Origin: Labrys monachus
Lineage (GTDB): Bacteria; Pseudomonadota; Alphaproteobacteria; Rhizobiales; Labraceae
Length of the DNA: 64,000 nucleotides
Direction of reading: 5' to 3'
Assembly (NCBI RefSeq): GCF_030814655.1
Contig: NZ_JAUSVK010000001.1
Location: 5,649,001 to 5,713,000, forward strand
Positions 1-64,000 of this stretch are shown here, piece by piece. The notes beneath the pieces were generated by a model, which worked only from the letters and a program-made list of their open reading frames with translations, had not been told where the DNA came from and searched no databases. The translations under genes and the position numbers were made by a program. Within the stretch, counting starts at the first letter, position 1. Each line of letters starts with the position of its first letter.

Positions 1-332
1 GCACCCGGGTGGCGCTGTTCCATCGCGGCAAGGTCGGCCTCATCGGCAAGGTCGGCGATCTCGCCAGCCGCGTGCTCGGCGGCTCCTACGTCGTCGAGAT
101 CGAGGCCTCCGGCTGCGACGTCGCGGCGGCGGTGCAGGGCCTCGCCGGGATCACGCGCGTCGCGCCGGTCGGATCCGGCCTGGTGCGCATCGATGCCGAC
201 CGCGACGTGCGCGGCGACGCCGCGCGGCGGATCGTCGAAGCGGGCGGCGCGCTGACGCGGCTCTCGATGGACCGTTCCAGCCTCGATGAGGTCTATGTCC
301 GCTATTTCGAGCAGGTGTCCCATGCGGCGTGA
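1..332 (+). CDS. ABC transporter ATP-binding protein, C-terminal fragment
   Basis: Only the last ~110 residues are in the window; the reading frame is open to the left edge, so the GTG at position 9 is an internal Val rather than a start. The visible part has the shape of the tail of an ABC-2 type ATPase: a short strand ending in ALFHRGKV, a small regulatory domain, then the closing motif SLDEVYVRYFE, which is typical of the C-terminal domain following the nucleotide-binding domain. The Walker motifs lie outside the window. The stop overlaps the start of the permease gene by 11 bases, so the two are translationally coupled and should form one exporter. Substrate unknown. Confidence 0.8.
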   Translation, partial: TRVALFHRGKVGLIGKVGDLASRVLGGSYVVEIEASGCDVAAAVQGLAGITRVAPVGSGLVRIDADRDVRGDAARRIVEAGGALTRLSMDRSSLDEVYVRYFEQVSHAA

Positions 333-1275
333 AGGTTCCCCGTTTACCGGCGCTTCGACCGTCGCCCTCAAGGAGGCGGCCGACCACATGACCAGTGCGC
401 GGCTTCACCTGGTCGTCCTCCTCGTCATCCTCACCGCCGCCGGCTCGATCTACGGCGCCATCGGCCAGATCAAGGCCAATGTCGGCGAGGATCCGTTCCT
501 GTTCCTGCGCCTGCTGACGACGGCGCGCGCTCCGCTGCCCTCCTTCGTCGCCTTCCTCGGCTTCCTCCTGCCGCTGGTGGCGATCGCCCTCGGCTTCGAC
601 GCGGTGAACGGCGAATACAGCCGGCGCACCATGAGCCGCATCCTGTCGCAGCCGATCTACCGGGACGCGCTGCTCGCCGGCAAGTTCCTGGGCGGGCTGA
701 TCGTGATCGGCATCTGCCTCGTCACGCTCTGGCTGCTCGTCACCGGCATGGGCATCCTGACGCTCGGCCTGCCGCCCTCGGGCGAGGAGATCCTGCGCGG
801 CATCGCCTTCCTGGTCGCCTCGCTCGCCTATGCCGGCGTGTGGCTGGCGGTGGCGGTGCTGTTCTCGACCTTGTTCCGTTCGCCGGCGACTTCAGCGCTG
901 GCGGCGCTGACGCTCTGGCTCGTGCTCACCCTGTTCTGGGGCATGATCGGACCGCTGGCCGCCAGCATCCTCGCGCCGGTCAATCCCTTCGACCCCGCGA
1001 CGATGGTGCACCAGCTCGAAGTCAGCCAGGCGATCGGCCGGATCTCGCCCAACACGCTCTATGGCGAGGCGATGCAGGCACTGCTCGACCCGGCGACGCG
1101 CTCGCTCGGCCTCGTCTTCATGAGCCAGCTCGAAGGCGCGGTAATGGGGGCGCCTCTCCCCTTCGGCCAGAGCGCGCTGCTGATCTGGCCCCAGCTTTCC
1201 GGCCTGATCGCCGCCATGGTGCTGGTCTACACCATCGCCTATGTCGCGTTCCAACGCCAGGAGGTCAGGGCCTGA
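322..1275 (+). CDS. ABC-2 type transporter permease
   Basis: Inner-membrane permease of about 317 residues and partner of the upstream ATPase. The protein has about six hydrophobic segments: one at residues 20-45, then segments after the conserved loop GFDAVNGEYSRRTMSRILSQ, which is characteristic of NosY-like/ABC2_membrane_2 permeases (the E-x-R-x-x-T-x-R element). An upstream ATG at 286 is in frame but lies deep inside the ATPase gene; the ATG at 322 overlaps the upstream stop by 11 bases and starts near the first membrane segment, so I chose it. The gene is followed by a palindromic intergenic repeat. The cargo cannot be deduced. Confidence 0.85.
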   Translation: MRREGSPFTGASTVALKEAADHMTSARLHLVVLLVILTAAGSIYGAIGQIKANVGEDPFLFLRLLTTARAPLPSFVAFLGFLLPLVAIALGFDAVNGEYSRRTMSRILSQPIYRDALLAGKFLGGLIVIGICLVTLWLLVTGMGILTLGLPPSGEEILRGIAFLVASLAYAGVWLAVAVLFSTLFRSPATSALAALTLWLVLTLFWGMIGPLAASILAPVNPFDPATMVHQLEVSQAIGRISPNTLYGEAMQALLDPATRSLGLVFMSQLEGAVMGAPLPFGQSALLIWPQLSGLIAAMVLVYTIAYVAFQRQEVRA

Positions 1276-1293
1276 GCCCTCGCCGGGGCGGTT

Positions 1294-1316
1294 GGGGACC
1301 GATCACCGATCGCCCC
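1294..1316. repeat. Short palindrome (GATCGCCCC family)
   Basis: Imperfect hairpin ggggaccgatc / gatcgcccc just after the permease stop. Two perfect versions of the same hairpin (GGGGCGATC/GATCGCCCC) occur at 32523-32543 and 32577-32595, so this is a dispersed short repeat and a possible terminator-like structure. Confidence 0.5.
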
Positions 1317-1367
1317 CTCCCCTCCGACAGAGCGGGCCGTATGCTCCCGGGAGAAGCGCCACCTCCC

Positions 1368-1398
1368 GGGAGCGCGGACGTCCCGTCCGTCCGCCTCT
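1368..1398. repeat. Palindromic repeat family, single arm (copy A)
   Basis: Contains gggagcgcggacgtcc followed by gtccgcctc and a GGAAACG tail. Related arms recur near 13030, 19945, 40509, 45115 and 51813, several inside operons. Only one arm is clear here. Confidence 0.5.
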
Positions 1399-1519
1399 CG
1401 GAAACGCCGAGCGCCGAGTGAAACGGAGCGCCGGCCGCTCCTCCACCCCCGGCGCCGGCGAGCGAAGGAGCGTGTCCTCACCGAATCCGCAGCCTTTTCG
1501 CCAGACAGCAGCCGCACGG

Positions 1520-2140
1520 TCAGCTTTGCCACAGGAACTTGCCGCTGCCTCCCGCGCAGTCGCATTCGAAGAGATACCCACAGCCGCCGCCGAAGTTCAT
1601 TCCGCTCCCGTCGTCGGGGCCTTCTTCAAGCTGAACGACGAAGCGCATCGGCTCGCCGCAATGATCGCAGCTCGGCGTCTCATCGCCCTGCAGCCAGTCC
1701 GCCTCGCCGCCGATGAACCCGAGAACCTCCTGCTCGCGGCCGGGATGGCGCTCTTCCCAGAGCGTGCGGGCCTGCCCGTAATCGGCGGCCTGGACCTGCT
1801 CGATGCGGGCGCCATAGGGCTTGCCCCGCACGACCTCGCCCTCGGACGGCGCCTCCACGATCCCGAGGCCGTCGATGCCGGTGCCTATCACGGCATTGCA
1901 TCCGCCATCCGCTTCCCAATCCGAACACATGCCGGGATCGTTCGCGCACATGAAGATGAGGTGGAGCCGCCGCGCTCCGGCAAGCCGGACCTGACCGAGG
2001 AACTGCATGTTGCCGCCGCATTCCCGGCATGCGGGCCAGGCGACGTCGCTGTCGGCCGACGGCAGGCCGCCGAACCTCGTATCCGCGGATGGTGCCTCGG
2101 TCACGTTGCGATCGAGAACAAGAAGGTCGATATCGGACAT
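1520..2140 (-). CDS. Zinc-ribbon protein of unknown function (YwqG/DUF1963-like features)
   Basis: Predicted cytoplasmic protein of 206 residues. It carries paired cysteines: CRECGG near residue 37, a C..C group around CANDPGMC and GGC in the middle, CDHCGEPM near residue 150, and GGCGYLFECDC near the C-terminus. Together these suggest two treble-clef or zinc-ribbon knuckles. The layout resembles DUF1963 (YwqG-like) proteins, but I am not certain of the family. A much longer open frame runs upstream to 2521; I chose ATG 2140 because it is preceded by GGAAAG at suitable spacing and because the upstream extension has shadow-like, Arg-rich composition and overlaps the leader of the next gene. 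It is transcribed divergently from the phage-like toxin locus. Confidence 0.7.
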   Translation of the reverse strand: MSDIDLLVLDRNVTEAPSADTRFGGLPSADSDVAWPACRECGGNMQFLGQVRLAGARRLHLIFMCANDPGMCSDWEADGGCNAVIGTGIDGLGIVEAPSEGEVVRGKPYGARIEQVQAADYGQARTLWEERHPGREQEVLGFIGGEADWLQGDETPSCDHCGEPMRFVVQLEEGPDDGSGMNFGGGCGYLFECDCAGGSGKFLWQS

Positions 2141-2360
2141 GGATGGCTTTCCAATCAATCTTTCCGGGCCGCAGACGGCTTCTGAAAGCATCGCGCGAAA
2201 ACCGGCGGCGCCCCGTTTCCATTCTATTCCTGCGATTCGATCGACAGGCGGCAAACTGTAGCAAGTGAAAGAAACGCAGGATACCGTACGGAACAAAAAG
2301 CGTACGAAACATTGACTCCTCCGCTTGCGACATGCAGGCTGAGACGATGACGACATTGGG

Positions 2361-2394
2361 CGCCCGGAGCTTTGCTTCGGGCGTTTTGCGTTTT
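2361..2394 (+). terminator. Intrinsic terminator-like hairpin in the toxin leader
   Basis: CGCCCGGAGC, loop TTT, GCTTCGGGCG: a 10-pair stem with one G-T pair, followed by a T-rich tail (ttttgcgtttt). It lies upstream of the large phage-like gene and is conserved in the inverted copy (28837-28871). Confidence 0.75.
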
Positions 2395-2508
2395 CGGACG
2401 CCGTCGTCGTCTTCGCGCGGGCATGGCCCGCGCGCCCACAGGTCCGGCGTCGCCCCCTGTCCCGATCCCGATCCGCACTGACCGTCCGGCCCGCTCCCGA
2501 ACCCACCC

Positions 2509-2537
2509 AGCCCGCCCTCACCGGCGGGCTTTTGTTT
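2509..2537 (+). terminator. Second terminator-like hairpin overlapping the ribosome-binding region
   Basis: AGCCCGCC (2509-2516), loop, GGCGGGCT (2523-2530), then TTTGTTT, directly followed by the GGAG ribosome-binding sequence of the phage-like gene. It could act as a terminator or affect ribosome access. It is conserved at 28694-28723 with one mismatch. Confidence 0.65.
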
Positions 2538-2547
2538 GGAGCAAGCC

Positions 2548-5500
2548 TTGCCCCGTTTTCCCGATTACGTGGCGCAGGAGGGCCTTGCCGTGCCCGCCGC
2601 GCCGCAGATCCAGGCCTATGACGACGCCGCCAAGGCGCTGCAGCAGCTCGGCCAGACCGTCGGCGACGTCGCCGCCCGCTGGCTGGCGCGCCAGAAGCAA
2701 CAGGCCGATTTCGACGACCAGGTCGCCTTCCAGCGCCACAGCCTCACCCAGGACCAGGCCCTGCAGCAGGCCCGCGCCGGCATGGCGCCTGAGGCCACCG
2801 GCTTCCACGACGCCGTCATGGCCGGCCGCACCCAGGCGGACGACGATTTCCTCAAGACCGTCTCCCCCGCCAATCGCGACATTTATGCCGGCCTGCTCGC
2901 GCAGGACCGCGACCGCGCCTCCCTCGCCGCCGCCCGCATGGAGCTGGAGGGGCGCGGCGCCTATGAGCAGGCCGCCTTCGGCCGGTCGGTCTCGGATATG
3001 GCCGACCAGGTGCGCGCCAGTCCGGGGCTCCTGCCCTCGGCCCTCGGCGTGCTGAAGGCGCAGCAGGCCAACCAGTCGAGCGTGCCGGCGGCGGCGCGCG
3101 CAGCGCAATGGACGGCGACGCAGCAGGCCCTGCAGACCGCCCCCTGGCAGGGCCGCCATGGCGACGATCCCTCCGGCCGAGGCCTCGCCGAACTCGGGAT
3201 GACGCTCTCGCCCGAGGACCGGGCCGTCCTGCCGCTCATGATGGACGAAGGGCCGGTCGATCCCAGCGTCGACACCCTCACCCCGGCGCAGCGCCAGCAA
3301 CTCGCGCTCGACTGGCAGACGAACCAGGCCCAGAAGCAGGCCGCCGCCCGGGCCGATGTCGCCGGGCTGCAGCAGCGCCTCGCCGACGCCCCGCTCACCG
3401 GCAGGCTCGACGGGCCGCCGCCCGACCGGCAGACCTTCATCACCGCCTATGGCCCCGAGGAGGGCGCCCGGCGCTTCGACGAGGCCGATGCCTTCGTCAG
3501 CAAGGACGCGCCGGCGATCACCGCCCTGCTGCATCAGCCCGATGCCGCCCAGGACGCCGCGCTCGCCCATTACGCGACCGCCACCGACCCTGACGGCCAG
3601 CGCTTCCTCGCCAACGCCGCCGCCGCCGTCGCCCGCTACCGGGCCGAACGCGCCGCCGACCCCGTCGGCACCCTCGGCAAGCTCTATCCCGCCCTCGCCC
3701 AAAGCTGGCAGGCCCTCGAAGGCGCCGATCCCGCCACGCTGCGCCGGACCCTGCCCGGCCTCGTCGACCGGACCGCCGCCCTGATGGATGCCGCCGGCGT
3801 GCCGGCAGGCGAGCGGCGCTATCTGCCCCGGGCCATGGCCTCCGCCATCGTCGGGGCCTTCGCCGATACGAGCAGGCCGATGGCCGAGCGCATCGGCCCG
3901 CTGCGCGACACCATCGCGGCGATCCGCGATCCCGCCCGGCAAGACGCCCTGTTCCGGCAACTCGTCGACAGCGGCATTCCCCGCCTGCTCGAACCGAGCC
4001 GTCGCCGCCTATGCCCGCGGCGACAACCCCGTCGCCGGCCGCCTGTTCGCCGCCGTCCTGCCGGATCCGGCACAAGGCGAGGGTGCGGGCGCCGCCGCAC
4101 CGGCGAGCCCCGTGGCGCTCGACAATGCCGCCATGCCCCCGGCGCCGCCCCGCCCCGGCGCCGGCACGGACATCGATCTCTCCGCATCGGCGGCGAGCGA
4201 GATCGCCCGCACCGGCGGCATAGCGGGCGTGGACCCCTCACCGATCGCGCAGGCGCTCTTCCCGCGCCTGGTACAGAACAACCTCAAGACCAATGGCGGC
4301 GACATCCCCGCCGCCAAAGCCCTCGCCGCCGCCGACCTGCGCAAACCCGTCAGCGACACCCCCGTCCGCTATGCCTATCTGCTGCGCACCGGCAAAAGCG
4401 GACCGGGCCAATCCGGCATCCTCGTTCCGAAGCCCCAGGCACCCCTAGCGCCCAGCGCGCCGCCCCCTTCATCAGGCGAAACGCCCACCGGCGAGACCCC
4501 TGCGAGCCCGCAGTCCACCGGCCGTGTCGGCTATGTCGGCATGCCGGAAGAGCCGCTGACGGCGATGCCCCTCTCGGAATTCCTCAGCCGTTACGTCAAG
4601 CGAGGTGGCCTCGCAAATGCAGCGGACCTTGTCGCGGCCGGGCTCTTCTCGGCTCTAACGCTGCCCTCCGACATGTCTGAACCCTATCAAGGCACCCTGA
4701 TCCCAAAGAGCTACTCCCTCTTGCCCTTCGGCGGCACCGACGTCCCGCCGGCTGTCTCCAGCTACATCTGGAAGGAGGCAACGAAAGCATCAACCGCTGG
4801 CGTCGATCTCAACATCGTCACTCGCTTTCGGGCGGAAAACTTCAGCGATTTCAACAGCGATATCAATGCCGCACGTGCACTCTTGCCCGATCAGCCCGGA
4901 CCGGAGGACTACAAGCGGTATTATTTGGCCGGTGGCTACGACTTCCTCTTCGCGCCGCCGCAGCGGCCCGGCGGAAAGGTAACGGTCGTTGCCCTTCGAA
5001 CCACGGCAGGTTGGTTGTCGCCCGCAGGCCCCTGGTGGGGCGATCCGGATGCGTGGCAACGCTCGCAGCAACCGGGCGCCACCGCAACGACATCCTCCGC
5101 AGCGCCGACCGCCACAGCCGATGATCCACCGGCGCGGCAGCCCATACAGGTCCAGCCCAGCCACGGGGTCGATGACGCATACGACCCCGCAGACTACCAA
5201 GCCGCACGCAATGCGGGCCTCAGCCATGAAGCGGCAACCGTCCAGGCAAAGAACAATTATCGAAACAGTAATTCGAAAGAGACCACAGAATCCGACAGGA
5301 ACAAAAATGACACATATATTAATGAAACTGCAAACCCGCCCCCTCCCTGGACTAAGGCGTTATTCGACGCGAAGACTCAGGCGGAAACGGATTATGCCCT
5401 CAAGGCGCGAACCTATCAAATGGCCAATCCAGGCAAGACGCTTCGCAAGCCCGATGTCTTTGCCGTCGGGAGGATCGACGACAGAACGGAGTACAGCGTA

Positions 5501-5860
5501 AATCAGAGATCTCGTCCCGATTACATCGATCCAAACCAGGACACGTTGATAGGAGGTCATGTTCGAGATCTACTGGCGGACACCGACCGAACCCAGAATG
5601 CAAATGAGAAACAATCAAATGCCCATGCCGAACTCGCTGTCCTGCAGAAATTCTACGATTCCGGTTTAACACAGGGTGGGACATTGAGAATGATTGTAAC
5701 CGGCCAAGATTTGTGTCGATTCTGCCTGAGAGATTTACCAGTCGCTGCAAATAATTCAGGCTTGCAAGAATTAACAATATACCAAGAATTTAGTGGCAAG
5801 ACCTTAATATGGAAAAAAGGAAGCGACAAATTCCTCACCATCGACGGAGTAACAAAATGA
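2548..5860 (+). pseudogene. Phage internal-virion-like protein with C-terminal deaminase toxin domain (one +1 frameshift)
   Basis: Frame-corrected product is about 1103 residues. Residues 1-480 match the paralogue at 25028-28684. The opening PRFPDYVAQEG, then QIQAYDDAAKALQQLG and a long Gln/Ala-rich helical region, resemble internal virion or DNA-ejection proteins of tailed phages (recognised by pattern, not by search). The middle (RVGYVGMPEEP, PWWGDPDA, a Pro/Gln linker) is shared with the paralogue but diverged. The C-terminal ~100 residues are unique and contain HAE (5624-5632) and CRFC (5714-5725), the zinc-site motifs of the cytidine-deaminase superfamily seen in polymorphic toxins. An extra base near 3997 shifts the frame after LLEP; both sides still read well, so this is a recent mutation, a sequencing error or, less likely, programmed frameshifting. 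Start: TTG 2548 with GGAG six bases upstream, preferred over TTG 2536. Confidence 0.7.
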
Positions 5861-6288
5861 CAGAATTATTCGATAAAATATGCTTTGCGTGGGGAATTGT
5901 CTATTCAGACGGACGCCATGACGGCAATCACACCTTCAAGCCACGCTGGGAACTCATCGAGGAGAAGTTGACGGACATTCGCAATCGAGAAGGGAGCATT
6001 GCACTCGATATCAACGAAACTAGCGCGAATGCCAAAGGCCTGAGTCTCTATGCCGAGAACGGTCATTACCATCTTATATTCGTGGATGAAAGGAGCGGTG
6101 TCCCGAGCTTCCGTCTCTCCTTCGACGCCAAGAGACCCAAAGGAATTTTCGAAATCAGAGGCGAGGACTACGACAACCGCACGGTCTTTACCGATTATGA
6201 CTGGGTCTACGACATCTTCCGGCAGCTCTACGAGACGGGCACGATCGTTTCTCCCCGGATCACGGCTTGGGGAGTGCGGCACGAATAA
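5857..6288 (+). CDS. Predicted immunity protein for the deaminase toxin
   Basis: Protein of 143 residues, acidic to neutral, with no signal peptide or membrane segment, so probably cytoplasmic. Its ATG overlaps the toxin stop (ATGA), as expected for a toxin-immunity pair. An in-frame ATG at 5809 lies inside the toxin and is less likely. The pattern WELIEEKL, GSIALDI, then GLSLYAENGHYHLIF resembles small immunity-type families associated with deaminase toxins (Imm1-like or DUF6911-like); I cannot tell which. Base composition is clearly more AT-rich than the chromosome around it, matching the toxin tip and suggesting the two arrived together. It is not homologous to the immunity gene of the inverted copy. 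Confidence 0.6.
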   Translation: MTELFDKICFAWGIVYSDGRHDGNHTFKPRWELIEEKLTDIRNREGSIALDINETSANAKGLSLYAENGHYHLIFVDERSGVPSFRLSFDAKRPKGIFEIRGEDYDNRTVFTDYDWVYDIFRQLYETGTIVSPRITAWGVRHE

Positions 6289-6385
6289 TCGACTTGAGCA
6301 GATGAGGATTGCCTGCCGCGGGCGAGCGACGGCCATGGTCTGGCGAATTCGAGCGTAGCGGATATCCTGTCGGCTCCCCGAAGGG

Positions 6386-9300
6386 CTATGGCGGAGGAGA
6401 GGCGAGTGGAATGTCCGCGCCCCCACCGATCACCGCCGCCACCGCCTCGTCCATCGTCGCCGCCGGCAGCTCCATGACCTGCGCCGTCACGGTCCAAACG
6501 ATGGCGCCGCGGATCGGGCGGTCGGGATAGAGGCGGGCGAGGAGGTGGCGGTAGAGGGCGATCTGCGCCACATAGGCAGGCGGTACCTCGGCGAGCCCGG
6601 CCGGCGGGCGGCTGTTGGTCTTGAAATCGGCGATCCACACCGCCTCGGGCGTGACGGCGAGGCGGTCGATGCGGCCGGCGACGGCATAGTCGGGCTTGCC
6701 CGGCCGGGCGATGGCGCCGCCGAGATCGACCTCGGCGCGGCTGCCCGGACCGAACAGCGGCGCGAGATCCGGGAGGGCAAGCACGGCGAGCGCTTCCTGC
6801 GCCCAGGATTCGTGGTCCCCGGGCCATTCCGGCGCGGCCCGTGCCAGGAAATCGAGCGCCCGCTGCTGCCGCTCGGCGGGCGCCACCGCCGGCAGGCGCT
6901 GCAGCAAAGCGTGGATGAGCCCGCCGCGGCGCAGGACGCGCCGGTCGGCCGGCAGGCCGGTCCGCGGCGCCGGCCCCTCCTCGTCATCCCCCGCAGCGAC
7001 GGCCTCCGACGGATTGAGCGTGACCCGGGCCGGCCCTTCGGCCGCGGCCGGCCGGCGCAGCCAGGGCGGCTCCGCGACGGCGCCTTCCGCGCCGGCCGCC
7101 GCGGGGCTTGCCATCACCACGCGCGGCGTCGGCTCCCACACGAGGCGCTCGCCGGTGCCGCCCGGCATCGGCTCGGTGCGGGCGCCGGCCTCGCGCAGGG
7201 CGGTCGCGACCATGTCGTACCAATTGCCCGGCCGCCTTGCCGTCGCGCCCTCGAAGCCGGCGACGATCAGCCTGTCCTCGGCTCGCGTCAGCGCCACATA
7301 GAGCAGGCGGCGATGCTCGGCCTCGCCTTCGGCCCGGATGCGCGCCCGCGCCTCGGCGACGCAGGGGGGATCCGCCGCCTTGTTCGGCGACCACACCGGC
7401 AGGCTGCTGCCCGCGGCGCGGCCGGGGCTCTGCACCCAGAACAGCTTGGGATCGTGCCGCCCGTCCGGCGCGCCGCAGGTGTCGGCGAGGATGACGATCT
7501 TGGCCTCCAGCCCCTTGGCGCCGTGCACCGTCATCACCCGCACCTCGCCCCGCGCCACATCCATGTCGCGCTTGATCTCGGCCCGGGCCTCGGCGAGCCA
7601 GGCGAGGAAGCCCTGCAGGCTCGCGGTGTTGGCGCGTTCATACTCGGCGGCGACGCGGAGGAATTCGTCGAGCGCATCCGCCGCCTCGTGGCCGAAGCGG
7701 GCGAGCAGGATGCGCCGGCCGCCGTCACGCGCCAGGATGTCGGCGAAGAAGGCGAAGGGCGTCTTGAAGGCCGCCTCGTTCAGCCACAGCGACAGGCGGC
7801 GATGGGCGGCGGCCCAGCGCGCATCCGCCCCGGCCGCCGCGGCCAGCGCCGCCCACAGCGTCCCCTTCCGGCCGGGCGCGAGGCGGATGAGGTCGTCGTC
7901 GTCGAGCCCGACCAGCGGCGTCTTCAGCAGGGTGGCGAGGGTGAGGTCGTCCGCCGGCAGCAGCGTGAAGCGCGCCAGCGCCATCAGGTCCATCACGGCG
8001 ATATGGTCGGTGAGGACGATGCGGTCGGCGCCGGCCACCGGCACGCCGGCGAATTTGAGAGCGCGGATCACCGCCTCGAACAAAGCGTTGCGGCTGCGCA
8101 CCAGCACCATGACGTCGCCGGGCTGCCAGCGCAGGCCGACGGCCGGATCGCCCTCGCGCACGAGCCGCGCCACCTCGGCGGCGATGCCGCGCGCCAGGCG
8201 GATCACCGGGCTCGTCGGCGGCGTGGTGTCGAAGGGGGCGTCCCAGGCCGGGATGTCGGCGGCCGGCTCGGGCTTTTCCACCGGCCAGACCTCGACGCGG
8301 CCGGGATCGGCGCTGCGCACCGTCTCGTGCAGGGTCGGCACGTCGTCGGAGGACAGGCCCCGTCGGTTGTCCGCGGGGGTGAAGACATGGTCGACGGCGG
8401 TGAGGATGTCGGGGGTCGAGCGGAAGGACTGCTTGAGCTCGATCGCCTCGAAGGCCTGCTCGGCCGCGGTGATGCGCGCCTGGAACAAGGCGCGCATGCG
8501 GGCGAACTCGGCCGGCGCCGCGCCCTGGAAGGAGAAGATCGACTGCTTCTCGTCGCCGACCGCGAAGATGGTGCGCCGGCCCGGCCGTGCCCCGGCGCCG
8601 GCGGTGAATTCGTGGGCGAGCTTCTCGACGATCCGCCACTGCGCCGGGCTGGTGTCCTGCGCCTCGTCGACGAGGATGTGGTCGATGCCGCGGTCGAGCT
8701 TGTAGAGCACCCATTCGGCGCCGGCGCGGGTCATCAGCTGCGAGGTCTTCTGCACGAGATCGTCGAAATCGAGGGCGGCGCGGCGGGCCTTGCCGGCTTC
8801 GTAGCGCCTCAGCAGCGCCTCGGCGATGACGAGGAGCGCCTCGCTCCGCTCGAGCGCGGCGGCGGCCTTGCGCCGTTCGAGCAAGGCGGCGATGCGGGTG
8901 AGCTCGTCGAGCAGCGCCTGGGCGAGCGCCGGATGGGCCTTGGCGAAGGCCTGGTTGAGGAAGCGGGCCGGCGAGCGCGCCTCGCCTTTCTCCGTGAGGA
9001 ACAGGCCGCGATAAGCGAGGCGGCGCGCCTCGCCCTGCAGCGCCGACGCCCGCAGCAGGCCGTCGGCGAGGTCGTCGGTGCCCTTCTTGCCGGCCTCGCG
9101 CAGAGCGGCGGCGATCGAAGGCCATTCGCTCGCCGGCAGGCCGTCGCCGTCGATCGCCGCGTCGAGGGCGGCGGTGCCGTCCTCCGGCGCGAGGTCGAGC
9201 GCCCGCCGGATCTGCGCCAGCACGGTCTCGTGGCCGTCGGCCAGCACGGCGCGCAGGGCTTCGCGTGCGCCGGTGATCTCGGCGAGCAGCCCGTCGAAGG

Positions 9301-9877
9301 CGTCCTCCCCCGCCTCTTCCAGCAGCCGCGCCAGGGCGGCGCCGAGCGGGCCGTCGGGGGCGATGTCGGCCGCCGCGATCAGCCCGGCCCGCGCCGCATC
9401 CAGCAATTCGCGCGCCGCCCGGTCGTCCAGCACGGAGAATTGCGCGGGCACGTTGGCCTCGAACGGGAAGAGGTGCAGCACGCGCTCGCAGAAGGCGTGG
9501 ATGGTGAGGATCTTGAGGCCGCCCGGCGTCTCGATCGCCGCGGCGAAGAGCTGGCGGGCCCGGCGCAGGCCGGCGATGTCGGGCCGCTCGCCGGTGATGC
9601 CGGCGATCGCCTCGGCCAGGGCCCGCTCGTCCATGACGGCCCATTGGCCGAGCAACGCGAAGATGCGGTTCTGCATGTTGGCGGCCGCTGCCTTGGTGAA
9701 GGTCAGGCAGAGGATCGCCGAGGGGTCGACGCCGTCGAGCAGCAGGCGGATGACGCGCCGCGTCAGCACCGTCGTCTTGCCGGAGCCGGCATTGGCCGAG
9801 ACCCAGGCCGACAGGCGCGGATCGGAGGCGAGGCGCTGGCGGTGGATCGTCTCGGCGGAAGGCCGGCGCGGCGTCAT
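6386..9877 (-). CDS. addA: Double-strand break repair helicase-nuclease AddA
   Basis: AddA, 1163 residues, the UvrD-like helicase and nuclease subunit of AddAB, which resects double-strand breaks for RecA-mediated recombination. Visible motifs: Walker A ANAGSGKT near residue 30, ILCLTFTKAAA (motif Ia), ILVDEAQDTSPAQW (motif II), AVGDEKQSIFSFQGA (motif III), KQSFRS (motif IV), VMTVHGAKGLE (motif V), LLYVALTRAEDRL (motif VI), and a C-terminal PD-(D/E)XK nuclease site with GRIDR and WIADFKT. Length is normal for alphaproteobacterial AddA. The start ATG 9877 overlaps the addB stop (ATGA), so the genes are coupled; the longer frame from 9904 lies within addB. Confidence 0.96.
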   Translation of the reverse strand: MTPRRPSAETIHRQRLASDPRLSAWVSANAGSGKTTVLTRRVIRLLLDGVDPSAILCLTFTKAAAANMQNRIFALLGQWAVMDERALAEAIAGITGERPDIAGLRRARQLFAAAIETPGGLKILTIHAFCERVLHLFPFEANVPAQFSVLDDRAARELLDAARAGLIAAADIAPDGPLGAALARLLEEAGEDAFDGLLAEITGAREALRAVLADGHETVLAQIRRALDLAPEDGTAALDAAIDGDGLPASEWPSIAAALREAGKKGTDDLADGLLRASALQGEARRLAYRGLFLTEKGEARSPARFLNQAFAKAHPALAQALLDELTRIAALLERRKAAAALERSEALLVIAEALLRRYEAGKARRAALDFDDLVQKTSQLMTRAGAEWVLYKLDRGIDHILVDEAQDTSPAQWRIVEKLAHEFTAGAGARPGRRTIFAVGDEKQSIFSFQGAAPAEFARMRALFQARITAAEQAFEAIELKQSFRSTPDILTAVDHVFTPADNRRGLSSDDVPTLHETVRSADPGRVEVWPVEKPEPAADIPAWDAPFDTTPPTSPVIRLARGIAAEVARLVREGDPAVGLRWQPGDVMVLVRSRNALFEAVIRALKFAGVPVAGADRIVLTDHIAVMDLMALARFTLLPADDLTLATLLKTPLVGLDDDDLIRLAPGRKGTLWAALAAAAGADARWAAAHRRLSLWLNEAAFKTPFAFFADILARDGGRRILLARFGHEAADALDEFLRVAAEYERANTASLQGFLAWLAEARAEIKRDMDVARGEVRVMTVHGAKGLEAKIVILADTCGAPDGRHDPKLFWVQSPGRAAGSSLPVWSPNKAADPPCVAEARARIRAEGEAEHRRLLYVALTRAEDRLIVAGFEGATARRPGNWYDMVATALREAGARTEPMPGGTGERLVWEPTPRVVMASPAAAGAEGAVAEPPWLRRPAAAEGPARVTLNPSEAVAAGDDEEGPAPRTGLPADRRVLRRGGLIHALLQRLPAVAPAERQQRALDFLARAAPEWPGDHESWAQEALAVLALPDLAPLFGPGSRAEVDLGGAIARPGKPDYAVAGRIDRLAVTPEAVWIADFKTNSRPPAGLAEVPPAYVAQIALYRHLLARLYPDRPIRGAIVWTVTAQVMELPAATMDEAVAAVIGGGADIPLASPPP

Positions 9878-12800
9878 TCCTCGCTCTCCGCGCCGAGAGA
9901 CCATTCGCGCACCCGGGCGAGATGATCGTAATCGCCGTAGCGGCGGCCCTTGAACATCGGGTGCAGCAGCGAGGCGTAGGGGGTCTCCTCGTTCTCGAAG
10001 CGGTCGATCAGCGCCTTGACGCGGGCCAGCGTTTCCATCGCGACCTCGATCGGCTCCATGTCCTCGAAGGCGAGGGGGATCTCGCGGATGTCCTTGCGGC
10101 GGGCGCCGAGCTTCACGATGCTGGGCGCCGCGAGCGCGTCGGGCGCCGGGAAGCCCTGGAAGCCGGCTTCGACCAGCATCGCCATCTCCAGGGCGACCTG
10201 CGGGCTGAGGCCGCGCTGCACCTGCCGGGCGGTCGGCGCCTGGCCGGTCTTGAAATCGAGCAGCCGCACCACGCCGTCCGCCGCGACCTCGATGCGGTCG
10301 GCCCGGGCGGCGAGCGTGAAGGCGCGCCCGGCGATGGTCTCCCAGGCGATGGTGCCGCCGATCTCGCTCTCCACCCGGGCGAGGCGCGGCCGCCGCTCGG
10401 CCTCCCAGTCGGCGAGGAAGCCGGCGATGGCGGCAAAGCGCGGCCGCCAGAATGCCAGCACGTCGGGGAAATCGGCGAGGTCGGCGAAGAGGCTCTCGCC
10501 GATCGCCATCAATCGCGCCAGCGCGTCCGGCGGCACGCCGCCGGCGCAGATCCCGGCGAATTGCCGGAGCGCCTCGTGGATCAGCGTGCCTCGGTCGGCG
10601 GCGCCGGGCGGCATCGCGATGTCGTCGAGCGGCTCCAGGCGCAGGATGTGGCGGGCATGGATCGTATAGGGATCGCGCACGAGATGCTCGATCTGGGTCA
10701 CCGACAGGCGGGTCGGGCGCAGCGCCAGCGGCGGACGCGGCGTCGGCGCCGCCGGGGCGGGAGACGGCGCCGCGCCGGCGTCGAGCTGGCGGGCGAGCGC
10801 GCAGAGCCGGCCCCCCCTCACCTGCATCGCCGCATAGGCGGGCCCGAGAAAGGCACCGAGCCGCTGCAGCCAGCGTGACGGCACCGTCGGCGAACCGCCG
10901 CGCTTCAGGGCACGGGTGATGACTACGTCGGCGCAGCCGAGCGCCTGCTCGAAATCATGGGAGGCGAGGCCGATGCGCTTTTCCGGCGCGGACAGGCCGA
11001 TCGCCGCCCGCATCGGCCGGTTGAGCCAGGGATCGGCCTTGACGTCGGGCGGCCACACGCCCTCGTCGAGGCCGGCGAGCACCAGCCGGTCGACCGGCAG
11101 CAGCCGAGCCTCCAGCAGCCCGTATATGGCGATGCGCGGATGCCTCGGTTCGCCGCCGCGCACGGTGCGTCCGGCCAGCAGCGCCGCGAACAGGCCGGGG
11201 AACTCGGCGGCGGCCAGCGCCAGGGCATCGGGGGCGACGGTGCCGAGATCGGCGAAGAAGGCTTCGAGCGCCAGGCCCGCCTCCTGGGCGTAGAGGACGG
11301 CCTCCTCGTCCTCAGCCGGAGCAGCCGCGGCCTCCGCCGCGAGGCGATGGGCCGCGAAGAAGGCCGATGCCGGATAGGCTTCGCGCCTGCGCAGCAGCGC
11401 GGCGAAGGGCTCCAGCGCCCCTTGCAGCGCCTCGACCAGCGCTTCGGCGGCCGTCCAGTCCGCGTCGGAGAGGCCGCGCCGCGCCGCTGGGGCATGCGGC
11501 TCGCCGAGGCTCGCCCGGCCGCGGGCGAGCGCCTTGGCGACGCCGGCGAGCCCCGGCGCCGGCCGCGGGCCGCGCAGGGCGCCGATCTCCAGGGCCGCGG
11601 TGGCGCGCCGGATCGCCGCCCTCGGCCGGCCGAGCCGGGCGAAGGGATGTTTCAGCAGGGCCAGCAGCGGGATCGGCGCGAAATCGTTCAGCGCGGCATC
11701 GAGCACGAGGCGCGCGAACAGGCCGGGCGGCGCATCGGCCAGAGGCCGGCCGGCGCTGTCGTCGGCGAGGATGTCCCAGCGTCCGAGTTCGGTGACCACC
11801 CGCCGGGCGAGCAGGCGGTTGGGCGTGACGAGCGCCGCGGTCCGGCCGGGCACGGTCAGCGCTTCGCGCAAGGCGAGGGCCGCGACGAGGGCCTCCTCGC
11901 CCTCATGCGCCGCCTCGACCAGCGTGACGCCGGCGAAGGCCTCGGCCACCGCCCCGGGATCGCCGCCGCGCCGGCCCGCCCACAGATCGGTGGTCTCGGC
12001 CGGCCGCAGCGCCTGCGACACCAGAGCGGCGCGGCGCGCCAGCGCCGGCGGCGGCTCCTTCAGCAGGCCGACGCCGTCGCGGTCGACGCCGATCGCCGCC
12101 AGCAGGGCGGCGAGGCCGGCCTGCGGATGGCCCGGCGCGCCGGCTCCGGTGGCGATGGCGGTCCAGCCGGCGAGGTCGAGATCGAGATCGAGCCCGGGCA
12201 GCACGACGGCACCGCCCGGATGGGCCGCGACCGCCTTGATGAGGTCGCGCGTCGCCGGGATCGAGCCGGTCGAGCCGGCGACGATCACCGGTCCGGCCTG
12301 CGGATCGGCGGCGAGCCGCGCGGCCTCGGCCATCATGCGGGCATTGCGCAGCAGGACGGCGTCGCCTTTGCCGATCTCGGCCAGATGCGCCGGCCAATGG
12401 ACGGTGGCGATCTCCAGGAAGCGCAGGGTCAGGTCCCAATATTTGTCGTAGAGCCCGGCATGGGTGGCGCTCAGCGTCGCCAGGGCGGCGGGCTCGACCC
12501 GGTCGATCTGCATGCCGTCGAGGAATTGGCCGAGCTCGGCGGCGAGCCCGGCCGCGTCGCCGGGCGAGGACGGGATCAGCAGCGGCTCCTCCGCTCCCGG
12601 CAGCGGCAGCAGGGCCTGCTTCAGCGCGGCGCTCCATTGCAGGATCAGGCGCGTCAGCGCGATCTGCCGGTCGAGCCCCGCCACCGGCTCGCCGAAGTCC
12701 GGCGCCTCGGCATCGAAGGCGGCCTCGTCGTCATCGACCTCGCCGAGGGCGAGCAGGCGCGGCAGCAACACGGCGCCGGTGCCGAGGCGGTCGAGGAAGA

Positions 12801-12981
12801 TCATGCGCAGCGCCCGGATGGCGCGGCGGGTCGGCAGATAGAGGGTGGCGGCCGACAGTGCCAGCGGGTCGCGGCGCGGCGCATAGCCGGGCACGAGCCG
12901 GCCGTCCAGCAGCGCGTCGACCAGCGTCTCCAGAAAGGGCGTGCCGGGTGCAATGGTGAGGAGGTTGGGGCGATGCACCAT
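9874..12981 (-). CDS. addB: Double-strand break repair protein AddB
   Basis: AddB, 1035 residues, partner subunit of AddA and first gene of the pair. The N-terminal part has the degenerate helicase fold (LYLPTRRAIRALRMIFLDRL near residue 50; VIVAGSTGSIPATRDLI near 230). The C-terminal part has the RecB-type nuclease: GTLIHEALRQFAG, then ADRIEV, LLDFKTGQAPT and a Q-x-x-x-Y-like QVALEMAMLVEAG. No intact Walker A is visible, in keeping with the helicase-inactive AddB of this group. Start ATG 12981. The upstream 370 bases hold only nested repeats and the end of the next gene, so the promoter must lie within or beside that repeat. Confidence 0.95.
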   Translation of the reverse strand: MVHRPNLLTIAPGTPFLETLVDALLDGRLVPGYAPRRDPLALSAATLYLPTRRAIRALRMIFLDRLGTGAVLLPRLLALGEVDDDEAAFDAEAPDFGEPVAGLDRQIALTRLILQWSAALKQALLPLPGAEEPLLIPSSPGDAAGLAAELGQFLDGMQIDRVEPAALATLSATHAGLYDKYWDLTLRFLEIATVHWPAHLAEIGKGDAVLLRNARMMAEAARLAADPQAGPVIVAGSTGSIPATRDLIKAVAAHPGGAVVLPGLDLDLDLAGWTAIATGAGAPGHPQAGLAALLAAIGVDRDGVGLLKEPPPALARRAALVSQALRPAETTDLWAGRRGGDPGAVAEAFAGVTLVEAAHEGEEALVAALALREALTVPGRTAALVTPNRLLARRVVTELGRWDILADDSAGRPLADAPPGLFARLVLDAALNDFAPIPLLALLKHPFARLGRPRAAIRRATAALEIGALRGPRPAPGLAGVAKALARGRASLGEPHAPAARRGLSDADWTAAEALVEALQGALEPFAALLRRREAYPASAFFAAHRLAAEAAAAPAEDEEAVLYAQEAGLALEAFFADLGTVAPDALALAAAEFPGLFAALLAGRTVRGGEPRHPRIAIYGLLEARLLPVDRLVLAGLDEGVWPPDVKADPWLNRPMRAAIGLSAPEKRIGLASHDFEQALGCADVVITRALKRGGSPTVPSRWLQRLGAFLGPAYAAMQVRGGRLCALARQLDAGAAPSPAPAAPTPRPPLALRPTRLSVTQIEHLVRDPYTIHARHILRLEPLDDIAMPPGAADRGTLIHEALRQFAGICAGGVPPDALARLMAIGESLFADLADFPDVLAFWRPRFAAIAGFLADWEAERRPRLARVESEIGGTIAWETIAGRAFTLAARADRIEVAADGVVRLLDFKTGQAPTARQVQRGLSPQVALEMAMLVEAGFQGFPAPDALAAPSIVKLGARRKDIREIPLAFEDMEPIEVAMETLARVKALIDRFENEETPYASLLHPMFKGRRYGDYDHLARVREWSLGAESEE

Positions 12982-13029
12982 CGGGCGACATTAAGCAGAC
13001 CCGCGCGGCCCTGTCACGCAGGGAGCCGC

Positions 13030-13350
13030 GGGAGCGCGGACATCCAGCCCGTCCTTCCCGGGCGGGCCTCGCGTTTCCAAAAGCAGGCTGGAAGCCCATA
13101 TGCGCTAACATAACGGAAATACCCGCCTTCTCCCGGTTCGGGAGAAGGTCCCGGCAGGGGGATGAGGGTCTAAACTTCAACGCAGATAGCTCAATAGTCG
13201 CGCTGGAATTGCACAAGTCCAGACCCTCATCCGGCGCTTCGCGCCACCCCCAGCATTTCCGCAGGAAATGCGAAGTCCCGCATGGGAGAAGGAAAATCGC
13301 GCTATTGTCGGCAAAGTTAGCGCATATGGGCGAGACGCCCGCGGTCCCGG
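13030..13350. repeat. Nested palindromic element
   Basis: An outer pair of arms (gggagcgcggacatcc near 13030 and, inverted, gcgggcgtctc/ggtcccggg near 13333-13350) encloses a perfect 16-bp inverted repeat, gcccatatgcgctaac at 13094-13109 and gttagcgcatatgggc at 13316-13331. Inside lies a further palindrome, 13126-13293, with gggagaagg ends and a ggatgagggtctaaacttcaac core that recurs at 41731-41933. The structure looks like one repeat inserted in another. It has no coding potential. Confidence 0.75.
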
Positions 13351-13352
13351 GG

Positions 13353-14141
13353 CTACCGCCCCTTCCAGACCGGCGGGCGCTTCTCGACGAAGGCCTTGGC
13401 GCCTTCGCGCGAATCCTCGGAGAGCTGCATGGCGCGATGGGCCGGCACCTTGCCGGCGGCGACGTGCTCATAGGCCTCGCGCACGCTCATGCCGTCGGTG
13501 GCGGCGAGGATGGCCTTGATGGCGCGCACGGAGAGCGGCGCCGCGGCGGCGATCCGGCCGGCCAGCGCCCGGGCGGTCTCCATCAGCTCGGCCGAGGGCA
13601 CCACCGCATTGGCGAGCCCCCAACCCAGCGCCTCCGCCGCGGTGAAGCGGCGGCCGGTGAGCAGCAGCTCGGTGGCGATGGCGGCGGGGATGCGGCGCGG
13701 CAGGCGCTGCACGCCGCCGGCGTCCGGAACGAGGCCGACCGTGGCTTCCGACAGGGCGAATTCGGCATGGTCGGCGACCACCATGAGGTCGGCGGCGAGC
13801 GCCAGCTCGCAGCCGCCGGCGATCGCCACGCCGTTGACGGCTACGATGACCGGCTTGGACAGGTCCCAGAACGCCGTCAGCCCGGCAAAGCCGCCCTCGC
13901 CGAAATCGGTATCGGGCTCCTCGGTGCCGGCGGCGACCGCCTTGAGGTCCCAGCCGGCCGAAAAGATCCGCTCGCCCGCCCCGGTGAGGATGGCGACGCG
14001 CAGGGCCGGATCGTCCTCCAGGGTGCGGAAGGCGGCATGCAGCGCCTTCGAGGTCGCGAGGTCGATGGCGTTGGCCTTCGGCCGGTCCAGCGTGATTTCG
14101 AGCACCGCCCCGCGGCGCTCCAGTTTGACGGCTTCGGTCAT
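13353..14141 (-). CDS. Enoyl-CoA hydratase/isomerase family protein (CaiD-like)
   Basis: Crotonase-fold protein of about 262 residues acting on a CoA thioester. Signature elements: RPKANAIDLATS near the start, the oxyanion-hole segment FSAGWDLKAV near residue 70, GVAIAGGCELALAADLMV near 108 and FALSEATVGLVPDAGG with the usual glutamate. The overall pattern is close to carnitinyl-CoA dehydratase/CaiD-type members. I chose ATG 14141 because the GAGGA ribosome-binding sequence lies nine bases upstream; it abuts the alternative ATG at 14150. It lies 60 bases downstream of the acyl-CoA synthetase gene on the same strand, so the two probably form an operon that activates and hydrates an unidentified acid. 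Confidence 0.88.
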   Translation of the reverse strand: MTEAVKLERRGAVLEITLDRPKANAIDLATSKALHAAFRTLEDDPALRVAILTGAGERIFSAGWDLKAVAAGTEEPDTDFGEGGFAGLTAFWDLSKPVIVAVNGVAIAGGCELALAADLMVVADHAEFALSEATVGLVPDAGGVQRLPRRIPAAIATELLLTGRRFTAAEALGWGLANAVVPSAELMETARALAGRIAAAAPLSVRAIKAILAATDGMSVREAYEHVAAGKVPAHRAMQLSEDSREGAKAFVEKRPPVWKGR

Positions 14142-14201
14142 GTCGGTCATTCCTCGAGGCGGTTCGGGAGGCTGCGGGGACGCCCGCACGCCCGGCAGGT
14201 G

Positions 14202-16268
14202 TCAGTCGATCATGCGGATGAGGGCGTCGGCCGCGACGGCGCCGCGCCCTTCCGGCAGCACGAAGAGCGGATTGACGTCGAGCTCGACCAGCCGGTCGGC
14301 GTGGCGCTCGGCGAAGGCGGCGATGGCGAGGATGGCCTTGATGGTGCCGCGGATGTCGCCGCGCGGCTTGCCACGGAAGCCTTCGAGCAGGCGGGCGACG
14401 CGCAGGCCCATCAGCTTCTCGCGGATCTCCTCCGCGCTGGCGGGCAGCAGCATCACCGCGGCGTCCTGCAGCACCTCGACCAGCACGCCGCCGGCGCCGA
14501 TCGTCAGCGTCGGGCCGAACTGGGGATCGCGCACCACGCCGACGATGAGTTCCGCCACGGCGCCCTCGACCATGCGCTCGACCAGGAAGCGCTCGCCCAG
14601 ATGCAGCATGGAGGCGACGGCGTCGGTGACGTCGGCACGCGTGCGCAGGCCGAGCTTGACGCCGCCGACATCCGACTTATGCGCGATCCGGTCGCTGTGG
14701 ATCTTGATCGCCACGGGAAAGCCGAGCGCCGCCGCCGTGGACGGCGCCTCCACCGCGCCGGCGATGCGGCTCGGCGGCAGGTCCAGGCCGTGGCGGCCGA
14801 GCAGGTGCTTGGATTCATGTTCGCTGAGCAGGCGCGCCTTGGCGACGTCGATGAGCGCGGCCCGCTTGAGCGGCACCAGCCGGTCCCGCCGCCCGCGGGC
14901 GAGGCCGTAATCGGCCCCGTGCGAGATCGCCGTCAGGGCGTCGCCGATGCCCTGCATGGGCAAGATGCCGCGCGCCATCAGCGCCTTGGCGTCGTCCTCC
15001 CGCATGTTCTCGGGCAGAGAGGAGACGACCGCCGCCCGCGCGCCGGTGGCTGCCGCGGCCTCCGCCATCGCGGCGCGGGCGGCGTCGAAGCCGCCGTCGG
15101 GGACGAGGCCGCGATCGGCGCGCGGCTGGTCGAGCACCAGCAGGTTGAGGTCGAAGCCCGATTGCAGCATCTCGCCGAACACGGCGGCGTTGGCCTGCCG
15201 GTCGCCCCAGATATAGGTGTGGTAGTCGAGCGGATTGGCGACATGCACCTTCTCGGTGAGGAGTTCCTGCAGCCGCGCCGCATTGTCGGGCGGGATCGGC
15301 CCGAATTCGAGCGCGCGGTCGGCGGCGAGGTCGGCGATCAGCGCCGCCTCCCCACCCGAGCAGCTCATCGAGGAGATGCGCCGGCCCGGCAGGCCGCCGA
15401 ACACATGCATGAGCTTGAGCGTCTCGATGAAGGCCGGCACGTCGTTGAGGCGGGCGATGCCGTAGCGGGCGAACAGCGCGTCGTAGAGCGAATCGGCGCC
15501 GGCGAGCGAGGAGGTGTGGCTCATCGCCATTTCGGCGCCGATATGCGAGCGGCCGGTCTTCAGCACCACGAGCGGCACGCCCTTTTCGAGCGCCTTGATC
15601 GCGGCCTTGGAGAACAGGGCGGCATCCTCGATGCCTTCGATATGCAGGCCGATGGCGGTGACGCGGTCGTCGGCCAGCAGCGCCTCGATATAGTCGCCAT
15701 GGTCGCCGACCGCCTTGTTGCCGACGGCGATCACATAGGCGATCGGCAGGCTGCGGCGCTGCATGGTGATGTTGAGGGCGATATTGCCGGACTGGGTGAT
15801 GATGGCGACGCCGCGCTCGACGCGCTCGGCGCCGTGGGTGTCGGCCCACAGCACGCAGCCGTCGAGCAGGTTGAGCACGCCGTAGCAATTGGGCCCGACG
15901 ATCGGCATGCCGCGCGCCGCCTCGACCAGGCGCTCCTGCAGGACAACGCCCTTGCCGCCGATCTCGGCGAAGCCGGCGGCATAGCAGACCGCGGCGCCGG
16001 CGCCGCGCTCGGCGAGGGCCGCGACGATGTCGACGGTCGGCTCGCTCGGCGTCGCCACGAAGGTGGCGTCCGGTGCCTCGGGCAGGTCCGCCACCGTCCT
16101 GTAGGCCCGGTGGCCGGCGATCTCGTCCTTGTCGGGATGAATCGGCCAGATCGGGCCGGCATAGCCGATGCGGTCGCATTCGCGGATGATGATCGACGCC
16201 AGCCGCCCTCCCGCGACGGCGATATGACGAGGTTTCAGCAGGCGGCGAAGGCCATCGACGAGAGACAT
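14202..16268 (-). CDS. NDP-forming acyl-CoA synthetase (acetate-CoA ligase family)
   Basis: Protein of 688 residues with the single-chain layout of ADP-forming acetyl-CoA synthetase-like enzymes: CoA-binding domain at residues 1-120 (IAVAGG, IHPDKDEIAG, FVATPS), succinyl-CoA ligase-like domains in the middle with VGPNCYGVLN and ITQSGNIA, and a C-terminal ATP-grasp domain (from about 450, with GFPVAIKIHSDRIAHKSDVG and LDVNPLFV). The phosphorylated histidine expected in such enzymes may be in AMSHTSSLAG near residue 245. It probably converts an organic acid to its CoA thioester. It precedes the CaiD-like hydratase on the same strand; feruloyl-CoA synthetase-like members share this architecture, but the substrate here is unknown. 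Confidence 0.85.
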   Translation of the reverse strand: MSLVDGLRRLLKPRHIAVAGGRLASIIIRECDRIGYAGPIWPIHPDKDEIAGHRAYRTVADLPEAPDATFVATPSEPTVDIVAALAERGAGAAVCYAAGFAEIGGKGVVLQERLVEAARGMPIVGPNCYGVLNLLDGCVLWADTHGAERVERGVAIITQSGNIALNITMQRRSLPIAYVIAVGNKAVGDHGDYIEALLADDRVTAIGLHIEGIEDAALFSKAAIKALEKGVPLVVLKTGRSHIGAEMAMSHTSSLAGADSLYDALFARYGIARLNDVPAFIETLKLMHVFGGLPGRRISSMSCSGGEAALIADLAADRALEFGPIPPDNAARLQELLTEKVHVANPLDYHTYIWGDRQANAAVFGEMLQSGFDLNLLVLDQPRADRGLVPDGGFDAARAAMAEAAAATGARAAVVSSLPENMREDDAKALMARGILPMQGIGDALTAISHGADYGLARGRRDRLVPLKRAALIDVAKARLLSEHESKHLLGRHGLDLPPSRIAGAVEAPSTAAALGFPVAIKIHSDRIAHKSDVGGVKLGLRTRADVTDAVASMLHLGERFLVERMVEGAVAELIVGVVRDPQFGPTLTIGAGGVLVEVLQDAAVMLLPASAEEIREKLMGLRVARLLEGFRGKPRGDIRGTIKAILAIAAFAERHADRLVELDVNPLFVLPEGRGAVAADALIRMID

Positions 16269-16425
16269 ACGGGGAACCTATGGGAGGGAATGGCAGTGCA
16301 GGGGGCGGCACGCTAGAGGCATGCTTCTTGCTACAAGGTTGACGAGCGGATGCGTTTCGTCAATCGGCGCGTGGAAGCGTTTTGGATCTGCGATGGAGGG
16401 ATCCTCGATTGTTTGCAAAATCAAA

Positions 16426-16454
16426 CCTAATCGTTATTATTTAATTCGATTAGG
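16426..16454. promoter_or_regulatory. Putative autoregulatory operator of the toxin-antitoxin pair
   Basis: Perfect 8-bp inverted repeat CCTAATCG (16426-16433) and CGATTAGG (16447-16454), separated by an AT-rich spacer, ends 12 bases before the antitoxin ATG. Ribbon-helix-helix antitoxins bind such palindromes over their own promoter. Confidence 0.65.
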
Positions 16455-16466
16455 GAGTGCTTCACG

Positions 16467-16742
16467 ATGGCGCGGGTGACCGACACGAAAGTTTTGACCG
16501 CTCACATACCTTTGCCGTTGGCGGACAAAATCGACGCCCTCGCAGCTCGTCTCGAGCGTTCGCGGGGCTGGATCATCAAGCAGGCCCTGGCGGATTGGAT
16601 TGATCAGGAAGAAGAGCGCGACCGTCTCACACGCGAAGCTCTCGCCGATGTGGATGCAGGGCGCGTCATCGACCACGAAAGCGTTCTGGCATGGGCGGAA
16701 AGCCTCGGCACTGACGAACCGTTGCCGGTGCCTCGCCGGTGA
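16467..16742 (+). CDS. Ribbon-helix-helix antitoxin (ParD/RelB-like)
   Basis: Protein of 91 residues. The N-terminal segment TKVLTAHIPLPLADKIDALA followed by RSRGWIIKQALADWI is a typical ribbon-helix-helix DNA-binding fold (strand, helix, turn, helix). The C-terminal acidic part (EEERDRLTREALADVDAGRV, near residue 50) is the usual toxin-binding tail. It overlaps the toxin gene (GTGA) and lies just downstream of a perfect inverted repeat, so it is expected to repress its own operon and neutralise the toxin by direct binding. The pair is inserted between catabolic genes on the opposite strand. Confidence 0.88.
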   Translation: MARVTDTKVLTAHIPLPLADKIDALAARLERSRGWIIKQALADWIDQEEERDRLTREALADVDAGRVIDHESVLAWAESLGTDEPLPVPRR

Positions 16743-17014
16743 AAGTTCAGTGGACCGAAAAGGCCCTTTTGGACCTCGCCCGGCTCCACGATTTTCTTGC
16801 CCCCGTGAACAGAAGTGCTGCAGAGCGGGTGGTCAAGATGCTTTCGGCCGCGCCGACGACTCTATCGCTGAATCCTCGTATCGGGAATCGACTGGAGGGG
16901 TTCGCGCCGCGTGAGGTGCGCCGAATTGTCATTCAGCACTATGAAATGCGCTATGAAATCCGCGATGCGACCCTTTTCGTCCTGCGCCTGTGGCACACGC
17001 GGGAGGATCGCTGA
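16739..17014 (+). CDS. ParE/RelE superfamily toxin
   Basis: Protein of 91 residues with the compact ParE/RelE fold: VQWTEKALLDLARLHDFL at the N-terminus, NPRIGNRLEGF in the middle, then VRRIVIQHYEMRYEI and a closing strand with LRLWHTRED, which is the usual end of ParE family proteins. ParE members poison gyrase and RelE members cut mRNA at the ribosome; the sequence alone suggests ParE but does not prove it. The GTG start overlaps the antitoxin stop, giving translational coupling. Confidence 0.88.
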   Translation: MKVQWTEKALLDLARLHDFLAPVNRSAAERVVKMLSAAPTTLSLNPRIGNRLEGFAPREVRRIVIQHYEMRYEIRDATLFVLRLWHTREDR

Positions 17015-17097
17015 AACCGGGATATTGCCCATGTCGTCACGGGCCGCATAGACGCGATCCACACGGCACGCCGGAAGCTGCAATCCGGCTTCCTCCT

Positions 17098-18261
17098 TCA
17101 CTTCCCCTCGTGCGGGCGCAGCATCTGGCGGGCGATGATCAGGCGCTGGATCTCGCTGGTGCCGTCCCAGATGCGCTCGACGCGGGCGTCCTTCCACCAG
17201 CCGGCGATGGGCAGCGTGTCCATCAGTCCCATGCCGCCGAAGGTCTGGATGGCGCGGTCGGTCAGCCGGCCGAGCATCTCGGAGGCGGCGAGCTTGGCCA
17301 TGGCGAAATCGGCGTCGGTCGCCTTGCCCTGGTCGAGCAGCCAGGCGGCGCGCAGCGTCAGCAGGTCGGCGGCTTCGAGCTCCACCATCAGGTCGGCCAG
17401 CGGGAAGGACACGCCCTGGAACTGCGAGATCGGCTGGCCGAACTGCTTGCGCTGGCCGGCCCAGGCCAGCGTCTCGTCCATCACCCGTCGCGCCCGGCCG
17501 ACCGAGGTCGCCGCGACGGTGAGGCGGGTGGCGCCGAGCCATTCGCTCATCAGGTCGAAGCCCTTGCCCTCCTCGCCGAGCAAATTGCCGGCCGGGATCT
17601 CGCAATCGTCGAAATAGAGCTCGCAATTGTGGTAGCCGCGATGCGACAGCGCCTGCGGACCGGGCCGCACCGTCAGGCCCGGGGTGTCCTTGTCGACGAG
17701 GAAGCCGGAGATCTGGTTGCGCGGGCCGCGCCTGGTTTCCTCGGTGCCGGTGACGGCGAACAGGATGATGAAGTCGGCCTTGTCGGCATGGCTGATGAAA
17801 TGCTTCTGGCCGTTGACGACGTAGCGCTCGCCCTTGCGCACGGCGCGCGTCTTCATCGAGCGGACGTCGGAGCCGGCGCCCGGCTCGGTCATCGCCAGGC
17901 AATCGGTACGCTCGCCCCGTATCGCCGGCAGGAGCCAGCGCTCGCGCTGCTCGCCGACGCAGCCCTGCAGGATGTTGGAGGGCCGCGCCACCACCATCTG
18001 CAGGCCGTAATTGGCCCGGCCGAGCTCGCGTTCGAGCAGGGCGATCCCGACCGCGTCGAGGCCGCCGCCGCCGAGCTCGACCGGCATGTTGGCGGCATAG
18101 AGCCCGAGATCCATCGCCTTCTGCCGGATCCTGGCGGCAACGTCCTCCGGCACCTCGTCGGTGCGCTCCACCAGCGCCTCGTGGGGATAGAGCTCCTCCT
18201 CGACGAAGCGGCGGACCGTCTCGACCAGCATCGACTGCTCTTCGGTCAACGCGAACTGCAT
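17098..18261 (-). CDS. Acyl-CoA dehydrogenase family protein
   Basis: FAD-dependent dehydrogenase of 387 residues that introduces a C2-C3 double bond into an acyl-CoA. Signatures: LTEEQSMLVETVRRFVEEEL at the start, LAMTEPGAGSDVRSM near residue 130 (flavin-binding motif), GQRKQFGQPISQFQ near 265, and IQTFGGMGLMD followed by RIWDGTSEIQRLIIARQ near the C-terminus. The catalytic base (Glu in most members) cannot be placed with certainty. ATG 18261 is preceded by GGGGAG; a longer open frame upstream belongs to a shadow of the next gene. It lies 77 bases downstream of the AruI-like gene on the same strand. Confidence 0.93.
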   Translation of the reverse strand: MQFALTEEQSMLVETVRRFVEEELYPHEALVERTDEVPEDVAARIRQKAMDLGLYAANMPVELGGGGLDAVGIALLERELGRANYGLQMVVARPSNILQGCVGEQRERWLLPAIRGERTDCLAMTEPGAGSDVRSMKTRAVRKGERYVVNGQKHFISHADKADFIILFAVTGTEETRRGPRNQISGFLVDKDTPGLTVRPGPQALSHRGYHNCELYFDDCEIPAGNLLGEEGKGFDLMSEWLGATRLTVAATSVGRARRVMDETLAWAGQRKQFGQPISQFQGVSFPLADLMVELEAADLLTLRAAWLLDQGKATDADFAMAKLAASEMLGRLTDRAIQTFGGMGLMDTLPIAGWWKDARVERIWDGTSEIQRLIIARQMLRPHEGK

Positions 18262-18338
18262 GGAACTCCCCTGGCTTCCTGATCCGACGTCAATCTCGGC
18301 GATTTCGCCGCGGGCCGGCAAGCCCGCGGCGACACCGA

Positions 18339-19934
18339 TCAGGCATAATCCGACGCGTCCATCTCGATGATCGTGGTGGCGGCCCGGGCCGAGGCGGCGA
18401 GCAGCGCGGCCCGGACCTCCGCGAGGGAGCGCGCCATGCGGTGGTCCGCCCCGAAGGCCTTCGCCATCGCGGCGAAGTCGGTGGCATGCAGGCGGACGCC
18501 GAGCGGCGCGATCTGGTAGCGGACCATGTATTCCTCGATCTCGCCATAGCGCCTGTCGTTCCACAGAAGGACGATCACCGGCGCGCCGGCATCGGCGGCG
18601 CTGGCGAGTTCCGGCATGGTGAAATGCAGGCCGCCATCGCCGATGATGCAGACGACAGGCGCCTCCGGCCGGCCGACCTTGGCGCCGATCGCCGCCGGCA
18701 GGGCATAGCCGAGAGTGCCAAAGCCGGTCGCCGCGCTCATCCAGCGCCGCGGCGCCGGCGGCTCGGCGAGGAAATTGCCGCCATAGCTCGCGGCGGTCGA
18801 ATCGGCGGCCACCACCGCGTCCGGCAGGACCTCCCAGATCGCCTCCAGCAGCGGCAGATGGCGCGTATAACGCGGTTCGGCGCCGTCGAGCCGGGCGGCA
18901 TGCAGGCGCTGCGCATAGGCCTCCCCGCCCGGACGCGGGCGCGTCAGCAGGGGCGCGAGCAGGGCGGCGAAGCGGCCGGCATCGCCGACCACCGGCAAAG
19001 CGGGCACCGCGTTGCGGCCGAGCTGGCGTGCATCGATGTCGACGCGGATGACCGCGCCCTTCAGGCCGAGCCCGGCATCGCCGTACCAGAAGTCGGTCTC
19101 GCCGAGCTCGGTGCCGAGGGCCAGGACGACGTCGGCTTCGTCGAGCATGGCGTGCTGGGCCGCCGTCAGCACGCAGCCGCCCGCGAGCAGCGGATGGCCG
19201 CCGGGCAGGATGCCCTTGGCGTTGGTGGTGAGGAGCGTCGCCGCGCCGAGCGTCTCGACGAGCGCGCGGACGGCCGGCGCACCCGCCACGCAGCCGCCGC
19301 CTGCGATCACCAGCGGGTTGCGGGCTGCGTCGAGGAGGCGCGCCGCCGCTTCGACGTCGTCCATGCACGGCGGCGGCGGCCCGGCCGGCCGGCGCGCGCC
19401 GCTATCGGGAACGAGGAAGGGCTCCGACAGGAGATCGATCGGGATCTCGATCAGCACCGGGCCGGGACGCGAGGAGGCGAGGAAGGCGAAGGCCTCGTCC
19501 AGGGCCGGGACGAGCTGGCCGGCGGTGAGCACCGTCAGCGCCAGCGCGGAAATCTCGCGCCCGACGATCGACTGCCCGCGCAATTCGTGCAGGCGTCCCT
19601 CGCCCCGTCCGAGGGTCGCCCGCGGATTGAGGGTGGTGATCACCAGCATGGGGATGCTGTCGGCGAGCGCCTGTGCCATGGCGGTCGCGGCATTGAGCAG
19701 CCCCGGGCCGGTCACGATGAAGCAGGCGGCGGGCCTTCCGGTGGCGCGGGCATAGCCGTCGGCCATGAAGCCGGCGCCCTGTTCGTGGCGGGGCGTGACA
19801 TGGGTGAGGCCCGATCCGGGCAGGCCGCGATAGAGCTCGACGGTGTGCACGCCGGGGATGCCGAACACGGTGTCGATGCCGCGCTGGACCAGCAGCCCGG
19901 GGATGGCGGAGCCGAGAGGCGGATGGTCGGTCAT
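18339..19934 (-). CDS. aruI: Thiamine-diphosphate enzyme, 5-guanidino-2-oxopentanoate decarboxylase-like
   Basis: Protein of 531 residues of the acetolactate synthase-like family. The N-terminal segment DTVFGIPGVHTVELYRGLPG, followed by HEQGAGFMADGYAR (catalytic Glu) and FIVTGPGLLNAATAM, is strikingly like AruI of Pseudomonas, which decarboxylates 5-guanidino-2-oxopentanoate in the arginine transaminase pathway. The C-terminal thiamine-diphosphate motif GDGGLHFTMPELASA ... LLWN is intact. ATG 19934 has AAGGGG upstream. The neighbour upstream on the same strand is an AruH-like aminotransferase, which supports the assignment; a palindromic repeat separates them. An acetolactate synthase role is less likely because no small subunit is nearby. 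Confidence 0.78.
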   Translation of the reverse strand: MTDHPPLGSAIPGLLVQRGIDTVFGIPGVHTVELYRGLPGSGLTHVTPRHEQGAGFMADGYARATGRPAACFIVTGPGLLNAATAMAQALADSIPMLVITTLNPRATLGRGEGRLHELRGQSIVGREISALALTVLTAGQLVPALDEAFAFLASSRPGPVLIEIPIDLLSEPFLVPDSGARRPAGPPPPCMDDVEAAARLLDAARNPLVIAGGGCVAGAPAVRALVETLGAATLLTTNAKGILPGGHPLLAGGCVLTAAQHAMLDEADVVLALGTELGETDFWYGDAGLGLKGAVIRVDIDARQLGRNAVPALPVVGDAGRFAALLAPLLTRPRPGGEAYAQRLHAARLDGAEPRYTRHLPLLEAIWEVLPDAVVAADSTAASYGGNFLAEPPAPRRWMSAATGFGTLGYALPAAIGAKVGRPEAPVVCIIGDGGLHFTMPELASAADAGAPVIVLLWNDRRYGEIEEYMVRYQIAPLGVRLHATDFAAMAKAFGADHRMARSLAEVRAALLAASARAATTIIEMDASDYA

Positions 19935-19944
19935 GGAACCCCTT

Positions 19945-20037
19945 GGGAGCGTGGACATCCTGTCCGCCTCTTTGTCTTCTGTGACGTTTCCGATGTTGTG
20001 TGACGTTTCCAAGCGGCGGACGGGATGTCCGCGCTCC
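19945..20037. repeat. Palindromic repeat (copy C) between the two Aru-like genes
   Basis: Arms gggagcgtggacatcctgtc (from 19945) and, inverted, gacgggatgtccgcgctcc (ending 20037). The loop holds a direct repeat tgtgacgtttcc (19980-19991 and 19999-20010). It fills the whole gap between two genes of one operon. Confidence 0.75.
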
Positions 20038-20042
20038 GGCGT

Positions 20043-21230
20043 TCAGGCCGCCTTGCCCTGGCTGAGGCGGATGGCGAGGCGGATCATCCGGCTCGCCGCC
20101 TCGCGCAGCATGGGCGCCTCGGCGGTGAGGCTGACGCGGACATGCCCCGATGCCTGGCGGCCGAAGGAGGAGCCCGGCATCACCGCCACCCGTTCCTCGT
20201 CGAGCAGGCGCCAGGCGAAGGCCTCGCCGTCGAGCCCGGTGCCGGAGACGTCGACCATGGCGAACATGCCGCCTTCGGGCATGGCGCAGCGCAGGCCCGG
20301 CGCGTTGGCGAGCGCCTCGGGAAAGATCGCGGCGCGGCGGGCGAGGACCTCGACCATCTCGGTGCATTCGGGGAAGGCGGCGCCGATGGCCTTCGCCGCG
20401 GCATCCTGGATGAAGGGCTGGGCGCCGAACAGCATGGTCTCCGACACCGGCAGCAGGCGGTCGATGAACTCGACCGGGCCGACGCACCAGCCGGACCGGA
20501 AGCCCGGCAGCATATGCGACTTCGAGATCGAGGAGACGACGACGGTGCGCTCGGCGCCCGCCGGCAGGTCGAAGGGCGAGGCGAAGGCCGCGCCATAGGC
20601 CATCGTCTCGTAGACCTCGTCCGACACGATCCACAGATCGTGCCGGCGGCAGACCTCGACGATCTCGGCGATCTCGGCCGCCGAAAGCGTCGCGCCCGTC
20701 GGGTTGTGCGGCGAGTTGAGCAGCAGCGCCCGCGAGCGCGGCGTGATGCGGGCCTCGATGTCGGCGGCGCGCATGTGGAAGCCGTTCGCCGGGTCGAGCG
20801 GCACATAGGCAACGTCGGCGCCGGACGAGCGGATCACGCCCTCATAGGTGGCGTAGAGCGGATCGCCGACCAGCACCTCGTCGCCCGCCTCCGCCAGCAC
20901 GCGCATGGCGGCGTAGAGGGCCGTCTGCGTGCCCGGCATATAGGCGACATTGCCGGCGGTGACCGCCCGTCCCGTCCGCGCCGCATATTTGGCGGCGATC
21001 GCCTCCACGACGACGCTCTCGCCCCGCCCGCCGGTATATCGGGTGCGCCGGGCATGCAGGCCGGCGATCGCCGCATCGATCAGCGCCTGCGGCGCCGGCG
21101 TGTCCGGCTCGCCGATGGTGAGCTCGATGATATCCTCGCCGCTGCCGACCCGCCGGCGGCTCTCCTGATGCAGGACCCACTTGTCCGCGCCGAGGCCCGC
21201 CAGACGATCGGTAACGGAAGCAAAGCGCAC
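20043..21230 (-). CDS. aruH: Class I aminotransferase, arginine:pyruvate transaminase-like
   Basis: PLP-dependent aminotransferase of 395 residues. It has ELTIGEPDTPAP near residue 35, LNSPHNPTGA near 165, IVSDEVYETM near 195 and the PLP lysine in SSISKSHMLPGFRSGW near 235. Similarity of layout to AruH, and the adjacent AruI-like gene, suggest it transfers the alpha-amino group of arginine to pyruvate. Other class I aminotransferases have the same motifs, so substrate is inferred from context. Start GTG 21230 is supported by AGGAG six bases upstream. It is the first gene of the aruH-aruI-acyl-CoA dehydrogenase run. Confidence 0.75.
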   Translation of the reverse strand: MRFASVTDRLAGLGADKWVLHQESRRRVGSGEDIIELTIGEPDTPAPQALIDAAIAGLHARRTRYTGGRGESVVVEAIAAKYAARTGRAVTAGNVAYMPGTQTALYAAMRVLAEAGDEVLVGDPLYATYEGVIRSSGADVAYVPLDPANGFHMRAADIEARITPRSRALLLNSPHNPTGATLSAAEIAEIVEVCRRHDLWIVSDEVYETMAYGAAFASPFDLPAGAERTVVVSSISKSHMLPGFRSGWCVGPVEFIDRLLPVSETMLFGAQPFIQDAAAKAIGAAFPECTEMVEVLARRAAIFPEALANAPGLRCAMPEGGMFAMVDVSGTGLDGEAFAWRLLDEERVAVMPGSSFGRQASGHVRVSLTAEAPMLREAASRMIRLAIRLSQGKAA

Positions 21231-21392
21231 GGCGGACTCCTGGCAGGCCTTCGAGGATGAGGGATGGGAACGGCCAATAGCACGGTCTCCCGGCCGGCGT
21301 AACCCCGGGCAGGCCTTGATTCCACCCGCCGCGACGCCGCACTTTTGTCCGTTTAATGAAGCATCGCACCGCCACCGGCACGCCGAGCTGCG

Positions 21393-21707
21393 TCAGCCGC
21401 TGATCGATGAGAACGAAAACAGGCCCGGCTTGTCGTCCATCTGGTCGGGGGCCGCCATGACGATGCCATGCTCCAGGTTGGGCCGATGAATGTTCCATCC
21501 GATCGACATTTCCATATTCCTGTCGTTCGTGATCCGCAGGCCGCGTTCGTTGCGCCGCATGCCTGCCCGGCCTGTCTCGTGCGCCTGTATGGTCTCGATC
21601 TTCTGGACATGCGTGCCGAGGAAGGCGGCCATGTACGGCGAACCGTAGTCGGGGTCTGATGCTTCGATCGGCACGATCGGGTCTGTCCCCGGTATATCTT
21701 TTCGCAT
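21393..21707 (-). CDS. Hypothetical protein, possibly a fragment
   Basis: Open frame of 104 residues between the aminotransferase gene and the IS630 element. It is rich in Met, Asn and Asp (PIEASDPDYGSPYMAAFLG, ETGRAGMRRNERGLRITNDR), a composition unlike the Arg-rich shadows common elsewhere here, so it may be real. I recognise no family. No good ribosome-binding sequence precedes the ATG. The IS630 insertion begins 67 bases upstream, so the gene may have been disrupted. Confidence 0.35.
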   Translation of the reverse strand: MRKDIPGTDPIVPIEASDPDYGSPYMAAFLGTHVQKIETIQAHETGRAGMRRNERGLRITNDRNMEMSIGWNIHRPNLEHGIVMAAPDQMDDKPGLFSFSSISG

Positions 21708-21773
21708 ATCCGCGAGGGTGGGAAATTCCCTTGTATGCTGAAGGGCAATGGACCGATTCTCTCCTAGCCGCCT

Positions 21774-22835
21774 TAGAGCGAAATTGTTCAGACTGTAGAA
21801 TATCCAGCATTAGAGAAGTAATTTCTGCATTCGGACGGGGAGAAGCGCGGGAGAGTTTTGGCGATTTCGTCCCAGAGATCGTGGATGGATCGGGTTGCAG
21901 CCGCGCGCAGGAGAGCTTTGAGCTTTGCGAAGAGGTTCTCGATCGGATTGAGATCGGGGGAGTAGGCGGGCAAGTAAAGCAGTTCCGCCCCTGCGGCCTC
22001 GATGGCTTGGCGCACACCCGGGACTTTGTGGCTGCTCAGATTGTCCATGATGACGATATCGCCGTAATTGAGGGTGGGAACGAGGATCTGCGCGACATAG
22101 GCCTTGAAGCAATCGCCGTTGACTGGGCCGTCGAGCACGCAGGGAGCTGTCAATCCCCCGCTGCGCAGAGCGCCAATGAAGGTCGTGGTTTTCCAATGGC
22201 CATGCGGCACGTAGTCGATCAGGCGCTGTCCGCGCTTGCACCTGCCGTAGTGGCGCGCCATCGCGGTCGAGGCCCAGGTCTCGTCAATGAAGACCAGACG
22301 CGAGGGCCTCAGCCAGATTTGGTTGCTGTGCCATTTGCGGCGAGCGGCCGCGACATCGGGGCGTTTTTGCTCGCTGGCGTGGATCGTCTTTTTTTATATG
22401 TCAGCCCAAGCCGCTTGAGCATATGCCACATCGGGGCATGGCTGATGCTGACCCCCAATTCTTCCTCCGCCCAGGCCCGCAGATCCGCGACACGCGCATC
22501 CGGATCCGCCGCGACCTTGGCCCGCAGAACCTCTTCATGCTTGGCAAGCTTGAGCGGAACATGATTGCGCTGGGGGCGGGCACTGACCTCCCCCGTCGCG
22601 CACCGCCGCGCTGCCGCCTTGTAGATGTAGGACACACTCACCCTGAAGATTGGTGCGATCGTGCTCGCCGACATCCCGCTATCCAGCGCCCCAAGCACAC
22701 GATCTCGCAAATCCTGCGAATAGGCTTCACCACGCTTCGTCATGCTTCATCTCCGGAATAGCCCGGAAACCTATGAATCACACTAAGCCATCCAGTGGAA
22801 TCCCTTCCGATTCCACTCAGACAAATTCCGCTCTA
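21774..22835. mobile_element. IS630 family insertion sequence
   Basis: Inverted ends match: gagcgaaattgttcag at the left and, inverted, gagcggaatttgtctg at the right, each preceded by TA (21774-21775 and 22834-22835), the target duplication of IS630/Tc1-mariner elements. It encloses one transposase gene read on the minus strand. Length without target is 1058 bases, normal for the family. Confidence 0.85.
21788..22743 (-). CDS. IS630 family transposase (two frames, -1 frameshift)
   Basis: The first frame (22743 to 22309) gives a helix-turn-helix region (YSQDLRDRVLGALDSGMSAS, GISPIF-like IAPIFRVSVSYIYK) up to GLTYKK. The second frame (ending 21788) carries the DDE catalytic part: LVFIDETW just after the shift, IVIMDNLSSHK near the middle and LPAYSPDLNPIE with the third acidic residue. 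The switch occurs at a run of seven A residues (T run 22389-22395 on the plus strand); a -1 slip there gives KKTIHASEQ and a continuous transposase. Many IS630 members use programmed frameshifting at such runs, so the gene is probably functional rather than broken. Confidence 0.85.
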
Positions 22836-22999
22836 ATGCACGGCGATAAGCTTTTGACGGCCTGAAGCGACGATTTGGTTGCCGTTGCGGTGGTTTTCCA
22901 CGCGCCTCGTCAGGCGCCGGGATTGCTCCGTCGTGATGGCAGTCTTGGGTTTGCAGGTTGGGGTCGACGGGTTTGTTTCGGGGCGTGTGCGCCCCATCG

Positions 23000-24340
23000 T
23001 TATGTCGCGAGTTGGGGGATGCGATCGAGGACGATGCGCAGGATGCGCTGGTCGGGGCACGATGTCGGCAGGTGCAGGCGGATTTGCGATTTCATCTCGA
23101 CCACCCGCGCGGCGATTTTGATGAGGCGCACTCGCAGCGTGTCGAATTGGGCGACGGCAAAGCTCGAGCGCCTCGGCATCGCGGCCCGCAAGCCCCACAT
23201 CAGCCAGTAAGCACCGGCATGCAGGAATAGACGGAACTGGTTGGCTGTCGCTCTGGTGCAGGAGGTGCGGTCGGCGGCAAGATGCGTCTTCCACGACTTG
23301 ATGTGGTTCTCGGCCGCGCCGCGCCGGCAGTAGACATCCTCGTAGAGCGCCTTGGCCTTCCCACCGGCAAGGTTGGTGACGACGAAGCGGGTATCGGCAC
23401 CTTGGGCGCCGACCTCGACGCGGGCAATGATGCGCTCCACGCGGCTCCAACTGACGGCGCCGTCAAGGAACTCCTTGAAGCGACGGACCTTGCCCGTCTT
23501 GGTCGACGCTTCCAAGCGCGCCGTCGTGCTGGCCTCCAGATCCGAGACATGCTCGCGCAGCGTCGTGGTGGGCGCCAGGCCGAGGATGAAGTCGACACCA
23601 TTGGCGCGGCACCAGTCGATGACCGGCGGACTGCAGTAGTGGCTGTCGGCCCGGATCAGGATCCGAGTGTTCGGCCAATTGCTCCGGATCGCCCGCACGA
23701 GGCGGCGCAGGTGGGGACGGATCTCAGCCCCGCTCGGCCGCTTCGCCGGTCGCAGGACCGCACCAACGAAGCGACCGGCACCATCGAACACAACAATCGG
23801 CTGGAAGCCGTATTCGTCGTGATGGGCATTGAACAGGCGGAGCTGTTGGCCTCCGTGCACAGCGTCGAAGGTGTCGTCAATGTCGAGCACGATCCGCTTG
23901 GGAACCTGTCGGAAGGAGGCGCAATAAAGGTCGACCATCGCCCGGCCCATCGCGACCAGCTCTCGCACGCCGGGCAGGTTCTCCAGCCGGCACAGCGTCG
24001 ATTGCGAGGCCAGATCCCGACCCGACGGCAGCGCATCCTGGGCCATCTTGAAGACCGGATCGCGGCGCAGCCGGTTGGCGTCGTTGCCGTCCTCGTAGCC
24101 GGCGGCGATCATCTTCATGCGAAAGCCGATCATGTCCGCCAGGCTGTGGACGACCTGATCCGGGTTGCGCGGATCGTCGATGCAGCGCGCCAGACGCTCG
24201 GCCACCCGCAACCGCTTTTCCACCTCGGCCAGAGCCAGAACGCCGCTGTTGGACGACAGCATGCCGCCGTCGAAACGGGCGACGACGGACTTGCCCCGAA
24301 CAGATGACAAACCGCTCAGCGGCAGCGTAAGATCATTCAT
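23000..24340 (-). CDS. IS1380 family transposase
   Basis: Protein of 446 residues with the IS1380 pattern: NSGVLALAEVEKRL near the N-terminus, MIGFRMKMIAAGYEDGNDAN, then the DDE positions in IVLDIDDTFDAVHG, ILIRADSHYCSP and the later Glu in RRGAAENHIKSWK. ATG 24340 is preferred to the TTG at 24361. Short inverted matches gatttggttgc (22872-22882) and gcaaccaaatc (24381-24391) probably belong to the terminal repeats, so the element spans roughly 22.87-24.4 kb. It adjoins the IS630 copy and together they separate the Aru-like genes from the second toxin locus. Confidence 0.9.
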   Translation of the reverse strand: MNDLTLPLSGLSSVRGKSVVARFDGGMLSSNSGVLALAEVEKRLRVAERLARCIDDPRNPDQVVHSLADMIGFRMKMIAAGYEDGNDANRLRRDPVFKMAQDALPSGRDLASQSTLCRLENLPGVRELVAMGRAMVDLYCASFRQVPKRIVLDIDDTFDAVHGGQQLRLFNAHHDEYGFQPIVVFDGAGRFVGAVLRPAKRPSGAEIRPHLRRLVRAIRSNWPNTRILIRADSHYCSPPVIDWCRANGVDFILGLAPTTTLREHVSDLEASTTARLEASTKTGKVRRFKEFLDGAVSWSRVERIIARVEVGAQGADTRFVVTNLAGGKAKALYEDVYCRRGAAENHIKSWKTHLAADRTSCTRATANQFRLFLHAGAYWLMWGLRAAMPRRSSFAVAQFDTLRVRLIKIAARVVEMKSQIRLHLPTSCPDQRILRIVLDRIPQLAT

Positions 24341-24561
24341 GGCGGGTGTGGTCTCCGGCAAATGGTTGGATCGGCTTAAGCAACCAAATCCTACGTCATT
24401 TCAACGGCTTGCACCACATCCGCCAACCACCGTGAATTTTTCGGGCCTAGTTAGGGCCGGATTTAGCGTAGAACCAAAACCGACCCTGGTGATCTCATTG
24501 ATGTAAAGCCCGAAGGAGCGCGAGAAGGCTTTTTATTTCAAATCCATATGTAATTCGATAT

Positions 24562-25047
24562 TCAAAGAACAATATCCTGTTCTCCGACCTCCGTTACCTT
24601 GTTGTCGATCATCGCAACACCAAGCCCGAGGCTTGTATCCCACGTACAATCCAACAGAAAAACAATTTTGTTCTCCCATATCCCATAATGCGGTTTTATA
24701 ATTATTGCCTGCAACGAAACCAAATCTTTCAGTCCATTGACATCCGAGACGATAGGCATCAGCTCGTCAGCAGAGTCTCCTAAATCATTTCGCAAATTAT
24801 TCAAAATAGAAAGATAATATTTATAAATTGCATTTTCAATATCACTAAAGCATTTATTTTTATTCCGATCGAATTTGAGGAAGGTCTCTTGTTGTTCAGT
24901 CGACGGCAATATATCGGGTTCTTCCCATTCTACTTCTAGCTCAACCTCCTTACTTTCACCAAACATCGAAACTCTATAATTTCGAATCCAGGCCCACTCC
25001 GTCTGATCGAGTTCCCCGAAGACCGGATCATTCAGTTTCGTTATCAT
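24562..25047 (-). CDS. Predicted immunity protein, DUF6985-like
   Basis: Cytoplasmic protein of 161 residues, strongly acidic and AT-rich in base composition. The layout matches my recollection of DUF6985: an N-terminal strand pair ending in VELEVEWEEPD, STEQQETFLKF, IENAIYKYYLS, then a C-terminal CTWDTSLGLGVAMID with VTEVGEQD. Such proteins often neighbour nuclease toxins. Its ATG at 25047 lies 20 bases inside the toxin gene and is preceded by AAGAGGAAGG, so it is translated together with the toxin. The alternative ATG 25071 lies further inside the toxin. Predicted to block the HNH nuclease tip. Confidence 0.65.
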   Translation of the reverse strand: MITKLNDPVFGELDQTEWAWIRNYRVSMFGESKEVELEVEWEEPDILPSTEQQETFLKFDRNKNKCFSDIENAIYKYYLSILNNLRNDLGDSADELMPIVSDVNGLKDLVSLQAIIIKPHYGIWENKIVFLLDCTWDTSLGLGVAMIDNKVTEVGEQDIVL

Positions 25048-28000
25048 CGTCGCCTTCCTCTTCTTGATCATAAAGTCTATAGACGGCGTTGAGCTCGCCT
25101 ACACCTCCAATATGGGGGTAATATTTGTTTATAATGCTCGGAATAAGCTGAAGTGTTCTCAGGTCCTCTTTTTCGTGCCAGGTATATCCATTTGCGATCC
25201 GCCAGCGGGCGACATCCCTAGGCACAACACCGATCGCTTTATTCTTCGCCTCTATACCCAGCTCTTTTATCAGTTCAGGCCTTTGGGCGATGTACTTATC
25301 GCCTGCGCGGAAATTGTCACGTCTAATCCTCGACATCTGGTCAAGTTGAACGTTCACGCGAGAATGAGGATCGTAATTGGGATAGCCGAAGCGATACTCG
25401 ATGCCTCGGTAGTTCGTCGCCGCCTGCGCGTCTGGGTTATTGGAGAGAAGATAGCCATTGCCCCTCGTTCCAGCCACCCAAGTTCCTGATTCGTTCCCTG
25501 TTCTATCCAATATCTGTTTCCAAGTCGAGTTGTTTCTCGTCACGATCCCTGTGGATTCGTCAAACGAAAAGGACATCATTCTGCGAGGATCGAAAAAGTT
25601 TTTTCCCATCGGCGATTTTTTCGCCAGGGTACCCCATGGTCCGAAGATGGTGGTATTGTTCAGTTTGGTGTAACCGTCGGTCCACGCCCCCGAGAAATCC
25701 GGCAGAGACGATGACTTTGTTCCTGTTTTGTTCTTATCCGTTTTCGCTTGAGAGGCTTCGGAAGAAAGCGGGTCACTGCTGACCAATACATTTGGAGCGG
25801 ATTCTGCTTGGTTCCCCTTGGCCAAGGTGCCGTCTCGGGCCGGCAAACCCGCTGTTGGGAAACTGGGTCTTGCTGCGCCATCTCCCGAATGTTGCCCGTT
25901 TCTCAGTCGGTAGTTGTATTTTGCTATGTTAATGGCGGAGGCTGGAGGTACTCCACTATTCACGAGTCCGTCATAGTCGATCTTGTCGTACGGATCGTCT
26001 GTGCCGTGGCTCGGCGGGAGCTGTATAGGTTGCGGTGCTTGCGACGCATCTGCAGTCGGTGAAGCGGGAGATGCCTTTGCCGTTGTGGGCTCGGAGGTGT
26101 ATTGCTGCGGTTTTTGCGCCGCATCGGGATCGCCCCACCAAGGCTCGACGGGGGTAGACCAGAAAATTCCGGGGTCTATCTTTCTGATCGCGACAACGAC
26201 TGCATTGCCCCCCTCTTTTGGATTGGGGGCAAACCGAAACTCGTATTCGCCGGATTCATAAGTTTTTTTATAGTCATCAGGCTCAGGCAAGCGGCGCATA
26301 GCTCGCCGGCCGGCATTTATCTGCTCATTTATATATGAAAAAGCGTATGCCCGGGCTCTGTCAGTATCCTCTGGACTAAGAGTAACAGCAGGAAAGGACA
26401 TGACGAAGTTACGAACATAACTAGAAACGAGTGGAGATACCTCTGTTCCGAAATGAATGTCTTTGTTGACAGAAAACCCTCTCATAGAATATGTCTTGGG
26501 AACAAGTGTCCCGGGATAGGGCTCCGACATGTCGTAAGGTTCGATCATGTTCTGGATAAGCGCGGAGATGAGCAAGTCGCCGACACTCGACATGGCCGCT
26601 CGTCCCCCGAAGCGGCCGCTAAATTTTCCCAGGGACCTATTTGCCGCGGGCTCTTCCGGCATGCCGATGTAGCCGACGCGGGCGGTTGATCGCGGGCTCG
26701 CATCCGCGCCGGCGGCCGCCTCGCTCGAAGGCGCATCCGGTGTCGGCGCCGCGACATAGGCCGGCAAAGCGGGGTTGTTCGTGCTGTTGTCGAAGGCGTA
26801 CCGCGTCTCCAGAGCCGTCGTGGGAAAAGCGACGTAGCGCGACGGTGTCCAAGGGGCGCTCTGAAGGCTTGCGAAATCCTGGTTTGCCTCGGCTTCCGCA
26901 GCACTCCGGTCGCCGCCGTTGATCCGGATTGCGTTCTGGATCATGCGGGCGCGCAGGGTGTTCGCGCGCTCGGCGGCAGGATCGCCGGTGAGGCGCGCAT
27001 CGTATATCCGCGGAGCGATCGCAGATCCGAGATCTATGCCGGGCCCGTTCAACGGCCGGCGTAGATAGGGAAGGCTCGCTGTATTCGCCGCAGCAACGGG
27101 GCTTGAGACGTCGTTATCCTGGCTCCCCGATCGTGTGGTTGACAAGGCACCTTTCTGGACATTCGGATCGACGAGAAGCGCCTGTGCAAATCTGTCGCCT
27201 CGAGCCTTGTTGCCACTGGCATAGGCAGCCGCTGCCGGCTCCAGCATGGGTGGGAGGCCGGCCTTGACGAACTGGTCGAACAGAGCCTGCTGCTGGCCGG
27301 GATCCTGAACCGCCGCGATGGTGTCGCGCAGCGGGCCGATGCGCTCGGCCATCGGCCTGCTCGTATCGGCGAAGGCCCCGACGATGGCCGAGGCCATGGC
27401 CCGGGGCAGATAGCGCCGCTCGCCTGCCGGCACGCCGGCGGCATCCATCAGGGCGGCGGTCCGGCCGACGAGGCTCGGCAGGGTCCGGCGCAGCGTGGCG
27501 GGATCGGCGCCTTCGAGGGCCTGCCAGTCCTGGGCGAGAGCGGGATAGAGCTTGCCGAGGGTGCCGACCGGGTCGGCGGCGCGCTCGGCCCGGTAGCGGG
27601 CGACGGCGGCGGCGGCGTGGGCGAGGAAGCGCTGGCCGTCAGGGTCGGTGGCGGTCGCGTAATGGGCGAGCGCGGCGTCCTGGGCGGCGTCGGGCTGATG
27701 CAGCAGCGCGGTGATCGCCGGCGCGTCCTTGTTGACGAAGGCATCGGCCTCGTCGAAGCGCCGGGCGCCCTCCTCGGGGCCATAGGCGGTGACGAAGGTC
27801 TGCCGGTCCGGCGGCGGGCCGTCGAGCCGGCCGGTGAGCGGCAGGTCGGCGAGGCGCTGCTGCAGCCCGGCGACATCGGCCCGGGCGGCGGCCTGCTTCT
27901 GGGCCTGCTCGATCTGCCAGTGCAGGGCGAGCTGCCGGCGCTGCGCCGGGGTGAGGGCGTCGACGCTGGGGTCGACCGGCCCTTCGTCCATCAGCAGCGG

Positions 28001-28684
28001 CAGGACGGCCCGGTCCTGCGGCGAGAGCTTGACGCCGAGCGCGGCGAGGCCCCGGCCGGAGGGGTCGTCGCCATGGCGGCCCTGCCAGGCGGCGGTCTGC
28101 AGGGCCTGCTGCGTCGCCGTCCATTGCGCTGCGCGCGCCGCCGCCGGCACGCTCGACTGGTTGGCCTGCTGCGCCTTCAGCACGCCGAGGGCGGAGGGCA
28201 GCAGGCCGGGGCTGGCACGGACCTGGTCGGCCATGGCGGCGGCCGACTGGCCGAAGGCGGCCTGCTCATAGGTGCCCCGTCCCTCGAATTCCATGCGGGC
28301 GGCGGCGAGCGAGGTGCGGTCGCGGTCGAGGGTGAGCAGGCCGGCATAGGTCTGGCGGTTGGCGGGCGAGACGGTCTTGAGGAACGCATCGTCCGCCCGG
28401 GTGCGGCCGGCCATGACGGCGTCGTGGAAGCCGGTGGCCTGCGGCGCCATGCCGGCCCGGGCCTGCTGCAGGGTCTGGTCCTGGGTGAGGCTGTGGCGCT
28501 GGAAGGCGACCTGGTCGTCGAAATCGGCCTGCTGCTTCTGGCGCTCGAACCAGCGCTGGCCGACCTGTTCGACGGTCAGGCCGAGCTGTCGCAGCGCCCT
28601 GGCGGCGTCGTCATAGGCCTGGATCTGCGGCGCGGAGGGCACGGCAAGGCCCTCCTGCGCCACGTAATCGGGAAAGCGGGGCAA
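25028..28684 (-). CDS. Phage internal-virion-like protein with C-terminal HNH/EndoVII nuclease toxin domain
   Basis: Intact protein of about 1218 residues, paralogue of the frameshifted gene at 2548-5860. Residues 1-480 are nearly identical to it and resemble phage ejection or internal virion proteins (PRFPDYVAQEG start, long Ala/Gln-rich helical body). A diverged middle domain follows (RVGYIGMPEEP, GEYEFRFAPNP, VEPWWGDPDA), then a low-complexity linker and a unique toxin tip. The tip ends with TWHEKEDLRTLQLIP (WHE at 25172-25180) and HIGGVGEL, the signature of WHH/GH-E-type HNH nucleases and colicin-like DNase/tRNase domains. Start TTG 28684 has GGAG six bases upstream; TTG 28696 is an in-frame alternative. 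Function is inferred: a delivered nuclease toxin. Confidence 0.75.
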   Translation of the reverse strand: MPRFPDYVAQEGLAVPSAPQIQAYDDAARALRQLGLTVEQVGQRWFERQKQQADFDDQVAFQRHSLTQDQTLQQARAGMAPQATGFHDAVMAGRTRADDAFLKTVSPANRQTYAGLLTLDRDRTSLAAARMEFEGRGTYEQAAFGQSAAAMADQVRASPGLLPSALGVLKAQQANQSSVPAAARAAQWTATQQALQTAAWQGRHGDDPSGRGLAALGVKLSPQDRAVLPLLMDEGPVDPSVDALTPAQRRQLALHWQIEQAQKQAAARADVAGLQQRLADLPLTGRLDGPPPDRQTFVTAYGPEEGARRFDEADAFVNKDAPAITALLHQPDAAQDAALAHYATATDPDGQRFLAHAAAAVARYRAERAADPVGTLGKLYPALAQDWQALEGADPATLRRTLPSLVGRTAALMDAAGVPAGERRYLPRAMASAIVGAFADTSRPMAERIGPLRDTIAAVQDPGQQQALFDQFVKAGLPPMLEPAAAAYASGNKARGDRFAQALLVDPNVQKGALSTTRSGSQDNDVSSPVAAANTASLPYLRRPLNGPGIDLGSAIAPRIYDARLTGDPAAERANTLRARMIQNAIRINGGDRSAAEAEANQDFASLQSAPWTPSRYVAFPTTALETRYAFDNSTNNPALPAYVAAPTPDAPSSEAAAGADASPRSTARVGYIGMPEEPAANRSLGKFSGRFGGRAAMSSVGDLLISALIQNMIEPYDMSEPYPGTLVPKTYSMRGFSVNKDIHFGTEVSPLVSSYVRNFVMSFPAVTLSPEDTDRARAYAFSYINEQINAGRRAMRRLPEPDDYKKTYESGEYEFRFAPNPKEGGNAVVVAIRKIDPGIFWSTPVEPWWGDPDAAQKPQQYTSEPTTAKASPASPTADASQAPQPIQLPPSHGTDDPYDKIDYDGLVNSGVPPASAINIAKYNYRLRNGQHSGDGAARPSFPTAGLPARDGTLAKGNQAESAPNVLVSSDPLSSEASQAKTDKNKTGTKSSSLPDFSGAWTDGYTKLNNTTIFGPWGTLAKKSPMGKNFFDPRRMMSFSFDESTGIVTRNNSTWKQILDRTGNESGTWVAGTRGNGYLLSNNPDAQAATNYRGIEYRFGYPNYDPHSRVNVQLDQMSRIRRDNFRAGDKYIAQRPELIKELGIEAKNKAIGVVPRDVARWRIANGYTWHEKEDLRTLQLIPSIINKYYPHIGGVGELNAVYRLYDQEEEGDDDNETE

Positions 28685-28693
28685 GGCTTGCTC

Positions 28694-28723
28694 CAAACAA
28701 AAGCCCGCCGGTGAGGGCGGGCC
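28694..28723 (-). terminator. Hairpin overlapping the ribosome-binding region (right copy)
   Basis: Read on the minus strand: GGCCCGCC, loop, GGCGGGCT and TTTGTTT directly before GGAG. Same position and form as 2509-2537 of the left copy, with one changed base pair. Confidence 0.6.
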
Positions 28724-28836
28724 GGGTGGGTTCGGGAGCGGGCCGGGCAGTCAGTGCGGATCGGGATCGGGACAGGGGGCGACGCCGGACCTGTGGGCGC
28801 GCGGGCCATGCCCGCGCGAGGACGATCACGGCGTCC

Positions 28837-28871
28837 GAAAACGCAAAACGCCCGAAGCAAAGCTCCGGGCG
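28837..28871 (-). terminator. Intrinsic terminator-like hairpin in the toxin leader (right copy)
   Basis: Minus-strand stem CGCCCGGAGC / GCTTCGGGCG with loop TTT and a T-rich tail. Identical to 2361-2394. Confidence 0.75.
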
Positions 28872-28942
28872 CCCGATGTCGTCATAGTCTCAGCCTGCCT
28901 GCCGCAAGCGGAGGAGTCAATGTTTCGTACGCTTTTTGTTCC

Positions 28943-29327
28943 ATCGTCAGCGGCAAGCCGCCATCGACCAAGGAGGAGGAAGATCGATCGGCTCTGCAGC
29001 GGAGCGGCCGGGAGCCCTCTGCCGGCCAACTCACCCTCGTCGGCGGCTGCAGCGCCCTGCGGGCGGCAGCGGCATCGAGGCGTCGTGCGCCGCACCCCGG
29101 CGAATGGCCCCCACCGAATTCGACAGGAGGGTATGAAAATTTTGCAATGCTCGAAATTTCATGAAGCTGTAGGATGAATCGATTTATAAATTCTCTGCTG
29201 CAATGCGATATCGCATTGCGGCGGAGGCATTCGTAATTCCTCGAGCCTCGTATTTCCGCATGCCGGGCATCCTGCCGGCCGTGCTGCAATTCGTTTTGTC
29301 CGCCCCTTGCCTTTCGAAAGTCTCGTC
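28943..29327. other. Intergenic region without a recognised gene
   Basis: Lies between the end of the inverted repeat and the divergent MFS transporter gene. Open frames here are Arg- or Ser-rich shadows. The AT-rich stretch at 29125-29200 probably contains the promoter of the transporter gene; I could not fix -10 and -35 boxes. Confidence 0.4.
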
Positions 29328-30578
29328 GTGACCCAGCCGGCCACCGCCTCCCTTTCCGATTTCTCCCCCCTTCCCGTCTCCCGCCGCTTCGGCGCCGGCT
29401 GGATCGAGCTCGCGCTCGCCGTCGGCGGCTTCGGCGTCTGCTCGGGCGAGTTCGCCAGCATGGGCATCCTCCCCAACGTCGCGACCGGGCTGCAGGTGAG
29501 CGAGCCGCAGGCCGGCCACATGATCAGCGCCTATGCGCTGGGAGTGGTCGTCGGTGCCCCGCTCATCGCGGTGATCTCGGCCCGGATGGCACGCCGCACG
29601 CTCCTCCTGTGGCTGATGGCCTTCTTCGCGCTCGGCAATGTCGCGAGCGCGCTCGCCCCGACCTATGCCTCCCTCATCCTGTTCCGCTTTCTCGCCGGCG
29701 TGCCGCATGGCGCCTTTTTCGGCGTCTCCTTCCTGGTGGCCGCCAGCATGGCCGAACCGAGCCGGCGCGGCCAGGCGGTCGGGCGGGTGATGCTCGGCAT
29801 CACCCTCGCCACGCTGGTGGGCTCGCCGCTGGCGACGCTGCTCGGCCAGCTGCTCGGCTGGCGCCTCACCTTCGCCGCCGTCGGCGGCATCGGCGCGCTG
29901 ACGGCCCTGCTGATCGTCATCTTCCTCCCGCTCGACCGGGCCTCGCCGGGCGCGAGCCCGCTGCGGGAACTCGGCGCCCTCCGGCGCAAGCAGGTCTGGC
30001 TGACGCTAGGTATCCCCGCCATCGGCCTCGGCGGCATGTTCTCGGTCTATTCCTATGTCGCCTCGACGCTGACGCAGGTCTCCGGCTTCACCGCCGCCTT
30101 CGTGCCGGTGGCCCTGGTGCTGTTCGGCATCGGCATGAATGTCGGCAACATGGTCGGCTCCTGGCTGTCCGACCGCGCGCTGATGCCCACCATCGGCGGC
30201 ATGCTGGTGTGGAACGCCGGGGTGATGGCGCTGTACTGGCTGACGGCCGCCAACCCCTGGGCCGTCTCGCTCTGCATCTTCCTGATCGGCTGCAACTTCG
30301 CCATCTGCCCGGCGATCCAGATGCGGCTGATGGATGTGGCGGGCGACGCGCAGACGCTCGCCGCCGCCCTCAACCACTCCGCCTTCAACATCGCCAATGC
30401 GCTCGGCGCCTGGCTCGGCGGCGTTGCCATCGCCGCCGGCTTCGGCTGGGCCTCGACCGGCTGGGTCGGCGCGCTGCTGGCGATCGGCGGCCTCGCCGTC
30501 TTCGCGGTCTCCTGGTCGCAGGACCGGGCCGACGGCCGCGTGCTTCAGCCGGCCGCCGAGAGCGCGGCGGCGGCCTGA
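29328..30578 (+). CDS. MFS transporter, DHA1 family (AraJ/YdhP-like)
   Basis: Inner-membrane exporter of about 416 residues with twelve hydrophobic segments. Family features: the MFS loop 2-3 element ALGVVVGAPLIAVISARMARR near residue 80 (motif A-like), FLAGVPHGAFFGVSFLVAA with the proton antiporter-type PHG, and GMNVGNMVGSWLSDRAL in the second half. Similar proteins export sugars, purine analogues or drugs; the substrate cannot be read here. The start is uncertain: GTG 29328 is chosen, but TTG 29307 is in frame and adds seven residues. It converges with the AraC-type regulator gene, overlapping its end. Confidence 0.88.
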   Translation: MTQPATASLSDFSPLPVSRRFGAGWIELALAVGGFGVCSGEFASMGILPNVATGLQVSEPQAGHMISAYALGVVVGAPLIAVISARMARRTLLLWLMAFFALGNVASALAPTYASLILFRFLAGVPHGAFFGVSFLVAASMAEPSRRGQAVGRVMLGITLATLVGSPLATLLGQLLGWRLTFAAVGGIGALTALLIVIFLPLDRASPGASPLRELGALRRKQVWLTLGIPAIGLGGMFSVYSYVASTLTQVSGFTAAFVPVALVLFGIGMNVGNMVGSWLSDRALMPTIGGMLVWNAGVMALYWLTAANPWAVSLCIFLIGCNFAICPAIQMRLMDVAGDAQTLAAALNHSAFNIANALGAWLGGVAIAAGFGWASTGWVGALLAIGGLAVFAVSWSQDRADGRVLQPAAESAAAA

Positions 30579-31567
30579 CCGGCGGCGAAGCGCCGCCGGT
30601 AGTCCCGCGGCGACAGGCCCGTCACCCGCTGGAAGACCTTGCGGAACGCCGCCGGATCCTCATAGCCGACCGCCCATGCGACCTGATCGACGTTCCTCGC
30701 CGTCAGTTCCAGCATCGCGCGCGCCTTGCCGACCCGGAGCTGCTGGTAATATTCGGTCGGCTTGAGCCCCGTGGCCTTGGTGAACCGGCGCAGGAAGGTG
30801 CGCTCCTCGAGGCCCGCGGTCTCCGCCATCGCCGCGAGCGTGACGCCGCGCATGCCATCGTCGTCCTCGGCCAAGGACTGGAGCCAGCGCTGCACCTTGA
30901 GGATGGCCTCGTCGCCATGGCCCAGCGGGGGCGAGAAGCTGCTGTAATAGCGCTGCTCGCGCCCGGGCGGATCGACCAGCAGGAAGCGTGCCGTCTCCAG
31001 CATCACCGCCGGGCCGAGCAGGCGGTCGACCAAGCACAGTCCGAGATCGGTCCAGGCCATGATGCCGCCGGCGGTGATGATGTCGCCCTCGTCGATGATC
31101 ATCCGCTCGACCTCGACGCGGATATCCGGGAAGCGGCGCGACAGCGTCTCGGCGAAGCTCCAATGCGTCGTCACCGCCCGTCCGGCGAGCAGGCCGGTCT
31201 CGGCGAGGAGGAAGGCTCCGGCGCAGACGGAGCACAGTGTCGCACCATCGACATGGCGCTCTGATAACCAGCGGGCGAAGGGCGCCGCGACTTCGTGCGT
31301 CGGCAACGCACCGAGGGCCGGCAGGACGACGACCGCGACGGGCCGATTGGCGCGTCCGCCATGGGTGTCGGCCACGCAGACGACGTCCGTCCCGCCCTCG
31401 GCCATCCTCCACTGGCTGACGCGCAGGCTCGCCGTGCGGGCGCCGTTCAGCGCGAGCGCCGTATCGTTGGCGGCGTCGAACAGGTCGATCATGCCGTAGA
31501 CGGCGGCGGTGCGCACGCCCGGATAGAGCAGCAGGGCGATCTCGAAGGGATTGTCATCAGCCGGCAT
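30545..31567 (-). CDS. GlxA family transcriptional regulator (amidase-like domain plus AraC helix-turn-helix)
   Basis: Protein of 340 residues. Residues 1-190 form a DJ-1/PfpI-like domain (FEIALLLYPGVRTAAVYGMID, SVCAGAFLLAETGLLAGRAVTTHW); residues 230-330 form the AraC DNA-binding domain with VTLAAMAETAGLEERTFLRR and VDQVAWAVGYEDPAAFRKVF, ending in the family signature SPRDYRRRF. ATG 31567 is chosen because the frame upstream lies in the divergent promoter region. The stop end overlaps the MFS gene by 34 bases on the opposite strand. It is divergent from the haloperoxidase-like gene and probably controls it through the 113-base intergenic region. Confidence 0.9.
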   Translation of the reverse strand: MPADDNPFEIALLLYPGVRTAAVYGMIDLFDAANDTALALNGARTASLRVSQWRMAEGGTDVVCVADTHGGRANRPVAVVVLPALGALPTHEVAAPFARWLSERHVDGATLCSVCAGAFLLAETGLLAGRAVTTHWSFAETLSRRFPDIRVEVERMIIDEGDIITAGGIMAWTDLGLCLVDRLLGPAVMLETARFLLVDPPGREQRYYSSFSPPLGHGDEAILKVQRWLQSLAEDDDGMRGVTLAAMAETAGLEERTFLRRFTKATGLKPTEYYQQLRVGKARAMLELTARNVDQVAWAVGYEDPAAFRKVFQRVTGLSPRDYRRRFAAGQAAAALSAAG

Positions 31568-31680
31568 TTTGTCAGTTTTGCCCCGATCAATGTCACTTTC
31601 GCCAATCTGCATAGCATGACCGGCGCTGTATTCAACCCGCTGGAGGGCAGGGCGCCTTCCAAAGCCGATGAGGATGGACA

Positions 31681-32502
31681 ATGAGCACGATCACGACGAA
31701 AGACGGCACGCAGATCTTCTACAGGGATTTCGGTTCGGGACAGCCGGTGATCTTCTCGCATGGCTGGCCGCTGAGCGCCGACGCCTGGGACGCCCAGATG
31801 GTGTTCCTCGGACAGCACGGCTATCGCGTCATCGCCCATGACCGGCGCAGCCACGGCCGTTCGACCCAGACCTGGGACGGCAACCACATGGATCAATATG
31901 CCGACGACCTGGCGGAGCTGATCGAGGCCCTCGACCTCCGCGACGCGGTCATGGTCGGCCACTCCACCGGCGGCGGCGAGGTCGCCCGCTATCTCGGCCG
32001 CCATGGCAGCGGCCGCATCGCCAAGGCCGTGCTGGTCGGCGCCGTGCCACCGCTGATGCTCAAGACGCCGGGCAATCCGGGCGGCCTGCCGATCGAGGTG
32101 TTCGACGGCATCCGCAAGGGAACGTTCGACAATCGCAGCCAGTTCTACAAGGACCTGGCCGTGCCTTTCTACGGCTATAACCGGCCGGGCGCCGCAGTGT
32201 CCGAGGGCGCACGCGATTCCTTCTGGCTGCAGGGCATGCTGGGCGGGCTCAAGGGCCAGCTCGACTGCATCAAGCAGTTCTCCGAGACCGACTTCACCGA
32301 AGACCTGAAGAAGATCGACATCCCCACCCTCTTCATTCATGGCGACGACGACCAGATCGTGCCGATCGCGGCGGCATCCGAGATCGCCGTCACGCTGGTG
32401 CCCCATGCCACACTCACCGTCTATCCCGGCGGCGCGCACGGGCTGAGCCTGACGGAGCAGGACAAGTTCAACGCCGACCTGCTGGCCTTCATCAAGGCCT
32501 GA
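31681..32502 (+). CDS. Alpha/beta hydrolase, cofactor-free haloperoxidase (chloroperoxidase-like)
   Basis: Cytoplasmic protein of 273 residues. The start [20 protein letters not shown], oxyanion-hole HGWPL, nucleophile elbow VGHSTGGGE (Ser95), acid in [11 protein letters not shown] and catalytic His in [13 protein letters not shown] are the pattern of non-heme chloroperoxidases and related esterases. In these enzymes halogenation is usually a side reaction of perhydrolase chemistry, so the physiological substrate is uncertain. GAGGA precedes the ATG. Likely controlled by the divergent GlxA-type regulator. Confidence 0.9.
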
Positions 32503-32522
32503 CGGCGGCCGGATGCCATCGG

Positions 32523-32595
32523 GGGGCGATCGCTGATCGCCCCTCCCGGCGATGCCGAGCGCATGGGAAAGAAAACGGGCGATCGGCGATCGCCC
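32523..32595. repeat. Two perfect short hairpins (GATCGCCCC family)
   Basis: GGGGCGATC-GCT-GATCGCCCC at 32523-32543 and GGGCGATC-GGC-GATCGCCC at 32577-32595, between converging genes. A related imperfect copy lies at 1294-1316. They may help terminate transcription from both sides, although T tails are lacking. Confidence 0.6.
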
Positions 32596-32630
32596 CTCCT
32601 TCCGATGCGCCTTCCTGCCGGCCATCGGCC

Positions 32631-33434
32631 TCACGGCGGGCCGGCAGGGCCGTCCGCCGCGGATCGCGCCTCCCGCGTGAGCCGCACGAGCATGCCGCGC
32701 AGCGCCTGCGCGTCGTGCACCGGCTCGGGAAAGGCCAGGCGCAGCGTCCTGCCGGCGAAGGCGAGATCGGCGCCTTCGGGATCGAGGCCGGTCATCCGCC
32801 ACGGGCCGTCCCGGCCGCCGAGGAGCCGGGTGGCATAGAGCCGGACCGCATCGGCATGGTCGGCGTTCATATGCGCGAGGGCGCCGGGCGCCGCTTCCAT
32901 CAGCGCCGCCGCCTGGCTGCAATCGGTCGTCAGCTCCGCCGCGGAGAGCTCGGCCGCGCGCGCGAAGCCGCCATTGAGATGGCCGGCGCCGATGGCGACG
33001 CGGAAGAAGCCGAAATCGGCGAAGCCGGCATAGAGGGCCGATTTGGGATGCTTGGCCAGGAAGCGCTCCCTGCAGCGCGCCTGCACGGCCTCGCCCCCGG
33101 CCGGTTCGGCGCGGCCGGTGACGGTCAGCCGCGCATGGGCCAGCGGATCGCCCTTGCCGGTCTCGGCCAGCAGCAGGGAGATGCGGGGATCCGCCTCGAT
33201 ATTGGCGCGATGCGCCGCCAGCTTCGACAGCAGCAGCAGCGGCGAGCCGTCGAAATCGGTCGCGACATTGACGAGGCTGGCGAAGGGCCCGCCGTCGCGG
33301 CGGTCGAGCGTCGCCAGCGCCCCGGCCTGGATCCGGCGCAGCAGCGCCTTGCCCTGGCGCACGGGGTCGAAATCGGCCGGCTGGCTCGCCGGTGTCGGCT
33401 GGCCCGGCCGGCGGGTCGTCTTGTCTGTCGTCAT
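32631..33434 (-). CDS. HugZ-like pyridoxamine 5'-phosphate oxidase-fold protein with DUF2470 domain
   Basis: Protein of 267 residues. Residues 20-160 have the split-barrel fold of FMN-binding PNPOx-like proteins (GALATLDRRDGGPFASLVNVA, LLLLSKLAAHRANIEADPRI, LTVTGRA). The C-terminal third contains a DUF2470 domain with the conserved MNADHADAVRLYA segment, whose histidine is the haem ligand region in HugZ-type proteins. Probably a haem-related or flavin-binding protein of the cytoplasm. ATG 33434 is chosen; the GTG at 33458 is an alternative and neither has a strong ribosome-binding site. Confidence 0.85.
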   Translation of the reverse strand: MTTDKTTRRPGQPTPASQPADFDPVRQGKALLRRIQAGALATLDRRDGGPFASLVNVATDFDGSPLLLLSKLAAHRANIEADPRISLLLAETGKGDPLAHARLTVTGRAEPAGGEAVQARCRERFLAKHPKSALYAGFADFGFFRVAIGAGHLNGGFARAAELSAAELTTDCSQAAALMEAAPGALAHMNADHADAVRLYATRLLGGRDGPWRMTGLDPEGADLAFAGRTLRLAFPEPVHDAQALRGMLVRLTREARSAADGPAGPP

Positions 33435-33759
33435 CGTAAAGGAACTGCCCTGTTGCACGGGGTTGGGACGCGTGACGCATGACTTTCATGCCGGGGCCCG
33501 AAATCAAGGGGGCGGCGGCAAAAATGGCCTTTCATTACCAATAAGCAACATGACAGGGCAGCCGGACCAATAATCGGTCACATTTCTGCCGGTTTGAGCG
33601 TAGAATGCCAGAAGGGTGGTGATTTGCCGGATGGGGATCGCCACTATAGAGAGCGAGGCTGTCCCGAGCCGGCCTCGTGTCTGTTCTCCGTCCTGCTTCT
33701 TCTGCACCGAACCGCAGGAGAAGCCGAAGCGGATCGCTCCGCGAAATGCGAGGAATGCA

Positions 33760-34458
33760 ATGCCTACCATCGCGCTGGTCGATGACGACCGCAACATCCT
33801 GACTTCGGTCTCCATCGCGCTGGAAGCGGAAGGCTACCGTATCCAGACCTACAATGACGGCATGTCGGCGCTCGATGGGTTGAAGGCCAACCCGCCCGAT
33901 CTGGCGATCTTCGACATCAAGATGCCGCGCATGGACGGCATGGAGCTTCTGCGCCGCCTGCGCCAGAAATCCGAGCTGCCGGTGATCTTCCTCACCTCCA
34001 AGGACGAGGAGATCGACGAGCTCTTCGGCCTGAAGATGGGTGCCGACGACTTCATCCGCAAACCCTTCTCCCAGCGCCTGCTGGTCGAGCGCGTCAAGGC
34101 GGTGCTGCGCCGCTTCCAGCCCAAGGATGCGGCCGCGGCCAAGGCGTCGGACGCCAAGATCCTCGAGCGCGGGCTGCTGCGCATGGATCCGGAACGCCAT
34201 ACCTGCACCTGGAAGGGCGAGCCGGTGGTGCTCACCGTCACCGAGTTCCTCATCCTGCATGCGCTCGCGCAGCGGCCCGGCGTGGTCAAGAGCCGGAACG
34301 CGCTGATGGATGCCGCCTATGACGACCAGGTCTATGTCGACGACCGCACCATCGACAGCCACATCAAGCGCCTGCGCAAGAAGTTCAAGCAGGCCGACGA
34401 CGATTTCGAAATGATCGAGACGCTGTATGGCGTGGGCTACCGCTTCAAGGAAGCGTAA
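33760..34458 (+). CDS. chvI: Two-component response regulator ChvI
   Basis: OmpR-family regulator of 232 residues. Receiver domain 1-120 with the acidic pocket LVDDDR and phosphorylated Asp52 in [13 protein letters not shown], Lys in IRKPFSQR; winged-helix domain about 130-230 with [23 protein letters not shown] and [18 protein letters not shown]. In Rhizobiales ChvI with ChvG controls the acid and envelope response and host interaction genes. GAGGA precedes ATG 33760; the longer frame from 33616 is not supported. It is followed by chvG, hprK, EIIA and HPr in the standard order. Confidence 0.95.
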
Positions 34459-34558
34459 GGCGGAAGGCCGGTCGCCGACCGACCTCCCCCAGACTGGCGC
34501 TGACCGTCTCAAACGCGGGTTCTTCAGCAGCCCCGCGTCGCGTGACCATGTTGTTCAG

Positions 34559-36310
34559 ATGCCGATAAGCGCCGACCGAGATCCGGACGATCCCGAACTC
34601 CCCAAGCCCTCGCTGAGCCTGCGCCGCCGCCTCCGGCGCATGATGCGGGCGCTCGGCGTGCAGACCTTCTCGAGCCTCACCCGGCGGATCGTCATCCTCA
34701 ACCTGGCCGGGCTGGTGGCGCTGGTCGTCGGCATCTTCTATCTCAACCAGTTCCGCGAGGGCCTGATCGATGCCCGCGTGCAGGCGCTGCTGACCCAGGG
34801 CGAGATCATGGCGAGCGCCGTCGCGGCCTCCGCCACGGTGGAGACCGGCTCGATCCATATCGATCCGGAGAAGCTCCTGGAGCAGCAGGCGGCGGGCGAC
34901 GAGGATCCGGACGATTCGACCTCGCTCGACTTCCCGATCAATCCGGAGAAGGTCGCGCCGCTGATGCGGCGCCTGATCTCGCCGACGAAGCTGCGGGCCC
35001 GCGTCTACGACCGCGACGGCAATCTGGTGATCGATTCGCGCGCTTTGTTCATCTACAGCGACATCATCCGCTCCGACCTGCCGCCGCCCAGGGAGACCCC
35101 GAACGTCGTCGAGCGGGCGTGGAACGAGGTCAAGCGCTTCATCTTCCGCTCCGACACGCCGCTCTACAAGGAACTCGGCAACCGCAACGGCAAGGGCTAC
35201 AGCGAAGTGGTGACGGCGCTCAACGGCTCGCCATCCACGCTGGTGCGCGTCAACGAGAAGAACGAATCGATCGTCTCGGTGGCGGTGCCGATCCAGCGCT
35301 TCAAATCCGTGCTCGGCGTCCTCCTGCTGTCGACCCGGCCCGGCGACATCGACGAGATCGTCACGGCGGAGCGGCTCGCCATCCTCAGGGTCTTCGCGGT
35401 GGCCGCCGCCGTCACCGTCATCCTGTCGATCCTGCTCGCGGGCACCATCGCCGGTCCGGTCCGGCGGCTGGCGGAGGCGGCGGAACGGGTGCGCTACGGC
35501 GTCAAGTCGCGCTACGAGATCCCCGACTTCACCGAGCGTTCCGACGAGATCGGCCATTTGTCCGGGGCGCTGCGCGACATGACGAAGGCGCTGTTCAGCC
35601 GCATCGAGGCGATCGAGAGCTTCGCCGCCGACGTGGCGCATGAATTGAAGAACCCGCTGACCTCGCTGCGCTCGGCGGTGGAGACCCTGCCGCTCGCCAA
35701 GAGCGACACCTCGCGCGCCCGCCTGCTCGAAGTGATCCAGCACGACGTGCGCCGGCTCGACCGCCTGATCTCCGACATTTCCGACGCCTCGCGCCTCGAT
35801 GCCGAGTTGCTGCGCTCGACCGCCGAGCCGGTCGACCTCGTCAAGCTGCTCGGGGCGCTGACCAGCGTGTTCAACAGCGTCGAGCGGGATGACGGCGTGA
35901 AGGTCCGCCTGTCGGTGCCGACCGGCCTGCCCGCCGCCGCCTTCCTCATCAACGGCCATGATTCGCGGCTCGGCCAGGTCATCAACAACCTCGTGGACAA
36001 TGCCCGCTCCTTCTCGCCGCCCGGCGGCGAGGTGCGCATCAACCTGCGCCGCAACAAGAACGACATCGAGATCGCCATCGAGGATGACGGGCCGGGCATC
36101 CCGGACCACGCGCTGAGCCGCATCTTCGAACGCTTCTACACCGACCGGCCGGAAGACCAGGGCTTCGGCCAGAATTCCGGCCTCGGCCTGTCGATCTCCA
36201 AGCAGATCATCGATGCGCATGGCGGCAAGCTGTGGGCGGAGACGCGCAAGAAGGACGGGGTCGTGCTCGGCGCCCGCTTCGTGGCCCGCCTGCCCGCCAC
36301 CGCGGTATGA
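34559..36310 (+). CDS. chvG: Two-component sensor histidine kinase ChvG
   Basis: Inner-membrane kinase of 583 residues. Membrane segment 1 near residues 45-65 (IVILNLAGLVALVVGIFYL), a periplasmic domain of about 220 residues, membrane segment 2 near 280-300 (AVAAAVTVILSILLAG), then HAMP, and the HisKA box FAADVAHELKNPLTSLRS with the phosphorylated His361. ATP-binding boxes follow: VINNLVDNARSF (N), EDDGPGI (G1), FYTDRPEDQGFGQNSGLGLS (F and G2). It is the sensor for ChvI. The ATG at 34559 is chosen by comparison of length; the ribosome-binding site is weak. The stop overlaps hprK (ATGA). Confidence 0.94.
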   Translation: MPISADRDPDDPELPKPSLSLRRRLRRMMRALGVQTFSSLTRRIVILNLAGLVALVVGIFYLNQFREGLIDARVQALLTQGEIMASAVAASATVETGSIHIDPEKLLEQQAAGDEDPDDSTSLDFPINPEKVAPLMRRLISPTKLRARVYDRDGNLVIDSRALFIYSDIIRSDLPPPRETPNVVERAWNEVKRFIFRSDTPLYKELGNRNGKGYSEVVTALNGSPSTLVRVNEKNESIVSVAVPIQRFKSVLGVLLLSTRPGDIDEIVTAERLAILRVFAVAAAVTVILSILLAGTIAGPVRRLAEAAERVRYGVKSRYEIPDFTERSDEIGHLSGALRDMTKALFSRIEAIESFAADVAHELKNPLTSLRSAVETLPLAKSDTSRARLLEVIQHDVRRLDRLISDISDASRLDAELLRSTAEPVDLVKLLGALTSVFNSVERDDGVKVRLSVPTGLPAAAFLINGHDSRLGQVINNLVDNARSFSPPGGEVRINLRRNKNDIEIAIEDDGPGIPDHALSRIFERFYTDRPEDQGFGQNSGLGLSISKQIIDAHGGKLWAETRKKDGVVLGARFVARLPATAV

Positions 36311-36762
36311 GGAAGCCGACCATCCATGCCACCTGCGTCGTCGTCGGCGGCCACGGCGTGCTGCTGCGCGGCCCCTCCCGCGCCGGCAAGAGCCGGCTTG
36401 CGCTGCATTTCATCGAGAGCGCGCCGGCGGCCGGGCGTTTCGCCCGCCTCGTCGGCGACGACCGCGTCTATGTCGAGCCGGAGCGCGGCCATCTCGTCGC
36501 CCATGTCCCGGATACCATCGCCGGACTGATCGAACGCCGGGGCGCCGGCATCGAGGCAATCGCCTATCAGCCCTCCGCGCCGGTCGCCCTGGTTGTGGAT
36601 ATCCTCGCCGACGCGGAATTTTCCGCGCTGGCTTCCGACGCCGCCGATCGCATCGCGATCGAGGGCATCGAGGTCGCCCATCTCTACGTGCCGCGGGATT
36701 TCGACCGCGCCGTGGCCCGCATCGAAGCGATTTTGCCCCTTCTCGGCCCGGCAGCCTGTTGA
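36307..36762 (+). CDS. hprK: HPr kinase/phosphorylase, short alphaproteobacterial form
   Basis: Protein of 151 residues, the short HprK form lacking the N-terminal domain of Gram-positive enzymes. It has the P-loop GPSRAGKSRLAL near residue 25, the VGDDRVYVE segment and an IERRGAGIEAI sequence equivalent to the family signature. It phosphorylates a serine of HPr. Its ATG overlaps the chvG stop, so kinase and PTS regulation are in one transcript, as is standard in Rhizobiales. Confidence 0.92.
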   Translation: MRKPTIHATCVVVGGHGVLLRGPSRAGKSRLALHFIESAPAAGRFARLVGDDRVYVEPERGHLVAHVPDTIAGLIERRGAGIEAIAYQPSAPVALVVDILADAEFSALASDAADRIAIEGIEVAHLYVPRDFDRAVARIEAILPLLGPAAC

Positions 36763-36858
36763 CAATGTCAGCCCGGGCGGCGACGCTGCCGTTCACATTC
36801 CCTTAACGGCTGCGGCCAGCGTGTGACGAGACTGCGACAATGTGAGCCGGCGAGAGAC

Positions 36859-36886
36859 TTGTTTTTGTGCATCGCAAGAATATTAT
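36859..36886 (+). promoter_or_regulatory. Candidate promoter upstream of the EIIA gene
   Basis: TTGTTT (36859-36864) and TATTAT (36881-36886) with a 16-base spacer in the 291-base gap between hprK and the EIIA gene. Suggestive only. Confidence 0.3.
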
Positions 36887-37053
36887 CAGGCAGATGAGCT
36901 ACGGATTGTTCAGGCGCCTTCAAAGCGCCCCAGCCGTGCGTTACGGAGGCGTCGTCTCAATTTGCTCAGCACCGGGTGGCGCGAAAGCGAAAAGGACCTT
37001 GCCTGTTGTTGCGTGCGCGGCAGCAAGCGGGAACTCATGGTACAGGTTCAACG

Positions 37054-37455
37054 ATGATCGGCTTGGTTCTCGTAACCCACGGTCATCTGGCTACCGAGTT
37101 CCTCGCGGCCCTGGAACATGTGGTAGGGCCGCAACGCAATGTTGAAGCGATCGATATCGGTCCCGAGGACGATGTCGAGCAGCGTCGGCATGACATCATC
37201 GATGCCGTTGCCAGGGTTGAAACCGGCTCCGGCGTGGTGGTGTTGACGGATATGTTCGGCGGGACTCCTTCCAATCTCGCGATCTCGGTGATGAGCGGCC
37301 CCTCGATCGAGGTGCTTGCCGGCATCAACCTTCCCATGCTGGTCAAACTGGCACGTCTGCGCAGCGAGGTTCCCCTCGCCGAAGCCGTGACCCGTGCACA
37401 GGAGGCCGGCCGTAAATACATCAATATCGCCAGTCGTGTGTTGTCAGGACAATGA
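37054..37455 (+). CDS. PTS system EIIA component, mannose/fructose family (regulatory)
   Basis: Protein of 133 residues of the EIIA-Man fold: IGLVLVTHGHLATEFLAALE with the phosphorylated His9, VVVLTDMFGGTPSNLAI near residue 70 and LPMLVKLARLR near 90. No membrane PTS permease genes are nearby, so this is the regulatory phosphorelay of Rhizobiales: EI (elsewhere), HPr, this EIIA, and HprK. It follows hprK by 291 bases and overlaps the possible long start of the HPr gene. Confidence 0.92.
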   Translation: MIGLVLVTHGHLATEFLAALEHVVGPQRNVEAIDIGPEDDVEQRRHDIIDAVARVETGSGVVVLTDMFGGTPSNLAISVMSGPSIEVLAGINLPMLVKLARLRSEVPLAEAVTRAQEAGRKYINIASRVLSGQ

Positions 37456-37607
37456 GTCGTCGTTCCCTTCAACTGGCGGCCTGCGAGCCGCAATTCGCTG
37501 CCGGCGCGCTCGCCGACACGGTGACCTACATCAATCCGTGGGCCGAATGTTGGGGCTCGAGGACATCGGGTGCCTGTACGCAAATCCAGATGCAGGCGGA
37601 GGCCTCC

Positions 37608-37961
37608 ATGAGTAGCCAGGGGGGTGCAGACCCGGGAAACGACGGCCCGCCTTGCGAAGAGGCGCCGGTACCGTTGCCGAGCGTCGAGGGTGCGATCGTC
37701 CGGGTGCTGCCGATCGTCAACAACAAGGGCCTGCACGCCCGCGCTTCGGCGAAATTCGTGCAGACGGTCGAAGGCTTCGACGCCGCCGTGAAGGTCTCGC
37801 GCTGCGGCGAGACGGTGGGCGGCCAGTCGATCATGGGCCTGATGATGCTGGCGGCAGCCCGCGGAACCACCATTACCGTCGAAACCTCCGGCCGGCAGGC
37901 CGAGGCCTGCATGGAAGCCATCGAGGCTCTGCTGGCCCATAAGTTCGGCGAAGAATCCTGA
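37608..37961 (+). CDS. HPr family phosphocarrier protein
   Basis: Protein of 117 residues: a 25-residue variable N-terminus, then HPr fold with VNNKGLHARASAKFVQ (His43, phosphorylated by enzyme I) and GGQSIMGLMMLAAARGT (Ser74, the HprK target). I chose ATG 37608 because GGAGG lies five bases upstream. A longer frame from ATG 37452 overlaps the EIIA stop (ATGA) and would add 52 residues with no visible homology; it cannot be excluded because the overlap is typical of coupled genes. Confidence 0.9.
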   Translation: MSSQGGADPGNDGPPCEEAPVPLPSVEGAIVRVLPIVNNKGLHARASAKFVQTVEGFDAAVKVSRCGETVGGQSIMGLMMLAAARGTTITVETSGRQAEACMEAIEALLAHKFGEES

Positions 37962-38352
37962 TCCTTCCCCTCCCCTCATGACGAAATCGTGATCGGTCCC
38001 GCCCGGGCCTGAACTGCTCGGGGCATCGGGCCGCTGCGTCGTCCGCAACGGGCGGAAACGCGTGGGATCACCGCGGTTTCGGAGCGAAAAAGCCTTGTTT
38101 GCCAAGCAGATCGCCGGCGCGCGCGCCGATGCGCCGACCAGCGGATTCGCCTCGCCGCAAGCAGAAACACAACTTCATCAAAAGTCACGTTTCCGCCGCA
38201 ATACGGCCTATCGGAAGCCTCAGCCCGGCGCGAGGTTCTTCAACGTTACCTCGGCACCCGGTCCGGCGACAGCCGGAAACCTCAGCCCCCCAGCCCCCCG
38301 ACTTTGTCGGATCGGGTTTGCCGAGGTGGCGTATTTCGACCCCCAATATCTC
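37962..38352. other. Non-coding region between HPr and htpG
   Basis: No supported gene. With the terminator at 38353-38382 it makes a 620-base gap; it may be the 3' end of the PTS transcript or hold a small RNA ending at that terminator. Confidence 0.4.
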
Positions 38353-38382
38353 AAGCCGGTCCTTTCCAGGGCCGGCTTTTTT
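38353..38382 (+). terminator. Rho-independent terminator
   Basis: AAGCCGGTCC, loop, GGGCCGGCTT followed by six T in total. Lies nearly 400 bases after the HPr stop and 200 bases before htpG. Confidence 0.8.
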
Positions 38383-38580
38383 GTCTCGCTCGGTCCCGGC
38401 GGCCGGGCTGCGGCGACCATCGGCGTCGAGCCCCCCTCGGAGGCGGAATCCGGCCCGAATTCGGCGAATCTCCTCGTCTTCCCCGTCTACCCGCCTTGAA
38501 ACGCACGGATGAATTGTCCATTTGTGCTGCGGCGAAGTCCTTCGCCCCTTTCCGACAATCATCATGAGTGAAGAATCGTT

Positions 38581-40497
38581 ATGAGTGCTGAAGAGCAGAG
38601 CGCCTCGCCGGACACACAGGCGCCGCAGAGCCGCACTTTCGAGGCAGACGTCGCCAAATTGCTGCACCTGATGGTGCATTCGGTCTATTCGGACAAGGAC
38701 GTGTTCCTGCGTGAACTGGTGTCCAACGCTGCCGATGCCTGCGAAAAGCTGCGTTACGAGGCCCTGTCGCATCCCGACCTTCTCGGCGAGGACCAGAAGG
38801 GCGCCATCCGCATCACCCTCGACCCCGACAATGGCCGCCTGACGGTCGCCGACAACGGCATCGGCATGAGCGCGGAGGAGATGATCGAGGCGCTCGGCAC
38901 CATCGCCCGCTCGGGCACCAGGGCCTTCGTGGAGCGGCTGGAGACGGCCCAGCAGGCCGAAGGCAGCCAGTTGATCGGCCAGTTCGGCGTCGGCTTCTAT
39001 TCCACCTTCATGGTGGCCGACAAGGTGGAGGTGTTCTCGCGCCGCGCCGGCAGCCAGGCCGCCAATGTCTGGGTCTCCGACGGCAAGGGCGCCTATTCGG
39101 TCGCCGCCGTGAACCTGGAGGACGCCCCGGAGCGCGGCACGCGGGTGGTGCTGCACCTGATGGAGGACGCCAGGTCCTACGCCGAGGCCCATACCGTCGA
39201 GCGCCTGATCAAGACCCATTCCGGCCATGTGCCGGTGCCGATCTTCCTCGCCGACAAGCCCGATGCCGAGCCGCGCGAGATCTCTGACGGCGCCGCCCTG
39301 TGGGCGCGGCCGAAGGCGGAGATCGCGGCGGCGGACTACACGGACTTCTATCGCGGCGTCGCCGGCCAGTTCGACGAGCCCGCGCTCACCATCCACTTCC
39401 GCGCCGAGGGCCGGCAGGAATACACGATGCTGGCCTTCGTGCCCGGCTCGCGCCCGTTCGACCTGTTCGACCCGCAGCGCAAGGCCCGCATGAAGCTCTA
39501 TGTGCGGCGGGTGCTGATTTCCGACGAAGCCGACCTGCTGCCGGGCTATCTGCGCTTCATGCGCGGCCTCGTCGATTCCGCCGACCTGCCGCTCAACGTC
39601 TCGCGCGAGATGATCCAGGAGAGCCCGCTGCTCGCCGCCATCCGCAAGGCAGTGACCGGCCGTGTCCTCAGCGAGCTGGAAAAGCTGTCGACCGCCGATG
39701 CCGGCGCCTATGCCAAGGTGTGGGACAATTTCGGCGCGGTGCTCAAGGAGGGGCTCTACGAGGACTTCGAGCGCCGCGACGCGCTGCTGGGCCTCGCCCG
39801 CTTCAAGACGACCTCTTCGGGCGGCGAGTGGCGCTCGCTCAAGGATTATGTCGCAGGCCTGAAGGACAACCAGACGGCGATCTACTATCTGGCAGGCGAC
39901 GATGCCAGGCGCATCGAGACCTCGCCCCACCTCGAGGGCTTCCGCGCCCGCGGCATCGAGGTGCTGCTGCTCGCCGATCCGGTCGACAGCTTCTGGGTGA
40001 CCTCGGCGCTCGGCTATGAGGGCAAGCCCTTCAAGTCGGTGACGCAGGGCGCGGCCGACCTCGCTCTCATTCCCCTCCTCGACAAGCCGGAGGAAGCGGC
40101 GCCGGACGTCTCGTCCGCCGTCGCCGCCTATCTCGCCTTCGCCAAGTCGACGCTGGGCGAGGACGTTTCGGACGTGCGCGCCTCCGAGCGCCTGACCTCG
40201 AGCGCCGTCTGCCTCGTGGCGCCCGAACACGGCATGGACAAGCGCCTGGAGCAGATCCTGGCCGGCGCCGGCAAGCTCGAAGGCGCGCTGCAGAAGCCGG
40301 TGCTGGAGATCAATCCGCGCCATGCGCTGGTGGCGCGCCTGGCGGCGGCGCGCGAAGCGGGGGCCGACCTGCCCTTCGTCGAAAGCGCGACACGGCTGCT
40401 GCTCGACGAAGCCCGCATCCTCGACGGCACGGTGCCGGCCGATCCGGCCGCCTTCGCCGAAAGACTGTCGCAGGTGCTGTCCCGCAGCCTGGGGTAG
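38581..40497 (+). CDS. htpG: Molecular chaperone HtpG (Hsp90)
   Basis: Protein of 638 residues, full length for bacterial Hsp90. The N-terminal GHKL ATPase domain shows ELVSNAADACEKLR, VADNGIGMSAEEM, GTIARSGT and GQFGVGFYSTFMVADKV; the middle domain shows YVRRVLISDEADLLPGYLRF and LPLNVSREMIQ; the C-terminal dimerisation domain ends with LEINPRHALVARL. Cytoplasmic, assists folding of client proteins. A seven-codon reading frame (ATG 38564 to TGA) ends just at the htpG ATG; this may be chance. Confidence 0.97.
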   Translation: MSAEEQSASPDTQAPQSRTFEADVAKLLHLMVHSVYSDKDVFLRELVSNAADACEKLRYEALSHPDLLGEDQKGAIRITLDPDNGRLTVADNGIGMSAEEMIEALGTIARSGTRAFVERLETAQQAEGSQLIGQFGVGFYSTFMVADKVEVFSRRAGSQAANVWVSDGKGAYSVAAVNLEDAPERGTRVVLHLMEDARSYAEAHTVERLIKTHSGHVPVPIFLADKPDAEPREISDGAALWARPKAEIAAADYTDFYRGVAGQFDEPALTIHFRAEGRQEYTMLAFVPGSRPFDLFDPQRKARMKLYVRRVLISDEADLLPGYLRFMRGLVDSADLPLNVSREMIQESPLLAAIRKAVTGRVLSELEKLSTADAGAYAKVWDNFGAVLKEGLYEDFERRDALLGLARFKTTSSGGEWRSLKDYVAGLKDNQTAIYYLAGDDARRIETSPHLEGFRARGIEVLLLADPVDSFWVTSALGYEGKPFKSVTQGAADLALIPLLDKPEEAAPDVSSAVAAYLAFAKSTLGEDVSDVRASERLTSSAVCLVAPEHGMDKRLEQILAGAGKLEGALQKPVLEINPRHALVARLAAAREAGADLPFVESATRLLLDEARILDGTVPADPAAFAERLSQVLSRSLG

Positions 40498-40508
40498 GGC
40501 TGCTTCCC

Positions 40509-40567
40509 GGGAGCGCGGGCGTTCGTCCGCCTCCCGTCTGACAGCAAGGGGCAGGCGGAAGGCCCAT
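40509..40567. repeat. Palindromic repeat family, partial copy D
   Basis: gggagcgcgggcgttcgtcc near 40509 with a degenerate inverted arm gcaggcggaaggcccatgg. Related to copies at 1368, 13030, 19945, 45115 and 51813. Confidence 0.5.
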
Positions 40568-40615
40568 GGACGCTGGGATAAGGCGATTCTTGGCCCGTAA
40601 CGGTTCAGGATTTGT

Positions 40616-40704
40616 CATTGCCGGGCTTGTCCCGGCAACCCAGCCGGGCCGCTTGCCTCCTTCTGCACGACGTCTCGATACCCGGGATAAGCCCCGGGGA
40701 TGAT
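40616..40704. repeat. Rhizobiales-type intergenic palindrome
   Basis: TTGCCGGG-CTTGT-CCCGGCAA (40618-40638) followed by cccgggataagccccggg (40681-40698). This form, cattgccgggcttgtcccgg, is widespread between genes of Rhizobiales. The rest of the 490-base gap to the SDR gene has no supported gene. Confidence 0.65.
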
Positions 40705-40988
40705 AAAACTGCGCCTCTTCCTTTTATCTCGGCGCTCATGGGCGGGATGCCCGCTCCCGGGAAGCTCCCCGCCGCGCCCTGCGCCGCGGCGAAGCCGCCC
40801 GGGGCGACGGCCGGGACGATGATCTCCCCGATCAGGATGGTGCCGCTCCCGCCGGCGTGCTTGTATGGGCGCTCGGCCGGCATCGGGCGGCGTCCACCGG
40901 ACCGCCGCGCCCGGCCGTCTCCGCTCCCCGGCTCCCGCCGCAAGCGGTCGATCCACGTCAAAAATTCAAAAATCAGGAGGAAACGGCC

Positions 40989-41717
40989 GTGACGCAATCC
41001 CTGGCGGGAAAGATCATGATCATCACCGGTGCCAGTTCGGGCATCGGCCGCGAGACGGCGCGCCGGTTCGCGGCGGAAGGCGTGCGACTCGTGCTGGTGG
41101 CCCGGTCCGCCGACAGGCTGTCGGCGCTCGCCGCCGAGCTCGGCGGCGACACCCTCGCCGTGCCCGCCGACCTGACGAAGCCCGCCGACATCGACGCCAT
41201 GCTGGAACGGACGCTGGCGCGCTTCGGCCGCGTCGACATTCTCTTCGCCAATGCCGGCAGCTATGTCGCGGGAGAAGTCGCCGGCGGCGACCCGGACGAG
41301 TGGGACCGGGTCATCGGCATCAACGTCAACGGCGTGTTCCGCGCCGTCCGCGCCGTGCTGCCGGGCATGATCGCACAGCGTTCCGGCGACATCGTCGTGA
41401 CCTCGTCGATATCGGGCCACCAGGCCATCCACTGGGAACCGGTCTATTCGGCCACCAAGCACGCCGTGCAGTCCTTCGTCCACGGCGTGCGCCGGCAGAT
41501 CGCCCCCCACAATGTCCGCATCGGCTCGCTCGCGCCCGGCATGGTGCTGAACGAATTATGGGGCGTGACCGACCCGGCCGAGATCGACCGCCGCGTCGCC
41601 GAACATGGCGGCCTGCGTTCGGAAGACGTCGCCGAGGCGCTGCTCTTCATGCTGACGCGGCCGGCCCACGTCACCATCCGCGACCTCGTGATCCTGCCGC
41701 AGAACCAGGATTTGTAG
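40989..41717 (+). CDS. SDR family oxidoreductase (ribitol dehydrogenase-like)
   Basis: NAD(P)-dependent short-chain dehydrogenase of 242 residues. Rossmann motif TGASSGIGRETARRF near residue 13, NAG motif in LFANAGSYV near 88, catalytic Ser in VTSSISGHQ and Tyr153/Lys157 in YSATKHAVQ. The C-terminal half (IAPHNVRIGSLAPGMVLNEL) resembles polyol dehydrogenases, but the substrate is uncertain. GTG 40989 has a strong AGGAGG eight bases upstream; the longer frame from 40857 covers repeat sequence. Confidence 0.9.
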   Translation: MTQSLAGKIMIITGASSGIGRETARRFAAEGVRLVLVARSADRLSALAAELGGDTLAVPADLTKPADIDAMLERTLARFGRVDILFANAGSYVAGEVAGGDPDEWDRVIGINVNGVFRAVRAVLPGMIAQRSGDIVVTSSISGHQAIHWEPVYSATKHAVQSFVHGVRRQIAPHNVRIGSLAPGMVLNELWGVTDPAEIDRRVAEHGGLRSEDVAEALLFMLTRPAHVTIRDLVILPQNQDL

Positions 41718-41730
41718 GCAGGGGAGACAG

Positions 41731-41933
41731 CCTTCTCCCAGACGGGAGAAGGTGCCCGAAGGGCGGATGAGGGTCTAAACTTCAACGAGACAAGTGCAGG
41801 CCATCAGTTTGAACGATATCTTGCGGCTCCTGATCGAAATACCGGTTGATTGAGGGGCAGGTAGCCCCTCAAATCGGGAGACGTCAGTCCCTCATCCGGC
41901 GCTGCGCGCCACCTTCTCCCCCTCGGGAGAAGG
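41731..41933. repeat. Large palindromic repeat (gggagaagg family)
   Basis: Ends are inverted copies of ccttctccc...gggagaagg...ggatgagg about 40 bases long with a spacer. The segment ggatgagggtctaaacttcaac is shared with 13126-13293. Confidence 0.75.
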
Positions 41934-41966
41934 ATTTTCCGCGCTTTACTGTGAGAGAGCCTTACA

Positions 41967-42311
41967 ATGACGACAGAGCCGCGTTCGTTTGCGAGAAGGC
42001 TGCGTGCCAGTCAAACGGATGTCGAAAATCGTCTTTGGCAGGCGCTGAGGGGCCGAAAATTGGACGGCCTGAAATTCCGGCGACAGGTACCGTTGCTCGC
42101 TTACACCGTCGATTTCCTGTGCGCCGAAAGGCGTCTCATTATCGAACTCGATGGCAAGCAGCACGATTGGCACGGGGCATATGACATGGAGCGCACCGCT
42201 GAAATAGAAGCGATGGGTTTCATGATATTGCGTTTTCGAAACGAGCAGCTGACGGGCGATCTGGACCCTGTCCTGCAGGAGATTCTCCAGGCTGCTCATC
42301 CGACAAAATAA
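41967..42311 (+). CDS. DUF559 endonuclease-like protein
   Basis: Protein of 114 residues of the DUF559/Vsr-like PD-(D/E)XK fold: RRLRASQTDVENRLWQALR, then KFRRQVPLLAYTVDFLCAERRLIIELDGKQH, with the Asp and Glu-x-Asp of the active site, and ending FMILRFRNEQL. Small stand-alone DUF559 proteins are common in Rhizobiales; their role is unknown but the fold is that of DNA endonucleases. It starts 33 bases after a large palindromic repeat, a placement that may not be accidental. It converges with gmaS. Confidence 0.88.
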   Translation: MTTEPRSFARRLRASQTDVENRLWQALRGRKLDGLKFRRQVPLLAYTVDFLCAERRLIIELDGKQHDWHGAYDMERTAEIEAMGFMILRFRNEQLTGDLDPVLQEILQAAHPTK

Positions 42312-42359
42312 GCGCGATCTCCCTCTTGGCAGAAGGAGATCGCGCCGCCTGCCCCCCCC

Positions 42360-43667
42360 TCACACGTCGAGGGTGTTCTCGCGCTCCCACTGCGTGAAAT
42401 GGCCGGCGTAGCTGTTCCATTCCTGATGCTTGAGCTTGAGATAGGCGGCCGAGAAATCCTCGCCCAGGGCCGCCTTGAGCGCCTTGTCCTTGTCGAAGGC
42501 CCGGAGTGCGTCGAGCAGGTTCAGCGGCAGCTTCGGCGCGCCCTTCACGGTATGGCCGAGCTGATACATGTCGATGTCGTAGCGCTTGCCCGGGTCGGCC
42601 TTGGAATGGATGCCGCTGAGCCCGGCGGCGATGATCACCGCCTGCAGGAGATAGGGGTTGGCGGCGCCGTCGGGCAGGCGCAGCTCGAAGCGCCCCTTGC
42701 CGGGGACGCGCACCATATGCGTGCGGTTGTTGCCGGTCCAGGTGACGGTGTTGGGCGACCAGGTGGCGCCGGAGACGGTGCGCGGGGCGTTGATGCGCTT
42801 GTAGGAATTGACGGTGGGGTTGGTGATCGCCGCCAGCGCCTCGGCATGCTTCATGATGCCACCGAGGAAGTTGTAGCCCTGCGCCGACAGGCCCATCTCG
42901 TCGTCGGCGTCGTAGAACATGTTGGTCTTGCCGTCCTTGTCCCACACCGAGATATGGGCGTGGCAGCCCGAGCCCGTCAGCCCCGGGAACGGCTTCGGCA
43001 TGAAGGTGGCGCGCAGGCCGTGCTTCTCGGCGACCGACTTCACCATGAATTTGAAGAAGGAGTGCCGGTCGGCGGTGACGAGGCTGTCGTCGAAATTCCA
43101 GTTCATCTCGAACTGGCCGTTGGCGTCCTCGTGGTCGTTCTGATACGGGCCCCAGCCGAGCTCCAGCATGTAGTCGCAGATCTCGGCGATGACGTCGTAG
43201 CGGCGCATCAGCGCCTGCTGGTCGTAGCAGGGCTTGGCGGCATTGTCCTTGGCATCGGAAATCTGGGTGCCGTCGGCATCGATCAGGAAGAACTCGGCTT
43301 CGACGCCCGTGCGGATGTAGAGGCCTTCCTTGGCGGCATTGGCCATCGCGTTCTTCAGCACGATGCGCGGCGCCTGCGTGACGTGCTTGTCCTCCATCAC
43401 GCAATCGGCGGCGACCCAGGCCACGTCGCGCCGCCACGGCAGCTGCACCACCGCCGAGGCATCCGGCACGGCGAAGAGGTCGGGGTGGGCCGGCGTCATG
43501 TCCAGCCAGGTCGCAAAGCCCGCGAAGCCGGCGCCGTCCCTCTGCATGTCCGCGATCGCCGCGGCCGGAACCAGCTTGGCGCGCTGGGCGCCGAACAGGT
43601 CCGTATAGGAGATCATGAAGTAGCGGATGCCTTTTTCCTTGGCGAGTGCCGCCAGATCCTGCGTCAT
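42360..43667 (-). CDS. gmaS: Gamma-glutamylmethylamide synthetase (type III glutamine synthetase-like)
   Basis: Protein of 435 residues of the glutamine synthetase superfamily, GlnT/type III branch. Visible: the beta-grasp start RYFMISYTDLFGAQRAKLVP, VEAEFFLID (first metal-binding Glu), GQFEMNWNF, GSGCHAHISVWDKDGKTN, and NNRTHMVRVPGKGRFELRLPDGAANPYLL. In the N-methylglutamate pathway this branch ligates methylamine to glutamate using ATP. The assignment rests on its position after mgsA, mgsB and mgsC; by sequence alone it could be an ordinary GlnT. ATG 43667 is chosen; frame upstream to 43736 is unlikely to be coding. Confidence 0.78.
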   Translation of the reverse strand: MTQDLAALAKEKGIRYFMISYTDLFGAQRAKLVPAAAIADMQRDGAGFAGFATWLDMTPAHPDLFAVPDASAVVQLPWRRDVAWVAADCVMEDKHVTQAPRIVLKNAMANAAKEGLYIRTGVEAEFFLIDADGTQISDAKDNAAKPCYDQQALMRRYDVIAEICDYMLELGWGPYQNDHEDANGQFEMNWNFDDSLVTADRHSFFKFMVKSVAEKHGLRATFMPKPFPGLTGSGCHAHISVWDKDGKTNMFYDADDEMGLSAQGYNFLGGIMKHAEALAAITNPTVNSYKRINAPRTVSGATWSPNTVTWTGNNRTHMVRVPGKGRFELRLPDGAANPYLLQAVIIAAGLSGIHSKADPGKRYDIDMYQLGHTVKGAPKLPLNLLDALRAFDKDKALKAALGEDFSAAYLKLKHQEWNSYAGHFTQWERENTLDV

Positions 43668-43766
43668 GTCGATAGTCCCCGATGTCTGGATGGCTTGTTC
43701 TGATCGGCCGGTCTTCGGACCGGCATCCTCATGCAAAAGAAGGGCCGGTCCGAAGACCGGCCCGCC

Positions 43767-45092
43767 TCAAAATCCCTGTCCGGGGATCCAGTTCGTCCCC
43801 GCCAGCGGCACGCGCGCCATGGCGGCGGCCTCGATGGTGAGGGCGCACAGATCCTCAGGCTCGAGATTGTGGACATGGTTCTTGCCGCAGGCGCGCGCGA
43901 TGGTCTGCGCCTCCAGCGTCATCACCTTGAGGTAGTTGGCGAGGCGGCGGCCGGCGAGGATCGGGTCGAGCCGTTCCATCAGCGCGGGATCCTGCGTGGT
44001 GATGCCGGCGGGATCCCTGCCCTCGTGCCAGTCGTCATAGGCACCGGCGGTGGTGCCGAGCTTCTGATATTCCTCCTCGTGGATCGGATCATTGTCGCCG
44101 ATGGCGACGAGCGCCGCCGTGCCGATCGAGACGGCGTCCGCGCCGAGCGCCAGCGCCTTGGCGACGTCGGCGCCGTTGCGGATGCCGCCGGAGACGATGA
44201 GCTGCACCTTGCGGTGCATGCCGAGGTCCTGCAGGGCCTGCACCGCGGGCCGCACGCAGGCCAGCGTCGGCTGGCCGACATTCTCGATGAAGACTTCCTG
44301 GGTGGCGGCGGTGCCGCCCTGCATGCCGTCGAGCACCACGACGTCGGCGCCCGCCTTCACGGCGAGGGCGATATCATAATAAGGCCGCGCCCCGCCGACC
44401 TTCACATAGATCGGCTTCTCCCAATCGGTGATCTCGCGCAGCTCCATGATCTTGATCTCGAGATCGTCGGGGCCGGTCCAGTCCGGATGGCGCGAGGCCG
44501 AACGCTGGTCGATGCCCTTGGGCAGCGTGCGCATCTGCGCCACGCGGTCGGAGATCTTCTGGCCGAGCAGCATGCCGCCGCCGCCGGGCTTGGCGCCCTG
44601 CCCGACCACGATCTCGATGGCGTCGGCCTTGCGCAGGTCGTCCGGGTTCATGCCGTAGCGCGAAGGCAGATATTGATAGACGAGCAGCTGCGAATGGCCG
44701 CGCTCCTCCGCCGTCATGCCGCCGTCGCCGGTGGTGGTCGAGGTGCCCGCCAGCGTCGCCCCGCGGCCGAGGGCCTCCTTGGCGCGGCCCGACAGCGAGC
44801 CGAAGCTCATGCCGGCGATGGTGATGGGAATCTTCAGCTCGATCGGCTTCTTCGCGAAGCGCGAGCCGAGCACGACGTTGGTCGCGCATTTCTCGCGATA
44901 GCCCTCGAGCGGATAGCGCGACATCGAGGCGCCGAGGAAGAGGAGGTCGTCGAAATGCGGCACCTTGCGCTTCGCGCCGCCACCCCGGATGTCATAGATG
45001 CCGGTGGTCGCGGCGCGCCGGATTTCCGACAGGGTGTAATCGTCGAAGGTCGCCGATTTGCGCGGCGTGGTCGGCGGATTGTGGTAGCTCAT
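43767..45092 (-). CDS. mgsC: N-methylglutamate synthase subunit C (FMN-binding glutamate synthase domain)
   Basis: Protein of 441 residues matching the central FMN domain of glutamate synthase: ITIAGMSFGSLSGRAKEALGRGA, TSTTTGDGGMTAEER, VGQGAKPGGGGMLLGQK, IYVKVGGARPYYDIALAVKAGAD, DGMQGGTAATQEVF and LIVSGGIRNGADVAKALALGAD. Cysteines near the cluster region are few. In MgsABC this subunit converts gamma-glutamylmethylamide-derived methylamine and a 2-oxoglutarate/glutamate unit into N-methylglutamate. It follows mgsB after a 101-base gap filled by a palindromic repeat and precedes gmaS. Confidence 0.85.
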   Translation of the reverse strand: MSYHNPPTTPRKSATFDDYTLSEIRRAATTGIYDIRGGGAKRKVPHFDDLLFLGASMSRYPLEGYREKCATNVVLGSRFAKKPIELKIPITIAGMSFGSLSGRAKEALGRGATLAGTSTTTGDGGMTAEERGHSQLLVYQYLPSRYGMNPDDLRKADAIEIVVGQGAKPGGGGMLLGQKISDRVAQMRTLPKGIDQRSASRHPDWTGPDDLEIKIMELREITDWEKPIYVKVGGARPYYDIALAVKAGADVVVLDGMQGGTAATQEVFIENVGQPTLACVRPAVQALQDLGMHRKVQLIVSGGIRNGADVAKALALGADAVSIGTAALVAIGDNDPIHEEEYQKLGTTAGAYDDWHEGRDPAGITTQDPALMERLDPILAGRRLANYLKVMTLEAQTIARACGKNHVHNLEPEDLCALTIEAAAMARVPLAGTNWIPGQGF

Positions 45093-45114
45093 GACGGGAT
45101 TCCGGGAGAGGGCT

Positions 45115-45188
45115 GGGACCGCAGGCATCCTGCCTGCTCTTGGAGACGTCGAGGTTTCAGGAAGAACAGGCAGGATGCCTGCGGTCCC
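45115..45188. repeat. Palindromic repeat (copy E) between mgsB and mgsC
   Basis: gggaccgcaggcatcctgcc at the left and, inverted, caggatgcctgcggtccc at the right, nearly perfect arms of about 25 bases. Its closest relative is copy F inside mgdA-mgdB. Confidence 0.85.
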
Positions 45189-45193
45189 GGGGC

Positions 45194-45880
45194 TCAATAC
45201 GCATCCGCATTGTCGATGTTGAAATTGTAGAGCTTCCTCGCCGATCCATAGCGCTTGAAGTCGGACGGCTCGGCATCGGTGATGCCGGCCCTGGCGAGCA
45301 GGCCCGCCAGGATCTCGACATGCTCGGGCCGCATCTCCTTCTCGATGCAGTCGGCACCGAGACTCTTGACCGCGCCGCGCACGAAGAGCCGCGCCTCGTA
45401 GATGGAATCGCCGAGCGCGTCGCCCGCATCGCCGCAGACGACGAGATTGCCGGACTGGGCCATGAAGGCGGACATATGGCCGATATTGCCCTTCACCACG
45501 ATGTCGATGCCCTTCATCGAGATGCCGCAGCGCGAGGAGGCGTTGCCCTCGATCACCAGGAGGCCGCCCTTGCCGGTGGCGCCCGCATATTGGCTGGCAT
45601 CGCCCTTGATGCGCACCTCGCCCGACATCATGTTCTCGGCGACGCCGGGGCCGGCCGACCCATGCACGGTGATGGTCGCGTCCTTGTTCATGCCGGCGCA
45701 GTAATAGCCGACGCTGCCCCTGATATCGATGCTGATCGGCGCGTCGACGCCGACGGCGACCGCATGCGACCCCTTGGGATTGACGACTTCCCAGGATGTG
45801 GCGTTGGTGCCCGCCTTCTGCTGGTGCAGAACCTGGTTCAGCTCGCGCAAGGCGACCTTGGCGAGATCGACTGTCTCCAT
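45194..45880 (-). CDS. mgsB: N-methylglutamate synthase subunit B (GXGXG glutamate synthase domain)
   Basis: Protein of 228 residues equivalent to the C-terminal beta-helix domain of glutamate synthase large subunit. Repeating strands with GSVGYYCAGMNKDATITVHG, GPGVAENMMSGEVRIKGDAS, GKGGLLVIEGNASSRCG and GNLVVCGDAGDALGDSIY show the GXGXG repeat pattern. In other bacteria this domain is fused in GltB; here it is a separate gene, typical of MgsABC. The preceding gene stop lies three bases upstream of a GTG; ATG 45880 with GGGAG upstream is chosen. Confidence 0.85.
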   Translation of the reverse strand: METVDLAKVALRELNQVLHQQKAGTNATSWEVVNPKGSHAVAVGVDAPISIDIRGSVGYYCAGMNKDATITVHGSAGPGVAENMMSGEVRIKGDASQYAGATGKGGLLVIEGNASSRCGISMKGIDIVVKGNIGHMSAFMAQSGNLVVCGDAGDALGDSIYEARLFVRGAVKSLGADCIEKEMRPEHVEILAGLLARAGITDAEPSDFKRYGSARKLYNFNIDNADAY

Positions 45881-45883
45881 CAC

Positions 45884-46780
45884 TCAACGCTCCCAGAAAT
45901 AGACGGTGGCCGGCTCGGGCTCCCACACCTTGGCATCCTCGATGCCGGGGAGGTTGACGAGCGCGCGATATTCCGAACCGAAGGCGACATAGCGGTCGGT
46001 CTCGGCCAGCACGGCCGGCTTGCAGGCGACGGGATCGCGCAGGACGCCGAAGCCGTCCTTGGTGCCGACGACGAAGGTGTAGAAGCCGTCGAGGTCGTCG
46101 AGGCCCTTTTCGAGCGCCTGGCCGAGATTGAGGCCCTGGTTCATGCGCCAGGTGAGATAGGCGGCCGCGACCTCGGTGTCGTTCTCGGTCTCGAAGGTCA
46201 TGCCGTCATGCTTGAGCTCGCGGCGAAGATTGTTGTGGTTGGACAGCGAGCCGTTGTGGACGAGGCATTCGTCCGCGCCGGTCGAGAAGGGATGGGCGCC
46301 GAGCGTCGTCACCGCCGATTCCGTCGCCATGCGGGTATGGCCGATGCCGTGGGTGCCCGACATCTGCGAGAGGGAGAAGCGCTCGGCGACCTCGGTGGGA
46401 TAGCCGACCTCCTTGTAGATCTCGATCGTCTCGCCCGTGCCCATGATGCGGATCGAAGGGCGCGCCGTCCGGATCGCCTCGCGCGCCGCCGACGCCTTGT
46501 CGGCGGCCACCGTCAGCACGGCATGGGTGTCCTTGCGGGCGATGAGCACCTCGCCGCCGACCGCGCCGCCCACCAGTTCGGCGAGCCCGTCGAAGTCCTG
46601 GCCGGGATCGGCCGACTGCACGGTGATCTTCGCCTTGCCCGAGCTCGGCGCGCCGTAGACGGCGAAGCCGGCCGAATCCGGGCCGCGATCGCACATCGTC
46701 GTCAGCATGCCCGAAAGGAGCGCTCCCAATTGAGGCTCGAGGCTCTTGTCCTTGAGAAATAGGCCGACAATGCCGCACAT
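45884..46780 (-). CDS. mgsA: N-methylglutamate synthase subunit A (class II glutamine amidotransferase)
   Basis: Protein of 298 residues. It begins MCGIVGLFLKD, so Cys2 becomes the N-terminal nucleophile after Met removal, as in all class II amidotransferases. Further signatures: MCDRGPDSAGFAVYG, GIGHTRMATESAV, AHPFSTGADECLVHNGSLSNH and ENDTEVAAAYLTW. It would release methylamine or ammonia from the glutamyl amide for transfer to the synthase subunits. First gene of the mgsABC-gmaS run; a 135-base gap with AT-rich bases upstream probably contains the promoter. Confidence 0.87.
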   Translation of the reverse strand: MCGIVGLFLKDKSLEPQLGALLSGMLTTMCDRGPDSAGFAVYGAPSSGKAKITVQSADPGQDFDGLAELVGGAVGGEVLIARKDTHAVLTVAADKASAAREAIRTARPSIRIMGTGETIEIYKEVGYPTEVAERFSLSQMSGTHGIGHTRMATESAVTTLGAHPFSTGADECLVHNGSLSNHNNLRRELKHDGMTFETENDTEVAAAYLTWRMNQGLNLGQALEKGLDDLDGFYTFVVGTKDGFGVLRDPVACKPAVLAETDRYVAFGSEYRALVNLPGIEDAKVWEPEPATVYFWER

Positions 46781-46915
46781 GGCCCTGCCCTCGTCCTGTT
46801 GATCATGTCAGGACCGTAGCAGCTTCATCGGCGCCCCTCAACTGCCAAGAATGATTTTTTCATGCCAGGCAACAGGATCTTCAGAAAATTATATTCCTGA
46901 GGTGAATATAGCCCG

Positions 46916-47197
46916 TTATGCCTGGCGCCGCCAGCGTTCCCGGCGCAGGCGCGCCGAGCGATAGGCGTCGGGCACGGACAGCGCCCACACGAAGAGGCCG
47001 CCGGCCATGCGCCCGACCGCCGAGATGTCGGGCGTGGTGGCGTGCCAGCTCAGCAAGGCGAGCAGCAGCGCGAAGAAGGCGAAGCCGAGGCCTCGGGCCT
47101 GCCGGCCGAGCGCGACATGGCCGGCGCCGGGAAGCACCACCGCCAGCGCCAGCACGAGACGGGGATCGATCGGTTTCGCAGAAGCCATGATTGTCAT
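46916..47197 (-). CDS. Small membrane protein of unknown function
   Basis: Protein of 93 residues with two or three hydrophobic segments (LVLALAVVLPGAGHVALG, FAFFALLLALLSWHA, a weaker one with FVWALSV) and an Arg-rich end. The G-A-G-H motif after the first segment is seen in short membrane proteins of unknown role. ATG 47197 overlaps the upstream stop (ATGA), so it is the last gene of the six-gene transport operon. No family name can be given. Confidence 0.7.
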   Translation of the reverse strand: MTIMASAKPIDPRLVLALAVVLPGAGHVALGRQARGLGFAFFALLLALLSWHATTPDISAVGRMAGGLFVWALSVPDAYRSARLRRERWRRQA

Positions 47198-47925
47198 GTC
47201 GGGCCATGCCGGGGGTTGCCGATCCGGCGCGCCGCGCACCGGTCCATCTCGGAAGCGGCGGCATCGCGGGCCGGCCGCAGGGCCGCCGCGACGGCGTCGA
47301 GGCCGTCATGCAGCCGGACGAGATCCGCCGGGCCGACCCGCTCCTCGCCGAAATCGCATTGCCGCAGCAGGAGATGCTGGCCGCGGCGCCCTTCGGCCGC
47401 CTGCCAGACGGCGCGCAGACCCCGGGGCGTCAAGGCGACTTCCTTGACCCTGGGATCGGCCAGCAGGCGGGCCATCGGCTCGGCGACGAGCGGGAGGAAG
47501 GCCGCGACCTCGGGGCCGGAGGCCCGCAGCAGCACGTCGGGCGCAAAGGGCGGCGGCGCGTCGAGCCGCTGCCCGAGCCGCGGCGTCAGCGCGTAGAATT
47601 CGGCCCCCGACGGCCGGGCGAGCACGCCGAGCGCCGCCCGCACCGGCTGGGGATCGATCAGGGTCAGCACCATCCACAATTGCGGCAGGCGCCGGATCGT
47701 CATCGAATCCGGCACGAACTCGATCTCGACGCGGCGGCCGGCAATGATGCCGGCGAGCCGGGGAAAGCCGTCGCCGCCCGGCGTGACGGCGGCGGTGTCG
47801 AACAGGGGCAGGCAGTCGGCCAGGCGCCGGCTCCGCCGGCCGCGCTGCGCCGCCTTCTCGCGCTGCATCAGCCATGCGAGCAGCGCGAGACCGGCAAGGC
47901 CGGCGAGGAGCGGGAGCATCGGCAT
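47194..47925 (-). CDS. Hypothetical protein with one N-terminal membrane anchor
   Basis: Protein of 243 residues: one hydrophobic segment at residues 3-20 (LPLLAGLAGLALLAWLM), a basic stretch, then a soluble domain of about 200 residues with RRVEIEFVPDSMTIRRLPQL and LDAPPPFAPDVLLRASGPEV. I recognise no family. The gene starts 9 bases after the permease stop and overlaps the next gene (ATGA), so it is part of the same transcript. Its place suggests a role beside the permease, inside the cytoplasmic membrane. Confidence 0.7.
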   Translation of the reverse strand: MPMLPLLAGLAGLALLAWLMQREKAAQRGRRSRRLADCLPLFDTAAVTPGGDGFPRLAGIIAGRRVEIEFVPDSMTIRRLPQLWMVLTLIDPQPVRAALGVLARPSGAEFYALTPRLGQRLDAPPPFAPDVLLRASGPEVAAFLPLVAEPMARLLADPRVKEVALTPRGLRAVWQAAEGRRGQHLLLRQCDFGEERVGPADLVRLHDGLDAVAAALRPARDAAASEMDRCAARRIGNPRHGPT

Positions 47926-47933
47926 CGCCGCGC

Positions 47934-49340
47934 TCAATAGCCCCGCGGCCGCGGCCAGGGCATGGTGAACTGGTCGCCGCGCCGCACGAATTTGTAGCGG
48001 TGGAAGGCGAACCACATGGACACCACGATGTAGAAGACCATCATCGCGAGGAGCTGGGTGCCGTAGCCCAGGAACACCGCGAAATAGGTCGCCGCGCACA
48101 GCACGAACAGCACGATGGCCGGCAGCGGGTGCAGCGGATGGACATAGCCGCGGCGGATCGAGCCGAGCGGCCATTTGGAGCGGAACATCATCATGTTGAA
48201 GGACATGAAGGTGTAGCCGAGCAAGCCCGACAGGATCGAGAAGGTCACGACCTGGTCGAGCGGCGCGCCGAGCGCGAAGATGAGCGCTATCGGCACCAGG
48301 AAGAAGATCGAGCGGAAGGGTGTGCGGTATTTCGGATGCACGGCACCGAACCAGGCCGGCATGTAGCGGTCGCGCCCCATCGAGAACCAGGCGCGCGAGG
48401 CGTCGTTGATGCAGCCATTGGCCGAGGCCAGGGTCGAGAAGATCGTGCCGATGAAGAGCAGCACCATCAGCGAGGTCGAGCCGGTCAGCCGCGCGGCGTC
48501 GAACAGCGGCGTCGTCGCCTGCCCGAGATATTCCCACGGCATCAGGCTGACGCAGACATACCAGGTCATCGCGGCGGCGATCAGCAGGGTGATCATGCCC
48601 AGCATGGTGCCGAGGGGCAGCGAGCGCGCGGGCGAGCGCACCTCCTCGGCCGCCTGGGTGGTACCCTCGATGCCGAGATAGAACCACAGGCCGAAATGCA
48701 GCGAGGCGATGACGCCGAGCCAGCCATAGGGCAGGCCGCCGAGCAGCTCGTTCGGCTTGAGCAGATCGTGCGACCATGGGCGCACGCCGAAGAACAGCAC
48801 GACGATGGCGACGAAGGCGATGGCGGTGATGACGAGGTTGAAGGTCAGCGTGGCGTAGACGCCGCGATAGTTCAGCAGCGCCAAGGCCATGATGGTCAGC
48901 ACGATGAAGGGCTTGTCGTGCACGCCGTCGAAGCCGGCCATGCCGCCGACGGTCTGGATGAGATAGCCGGCCGTGATGGCGTTGGCGGCTTCGAGCATGG
49001 TGTAGGCCATGACGAGGAACAGGCCGACATTGAAGGCCATCAGCGGCCCGACGATGTGCTTGGCCTGCGCATATTGCCCCCCGGCGGCGGCGACCGTCGA
49101 GGTCACCTCCGAATCGATCATGGCGACGCAGGTGTAGAGCAGCCCCGCCGTCCAGCAGGCGATGAGCGCGGCAAGCCCGCCGCCCTTGCCGACGGCGAAG
49201 TTCCAGCCCATGAACTCGCCGACCAGCACGATGCCGACCCCCAGCGCCCAGACATGGGCGGGGCCGAGCACGCGCAGGAGCGAGATCTTCTCGCCATGGA
49301 TGACGGTGACAGCTGTCCCGTCGGTGGTGATCTCGCTCAT
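47934..49340 (-). CDS. APC family amino acid/amine permease
   Basis: Inner-membrane permease of 468 residues with about twelve hydrophobic segments. The start HVWALGVGIVLVGEFMGWNF and the GGQYAQAKHIVGP and GIEGTTQAAEEVRSPARSLP segments are the APC superfamily pattern (substrate-binding glycine-rich helix 1, helix 6 region). Similar to ethanolamine or amino-acid permeases. Because it lies between the mgs and mgd genes, methylamine, methylated amino acids or a related amine is the likely substrate (inferred). The start overlaps the preceding small gene by four bases. Confidence 0.88.
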   Translation of the reverse strand: MSEITTDGTAVTVIHGEKISLLRVLGPAHVWALGVGIVLVGEFMGWNFAVGKGGGLAALIACWTAGLLYTCVAMIDSEVTSTVAAAGGQYAQAKHIVGPLMAFNVGLFLVMAYTMLEAANAITAGYLIQTVGGMAGFDGVHDKPFIVLTIMALALLNYRGVYATLTFNLVITAIAFVAIVVLFFGVRPWSHDLLKPNELLGGLPYGWLGVIASLHFGLWFYLGIEGTTQAAEEVRSPARSLPLGTMLGMITLLIAAAMTWYVCVSLMPWEYLGQATTPLFDAARLTGSTSLMVLLFIGTIFSTLASANGCINDASRAWFSMGRDRYMPAWFGAVHPKYRTPFRSIFFLVPIALIFALGAPLDQVVTFSILSGLLGYTFMSFNMMMFRSKWPLGSIRRGYVHPLHPLPAIVLFVLCAATYFAVFLGYGTQLLAMMVFYIVVSMWFAFHRYKFVRRGDQFTMPWPRPRGY

Positions 49341-49519
49341 TTCGCCCCCCGATGCGTGGGATCGATCACCAGATCATCCTCGATTTCGCCTTCGCGTGAA
49401 GACATCAGCACATCCTCGGAATAGCTCGTATTGGTCTTGACGAGGTCGTAGAGCAGCCAGGCGCCGATCAGGATCGAAACCGCCCAGGCGAGGTATTCGA
49501 GCCACTGGAAAGCGTTCAT
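49337..49519 (-). CDS. Small single-span membrane protein of the permease operon
   Basis: Protein of 60 residues with one hydrophobic segment (LEYLAWAVSILIGAWLLYDL) and an acidic tail. It overlaps the permease start by four bases (ATGA) and lies 10 bases after the preceding gene. Probably an accessory membrane subunit; no family recognised. Confidence 0.75.
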   Translation of the reverse strand: MNAFQWLEYLAWAVSILIGAWLLYDLVKTNTSYSEDVLMSSREGEIEDDLVIDPTHRGAK

Positions 49520-49529
49520 CGATTTCCCC

Positions 49530-49949
49530 TCACTTGCCGTCGAACCGCTCGGCGATCACGTCCCGGTATTCCTTCTCCGAAAAGCGGAGCAGGAAGCCGA
49601 AATAGACGAGGACCACCAAGGCGGTGAGCAGGAACATCGGCCAGGAGAAGCTGTAGTCGAAGCGTGAGGCGATGACCGGCGCGGCGGTGTCGGCGGTGTA
49701 GCCGAGCTTTTCCCAGATGCCCTGCATGAGCGGCGTCTGCCCCATGCCGGCCCAGCTCTTGTCGGCGAAGGAAAGGTCGATCTTGCCGCCGCCGGCGAGG
49801 CCGAAATAGACGGGGGCGAACAGGCTCGCCACCACGAGCACGAGGAGGACGGCCGAATCGACGACCTGGCCGACCATCGACTGTTCCGGCGGCCGGTAGG
49901 GCGGCTTCTTCGCCCGGGTGGACTTGTCCGCGAGAGGAGATTTGGCCAT
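49530..49949 (-). CDS. Membrane protein with two spans, permease operon
   Basis: Protein of 139 residues: basic N-terminus with a KKPPYRPPE segment, one membrane span (VVDSAVLLVLVVASLFAPVY), an extracytoplasmic loop of about 50 residues (KSWAGMGQTPLMQGIWEKLG), a second span (MFLLTALVVLVYFGFLL) and a short end. Start ATG 49949 lies eight bases after the first operon gene. I recognise no family, but its shape suggests a subunit that works with the permease or its neighbours. Confidence 0.78.
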   Translation of the reverse strand: MAKSPLADKSTRAKKPPYRPPEQSMVGQVVDSAVLLVLVVASLFAPVYFGLAGGGKIDLSFADKSWAGMGQTPLMQGIWEKLGYTADTAAPVIASRFDYSFSWPMFLLTALVVLVYFGFLLRFSEKEYRDVIAERFDGK

Positions 49950-49957
49950 GGCGATCC

Positions 49958-50251
49958 TCACCTTCTCGCTTTCTTCATTTCGTCGATATAGTGGAGGTCG
50001 AGCCCGTAGAGATGCTGCTTGTCCTCGTGGTAATGGCGCAGCAGCGCCGCGATCGAGGCCGTGTTGAACAGCAGCACGAGGCCGCCCGCCACCATGAGCG
50101 CGATGGTGACGCCGGGCGAGCCGGTATCCGGCAGGACTTCCGAAAAGACGAAAAGCAACGTGAGCCACAGCACGATGATGGCGAGGTAGGACCAGGCGCG
50201 ATCGCGGCGATACATCACCTCGATCCGCGGATCCTCCGATCCCGGTGTCAT
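49958..50251 (-). CDS. Small membrane protein with two spans, first gene of the transport operon
   Basis: Protein of 97 residues: acidic start, span 1 (SYLAIIVLWLTLLFVFSEVL), span 2 (GVTIALMVAGGLVLLFNTA) and a charged end with HYHEDKQHLYGLDLHYIDEM. No family recognised. It heads a tight minus-strand operon whose genes are spaced by -4 to +10 bases: this gene, the 139-residue and 60-residue membrane proteins, the permease, the anchored 243-residue protein and the 93-residue protein. Confidence 0.75.
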   Translation of the reverse strand: MTPGSEDPRIEVMYRRDRAWSYLAIIVLWLTLLFVFSEVLPDTGSPGVTIALMVAGGLVLLFNTASIAALLRHYHEDKQHLYGLDLHYIDEMKKARR

Positions 50252-50548
50252 GAATGTTTCCTCTCTTGAATATTTGCTTCTCAGTCGGTAGGTCGAGTTA
50301 CCTCAGAGGCAATTTGTTTTTATGCCAGGAAAAGGTGCGCTCGCCTCTGCCTAAAAGTCAAGCACCGTATCCGTCAAAATGCCTGTTTTCGACCTTTGAT
50401 GCCGCTTTTTCGACCTGCGGCCCATCTGTTTAATGTGCGGAAATTTTCTTGCACTTCAGGAAGCATGCGGTAAAAGTCGAGGGGAATTCGCATCGTCGCG
50501 GGTTCGCTTCCCGAATGAGCGCCGCGTGGGTGGCGCGGAGTTGCCCGT
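50252..50548. promoter_or_regulatory. Divergent promoter region of the transport and mgdABCD operons
   Basis: The 297 bases between two divergently read operons must hold both promoters. The AT-rich stretch near 50305-50325 (aatttgtttttatgcc) is followed by atgccagga; atgccaggc also appears at 46862, upstream of mgsA. This may be a shared regulatory site, but the match is short. Confidence 0.4.
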
Positions 50549-51790
50549 ATGCCCTTGGCCCTGCTGAAATACGGCCTGAGTTCCAAGCACCGCGAAGACC
50601 CGCATTTCCGCTGGGCGCCGGAGCTCAAGAAATCCTACGACGTCGTGATCGTCGGCGCCGGCGGCCATGGCCTCGCCACCGCCTATTACCTCGCCGCCCA
50701 TCACGGCATCACCAATGTCTGCGTGCTCGAGAAGGGCTATCTGGCCGGCGGCAACACCGCGCGCAACACCACCATCGTGCGCGCCAACTATCTCACGCCG
50801 GAGGGCGTCGCCTTCTACAAGGAATCGGTCGAGCTTTTCCGCGGCCTGTCGCTCGAGCTCGACATCAACATCATGTATTCGGAGCGCGGCCATTTCACCC
50901 TCGCCCATACCGATGCGGCGATGCGCACCGCGCGCTGGCGCGCCGAGGTCAACAAGCATCTCGGCGTCGATTCGGAGCTGATCTATCCCGACGACATCGC
51001 CAGACTCTGCCCCACCATGAACATGTCGGACGAGGTGCGCTACCCGATCCTGGGCGCGCTCTACCATCCGCCGGGCGCCATCGCGCGCCACGACGCCGTC
51101 GCCTGGGGCTATGCCCGTCAGGCGATGCGCCGGGGCGTCGAGGTGCATCCGCAGACGGAAGTCACCGACGTCCTGATCGAGAACGGGCGCGCCGTCGGCG
51201 TCGAGACCAGCCGGGGCACCATCCATGCCGGCAAGGTGGTGCAGGCGGTCGCCGGCTCGTCGAGCCTGATGGCGCGCAAGGCCGGCTTCCGGCTGCCGAT
51301 CCGCACCATTCCCCTGCAGGCCTGCGTGTCCGAGCCGGTCAAGCCCATCCTCGACCAGATCGTGGTGTCGGGCTCGCTGCATGTCTACATCTCGCAATCG
51401 GCCCGCGGCGAGATGGTGATGGGCGGCGCGACCGACCCCTACGGCCTCTATTCGACCCGTTCGACCCTCGATTTCAAGGAGGGGCTGATGGGGCACATGC
51501 TGGAACTCTTCCCGTTCATGGCCGAACTGCGCGTGCTCCGGCAATGGGCGGGGATGGCCGACATGACGCCGGACTTCTCGCCCGTGATGGGCCTCACCCC
51601 GGTCGAGAACTATTACATCGACGCCGGCTGGGGCACCTGGGGCTTCAAGGCGACGCCGGTGTGCGGCAAGCGCATGGCCGAATGCGTCGCCACCGGCACC
51701 CAGCCCGGCCTCCTCAGGCCCTTCGCGCTCGACCGCTTCGACCGCTTCGACCTCGTCGGCGAAAAGGGCGCGGCCTCGGTGGGACATTGA
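50549..51790 (+). CDS. mgdA: N-methylglutamate dehydrogenase subunit A (SoxB-like FAD subunit)
   Basis: Protein of 413 residues homologous to the beta subunit of heterotetrameric sarcosine oxidase. The FAD Rossmann motif VIVGAGGHGLATAYYLA near residue 33, NTTIVRANYLTPEG (including the residue region of covalent FMN attachment in SoxB) and the C-terminal DAGWGTWGFKATPVCG are visible. It would oxidise N-methylglutamate. First gene of mgdABCD; a palindromic repeat sits between it and mgdB. Sarcosine oxidase is the alternative, but gmaS and mgsABC next door favour the N-methylglutamate pathway. Confidence 0.83.
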   Translation: MPLALLKYGLSSKHREDPHFRWAPELKKSYDVVIVGAGGHGLATAYYLAAHHGITNVCVLEKGYLAGGNTARNTTIVRANYLTPEGVAFYKESVELFRGLSLELDINIMYSERGHFTLAHTDAAMRTARWRAEVNKHLGVDSELIYPDDIARLCPTMNMSDEVRYPILGALYHPPGAIARHDAVAWGYARQAMRRGVEVHPQTEVTDVLIENGRAVGVETSRGTIHAGKVVQAVAGSSSLMARKAGFRLPIRTIPLQACVSEPVKPILDQIVVSGSLHVYISQSARGEMVMGGATDPYGLYSTRSTLDFKEGLMGHMLELFPFMAELRVLRQWAGMADMTPDFSPVMGLTPVENYYIDAGWGTWGFKATPVCGKRMAECVATGTQPGLLRPFALDRFDRFDLVGEKGAASVGH

Positions 51791-51812
51791 CGATGAGCCA
51801 GAGTTCTCCCCT

Positions 51813-51889
51813 GGGATCGCAGGCGTCCTCGCCTGCCCTTTTCGGAAACGTCTGCGGATCGAGAGCAGGCAGGGATGCCTGCGGTCCCA
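51813..51889. repeat. Palindromic repeat (copy F) between mgdA and mgdB
   Basis: gggatcgcaggcgtcctcgc at the left and, inverted, gcagggatgcctgcggtccc at the right, with ttcggaaacg in the loop. Sister of copy E between mgsB and mgsC; it widens an otherwise tight operon to a 118-base gap. Confidence 0.85.
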
Positions 51890-51908
51890 GGACCTTCGAG
51901 TGCATGCC

Positions 51909-52202
51909 ATGAAGATCATGAACTGTCCGCTCAACGGGCCGCGCAACATCTCCGAATTCGTGTGGGGCGGCGACATCAAGCCGATGCCCGATCCGGCTAC
52001 CTGCAGCGACCGGCAATGGACCGACCATCTGTTCATCGAGGACAACATCGCCGGCATCGTGCATGAATGGTGGCTGCACGCTCCCACCAATTTCTGGTTC
52101 GTCGCCCGGCGCAACACCATCACCGACGAGATCCTGGAAACCATGACGGTGGACCGCTTCTTCCAACAGACCGCTGCCGGACCGGCGGGAGAGCCCGCAT
52201 GA
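51909..52202 (+). CDS. mgdB: N-methylglutamate dehydrogenase subunit B (SoxD-like)
   Basis: Protein of 97 residues homologous to the delta subunit of heterotetrameric sarcosine oxidase. It starts MKIMNCPLNGPRNISEF, where the sarcosine oxidase subunit has two cysteines (C-P-x-C-G-P-R-N); here the second is replaced by Asn. The later part WWLHAPTNFWFVARRNT keeps the His but has no Cys where the zinc ligand is expected. So the zinc site is probably absent or altered. It overlaps mgdC by four bases (ATGA). The GTG nine bases upstream is an alternative start. Confidence 0.82.
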   Translation: MKIMNCPLNGPRNISEFVWGGDIKPMPDPATCSDRQWTDHLFIEDNIAGIVHEWWLHAPTNFWFVARRNTITDEILETMTVDRFFQQTAAGPAGEPA

Positions 52203-55105
52203 AGCGCACCGCCCGCCTCGCCGGCCCCGATTGGGGCCTGCTGATCGACCCGTCCCGCCCGGTCGGCTTCACCTTCGACGGCCAGCGCCAGACGGGCTTT
52301 GCCGGCGACGTCATCGCCAGCGCGCTGATGGCCGGGGGTCGCTCCCTGCTGTCGCGCTCGTTCAAATACCACCGCCCGCGCGGTGCCCTCACCATGGCCG
52401 GACACGACGTCAACGCCATGGTGCAGGTCGGCCCGGAGCCCAATGTGCGCGGCGACCGCCATCCGATCGAAGAGGGCATGGCGGTCACCTCGATCAACCG
52501 CCTGGGATCGCTCGACGCCGACCGCTACGCGGTGCTGGAGAATTTCTCGCGCTTCCTGCCGGTCGGCTTCTACTACAAGACCTTCTTCCGCCCGAACGGC
52601 TCGTGGAAGCTGTTCGAAAAGCCGATCCGGGAACTGGCCGGCCTCGGCCGGCTCGATCCGAAGGCCCATCACGGCTATTACGACAAGGCCTATCTGTTCT
52701 GCGACGTGCTGGTGGTCGGCGCCGGCCCGGCCGGGCTCGAGGCGGCGATCGCCGCCGCCGAATCGGGCGCCGACACGCTCCTGCTCGACGAATGGCCGGA
52801 GCCCGGGGGCTCCCTCCTCTATGGCCGCCTCGACGGCACCCGCGCCGCCGCCAACGAGCGCCGCCGCGCGCTGGTCGCCAAGGCGCAGAGCCTGCCGACC
52901 CTGCGCCTGATGGCGGACACCACCGCGACCGGGCTGTTCGCCGACAACTGGACCTCGGCCATCGCCGGCAACCGCTTCTACAAGATCCGCTCCCGGCAGA
53001 CCGTGCTCGCGACCGGCGCCTTCGACCAGCCGCTGGTGTTCGGCAACAACGACCGGCCGGGCATCATGTTCGCCGACGCGGCGCAGCGGCTGATCCGCCT
53101 CTACGGCATCCGGCCCGGCCAGCGCGCCGTGATCGTCACCGCCAACCGCTTCGGCTACGACGCCGCGCTCGACCTCGCCGATGCCGGCGTGGAAATCGCC
53201 GCGGTCGTCGACCTCGGCCCGGCACGCCAAGGCCCCGCCGCCGATGCGGTGCGGGCGCGCGCCATTCCCGTGCGCACCGGCTCGACCCTGGTCGAGGCGC
53301 GCGGCAAGGCCCATGTCGAGGCGGTGGCGGTCGCCGCCGTCACCGGGCGGGGCGAGACGGCGCCGAACCCGGAATGGATCGCCTGCGACCTCGTCGCCAT
53401 GAGCGTCGGCTATACGCCCGCCCTCAACCTCGCCAGCCATGCCGGCGCCAGGGCCGTCTACGACGAGACCATCGCCATGCATCGCGCCCGGGACCTGCCG
53501 CCGGGGGTGGCGATCGCCGGCGCCGCGGCCGGCCTGTGGACGGACGCCCTCGCCGCCGAAGACGCCGCCCGCCAGGGCGCGGGCGCCGCGGCGCGGGCGC
53601 TCGGCAGGCCCGATACGGCCGCCGTGGCGCCCGCCGATCCCGGCGCGGCCGACATCACCCATCCCTGGCCGATCTTCACCGGCGGCAAGGCCAAGGATTT
53701 CGTCGATTTCGACGAGGACCTGCAGGCCAAGGACATCGTCAACACCGTCAAGGACGGCTATGACGACATCCAGCTCGTCAAGCGCTATTCCACCGCCGGG
53801 CTGGGGCCGAGCCAGGGCCGCCACGCCAATCTCAACACCATCCGGCTGGTCGCCGAAGCGACGGGCAAGACGCCGGCGGCGGTCGGCACCACGACCTTCC
53901 GCCCGCCTCTGGTGCCGGAGAAGTTCGCCCATCTCGCCGGCCGCTCCTTCGAGCCGGTGCGCCACACCGCGATGCATCAGCGCCACCTGGAACTGGGGGC
54001 GCGCATGATGGCGGCGGGGCTGTGGATGCGCCCCGCTTATTACGGCGCCAAGGCGGAGGCCGCCGCCGCCATCACGGCCGAGGTCAAGGCCGTGCGCGAA
54101 AATGTCGGCATGATCGACGTGTCGACCCTCGGCGGCATCGAGATCCGCGGCCCCGACGCCGCCGAGTTCGTCGACAGGATCTATACCTGGGCCTATGCCA
54201 AGCAGCCGGTCGGCCGGGCACGCTATGCGCTCGCCACCGACCAGAGCGGCGTCGTCTTCGACGACGGCGTCGCCTGCCGGTTCCACGAGCGCCATTTCTA
54301 CGTGACGGCCACCACCGGCGCGGTCGACCAGATGTATCGCCAGATGGGCTGGTGGAACACGCAATGGCGGCTCGACGTCGACGTCGCCAACGTCACCGCC
54401 GCCTATGCCGGCGTCAACATCGCCGGTCCCAAGGCCCGCGCCGTGCTGGCGACGCTGCCGACCGACATCGACCTGTCGGCGGAAGCCTTCCCCTATATGG
54501 CGGTGCGCGCGGGCCTGCTCGGCGGCATCCCTGTGCGCATCCTGCGCGTCGGCTTCGTCGGCGAGCTCGGCTACGAGATCCATTGCCCGTCCGGCCAGGG
54601 CGAGGCGCTGTGGGACATGCTGCACGAAGCCGGCAAGCCCTTCGGCATGAAGCCCTTCGGCGTCGAGGCCCAGCGCGTGCTGCGGCTCGAAAAGGGCCAC
54701 ATCATCGTCGGGCAGGACACCGACGGGCTGACCAATCCGGCCGAGGCGGGGATGGAATGGGCGCTCGCCCGCAAGAAGCCGTTCTATGTCGGCAAGCGGG
54801 CCGTCGACATGCAGATCGCCAAGGGCGTGACGCGGCGGCTGGTCGGCTTCGCCCTGGCCGACCCGGCGGCGCCCGCGCCCAAGGAATGCCATCTCGTCAT
54901 CCGCGACGGGCAGATCGCCGGGCGGGTGACGTCGGCCGTGCTCTCGCCCTCGCTCGGCAAGGTCGTCGGCCTCGCTTACCTGCCGCCCGACCTCGCGGAG
55001 GCCGGATCCGGCTTCTCGATCCGCATCGAAGGCGGGCGCATGATCGAGGCGACGGTGGTGCCGACGCCCTTCTACGATCCCGAGAACAAGCGGCAGGACC
55101 TGTGA
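52199..55105 (+). CDS. mgdC: N-methylglutamate dehydrogenase subunit C (SoxA-like)
   Basis: Large protein of 968 residues homologous to the alpha subunit of sarcosine oxidase. N-terminal ferredoxin-like domain (RPVGFTFDGQRQTGFAGDVI), NAD-binding flavoprotein domain with VLVVGAGPAGLEAAIAAAES near residue 175, a middle region ending in QLVKRYSTAGLGPSQGR, then a C-terminal folate-binding aminomethyltransferase-like domain (GMIDVSTLGGIEIRGPDAAEF, GYEIHCPSGQGEALWDML). The C-terminal domain accepts the one-carbon unit as formaldehyde or methylene-tetrahydrofolate. ATG 52199 overlaps the mgdB stop; the stop overlaps mgdD by one base. Confidence 0.88.
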   Translation: MKRTARLAGPDWGLLIDPSRPVGFTFDGQRQTGFAGDVIASALMAGGRSLLSRSFKYHRPRGALTMAGHDVNAMVQVGPEPNVRGDRHPIEEGMAVTSINRLGSLDADRYAVLENFSRFLPVGFYYKTFFRPNGSWKLFEKPIRELAGLGRLDPKAHHGYYDKAYLFCDVLVVGAGPAGLEAAIAAAESGADTLLLDEWPEPGGSLLYGRLDGTRAAANERRRALVAKAQSLPTLRLMADTTATGLFADNWTSAIAGNRFYKIRSRQTVLATGAFDQPLVFGNNDRPGIMFADAAQRLIRLYGIRPGQRAVIVTANRFGYDAALDLADAGVEIAAVVDLGPARQGPAADAVRARAIPVRTGSTLVEARGKAHVEAVAVAAVTGRGETAPNPEWIACDLVAMSVGYTPALNLASHAGARAVYDETIAMHRARDLPPGVAIAGAAAGLWTDALAAEDAARQGAGAAARALGRPDTAAVAPADPGAADITHPWPIFTGGKAKDFVDFDEDLQAKDIVNTVKDGYDDIQLVKRYSTAGLGPSQGRHANLNTIRLVAEATGKTPAAVGTTTFRPPLVPEKFAHLAGRSFEPVRHTAMHQRHLELGARMMAAGLWMRPAYYGAKAEAAAAITAEVKAVRENVGMIDVSTLGGIEIRGPDAAEFVDRIYTWAYAKQPVGRARYALATDQSGVVFDDGVACRFHERHFYVTATTGAVDQMYRQMGWWNTQWRLDVDVANVTAAYAGVNIAGPKARAVLATLPTDIDLSAEAFPYMAVRAGLLGGIPVRILRVGFVGELGYEIHCPSGQGEALWDMLHEAGKPFGMKPFGVEAQRVLRLEKGHIIVGQDTDGLTNPAEAGMEWALARKKPFYVGKRAVDMQIAKGVTRRLVGFALADPAAPAPKECHLVIRDGQIAGRVTSAVLSPSLGKVVGLAYLPPDLAEAGSGFSIRIEGGRMIEATVVPTPFYDPENKRQDL

Positions 55106-55800
55106 TGACCGCTCCCTATGTCTTCCTCCGCCGTTCCCCGCTCCAGCACGCGCTGGCCGGGCAGGCCACCGGCTGGCGGCCTCTCGCCGACGCGGCGATC
55201 GCCGAGTTCGACGGGCCGCTGCCGGCGCTCGGCATCGCCGATCTGTCGCCGCTGCCGCGCCTCGGCTTCAAGGGGCGCGGCACCATCCCCGCCATGCGCA
55301 AGCGCGGCGTCGAGGTCGAGGCGGAGCCCAACCGGGTGTTCCGCCAGCCGGATGGCGGCCTCTGCCTGGTGCTGGCGCCGGGCGAGGTCGTGCTCCTGAG
55401 CCCGCTCGGCGGCGGCGACGGCCGCTTCGGCCGGATGGAAGCCGAATGGCGGATCGAGGACGAGGAGCGGACCTATCCGCTGCCGCGCCGCGACAGCCAT
55501 GCCTGGTTCGTGGTCTCCGGCGAAGCGGCGCCGGCGATGTTCGCCAAGATCTGCGGTGTCGACCTCCGCAGGGACAAGTTCCCCGACCTTTCCATCGCGC
55601 AGACATCGGTCGCCCGGCTCACCGCCATCGTCGCCCGCGCCGACATCGGGGATGCGCTGGCCTTCCACCTGCTTGCCGACAGCGCGGCCGCCGGATATTT
55701 CTTGATGTGCCTGCGCGATGCGGCCGAAGAGTTCGGCGGGCGGATGACGGGGCTTTCCACATTGGAGGAGCTTCTCGCCGGTCCTGCTTCACCGCCGTGA
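55105..55800 (+). CDS. mgdD: N-methylglutamate dehydrogenase subunit D (SoxG-like)
   Basis: Protein of 231 residues homologous to the gamma subunit of sarcosine oxidase. It starts FLRRSPLQHALAGQ, with RLGFKGRGTI and VLLSPLGGG in the first half and HAWFVVSGEAAPAMFAKICG near residue 135, and ends in the tetrahydrofolate-domain-like LRDAAEEFGG. It starts one base inside the mgdC stop, so all four subunits are coupled except for the repeat after mgdA. Completes the dehydrogenase that splits N-methylglutamate into glutamate and a one-carbon unit. Confidence 0.83.
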   Translation: MTAPYVFLRRSPLQHALAGQATGWRPLADAAIAEFDGPLPALGIADLSPLPRLGFKGRGTIPAMRKRGVEVEAEPNRVFRQPDGGLCLVLAPGEVVLLSPLGGGDGRFGRMEAEWRIEDEERTYPLPRRDSHAWFVVSGEAAPAMFAKICGVDLRRDKFPDLSIAQTSVARLTAIVARADIGDALAFHLLADSAAAGYFLMCLRDAAEEFGGRMTGLSTLEELLAGPASPP

Positions 55801-55847
55801 GGCCGTTCCTCCGCTTCCTGCGGGGACGTTGAAAAGGGGTATGGGCA

Positions 55848-56684
55848 ATGACGAAACGGGTGGTCGTGCCAGGCCCCAGGGTTGAACGCGCCGCAACCGA
55901 ACGCGGCGGAGCCGAGCGCAGCCCGCCATCGCCCTATCGCGGAGACCAGGCGGCGATCGCCCATACGACCGGCATCCCCTATGCCGACCCGGTGGATCCG
56001 GAAGACGGCGAAGGCCCCTTCTCGGATGCCTTTCCCACCCGCAACTTCCCCTCGGGTGCCGCCCTGGCCGGACAGGACCCGCATGCCCTCGGCGGCGCCC
56101 GCGACAACACGCTCGAAGTGGCGATCGGCCGCGAGGTTCGCGCCTTCCGCAACAAGCTCGGCATCACGGTCTCCGATCTCGCCGCCGCCACCGGCCTGTC
56201 CCTCGGCATGCTCTCGAAGATCGAGAACGGCGTCACCTCGCCCTCGCTCACCACGCTCCAGACGCTGTCGCGCGCGCTCGGCGTGCCGGTCACGGCCTTT
56301 TTCCGCCGCTTCGAGGAGCGGCGCGACGCGGTGTTCGTGAGGGCCGGCGAAGGGCTTCTGATCGAACGGCGCGGCACGCGCGCCGGGCACCAGTACCGCC
56401 TGCTCGGCCATACCAGCGGCCATACCGGGCGCGTGGTGGTCGAGCCCTATGTCATCACGCTGACGGAGGGGTCGGACGTCTTCCCGCTGTTCCAGCATTC
56501 GGGCCTGGAGTTCATCTACATGCTCGAAGGCGAGGTGGTCTACCGGCACGCCGACAAGCTCTACACCCTGCAGCCCGGCGACAGCCTGTTCTTCGACGCC
56601 GACGCACCACACGGCCCGGACGAGATGCGCAAGCTCCCCATCCGCTTCCTCTCCATCATCTCCTATGCGCGGGACGACGAATAG
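55848..56684 (+). CDS. XRE family transcriptional regulator with cupin domain
   Basis: Protein of 278 residues. Residues 1-90 are a variable, Pro- and Gly-rich extension; about 95-150 is the helix-turn-helix (VRAFRNKLGITVSDLAAATG, LSLGMLSKIENGVTSPSLTT); about 200-270 is a small cupin barrel (SGLEFIYMLEGEVVYRH, LQPGDSLFFDADAPHGP). XRE-cupin proteins usually sense a small metabolite and regulate neighbouring catabolic genes. It follows mgdD by 48 bases on the same strand and is the likely regulator of the mgd, mgs and transport genes. The long N-terminal part is unusual and could mean a later start. Confidence 0.88.
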   Translation: MTKRVVVPGPRVERAATERGGAERSPPSPYRGDQAAIAHTTGIPYADPVDPEDGEGPFSDAFPTRNFPSGAALAGQDPHALGGARDNTLEVAIGREVRAFRNKLGITVSDLAAATGLSLGMLSKIENGVTSPSLTTLQTLSRALGVPVTAFFRRFEERRDAVFVRAGEGLLIERRGTRAGHQYRLLGHTSGHTGRVVVEPYVITLTEGSDVFPLFQHSGLEFIYMLEGEVVYRHADKLYTLQPGDSLFFDADAPHGPDEMRKLPIRFLSIISYARDDE

Positions 56685-56824
56685 GCGTCTTGCGATCCGA
56701 TCCCCCCAAGGGGTACAGGCGCGCCTAGGATCGAGGGGGGACGTTCAACCGGCATTCCCGCGGGAACGCATTCTGCTCCGGCGTTCCCCCGGCCTCGCCG
56801 CGTCCGGGCAAAGGCCTCCTGCGC

Positions 56825-56849
56825 AGAAGGGCGGCAACGCCGCCCTTCT
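56825..56849. terminator. Bidirectional hairpin between converging genes
   Basis: AGAAGGGCGGC-AAC-GCCGCCCTTCT, a perfect 11-pair stem between the cupin regulator (plus) and the lipoprotein gene (minus). There is no T tail, so termination is only inferred. Confidence 0.6.
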
Positions 56850-56888
56850 CCATCCCGTCCATATCGCCGGCTCGCGGATGCAGGCAGC

Positions 56889-57275
56889 CTATTGCTGCCG
56901 ACCGGGAAGCAGCTTGGCTTCCGTCTTCTCGCCATCCTGATCCAGCCAGAACACCCGATCGCCGACGACCGAGACGCCGGAACAGGTCCAGTCGAGATCG
57001 GTCTTCGTCGGATCCTCCGATTCATAGCCCGTGCACAGCTTGTTGCCGTCGATCCGCCAGGAACCGGTATAGGGCTCGGTGTCCTTGCCGGCGATGGAGC
57101 CGCTCGGATCGTAATATTCCATATAGGGTTTGCCGTCGTCGACGCCGGTCACGGTATTGCCGACGATGCGGGCCTTGATCTCGTCCCCGCCCATGCCGGC
57201 CTTGGAAGCCGTCGCGCATCCGGCGACGCCCAGCAACATCAGCGCAAGCGGAACAATATGCTTCATCATCCTCAT
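56889..57275 (-). CDS. Small lipoprotein of the duplicated module (B2)
   Basis: Protein of about 128 residues with a lipoprotein signal peptide (hydrophobic core IVPLALMLLGVAGC; lipid-modified Cys in the lipobox GVAGC). The mature part has EIKARIVGNTVTGVDDGKPYM, TGSWRIDGNKLCTGYES and DRVFWLDQDGE, closely matched by the protein at 58753-59133. It looks like a small beta-rich protein of the periplasm or outer membrane. The start among several Met codons is uncertain; 57275 is chosen. Last gene of the duplicated cluster. Confidence 0.75.
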   Translation of the reverse strand: MRMMKHIVPLALMLLGVAGCATASKAGMGGDEIKARIVGNTVTGVDDGKPYMEYYDPSGSIAGKDTEPYTGSWRIDGNKLCTGYESEDPTKTDLDWTCSGVSVVGDRVFWLDQDGEKTEAKLLPGRQQ

Positions 57276-57294
57276 TTTAACTATCCCCATTCTC

Positions 57295-58200
57295 TCATTG
57301 TGACCATTTTGTAATGTATGGGTACGCGATCAACAGCAGATCGGCCACCAGAACCGCAAGTATTACAAGTTCGATGACAAGGCTAGCCGTTCCCTGCTTT
57401 TTTGCGATTTCAAATTGCTTTTTATCGGCTTCGAATTGCTGCTCGGAGACCATGAAATGCTTGGCTTCGATCATTCTTGTATTGATCAACTCGTAATGCT
57501 CGATAGCAAAATCGATCGGCTCGGCAAGCATTTCGAGGCGGTCCTCGAGCCCGGCCTGCAGCACAAGCTCAGCAAACAGCCGCTTGGACGAACTGTGCAG
57601 GCGAGCATCGAGCTGTTCCAGAGCGGCCTCGACACGCAGGGCGACGCCGGCCATCTTGGCGACGACCTCCGTCGTCTTGTTGACCTCCGCCTTGCGCTTG
57701 TCGTAATCGCCGGACGGCACGGTATGGGCGAGCGACGCATGGACGTCCATCGATGTCCAGACGGACGCCATCTTCGCTTCGAGCGCGGCCGTGTCCCGCT
57801 CGACGACGGTGAAGCGGATGAGCGCGTCGAGCGTATCCTCGAGCAGTTCCTCGGCGGTATGGACGATGGCGAGCCGGTCCGTCCACACCACGCGCGCCGT
57901 CCTCAGGCCGGCACGGACGATTCTCGCCCCGCTGTCGGCCGCCGGCATGGCGGCGAGCCAGGCTTCCTCGACCTGCGGTGCCGCTCCCGGCGGCATCCAC
58001 AGGATGGCGATCGAGCGGTCGATCTCTCCCGGAGCCCTGGAGAGGGCGGGCGGCGCCTCGGCGTCGATCGACGTCCATTGCGCAAAGAGGCGGCGAGGCG
58101 AGGAGATCTCCACGGCGCCGACGACGGCCGCCGGAGTGAAACCGACGTGCCAGGCCTTCACTTCGACCGCCGGCGCCTCGACCAGATGAATTCTCTGCAT
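57295..58200 (-). CDS. Coiled-coil protein with C-terminal membrane anchor, duplicated module (A2)
   Basis: Protein of 301 residues. N-terminal soluble part (AVEVKAWHVGF, SIAILWMPPGAA, ARVVWTDRLAIVHTAEEL), helical middle (YDKRKAEVNKTTEVVAKMAG, LFAELVLQAGLEDRLEMLAE, IDFAIEHYELINTRMIEAK), charged coiled-coil stretch (EADKKQFEIAKKQ), and one membrane span at the extreme C-terminus (ELVILAVLVADLLLIAYPY). The C-terminal arrangement recalls RMD1/DUF155-type proteins, but this is a resemblance only. GGGAGGA precedes ATG 58200. Paralogue of the gene at 59168-60061; the lipoprotein gene follows 19 bases later. Confidence 0.75.
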   Translation of the reverse strand: MQRIHLVEAPAVEVKAWHVGFTPAAVVGAVEISSPRRLFAQWTSIDAEAPPALSRAPGEIDRSIAILWMPPGAAPQVEEAWLAAMPAADSGARIVRAGLRTARVVWTDRLAIVHTAEELLEDTLDALIRFTVVERDTAALEAKMASVWTSMDVHASLAHTVPSGDYDKRKAEVNKTTEVVAKMAGVALRVEAALEQLDARLHSSSKRLFAELVLQAGLEDRLEMLAEPIDFAIEHYELINTRMIEAKHFMVSEQQFEADKKQFEIAKKQGTASLVIELVILAVLVADLLLIAYPYITKWSQ

Positions 58201-58752
58201 GTCGTGTCCTCCCTGTTGCTGGATGCACGGGTCGCCCTCGCGCGGAAGCGGGCGCAACGATTCCGACGGCGCCCTCTCGTCCGCGTGGGCGTTGTTCCGC
58301 GATGTGATCGGTTTCCGCCCCGCGCAAGGCTTTCCGCCCAAGCGCCGGCACGAAAGAAGGGCGATGCAGCCGGAGCGGGGACGCGCGCCGCGTCTCTGCC
58401 CGCCGAGGCCCTGCCTGCCATCTCCGGGACCGCGAGCCCGCCAGGGGCGAGACCCGCGGGAAGGCGGCCGGCCCCTTGCCGAGCAATTGCGATTCATCGA
58501 ACCGCAATGTCCCCTTCTCTATCCATTCAACGCATTTTCAGATCGGGAAGCCCGTCGGCTCGCCTGGAAAATGCCCTCGGGCAGGAAGCGTTCGGATATA
58601 AACGCCATTTGCCCCGTCTCTTTGCTTTGGCGCATCCTTGCGGTGCCTGCCGCTTTCGACAGGTCGCGGAGCGCTCCCCGTGGCCCGGATGCGGGAGGGC
58701 GGCATGGCTGCCCTCCCGGTGTTTGCCAAGCATAGCGGCGTGACCGCCGCTG
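58201..58752. other. Gap between the two duplicated modules
   Basis: About 550 bases without a supported gene. It contains a GGGAGGG/CCCTCCC hairpin near 58688-58715 that may end the first module, and presumably a promoter for the second module. Confidence 0.4.
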
Positions 58753-59133
58753 CTATTTCCCGCCGGCGACGAGCTTGCCCTCGGACAGTTCCCCGTCGTC
58801 GTTCCAGATCACCCGATCGCCGATGACACCGACATCGGAGCAGTTCCAATCGTTGATCTGGCCGGACTCGTCGTCCGATTCATAGCCCATGCACAGCTTG
58901 TCGCCCTGGATACGCCAGGCGCCCGTATAGGTCTCCGTGCTGGATTTGCCCGATATCGAACCGTTGGGATTGAAATATTCCTGGTAGGGATTGCCGTCCT
59001 CGACGCCGAGGACGGTATTTCCGATGATACGCGCCTTGATCTCGGCTGCGGTCAGCTGCAGGTCGGAAGCCGATGCACAGTTCATCCCCGTCAGCAACAG
59101 CACTGACAACGGAAGAATATACTTCACCGTCAT
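58753..59133 (-). CDS. Small secreted protein of the duplicated module (B1)
   Basis: Protein of about 126 residues, paralogue of the lipoprotein at 56889-57275: IKARIIGNTVLGVEDGNPYQE, TGAWRIQGDKLCMGYES, DRVIWNDDGE. It has a signal peptide (VKYILPLSVLLLTGMNCASA), but the sequence before Cys (TGMNC) is a poor lipobox, so this copy may be cleaved after Ala-Ser-Ala and released. ATG 59133 is chosen; upstream in-frame Met codons exist and no strong ribosome-binding site decides. It follows A1 by 34 bases. Confidence 0.72.
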   Translation of the reverse strand: MTVKYILPLSVLLLTGMNCASASDLQLTAAEIKARIIGNTVLGVEDGNPYQEYFNPNGSISGKSSTETYTGAWRIQGDKLCMGYESDDESGQINDWNCSDVGVIGDRVIWNDDGELSEGKLVAGGK

Positions 59134-59167
59134 CCTATTCACCATTCCGGCCATTTCAATCCACCAG

Positions 59168-60061
59168 TCACTTCGCGAGGTAGGGATAAGCGATAAACAG
59201 GAGATCGGCGACAAGCACCGCAAGGATGACGAGTTCGACGACGAGACTGGCGGTCGCCTGCTTCTTCTCGACTTCGAACTGCTTCTTTCCGACTTCGAAC
59301 TGCTGTTCCTCGATCATGAACTGCTTGGCTTCGATCATTCTCGAATTGATCAATTCATAATGCTCGATGGCAAAGTCGATCGGCTCGGCCAGCATTTCGA
59401 GGCGATCTTCGAGCCCGGCCTGCAGTGCCAGCTCGGCGAACAGACGCTTCGACGAGCTCTGGAGCGCAGGATCGAGCTGTTGGAGGGCGATCTCCAGCCG
59501 CAGCGCCGAACTCGCCATCTTGGTGACGGTTTCCGTCGTCCTGTTGACCTCCGCCTTGCGCCGGTCGTGATCGCTGGGCAGGACAGTGTGGGTCAGCGGC
59601 GTGTCGGCGTCGATCGACGCCCAGATCGCGGGCATCTTCGCTTCGAGCGCCGCCGTATCGCGCTCGACCACGGTGAAGCGGATGAGGGCGTCGAGCGCAT
59701 CCTCCAGCTGCTCCTGGGCGGTGTAGACGATGGCGAGGCGATCGGTCCACACGATACGGGCCGTGCGCAAGCCGGCGCGAACGACCCGCTCGGTGCTTTC
59801 GCCCGCCGGGATGGCGGCGACCCAGCCGGCTTCGACGTCGGCCGGTGCGCCCGTCGGCATCCACAGGACGGCGATCGGACGATCCGCCTCGCCGGCGGCG
59901 ACGGCGGCCGGCGGCGCGGCGGTGTCGACCGGGATCCACTGCGCGAAAAGCTCGCGAGGAGCGCCGATGCGCACCCCCTCGCCCCGCGCCGTCGTGCCGA
60001 AGCTGACCAGCCATGCCTTTGCCTCGACAGCCGGCGCCTCCATCAGATGGGCCTTCTGCAT
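59168..60061 (-). CDS. Coiled-coil protein with C-terminal membrane anchor, duplicated module (A1)
   Basis: Protein of 297 residues, paralogue of A2 along its whole length. The C-terminal 110 residues are most similar (SSSKRLFAELALQAGLEDRL, IEHYELINSRMIEAKQFM), ending in the same membrane span (VILAVLVADLLFIAYPY). The N-terminal third is more diverged but keeps AVLWMPTGAPADVEAGW and RTARIVWTDRLAIVYTA. Starts 58 bases after the FAD-methyltransferase gene on the same strand. I do not recognise the family with certainty. Confidence 0.75.
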   Translation of the reverse strand: MQKAHLMEAPAVEAKAWLVSFGTTARGEGVRIGAPRELFAQWIPVDTAAPPAAVAAGEADRPIAVLWMPTGAPADVEAGWVAAIPAGESTERVVRAGLRTARIVWTDRLAIVYTAQEQLEDALDALIRFTVVERDTAALEAKMPAIWASIDADTPLTHTVLPSDHDRRKAEVNRTTETVTKMASSALRLEIALQQLDPALQSSSKRLFAELALQAGLEDRLEMLAEPIDFAIEHYELINSRMIEAKQFMIEEQQFEVGKKQFEVEKKQATASLVVELVILAVLVADLLFIAYPYLAK

Positions 60062-60118
60062 GTCATTTTCCTTTTCATACCTGGATAGGAAGATCGATCG
60101 CTTCCGACGACGCAGCCT

Positions 60119-62287
60119 CTACAGGCCCGAAACGGGAACCCGCTCGTCCGTGTAGAGCCGCTCTTCGACGATGCGATCCGCTTCCGCAGCCGCAGCGATG
60201 TCGCTCGCGGCACTGCCGCTTGCGCCGTAGAAGCAGTAAAGGAGGCTCTCCGCATCCTCATACCACTCGCCGGGGGCCACGCCCGCCGCCACCGTCTTCT
60301 TCCAGGCCACGTCGAGGAGGCGCGGATCGGACAGTGCGAAGTGGAATCCGATGGCGAGGAGCTGATCCGACCAGTCCCAGCGGGAAGTGAGCGTCTTGAC
60401 GCCGGTCAGCAGCTTGCGGCGCTCGACCAGTTCGATCGGCAGGTCGCTGCTGATGGAGCCGAGCACGAAACCATATCGGGTCACGCGCCGGATCTCCGCC
60501 AGCATCTTCGGCAGCTCCGAGCGTTCGAAACGGCAGAGGCCGGTGTCGAGCACCACGTCGAAATAGCCGTCCGGGACGTCGAGGCCGAGCGGGGCCGAGC
60601 AGAGATTGAACGCGCGCAGTTCCGGCGGAGTCGAACGCCAGGCGTGCTGGCTCGGTTCGAGGCCCTGCGCGTCGAAGCCGAGCGAGCGCAGCGCCGCCAC
60701 CACCTCTCCCCCGCCGGAGCCGACGTGGAGAATGCGCGCCCCGGGCTGCACGTTCCAGACGGCCCGCAGCATGTCGGCGAGATAGGTCGCGTCGAACACG
60801 CCGTCCTGTTCCTCGGCGCCCGGCGGATCGAACCACTCGCTGACGGCGAGGCGGCCGTCGATCTCCGCCTCCCTCTGGCGCCTGGCGACGACCTCGGCCA
60901 GCAGGATGTCCGTCGCCGCGTCGGCCGAATCGAGCACGCCGTTCAGCGTGGCGTCGAACATGTAGTCGCCGACCGCCACCAGATTGGGGAGTTGCTCCGC
61001 ATTGGGACGGTGGTTGAGATAGGGGCTGCGGACCGGGAAACCGCCGGGAATGGCGTTCACCGATGCCATCCAGCGATGGATGCGGGTGTCGACATGCAGC
61101 TTGCGGCCGAATTCCAGGCAGGGCGGCAGGGCGTCGAGGCATAGTTTCTCGATCGCCTCGTTCGACATGTTCGCCAGGCCGAGCGCCGCGTTGCCGGCGA
61201 TCAGGAAGCCGAGTGCGCCCCACTGGCCGAGACTGTTGCGAGCCCCTTCGTCATAGACGCAGCAGCCGTCGAACGCATCGATCATCCACCATGCGCCCGG
61301 CAGCACGTCGCGCCAGAACGGCCGTTCGAACAGCAGCGTGGCGCGCAGATAATGCCCGGGGCGGTCAAAATAATTGATGTGGCGGGCCATGGCCTGCTGC
61401 AGATGCGGAGAGCGCCAGTCGATGATGGACAGCGCGGTCAGCGGCAAAGCGAGGACGACATAGTCGGCCACCACCGTCTCGGGCTTGCCGTTGACATGCA
61501 TGCCGAGCTGAAGGCTGCCGTCGAACAGGGGCCGGACGGATTTGAGCGAGGAGTTGAACTGGACGTCGGCGTCGAGTTCGTCGGCGAGGCGGTCGACGAT
61601 CTGCTCATTGCCCCCCACCACCGAAAAGACGTCCATATAGCCCTCCGAATCCATGAGGGCGTTCTTGAGGAAGGTGAGGCCGTTGGTGAGGTGCGGCGGC
61701 GCCGCGACATCGCTGTGCGCCATGATTCGCACATAGCGGCGGGCCATCTCGTCGGGAATCTCGGTCGCGATCACCTCTTCCGCCGAAACCCGCGACCATG
61801 CATGCCGGTTGTCGACGTTCCTGGCGCTGGAATAGAAGTCGGGACGGCTGAGCAGCTCCGTGCAGCGCTTCTTGAACGCCTCGACGGATTCGAAGGTCTC
61901 GTCTCCGAAATTCTCTTTCAGGTCCTTGTAGCTTTCCAGGACCTTGTCGTCGAGGACGCAGGCGCCCCCCGCGATATGCTTGATCTCGAGGCCCAGCTCC
62001 TTTTCGATCAGGTCGCGCAGCGGATCGGGGCCGAGAGCGGAATAATCATAGATTTCGGCGACGCCGATCTCATAAGGGCCGACGCCGGCAAATTCACCGG
62101 TGATGATCTTGCCGCCCAGCCGCTCGCTCGCTTCATAGATCGTAATCTTGCAGGCATTGCCGACTTTGGCGGCCAGGTGCCACGCCGTAAATAAACCTCC
62201 GGGGCCTCCCCCAATGATCGCGACATTATACGGCGCAGACGTCGGCTTGACGGGTTTAAACTGGGATATATCGCTCATATTGTTCAT
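60119..62287 (-). CDS. Fused FAD-dependent amine oxidase-like and SAM methyltransferase protein
   Basis: Protein of about 722 residues with two enzyme domains. Residues 20-480: flavin amine-oxidase-like, with VAIIGGGPGGLFTAWHLA (dinucleotide motif), IYEASERLGGKI, EQIVDRLADELDADV and a C-terminal FAD motif in LVAVGDYMFDATLNGVLDSA. Residues 515-720: class I methyltransferase, with ARILHVGSGGGEVVAALRS (SAM motif I), FDAQGLEPS and YFDVVLDTGLC. No signal peptide. Fusions of this kind are unusual; substrate unknown. ATG 62287 is preferred over 62293 because GAGGG lies eight bases upstream. First gene of the cluster with the duplicated A/B modules. Confidence 0.8.
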   Translation of the reverse strand: MNNMSDISQFKPVKPTSAPYNVAIIGGGPGGLFTAWHLAAKVGNACKITIYEASERLGGKIITGEFAGVGPYEIGVAEIYDYSALGPDPLRDLIEKELGLEIKHIAGGACVLDDKVLESYKDLKENFGDETFESVEAFKKRCTELLSRPDFYSSARNVDNRHAWSRVSAEEVIATEIPDEMARRYVRIMAHSDVAAPPHLTNGLTFLKNALMDSEGYMDVFSVVGGNEQIVDRLADELDADVQFNSSLKSVRPLFDGSLQLGMHVNGKPETVVADYVVLALPLTALSIIDWRSPHLQQAMARHINYFDRPGHYLRATLLFERPFWRDVLPGAWWMIDAFDGCCVYDEGARNSLGQWGALGFLIAGNAALGLANMSNEAIEKLCLDALPPCLEFGRKLHVDTRIHRWMASVNAIPGGFPVRSPYLNHRPNAEQLPNLVAVGDYMFDATLNGVLDSADAATDILLAEVVARRQREAEIDGRLAVSEWFDPPGAEEQDGVFDATYLADMLRAVWNVQPGARILHVGSGGGEVVAALRSLGFDAQGLEPSQHAWRSTPPELRAFNLCSAPLGLDVPDGYFDVVLDTGLCRFERSELPKMLAEIRRVTRYGFVLGSISSDLPIELVERRKLLTGVKTLTSRWDWSDQLLAIGFHFALSDPRLLDVAWKKTVAAGVAPGEWYEDAESLLYCFYGASGSAASDIAAAAEADRIVEERLYTDERVPVSGL

Positions 62288-62300
62288 CGCCATGTCCCTC

Positions 62301-62364
62301 GTGACGTCCGTGAGTACTGGACTATTCCACGCACATCGTGATCACACTGTGATCTGACCGTGAT
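62301..62364 (-). promoter_or_regulatory. Phased GTGAT direct repeats upstream of the FAD-methyltransferase gene
   Basis: GTGAT begins at 62338, 62349 and 62360, exactly 11 bases apart, with further GTGA at 62301 and 62310. Regular one-turn spacing suggests binding of a regulator along one face of the DNA, just upstream of the gene start. Confidence 0.5.
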
Positions 62365-63100
62365 TCATCCAATTTTGCAGTGCGTTAATGCACAAAAGGA
62401 TTCCGCAACCCACTCAGCGAAGGCGCCCAAGGTCTTTTTTGAGTTAGAATACCTCCTCCTACCCGGGAGGGAGCGCAGTTTCAACAATATTTTTTCTACA
62501 TTAAATCAAATTACCGCATTTCCCAAAGTGAGCTCCGCTCAATAACCTAGGGTAATATTTTTAGATAAAGCTTGTTGATGATCCGAGTATAACTTGTAAT
62601 TTAGTGATATATCAGCCTATTTTCAATGAACTTCGGCGACGGCGCCACGATTTCAGGCGTCGAAACTTCAAATGTAGGCCTGATGCTGCTCGAAATGAGG
62701 CATCTGACGGGCAGAGGAATAAAGGCAGCCCTATCGTATGTATTATGATTTATTATGACACAGGCCGTACATTTTGCACATTTACGCCGCATCTGAGGCG
62801 GAAAAAACACCTTCGTGGGCCGGCCACATCCTATTTGAGGTATCATAGTAGGTCATATTTCGACGCGGCTGAGCCTCCGGGCCCTTTCCCTTGCGTCAAG
62901 CGCGGACGAAAACATCGGAAATTGAGGCATTTTCTTGTTCTTGTGTGTCCCTTCGGCCACAATTTCGGACCCGGCTGTCGGGGAGATCGCCGGCGAGGCC
63001 GCCTTTCCCACGGCCGCGCAGCGACGCCATGCCGCCAGGGCAGCGGGCCGAACGCCTGGCTGAGTCGGCCGGCGGCGCGGCGCCGGCGCGTCCGCGACCG
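62365..63100. other. AT-rich intergenic region
   Basis: About 740 bases without a convincing gene. The stretch 62370-62860 is clearly more AT-rich than the rest of the window; open frames here lack family features and ribosome-binding sites. It may be the scar of an acquired segment and probably contains the promoter of the minus-strand cluster. Confidence 0.45.
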
Positions 63101-63961
63101 TCAGCCGACGGTGCTCCGGTACAGATGCCACGTCGCATGGCCAAGCACCGGCATCACGACGATGAGGCCGAGGAGCAGCGGGAGGGAGCCGACCACCAGC
63201 GCACAGGCAACGATGAAGCCCCAGGCCAGCATCGGACCCGGATTGGTCCTGGCTACCTCCACCGATGTGCGGACCGCCGTGGCCACCCGGATCCGGCGGT
63301 CGAGCAGCATCGGAAACGACACCGCACCGATGGCCAGCACGAGAAGGGCGAACAGGAAGCCGACGCCGATGCCCGTCACCATCATCGCCCAACCGGCTCC
63401 GGTGGTGAAGACGTCGGAGACGAACGCCGCGATCGAGACCGGGACGGCCGGCCCGAGCGTCGCGCGGTAGAGCAGCGCCGCCGCGCCGATCCAGGCGGCG
63501 AAGATCAGCGCCAGCAGGAGGCTCAGGCCCAGAATGGCGCCGAAGGACGGTGAGCGGCAGACATCGAGCGTATGCGCCCAGGTCACCTCCAGCCCGCGCT
63601 CCCGCCGCCGGCTCATCTCGTAGAGGCCGATCGCGGCCACCGGCCCGAGCAGGGCGAAGCCCGAGACGAGCGGAAAGATCAGCGGCAGCATGCCGTTGCC
63701 GAGCGCGAGCTGGCCCAGGACAAGGCCGGCGAGCGGATAGATCAGGCCGATGAAGACGACATCGGTGCGATAGGCGCCGAAATCGGCGAAGCCCTTGGCG
63801 AGCGCGCGCCCGAGATCGCCGTAGTCGATACGACGCACGACCGGGGAGGCCGTGTCGAAGTCCGCCGCCGGGCGGTGGAGGGTCTGCCCGATGCCGCCGA
63901 CGCCATGCGCCGTGGTCCGGACCGCGTCGATGCCCCATTCAACAGGATTTCTGATCGTCAT
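63101..63961 (-). CDS. DUF2189 domain-containing membrane protein
   Basis: Inner-membrane protein of 286 residues. The N-terminal part has the DUF2189 pattern RIDYGDLGRALAKGFADFGA, then about six spans (VFIGLIYPLAGLVLGQLA, LIFPLVSGFALLGPVAAIGL, ILGLSLLLALIFAAWIGAAA and others). It contains PMLLDRRIRVATAVRTSVEV and ends GHATWHLYRSTV, both typical of the family. Function unknown. ATG 63961 follows AGGGA. The 39 bases to the window edge contain no further gene start that I can support. Confidence 0.9.
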   Translation of the reverse strand: MTIRNPVEWGIDAVRTTAHGVGGIGQTLHRPAADFDTASPVVRRIDYGDLGRALAKGFADFGAYRTDVVFIGLIYPLAGLVLGQLALGNGMLPLIFPLVSGFALLGPVAAIGLYEMSRRRERGLEVTWAHTLDVCRSPSFGAILGLSLLLALIFAAWIGAAALLYRATLGPAVPVSIAAFVSDVFTTGAGWAMMVTGIGVGFLFALLVLAIGAVSFPMLLDRRIRVATAVRTSVEVARTNPGPMLAWGFIVACALVVGSLPLLLGLIVVMPVLGHATWHLYRSTVG

Positions 63962-64000
63962 GTCCCTACTCCCGAAATGGCTTCGAGAGGCCGCGGCCGC

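Follow-up and report, generated by a model that had tools for sequence, protein, structure and literature searches.

A fused flavoprotein–methyltransferase gene beside a candidate membrane-anchored partner in Labrys monachus and four other genomes

What could a bacterium make with a single protein that joins a flavoprotein of the amine-oxidase superfamily to a methyltransferase, when its gene is followed by genes for a putative membrane-anchored protein (A) and a small, apparently exported one (B)? Such a locus lies near the end of the window, the whole 64,000-nucleotide stretch of Labrys monachus DNA analysed here. The gene order on the minus strand is fusion, A1, B1, A2, B2, with the A–B pair in two tandem copies. 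The features are:

62294..62850, minus: AT-rich region upstream of the fusion gene, 45% GC vs 67% in window positions 1–56000
60119..62293, minus: fusion gene, 724 aa (ORF call, Pfam, alignment of four fusions)
fusion, about residues 20–465: N-terminal FAD domain, amine-oxidase superfamily
fusion, about residues 471–510: poorly conserved linker
fusion, about residues 511–690: C-terminal class I SAM methyltransferase domain
59168..60061, minus: A1, 297 aa, starting 57 bp downstream of the fusion; predicted alpha/beta N-domain, then a helical stretch, then a single C-terminal TM helix
58753..59145, minus: B1, 130 aa, hydrophobic N-terminus, lipobox absent; a further in-frame ATG at 59154
58680..58740, minus: G+C-rich hairpin directly 3′ of B1, without a U-run (z −1.7; 13 of 200 shuffles equally stable)
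57295..58200, minus: A2, 301 aa, tandem paralogue of A1
56889..57269, minus: B2, 126 aa, likely lipoprotein, paralogue of B1
56820..56880, minus: hairpin directly 3′ of B2 with an 11-bp G+C-rich stem (z −3.1; 0 of 200 shuffles equally stable)

The first-pass annotation had described an FAD–methyltransferase fusion followed by two A–B copies, with a C-terminal membrane anchor in A, one lipoprotein and one non-lipoprotein B, and A paralogues that differ most at the N-terminus; this description holds up. We take the fusion to start at 62293, the earlier start at 62287 being the second in-frame ATG. Both halves of the protein exceed their Pfam cut-offs, Amino_oxidase (PF01593) on residues 32–461 with 103.8 bits (cut-off 19.8) and Methyltransf_11 (PF08241) on residues 522–607 with 26.0 bits (cut-off 21.2), and Methyltransf_25 falls slightly under its own (26.5 vs 27). 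A single strongly hydrophobic stretch is found at the C-terminus of A1 and A2, as it is in all six A proteins compared (Kyte–Doolittle windows), and direct reading of the sequence places a lipobox, VAGC, in B2 and none in B1. A1 and A2 are 71% identical and B1 and B2 56–57%; the unit is also duplicated at the DNA level, as direct repeats about 1860 positions apart with 74% identity. The N-terminus is the most diverged part of A1/A2, since identity there is lowest (56% at residues 1–45, 66% at 46–113, 69% at 114–196, 84% at 197–260 and 81% at 261–297). The two copies could possibly represent two related specificities.

As judged from codon comparisons, the genes of the cluster are under purifying selection: the A1/A2 pair has a dN/dS (NG86) of 0.22 and the B1/B2 pair one of 0.45, dS having reached 0.75–0.85, and the ratio lies below 0.5 in every pair measured. 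The AT-rich region upstream of the fusion holds two promoter-like consensus matches at 62626–62586 and four in total (shuffle mean 1.4). Given the hairpin after B1 and the 552-bp gap upstream of A2, A2–B2 may form a transcript of its own, and the hairpin after B2 is a possible transcript end; neither hairpin was scored as a terminator in terminator calling. An Rfam search of window positions 50000–64000 gave no match, and a tRNA search of the window found none.

Is the arrangement more than chance adjacency? Five genomes carry a strong A match (the window's, X. oligotrophicus, G098, G297 and G748), and in all five A follows directly after an intact fusion, in the same order, with gaps of 57, 26, 2, 18 and 15 bp. 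Three of these genomes (G098, G297 and G748) were retrieved through A alone, and the fusion precedes A in each. Since the pair adjoins in five genomes, its adjacency is not due to chance. When all ORFs of at least 100 aa were compared across 12 kb of the window and about 18 kb at each other locus, the fusion and A were the sole genes common to all five loci. The first-pass annotation had named joint occurrence in other genomes as the test of chance adjacency for the whole set: fusion and A pass in five of five, and B is found in two of five only.

B profile matches are confined to the window's genome and X. oligotrophicus among the A-bearing genomes; the profile gave no match in G098, G297 (78% complete) or G748, nor in four congeners. 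By gene content, then, B is not core to the gene set. A gene with a signal-like N-terminus does stand beside the fusion–A pair at all five loci (judged by eye and from hydrophobic segments), and these neighbours belong to three families without mutual sequence relation, so they may be incidental. A PDB sequence search with B gave a best E of 0.18; in NCBIfam, B1 had no match and B2 matched a TUL4 lipoprotein family far under its cut-off. The A–B duplication is particular to the window's locus (one of five A-bearing loci).

These observations bear on a reading in which fusion and A cooperate and B is an unrelated exported passenger that was co-duplicated with A, the ‘A–B module’ being a by-product of tandem duplication. 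Besides its absence from three of the five A-bearing genomes, B has a third, solitary copy about 470 kb away in the window's genome, and it is more diverged than A; against this, B lies directly behind each A of the window and behind that of X. oligotrophicus, and the B1/B2 dN/dS of 0.45 indicates constraint. We regard the passenger reading as tentative, with odds somewhat short of even. It fits alongside either of the two accounts of fusion and A that are weighed below, one at the membrane and one in solution.

Beyond the five loci, a sixth fusion relative, split into two frames, occurs in G366 with no A nearby, and a gene for an MsbA-like exporter comes after it; hence A is not required by every fusion relative, though the G366 gene is split. 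Unfused flavoprotein relatives (about 25–30% identity) precede agmatinase genes in G056 (by eye) and Azospirillum. The fusion–A set is missing from four congeners and its gene tree shows a patchy distribution, which together suggest spread by horizontal transfer. The large genome draws scored few top candidates per genome, 5–6 with A and 2 with the fusion, and may therefore have missed single cases. A scan of genome contigs that used A as the query gave no match, though X. oligotrophicus has A, and was thus insensitive; the same kind of scan with the fusion retrieved X. oligotrophicus. Two candidates were dropped as chance matches, G328 (E 3.8e-4 over 47 positions, one stop) and G966 (E 9.8e-4, one stop). 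In plasmid records A was not found and the fusion had only FAD-domain relatives at 25–28% identity, and the G366 locus had no DNA match in plasmids. Phage records held no match to the fusion, a PHROGs search gave nothing significant, and viral contigs, scanned with two peptide patterns for each of the two proteins, yielded neither fusion nor A.

What chemistry does the fusion suggest? Like the flavin amine oxidases of PF01593, such as monoamine and putrescine oxidase, it carries FAD motifs and aligns with MAO A over profile positions 15–338, and the solved structures closest to its FAD domain in a PDB sequence search are putrescine, monoamine and L-amino-acid oxidases. Like class I SAM methyltransferases, it passes the Methyltransf_11 cut-off; unlike the usual members, its methyltransferase domain sits behind a flavoprotein, and the top methyltransferase match in the PDB reaches an E of only 1.5e-6. 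All four aligned fusions retain the GxGxxG and ExxxRxGG motifs, the motif I sequence G-S-G-x-G and an acidic residue after beta 2 of the methyltransferase domain. Identity to the window's fusion in the four comparisons is 57–70% for the FAD domain and 45–61% for the methyltransferase, and only 18–32% for the linker. The predicted structure of the fusion (pLDDT 34) is too low in confidence for use.

The fusion departs from flavin amine oxidases in its C-terminal methyltransferase and at the flavin site. All six fusion-family FAD domains carry Arg at the position of the N5 lysine (nine residues before FW; Arg317 in the window), and they form one clade in the FAD tree (95/98), in which the outgroup rows L011, L012, L014 and L015 derive from long or misplaced ORFs and the root position is open. 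Lys occupies the site in the G056 and Azospirillum flavoproteins and in MAO A/B, where we take the N5 lysine to be K305/K296. Among the 12 outgroup rows, and given that the MAFFT alignment shifts the N5 Lys by one column, Lys lies at the site or one column beside it in five (G056, Azospirillum, Caballeronia, Nostoc and L016), Arg is found in three (L009, L010 and L013) and four are unreadable. The three with Arg at about this position are CrtI-like flavoproteins of congeners, so the arginine alone does not indicate the reaction.

A is harder to place. No Pfam family exceeds its cut-off, NCBIfam has no match to A1 or A2, and a PDB sequence search returned only chance nucleoporin coils (E 0.47). 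The DUF155/RMD1 identity floated in the first-pass annotation (Pfam DUF155, PF02582) finds no support in sequence: no such Pfam match appeared for any of five A proteins up to E=10, although above 0.1 most matches are lost to the HMMER filters. The predicted A model has an overall pLDDT of 53.8, with blocks of 57–84 between residues 11 and 130. In a Foldseek search with this low-confidence model, the best 50 of 309 matches at E ≤ 10 were all CorA/ZntB/CmaX proteins (top E 5.8e-3, so none reached 0.001), and VIA-align gave Z of 5.6–5.0 for the top eight, chiefly over the N-domain. Profile comparison by hhalign scored A against E. coli ZntB at 15.4 and CorA at 15.5, the same level as 13 unrelated E. 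coli proteins (one of them, YnaI, shortened at its end), three of which scored higher (RarD 15.7, UvrD 17.2 and DbpA 29.6); the CorA likeness therefore depends on the model alone. In this predicted fold the N-domain of A would weakly resemble that of CorA/ZntB. Unlike CorA/ZntB/CmaX, A has one TM helix where CorA-type channels have two, and the GMN motif is missing in all six A proteins.

This rare fusion, with its gene kept beside that of the membrane-anchored A, probably has its target at the cell membrane. Our preferred reading, to which we give a probability of roughly 0.4, is that of a bifunctional tailoring enzyme docked at the membrane, which would both oxidise and methylate a single molecule, hydrophobic or exported, with periplasmic partners that vary. 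The fusion would be the cytosolic enzyme, its FAD domain dehydrogenating and its SAM domain methylating what we infer to be the same substrate. A would serve at the inner membrane as its dedicated partner: a single C-terminal helix would fix a cytosolic domain and helices there, and A would bind the fusion, holding or gating it at the membrane. Substrate or product would be membrane-linked or exported, a hydrophobic or outward-bound substrate being met at the membrane, and the exported-looking neighbours, which are B in two lineages and members of other families in the rest, would act outside it and be swapped between lineages. In favour of this reading stand the constant order of fusion and A, the two conserved domains with their intact motifs on either side of a variable linker, the low dN/dS values, the single clade of arginine-bearing FAD domains, the hydrophobic C-termini of A, the signal-like N-termini of the neighbours and the exporter gene in G366. 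The A-less relative in G366, the lack of sequence relation among the neighbour families and the arginine of the CrtI-like proteins count against it.

The fusion may be likened, by analogy only, to the furan fatty acid proteins UfaM and UfaD, a methylase and a flavin-type desaturase working in sequence. PMC7380195 describes the SAM methylase UfaM and the desaturase UfaD, the latter with a predicted NAD/FAD-binding domain, as modifying phospholipid acyl chains one after the other. As presented there, they are separate genes accompanied by the DUF1365 protein UfaO, whereas here one protein is fused; a scan of part of the neighbours, covering proteins from the window and from L017, L023, L024, L028 and L043, showed no DUF1365 protein. 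A literature search showed no fusion–A system in the titles or abstract openings of the matches listed, subscription papers lying mostly outside its scope.

The same two genes might instead belong to a small locus making a soluble specialised metabolite, derived from an amine or amino acid, which the fusion would oxidise and methylate; A would then regulate the process or assist a transporter, with the chemistry taking place away from the membrane. The amine and amino-acid oxidases nearest to the FAD domain and the agmatinase genes behind the unfused relatives fit this account, but the lost N5 lysine, the lack of any other biosynthetic gene common to the five loci and the presence of A behind every intact fusion weigh against it, and we hold it to be rather less likely than not. 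A role in phage defence or in conflict between bacteria, as a patchy, mobile system with duplicated variable pairs, is highly improbable. The patchy distribution and the duplicated A–B pair with divergent N-termini would suit it, as would the match of A1 to PDC-M40C in PADLOC, which is weak and not significant (E 0.064, one of five A proteins). But PADLOC gives A nothing significant and B1 and B2 no match, the only models matched by the fusion itself, one for a desaturase (E 8.8e-6) and mads_2 (E 0.0011), are reached through its FAD and SAM parts, and phage and plasmid records lack matches at useful identity, as do viral contigs for the few peptide patterns scanned.

More speculative than the membrane-docked tailoring enzyme itself, and in our view rather a long shot, is that the locus represents an undescribed class in which a poreless, single-helix relative of CorA docks or senses for a fused dehydrogenase–methyltransferase that modifies a membrane lipid or exported small molecule, exchangeable exported partners (here two A–B sets) directing the product. 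With redox and methyl-transfer sites in one protein, a single product may carry both changes, oxidation and methylation. A conserved pair of enzyme and membrane protein, the latter unnamed in the family libraries used, indicates unknown chemistry at the bacterial envelope; and if the CorA likeness is true, A may reveal a role of a CorA-like domain outside channels.

The core of the system consists of two genes, one encoding a fusion protein, in which a FAD-binding domain of the amine oxidase superfamily is joined to a SAM methyltransferase, and one encoding A, a protein of ~300 aa with a single C-terminal membrane helix. In Labrys monachus they lie in a cluster that confirms what the first-pass annotation observed:

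62293-60119, minus strand, fusion protein, 724 aa
60061-59168, minus strand, A1
59145-58753, minus strand, B1, a small exported-looking protein
58200-57295, minus strand, A2
57269-56889, minus strand, B2, a small exported-looking protein with a lipobox

Pfam places Amino_oxidase at fusion residues 32-461 (103.8 bits, cut-off 19.8) and Methyltransf_11 at residues 522-607 (26.0, cut-off 21.2). Neither Pfam nor NCBIfam has a model that matches A1, A2, B1 or B2 above cut-off, and none of the four gives a significant match in the anti-phage model set PADLOC. The A-B pair is a tandem duplicate visible at the DNA level (71% identity between A1 and A2, 56% between B1 and B2). Ratios of dN/dS (NG86) of 0.22 for A1/A2, 0.45 for B1/B2 and 0.25 for the fusion compared with its Xanthobacter counterpart, at dS values from 0.75 to 1.1, show that selection keeps the copies. 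A hairpin 3′ of each B gene (that of B1 matched in stability by 13 of 200 shuffles) and the 552-bp gap between B1 and A2 suggest transcription as two units. Convergent to the cluster, on the plus strand at 52067-56684, run a sarcosine oxidase alpha-type gene, the next gene and an HTH-cupin regulator, PuuR-like by a match below cut-off; these are probably a separate amine-catabolism unit.

The interpretation that grouped the fusion with both A and B is partly supported. In each of the five genomes where A matches strongly, it begins 2-57 bp 3′ of the fusion on the same strand, so that their adjacency is not chance, and an all-against-all ORF comparison of the five loci confirms the shared core, finding fusion and A to be the sole genes in common. 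B, present in two of the five A-bearing genomes (one of the five, G297, is only 78% complete), does not belong to this core. Three of the genomes (G098, G297 and G748) were picked by A alone; the fusion played no part in the selection, and its presence in front of A in all three is therefore an independent result. Scanning genome contigs with the window fusion revealed a 65% identical fusion in Xanthobacter oligotrophicus 29k, followed by A 26 bp downstream and by B 15 bp past A.

The distribution of A is sparse. Its profile matched four of 385 genomes in the class draw at E<=0.001 (the source genome, G098, G297 and G328, the last dropped since its match comprised 47 positions with a stop), two of 397 in the order draw (source and G748), two of 398 in the phylum draw (source and a weak match that contains a stop) and one of 18 in the family of G098, namely G098 itself. 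When four congeners were searched alongside the source genome, A and B each matched the source only (1/5), and the fusion gave nothing in the congeners past short FAD-motif matches. In a class draw of equal size, a fusion profile matched five of 385 genomes at E<=1e-12, adding G366 and G056. The G056 match is an ordinary-looking amine oxidase gene, upstream of a gene that reads as agmatinase. The G366 relative is as follows:

L043 (G366:C1:5991000-6009000), 5863-10078, fusion relative, identity about 37-45%

It is broken into two ORFs in different reading frames near residue 366. An MsbA-like ABC exporter gene flanks it on one side and, read by eye, rpoC on the other; rpsL lies further down (by eye). 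No A was found by tblastn within the 18 kb of this locus, nor elsewhere in G366 among the matches listed for the genome-wide A profile of the class draw.

Around the core, the neighbours vary. An exported-looking gene lies nearby in all five loci, drawn from three families with no sequence similarity between them. In place of B, G098 and G297 carry a gene for a ~283-aa protein with a signal-like start:

L023:5172-6026, directly upstream of the fusion in one of the two genomes
L024:4935-5786, directly upstream of the fusion in the other

A BBP2 porin gene lies beside it on the opposite strand in both. No Pfam or NCBIfam model matches the ~283-aa protein above cut-off; by eye, and without Pfam support, it resembles a two-repeat cupin. 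G748 encodes, downstream of A (L028:9921-10259), a 112-aa protein with a hydrophobic N-terminus, which no family model matches above cut-off and which is similar neither to B nor to the product of the upstream gene in G098 and G297; two 'LGY..WD'-like repeats can be seen by eye. In G748 a patatin-like phospholipase gene also lies upstream of the fusion and runs opposite to it (L028:4773-5825, minus); the five-locus comparison did not find it in the other loci. A third B copy stands alone in the source genome ~470 kb from the cluster (L003:1390-1794; G000:C1:6178704-6179078), with an enolase-superfamily-like gene on one side and a TetR-type regulator gene on the other (both by eye).

The FAD and SAM motifs are kept in the four aligned fusions, and conservation in both domains is far above that of the linker. 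Arg317 of the fusion aligns with the N5 lysine of MAO A and MAO B, a residue that in MAO-type enzymes is important to how reduced flavin reacts with oxygen. Counting back from the following FW, arginine is found in six of six fusion-family domains and lysine in the G056 and Azospirillum enzymes, although a gap in the MAFFT alignment shifts the lysines of both these enzymes by one column. Arginine also occurs at about this position in three CrtI-like flavoproteins of the congeners (L009, L010 and L013). Loss of the lysine would lower the likelihood of a classic amine oxidase and raise that of a dehydrogenase or desaturase.

The best AlphaFold model of A has a mean pLDDT of 53.8, with blocks of 57-84 within residues 11-130 and long helices mostly under 50. 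Foldseek with this model returned only CorA, ZntB or CmaX among the best 50 of 309 hits (E<=10; top E 5.8e-3, TM 0.15-0.25), and the top eight VIA-align rows belong to the same family at Z 5.6-5.0, above the first unrelated row (4.4) but within what the tool calls common. The A profile gave nothing beyond controls against E. coli CorA and ZntB (three of 13 controls scored higher), and A lacks GMN and has a single C-terminal hydrophobic stretch in six of six cases. On these results, a CorA-like N-domain is possible, rather than membership of the CorA family.

G748 belongs to the same order as L. monachus, but its FAD domain clusters with those of G098 and G297 (support 95/95), whereas the window FAD domain pairs with that of Xanthobacter (support 91/87); with the absence from congeners, this suggests that the locus spread by horizontal transfer. 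The 557 bp 5′ of the fusion (62294-62850) have a GC content of 45%, compared with 67% in window positions 1-56000, and differ in this from the remainder of the window; acquired DNA may begin or end here. No tRNA lies within the 64-kb window.

The best-supported reading is a membrane-docked bifunctional tailoring enzyme: A would dock the fusion at the inner membrane, the substrate would be a hydrophobic or exported molecule, and the variable partners would work outside. A precedent comes from the furan fatty acid pathway, where UfaM and UfaD act one after the other on membrane acyl chains, by SAM methylation and by flavin-type desaturation (PMC7380195); the likeness to the fusion is one of logic, not of family. 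The system brings known enzyme folds and an orphan membrane protein together in a new combination.
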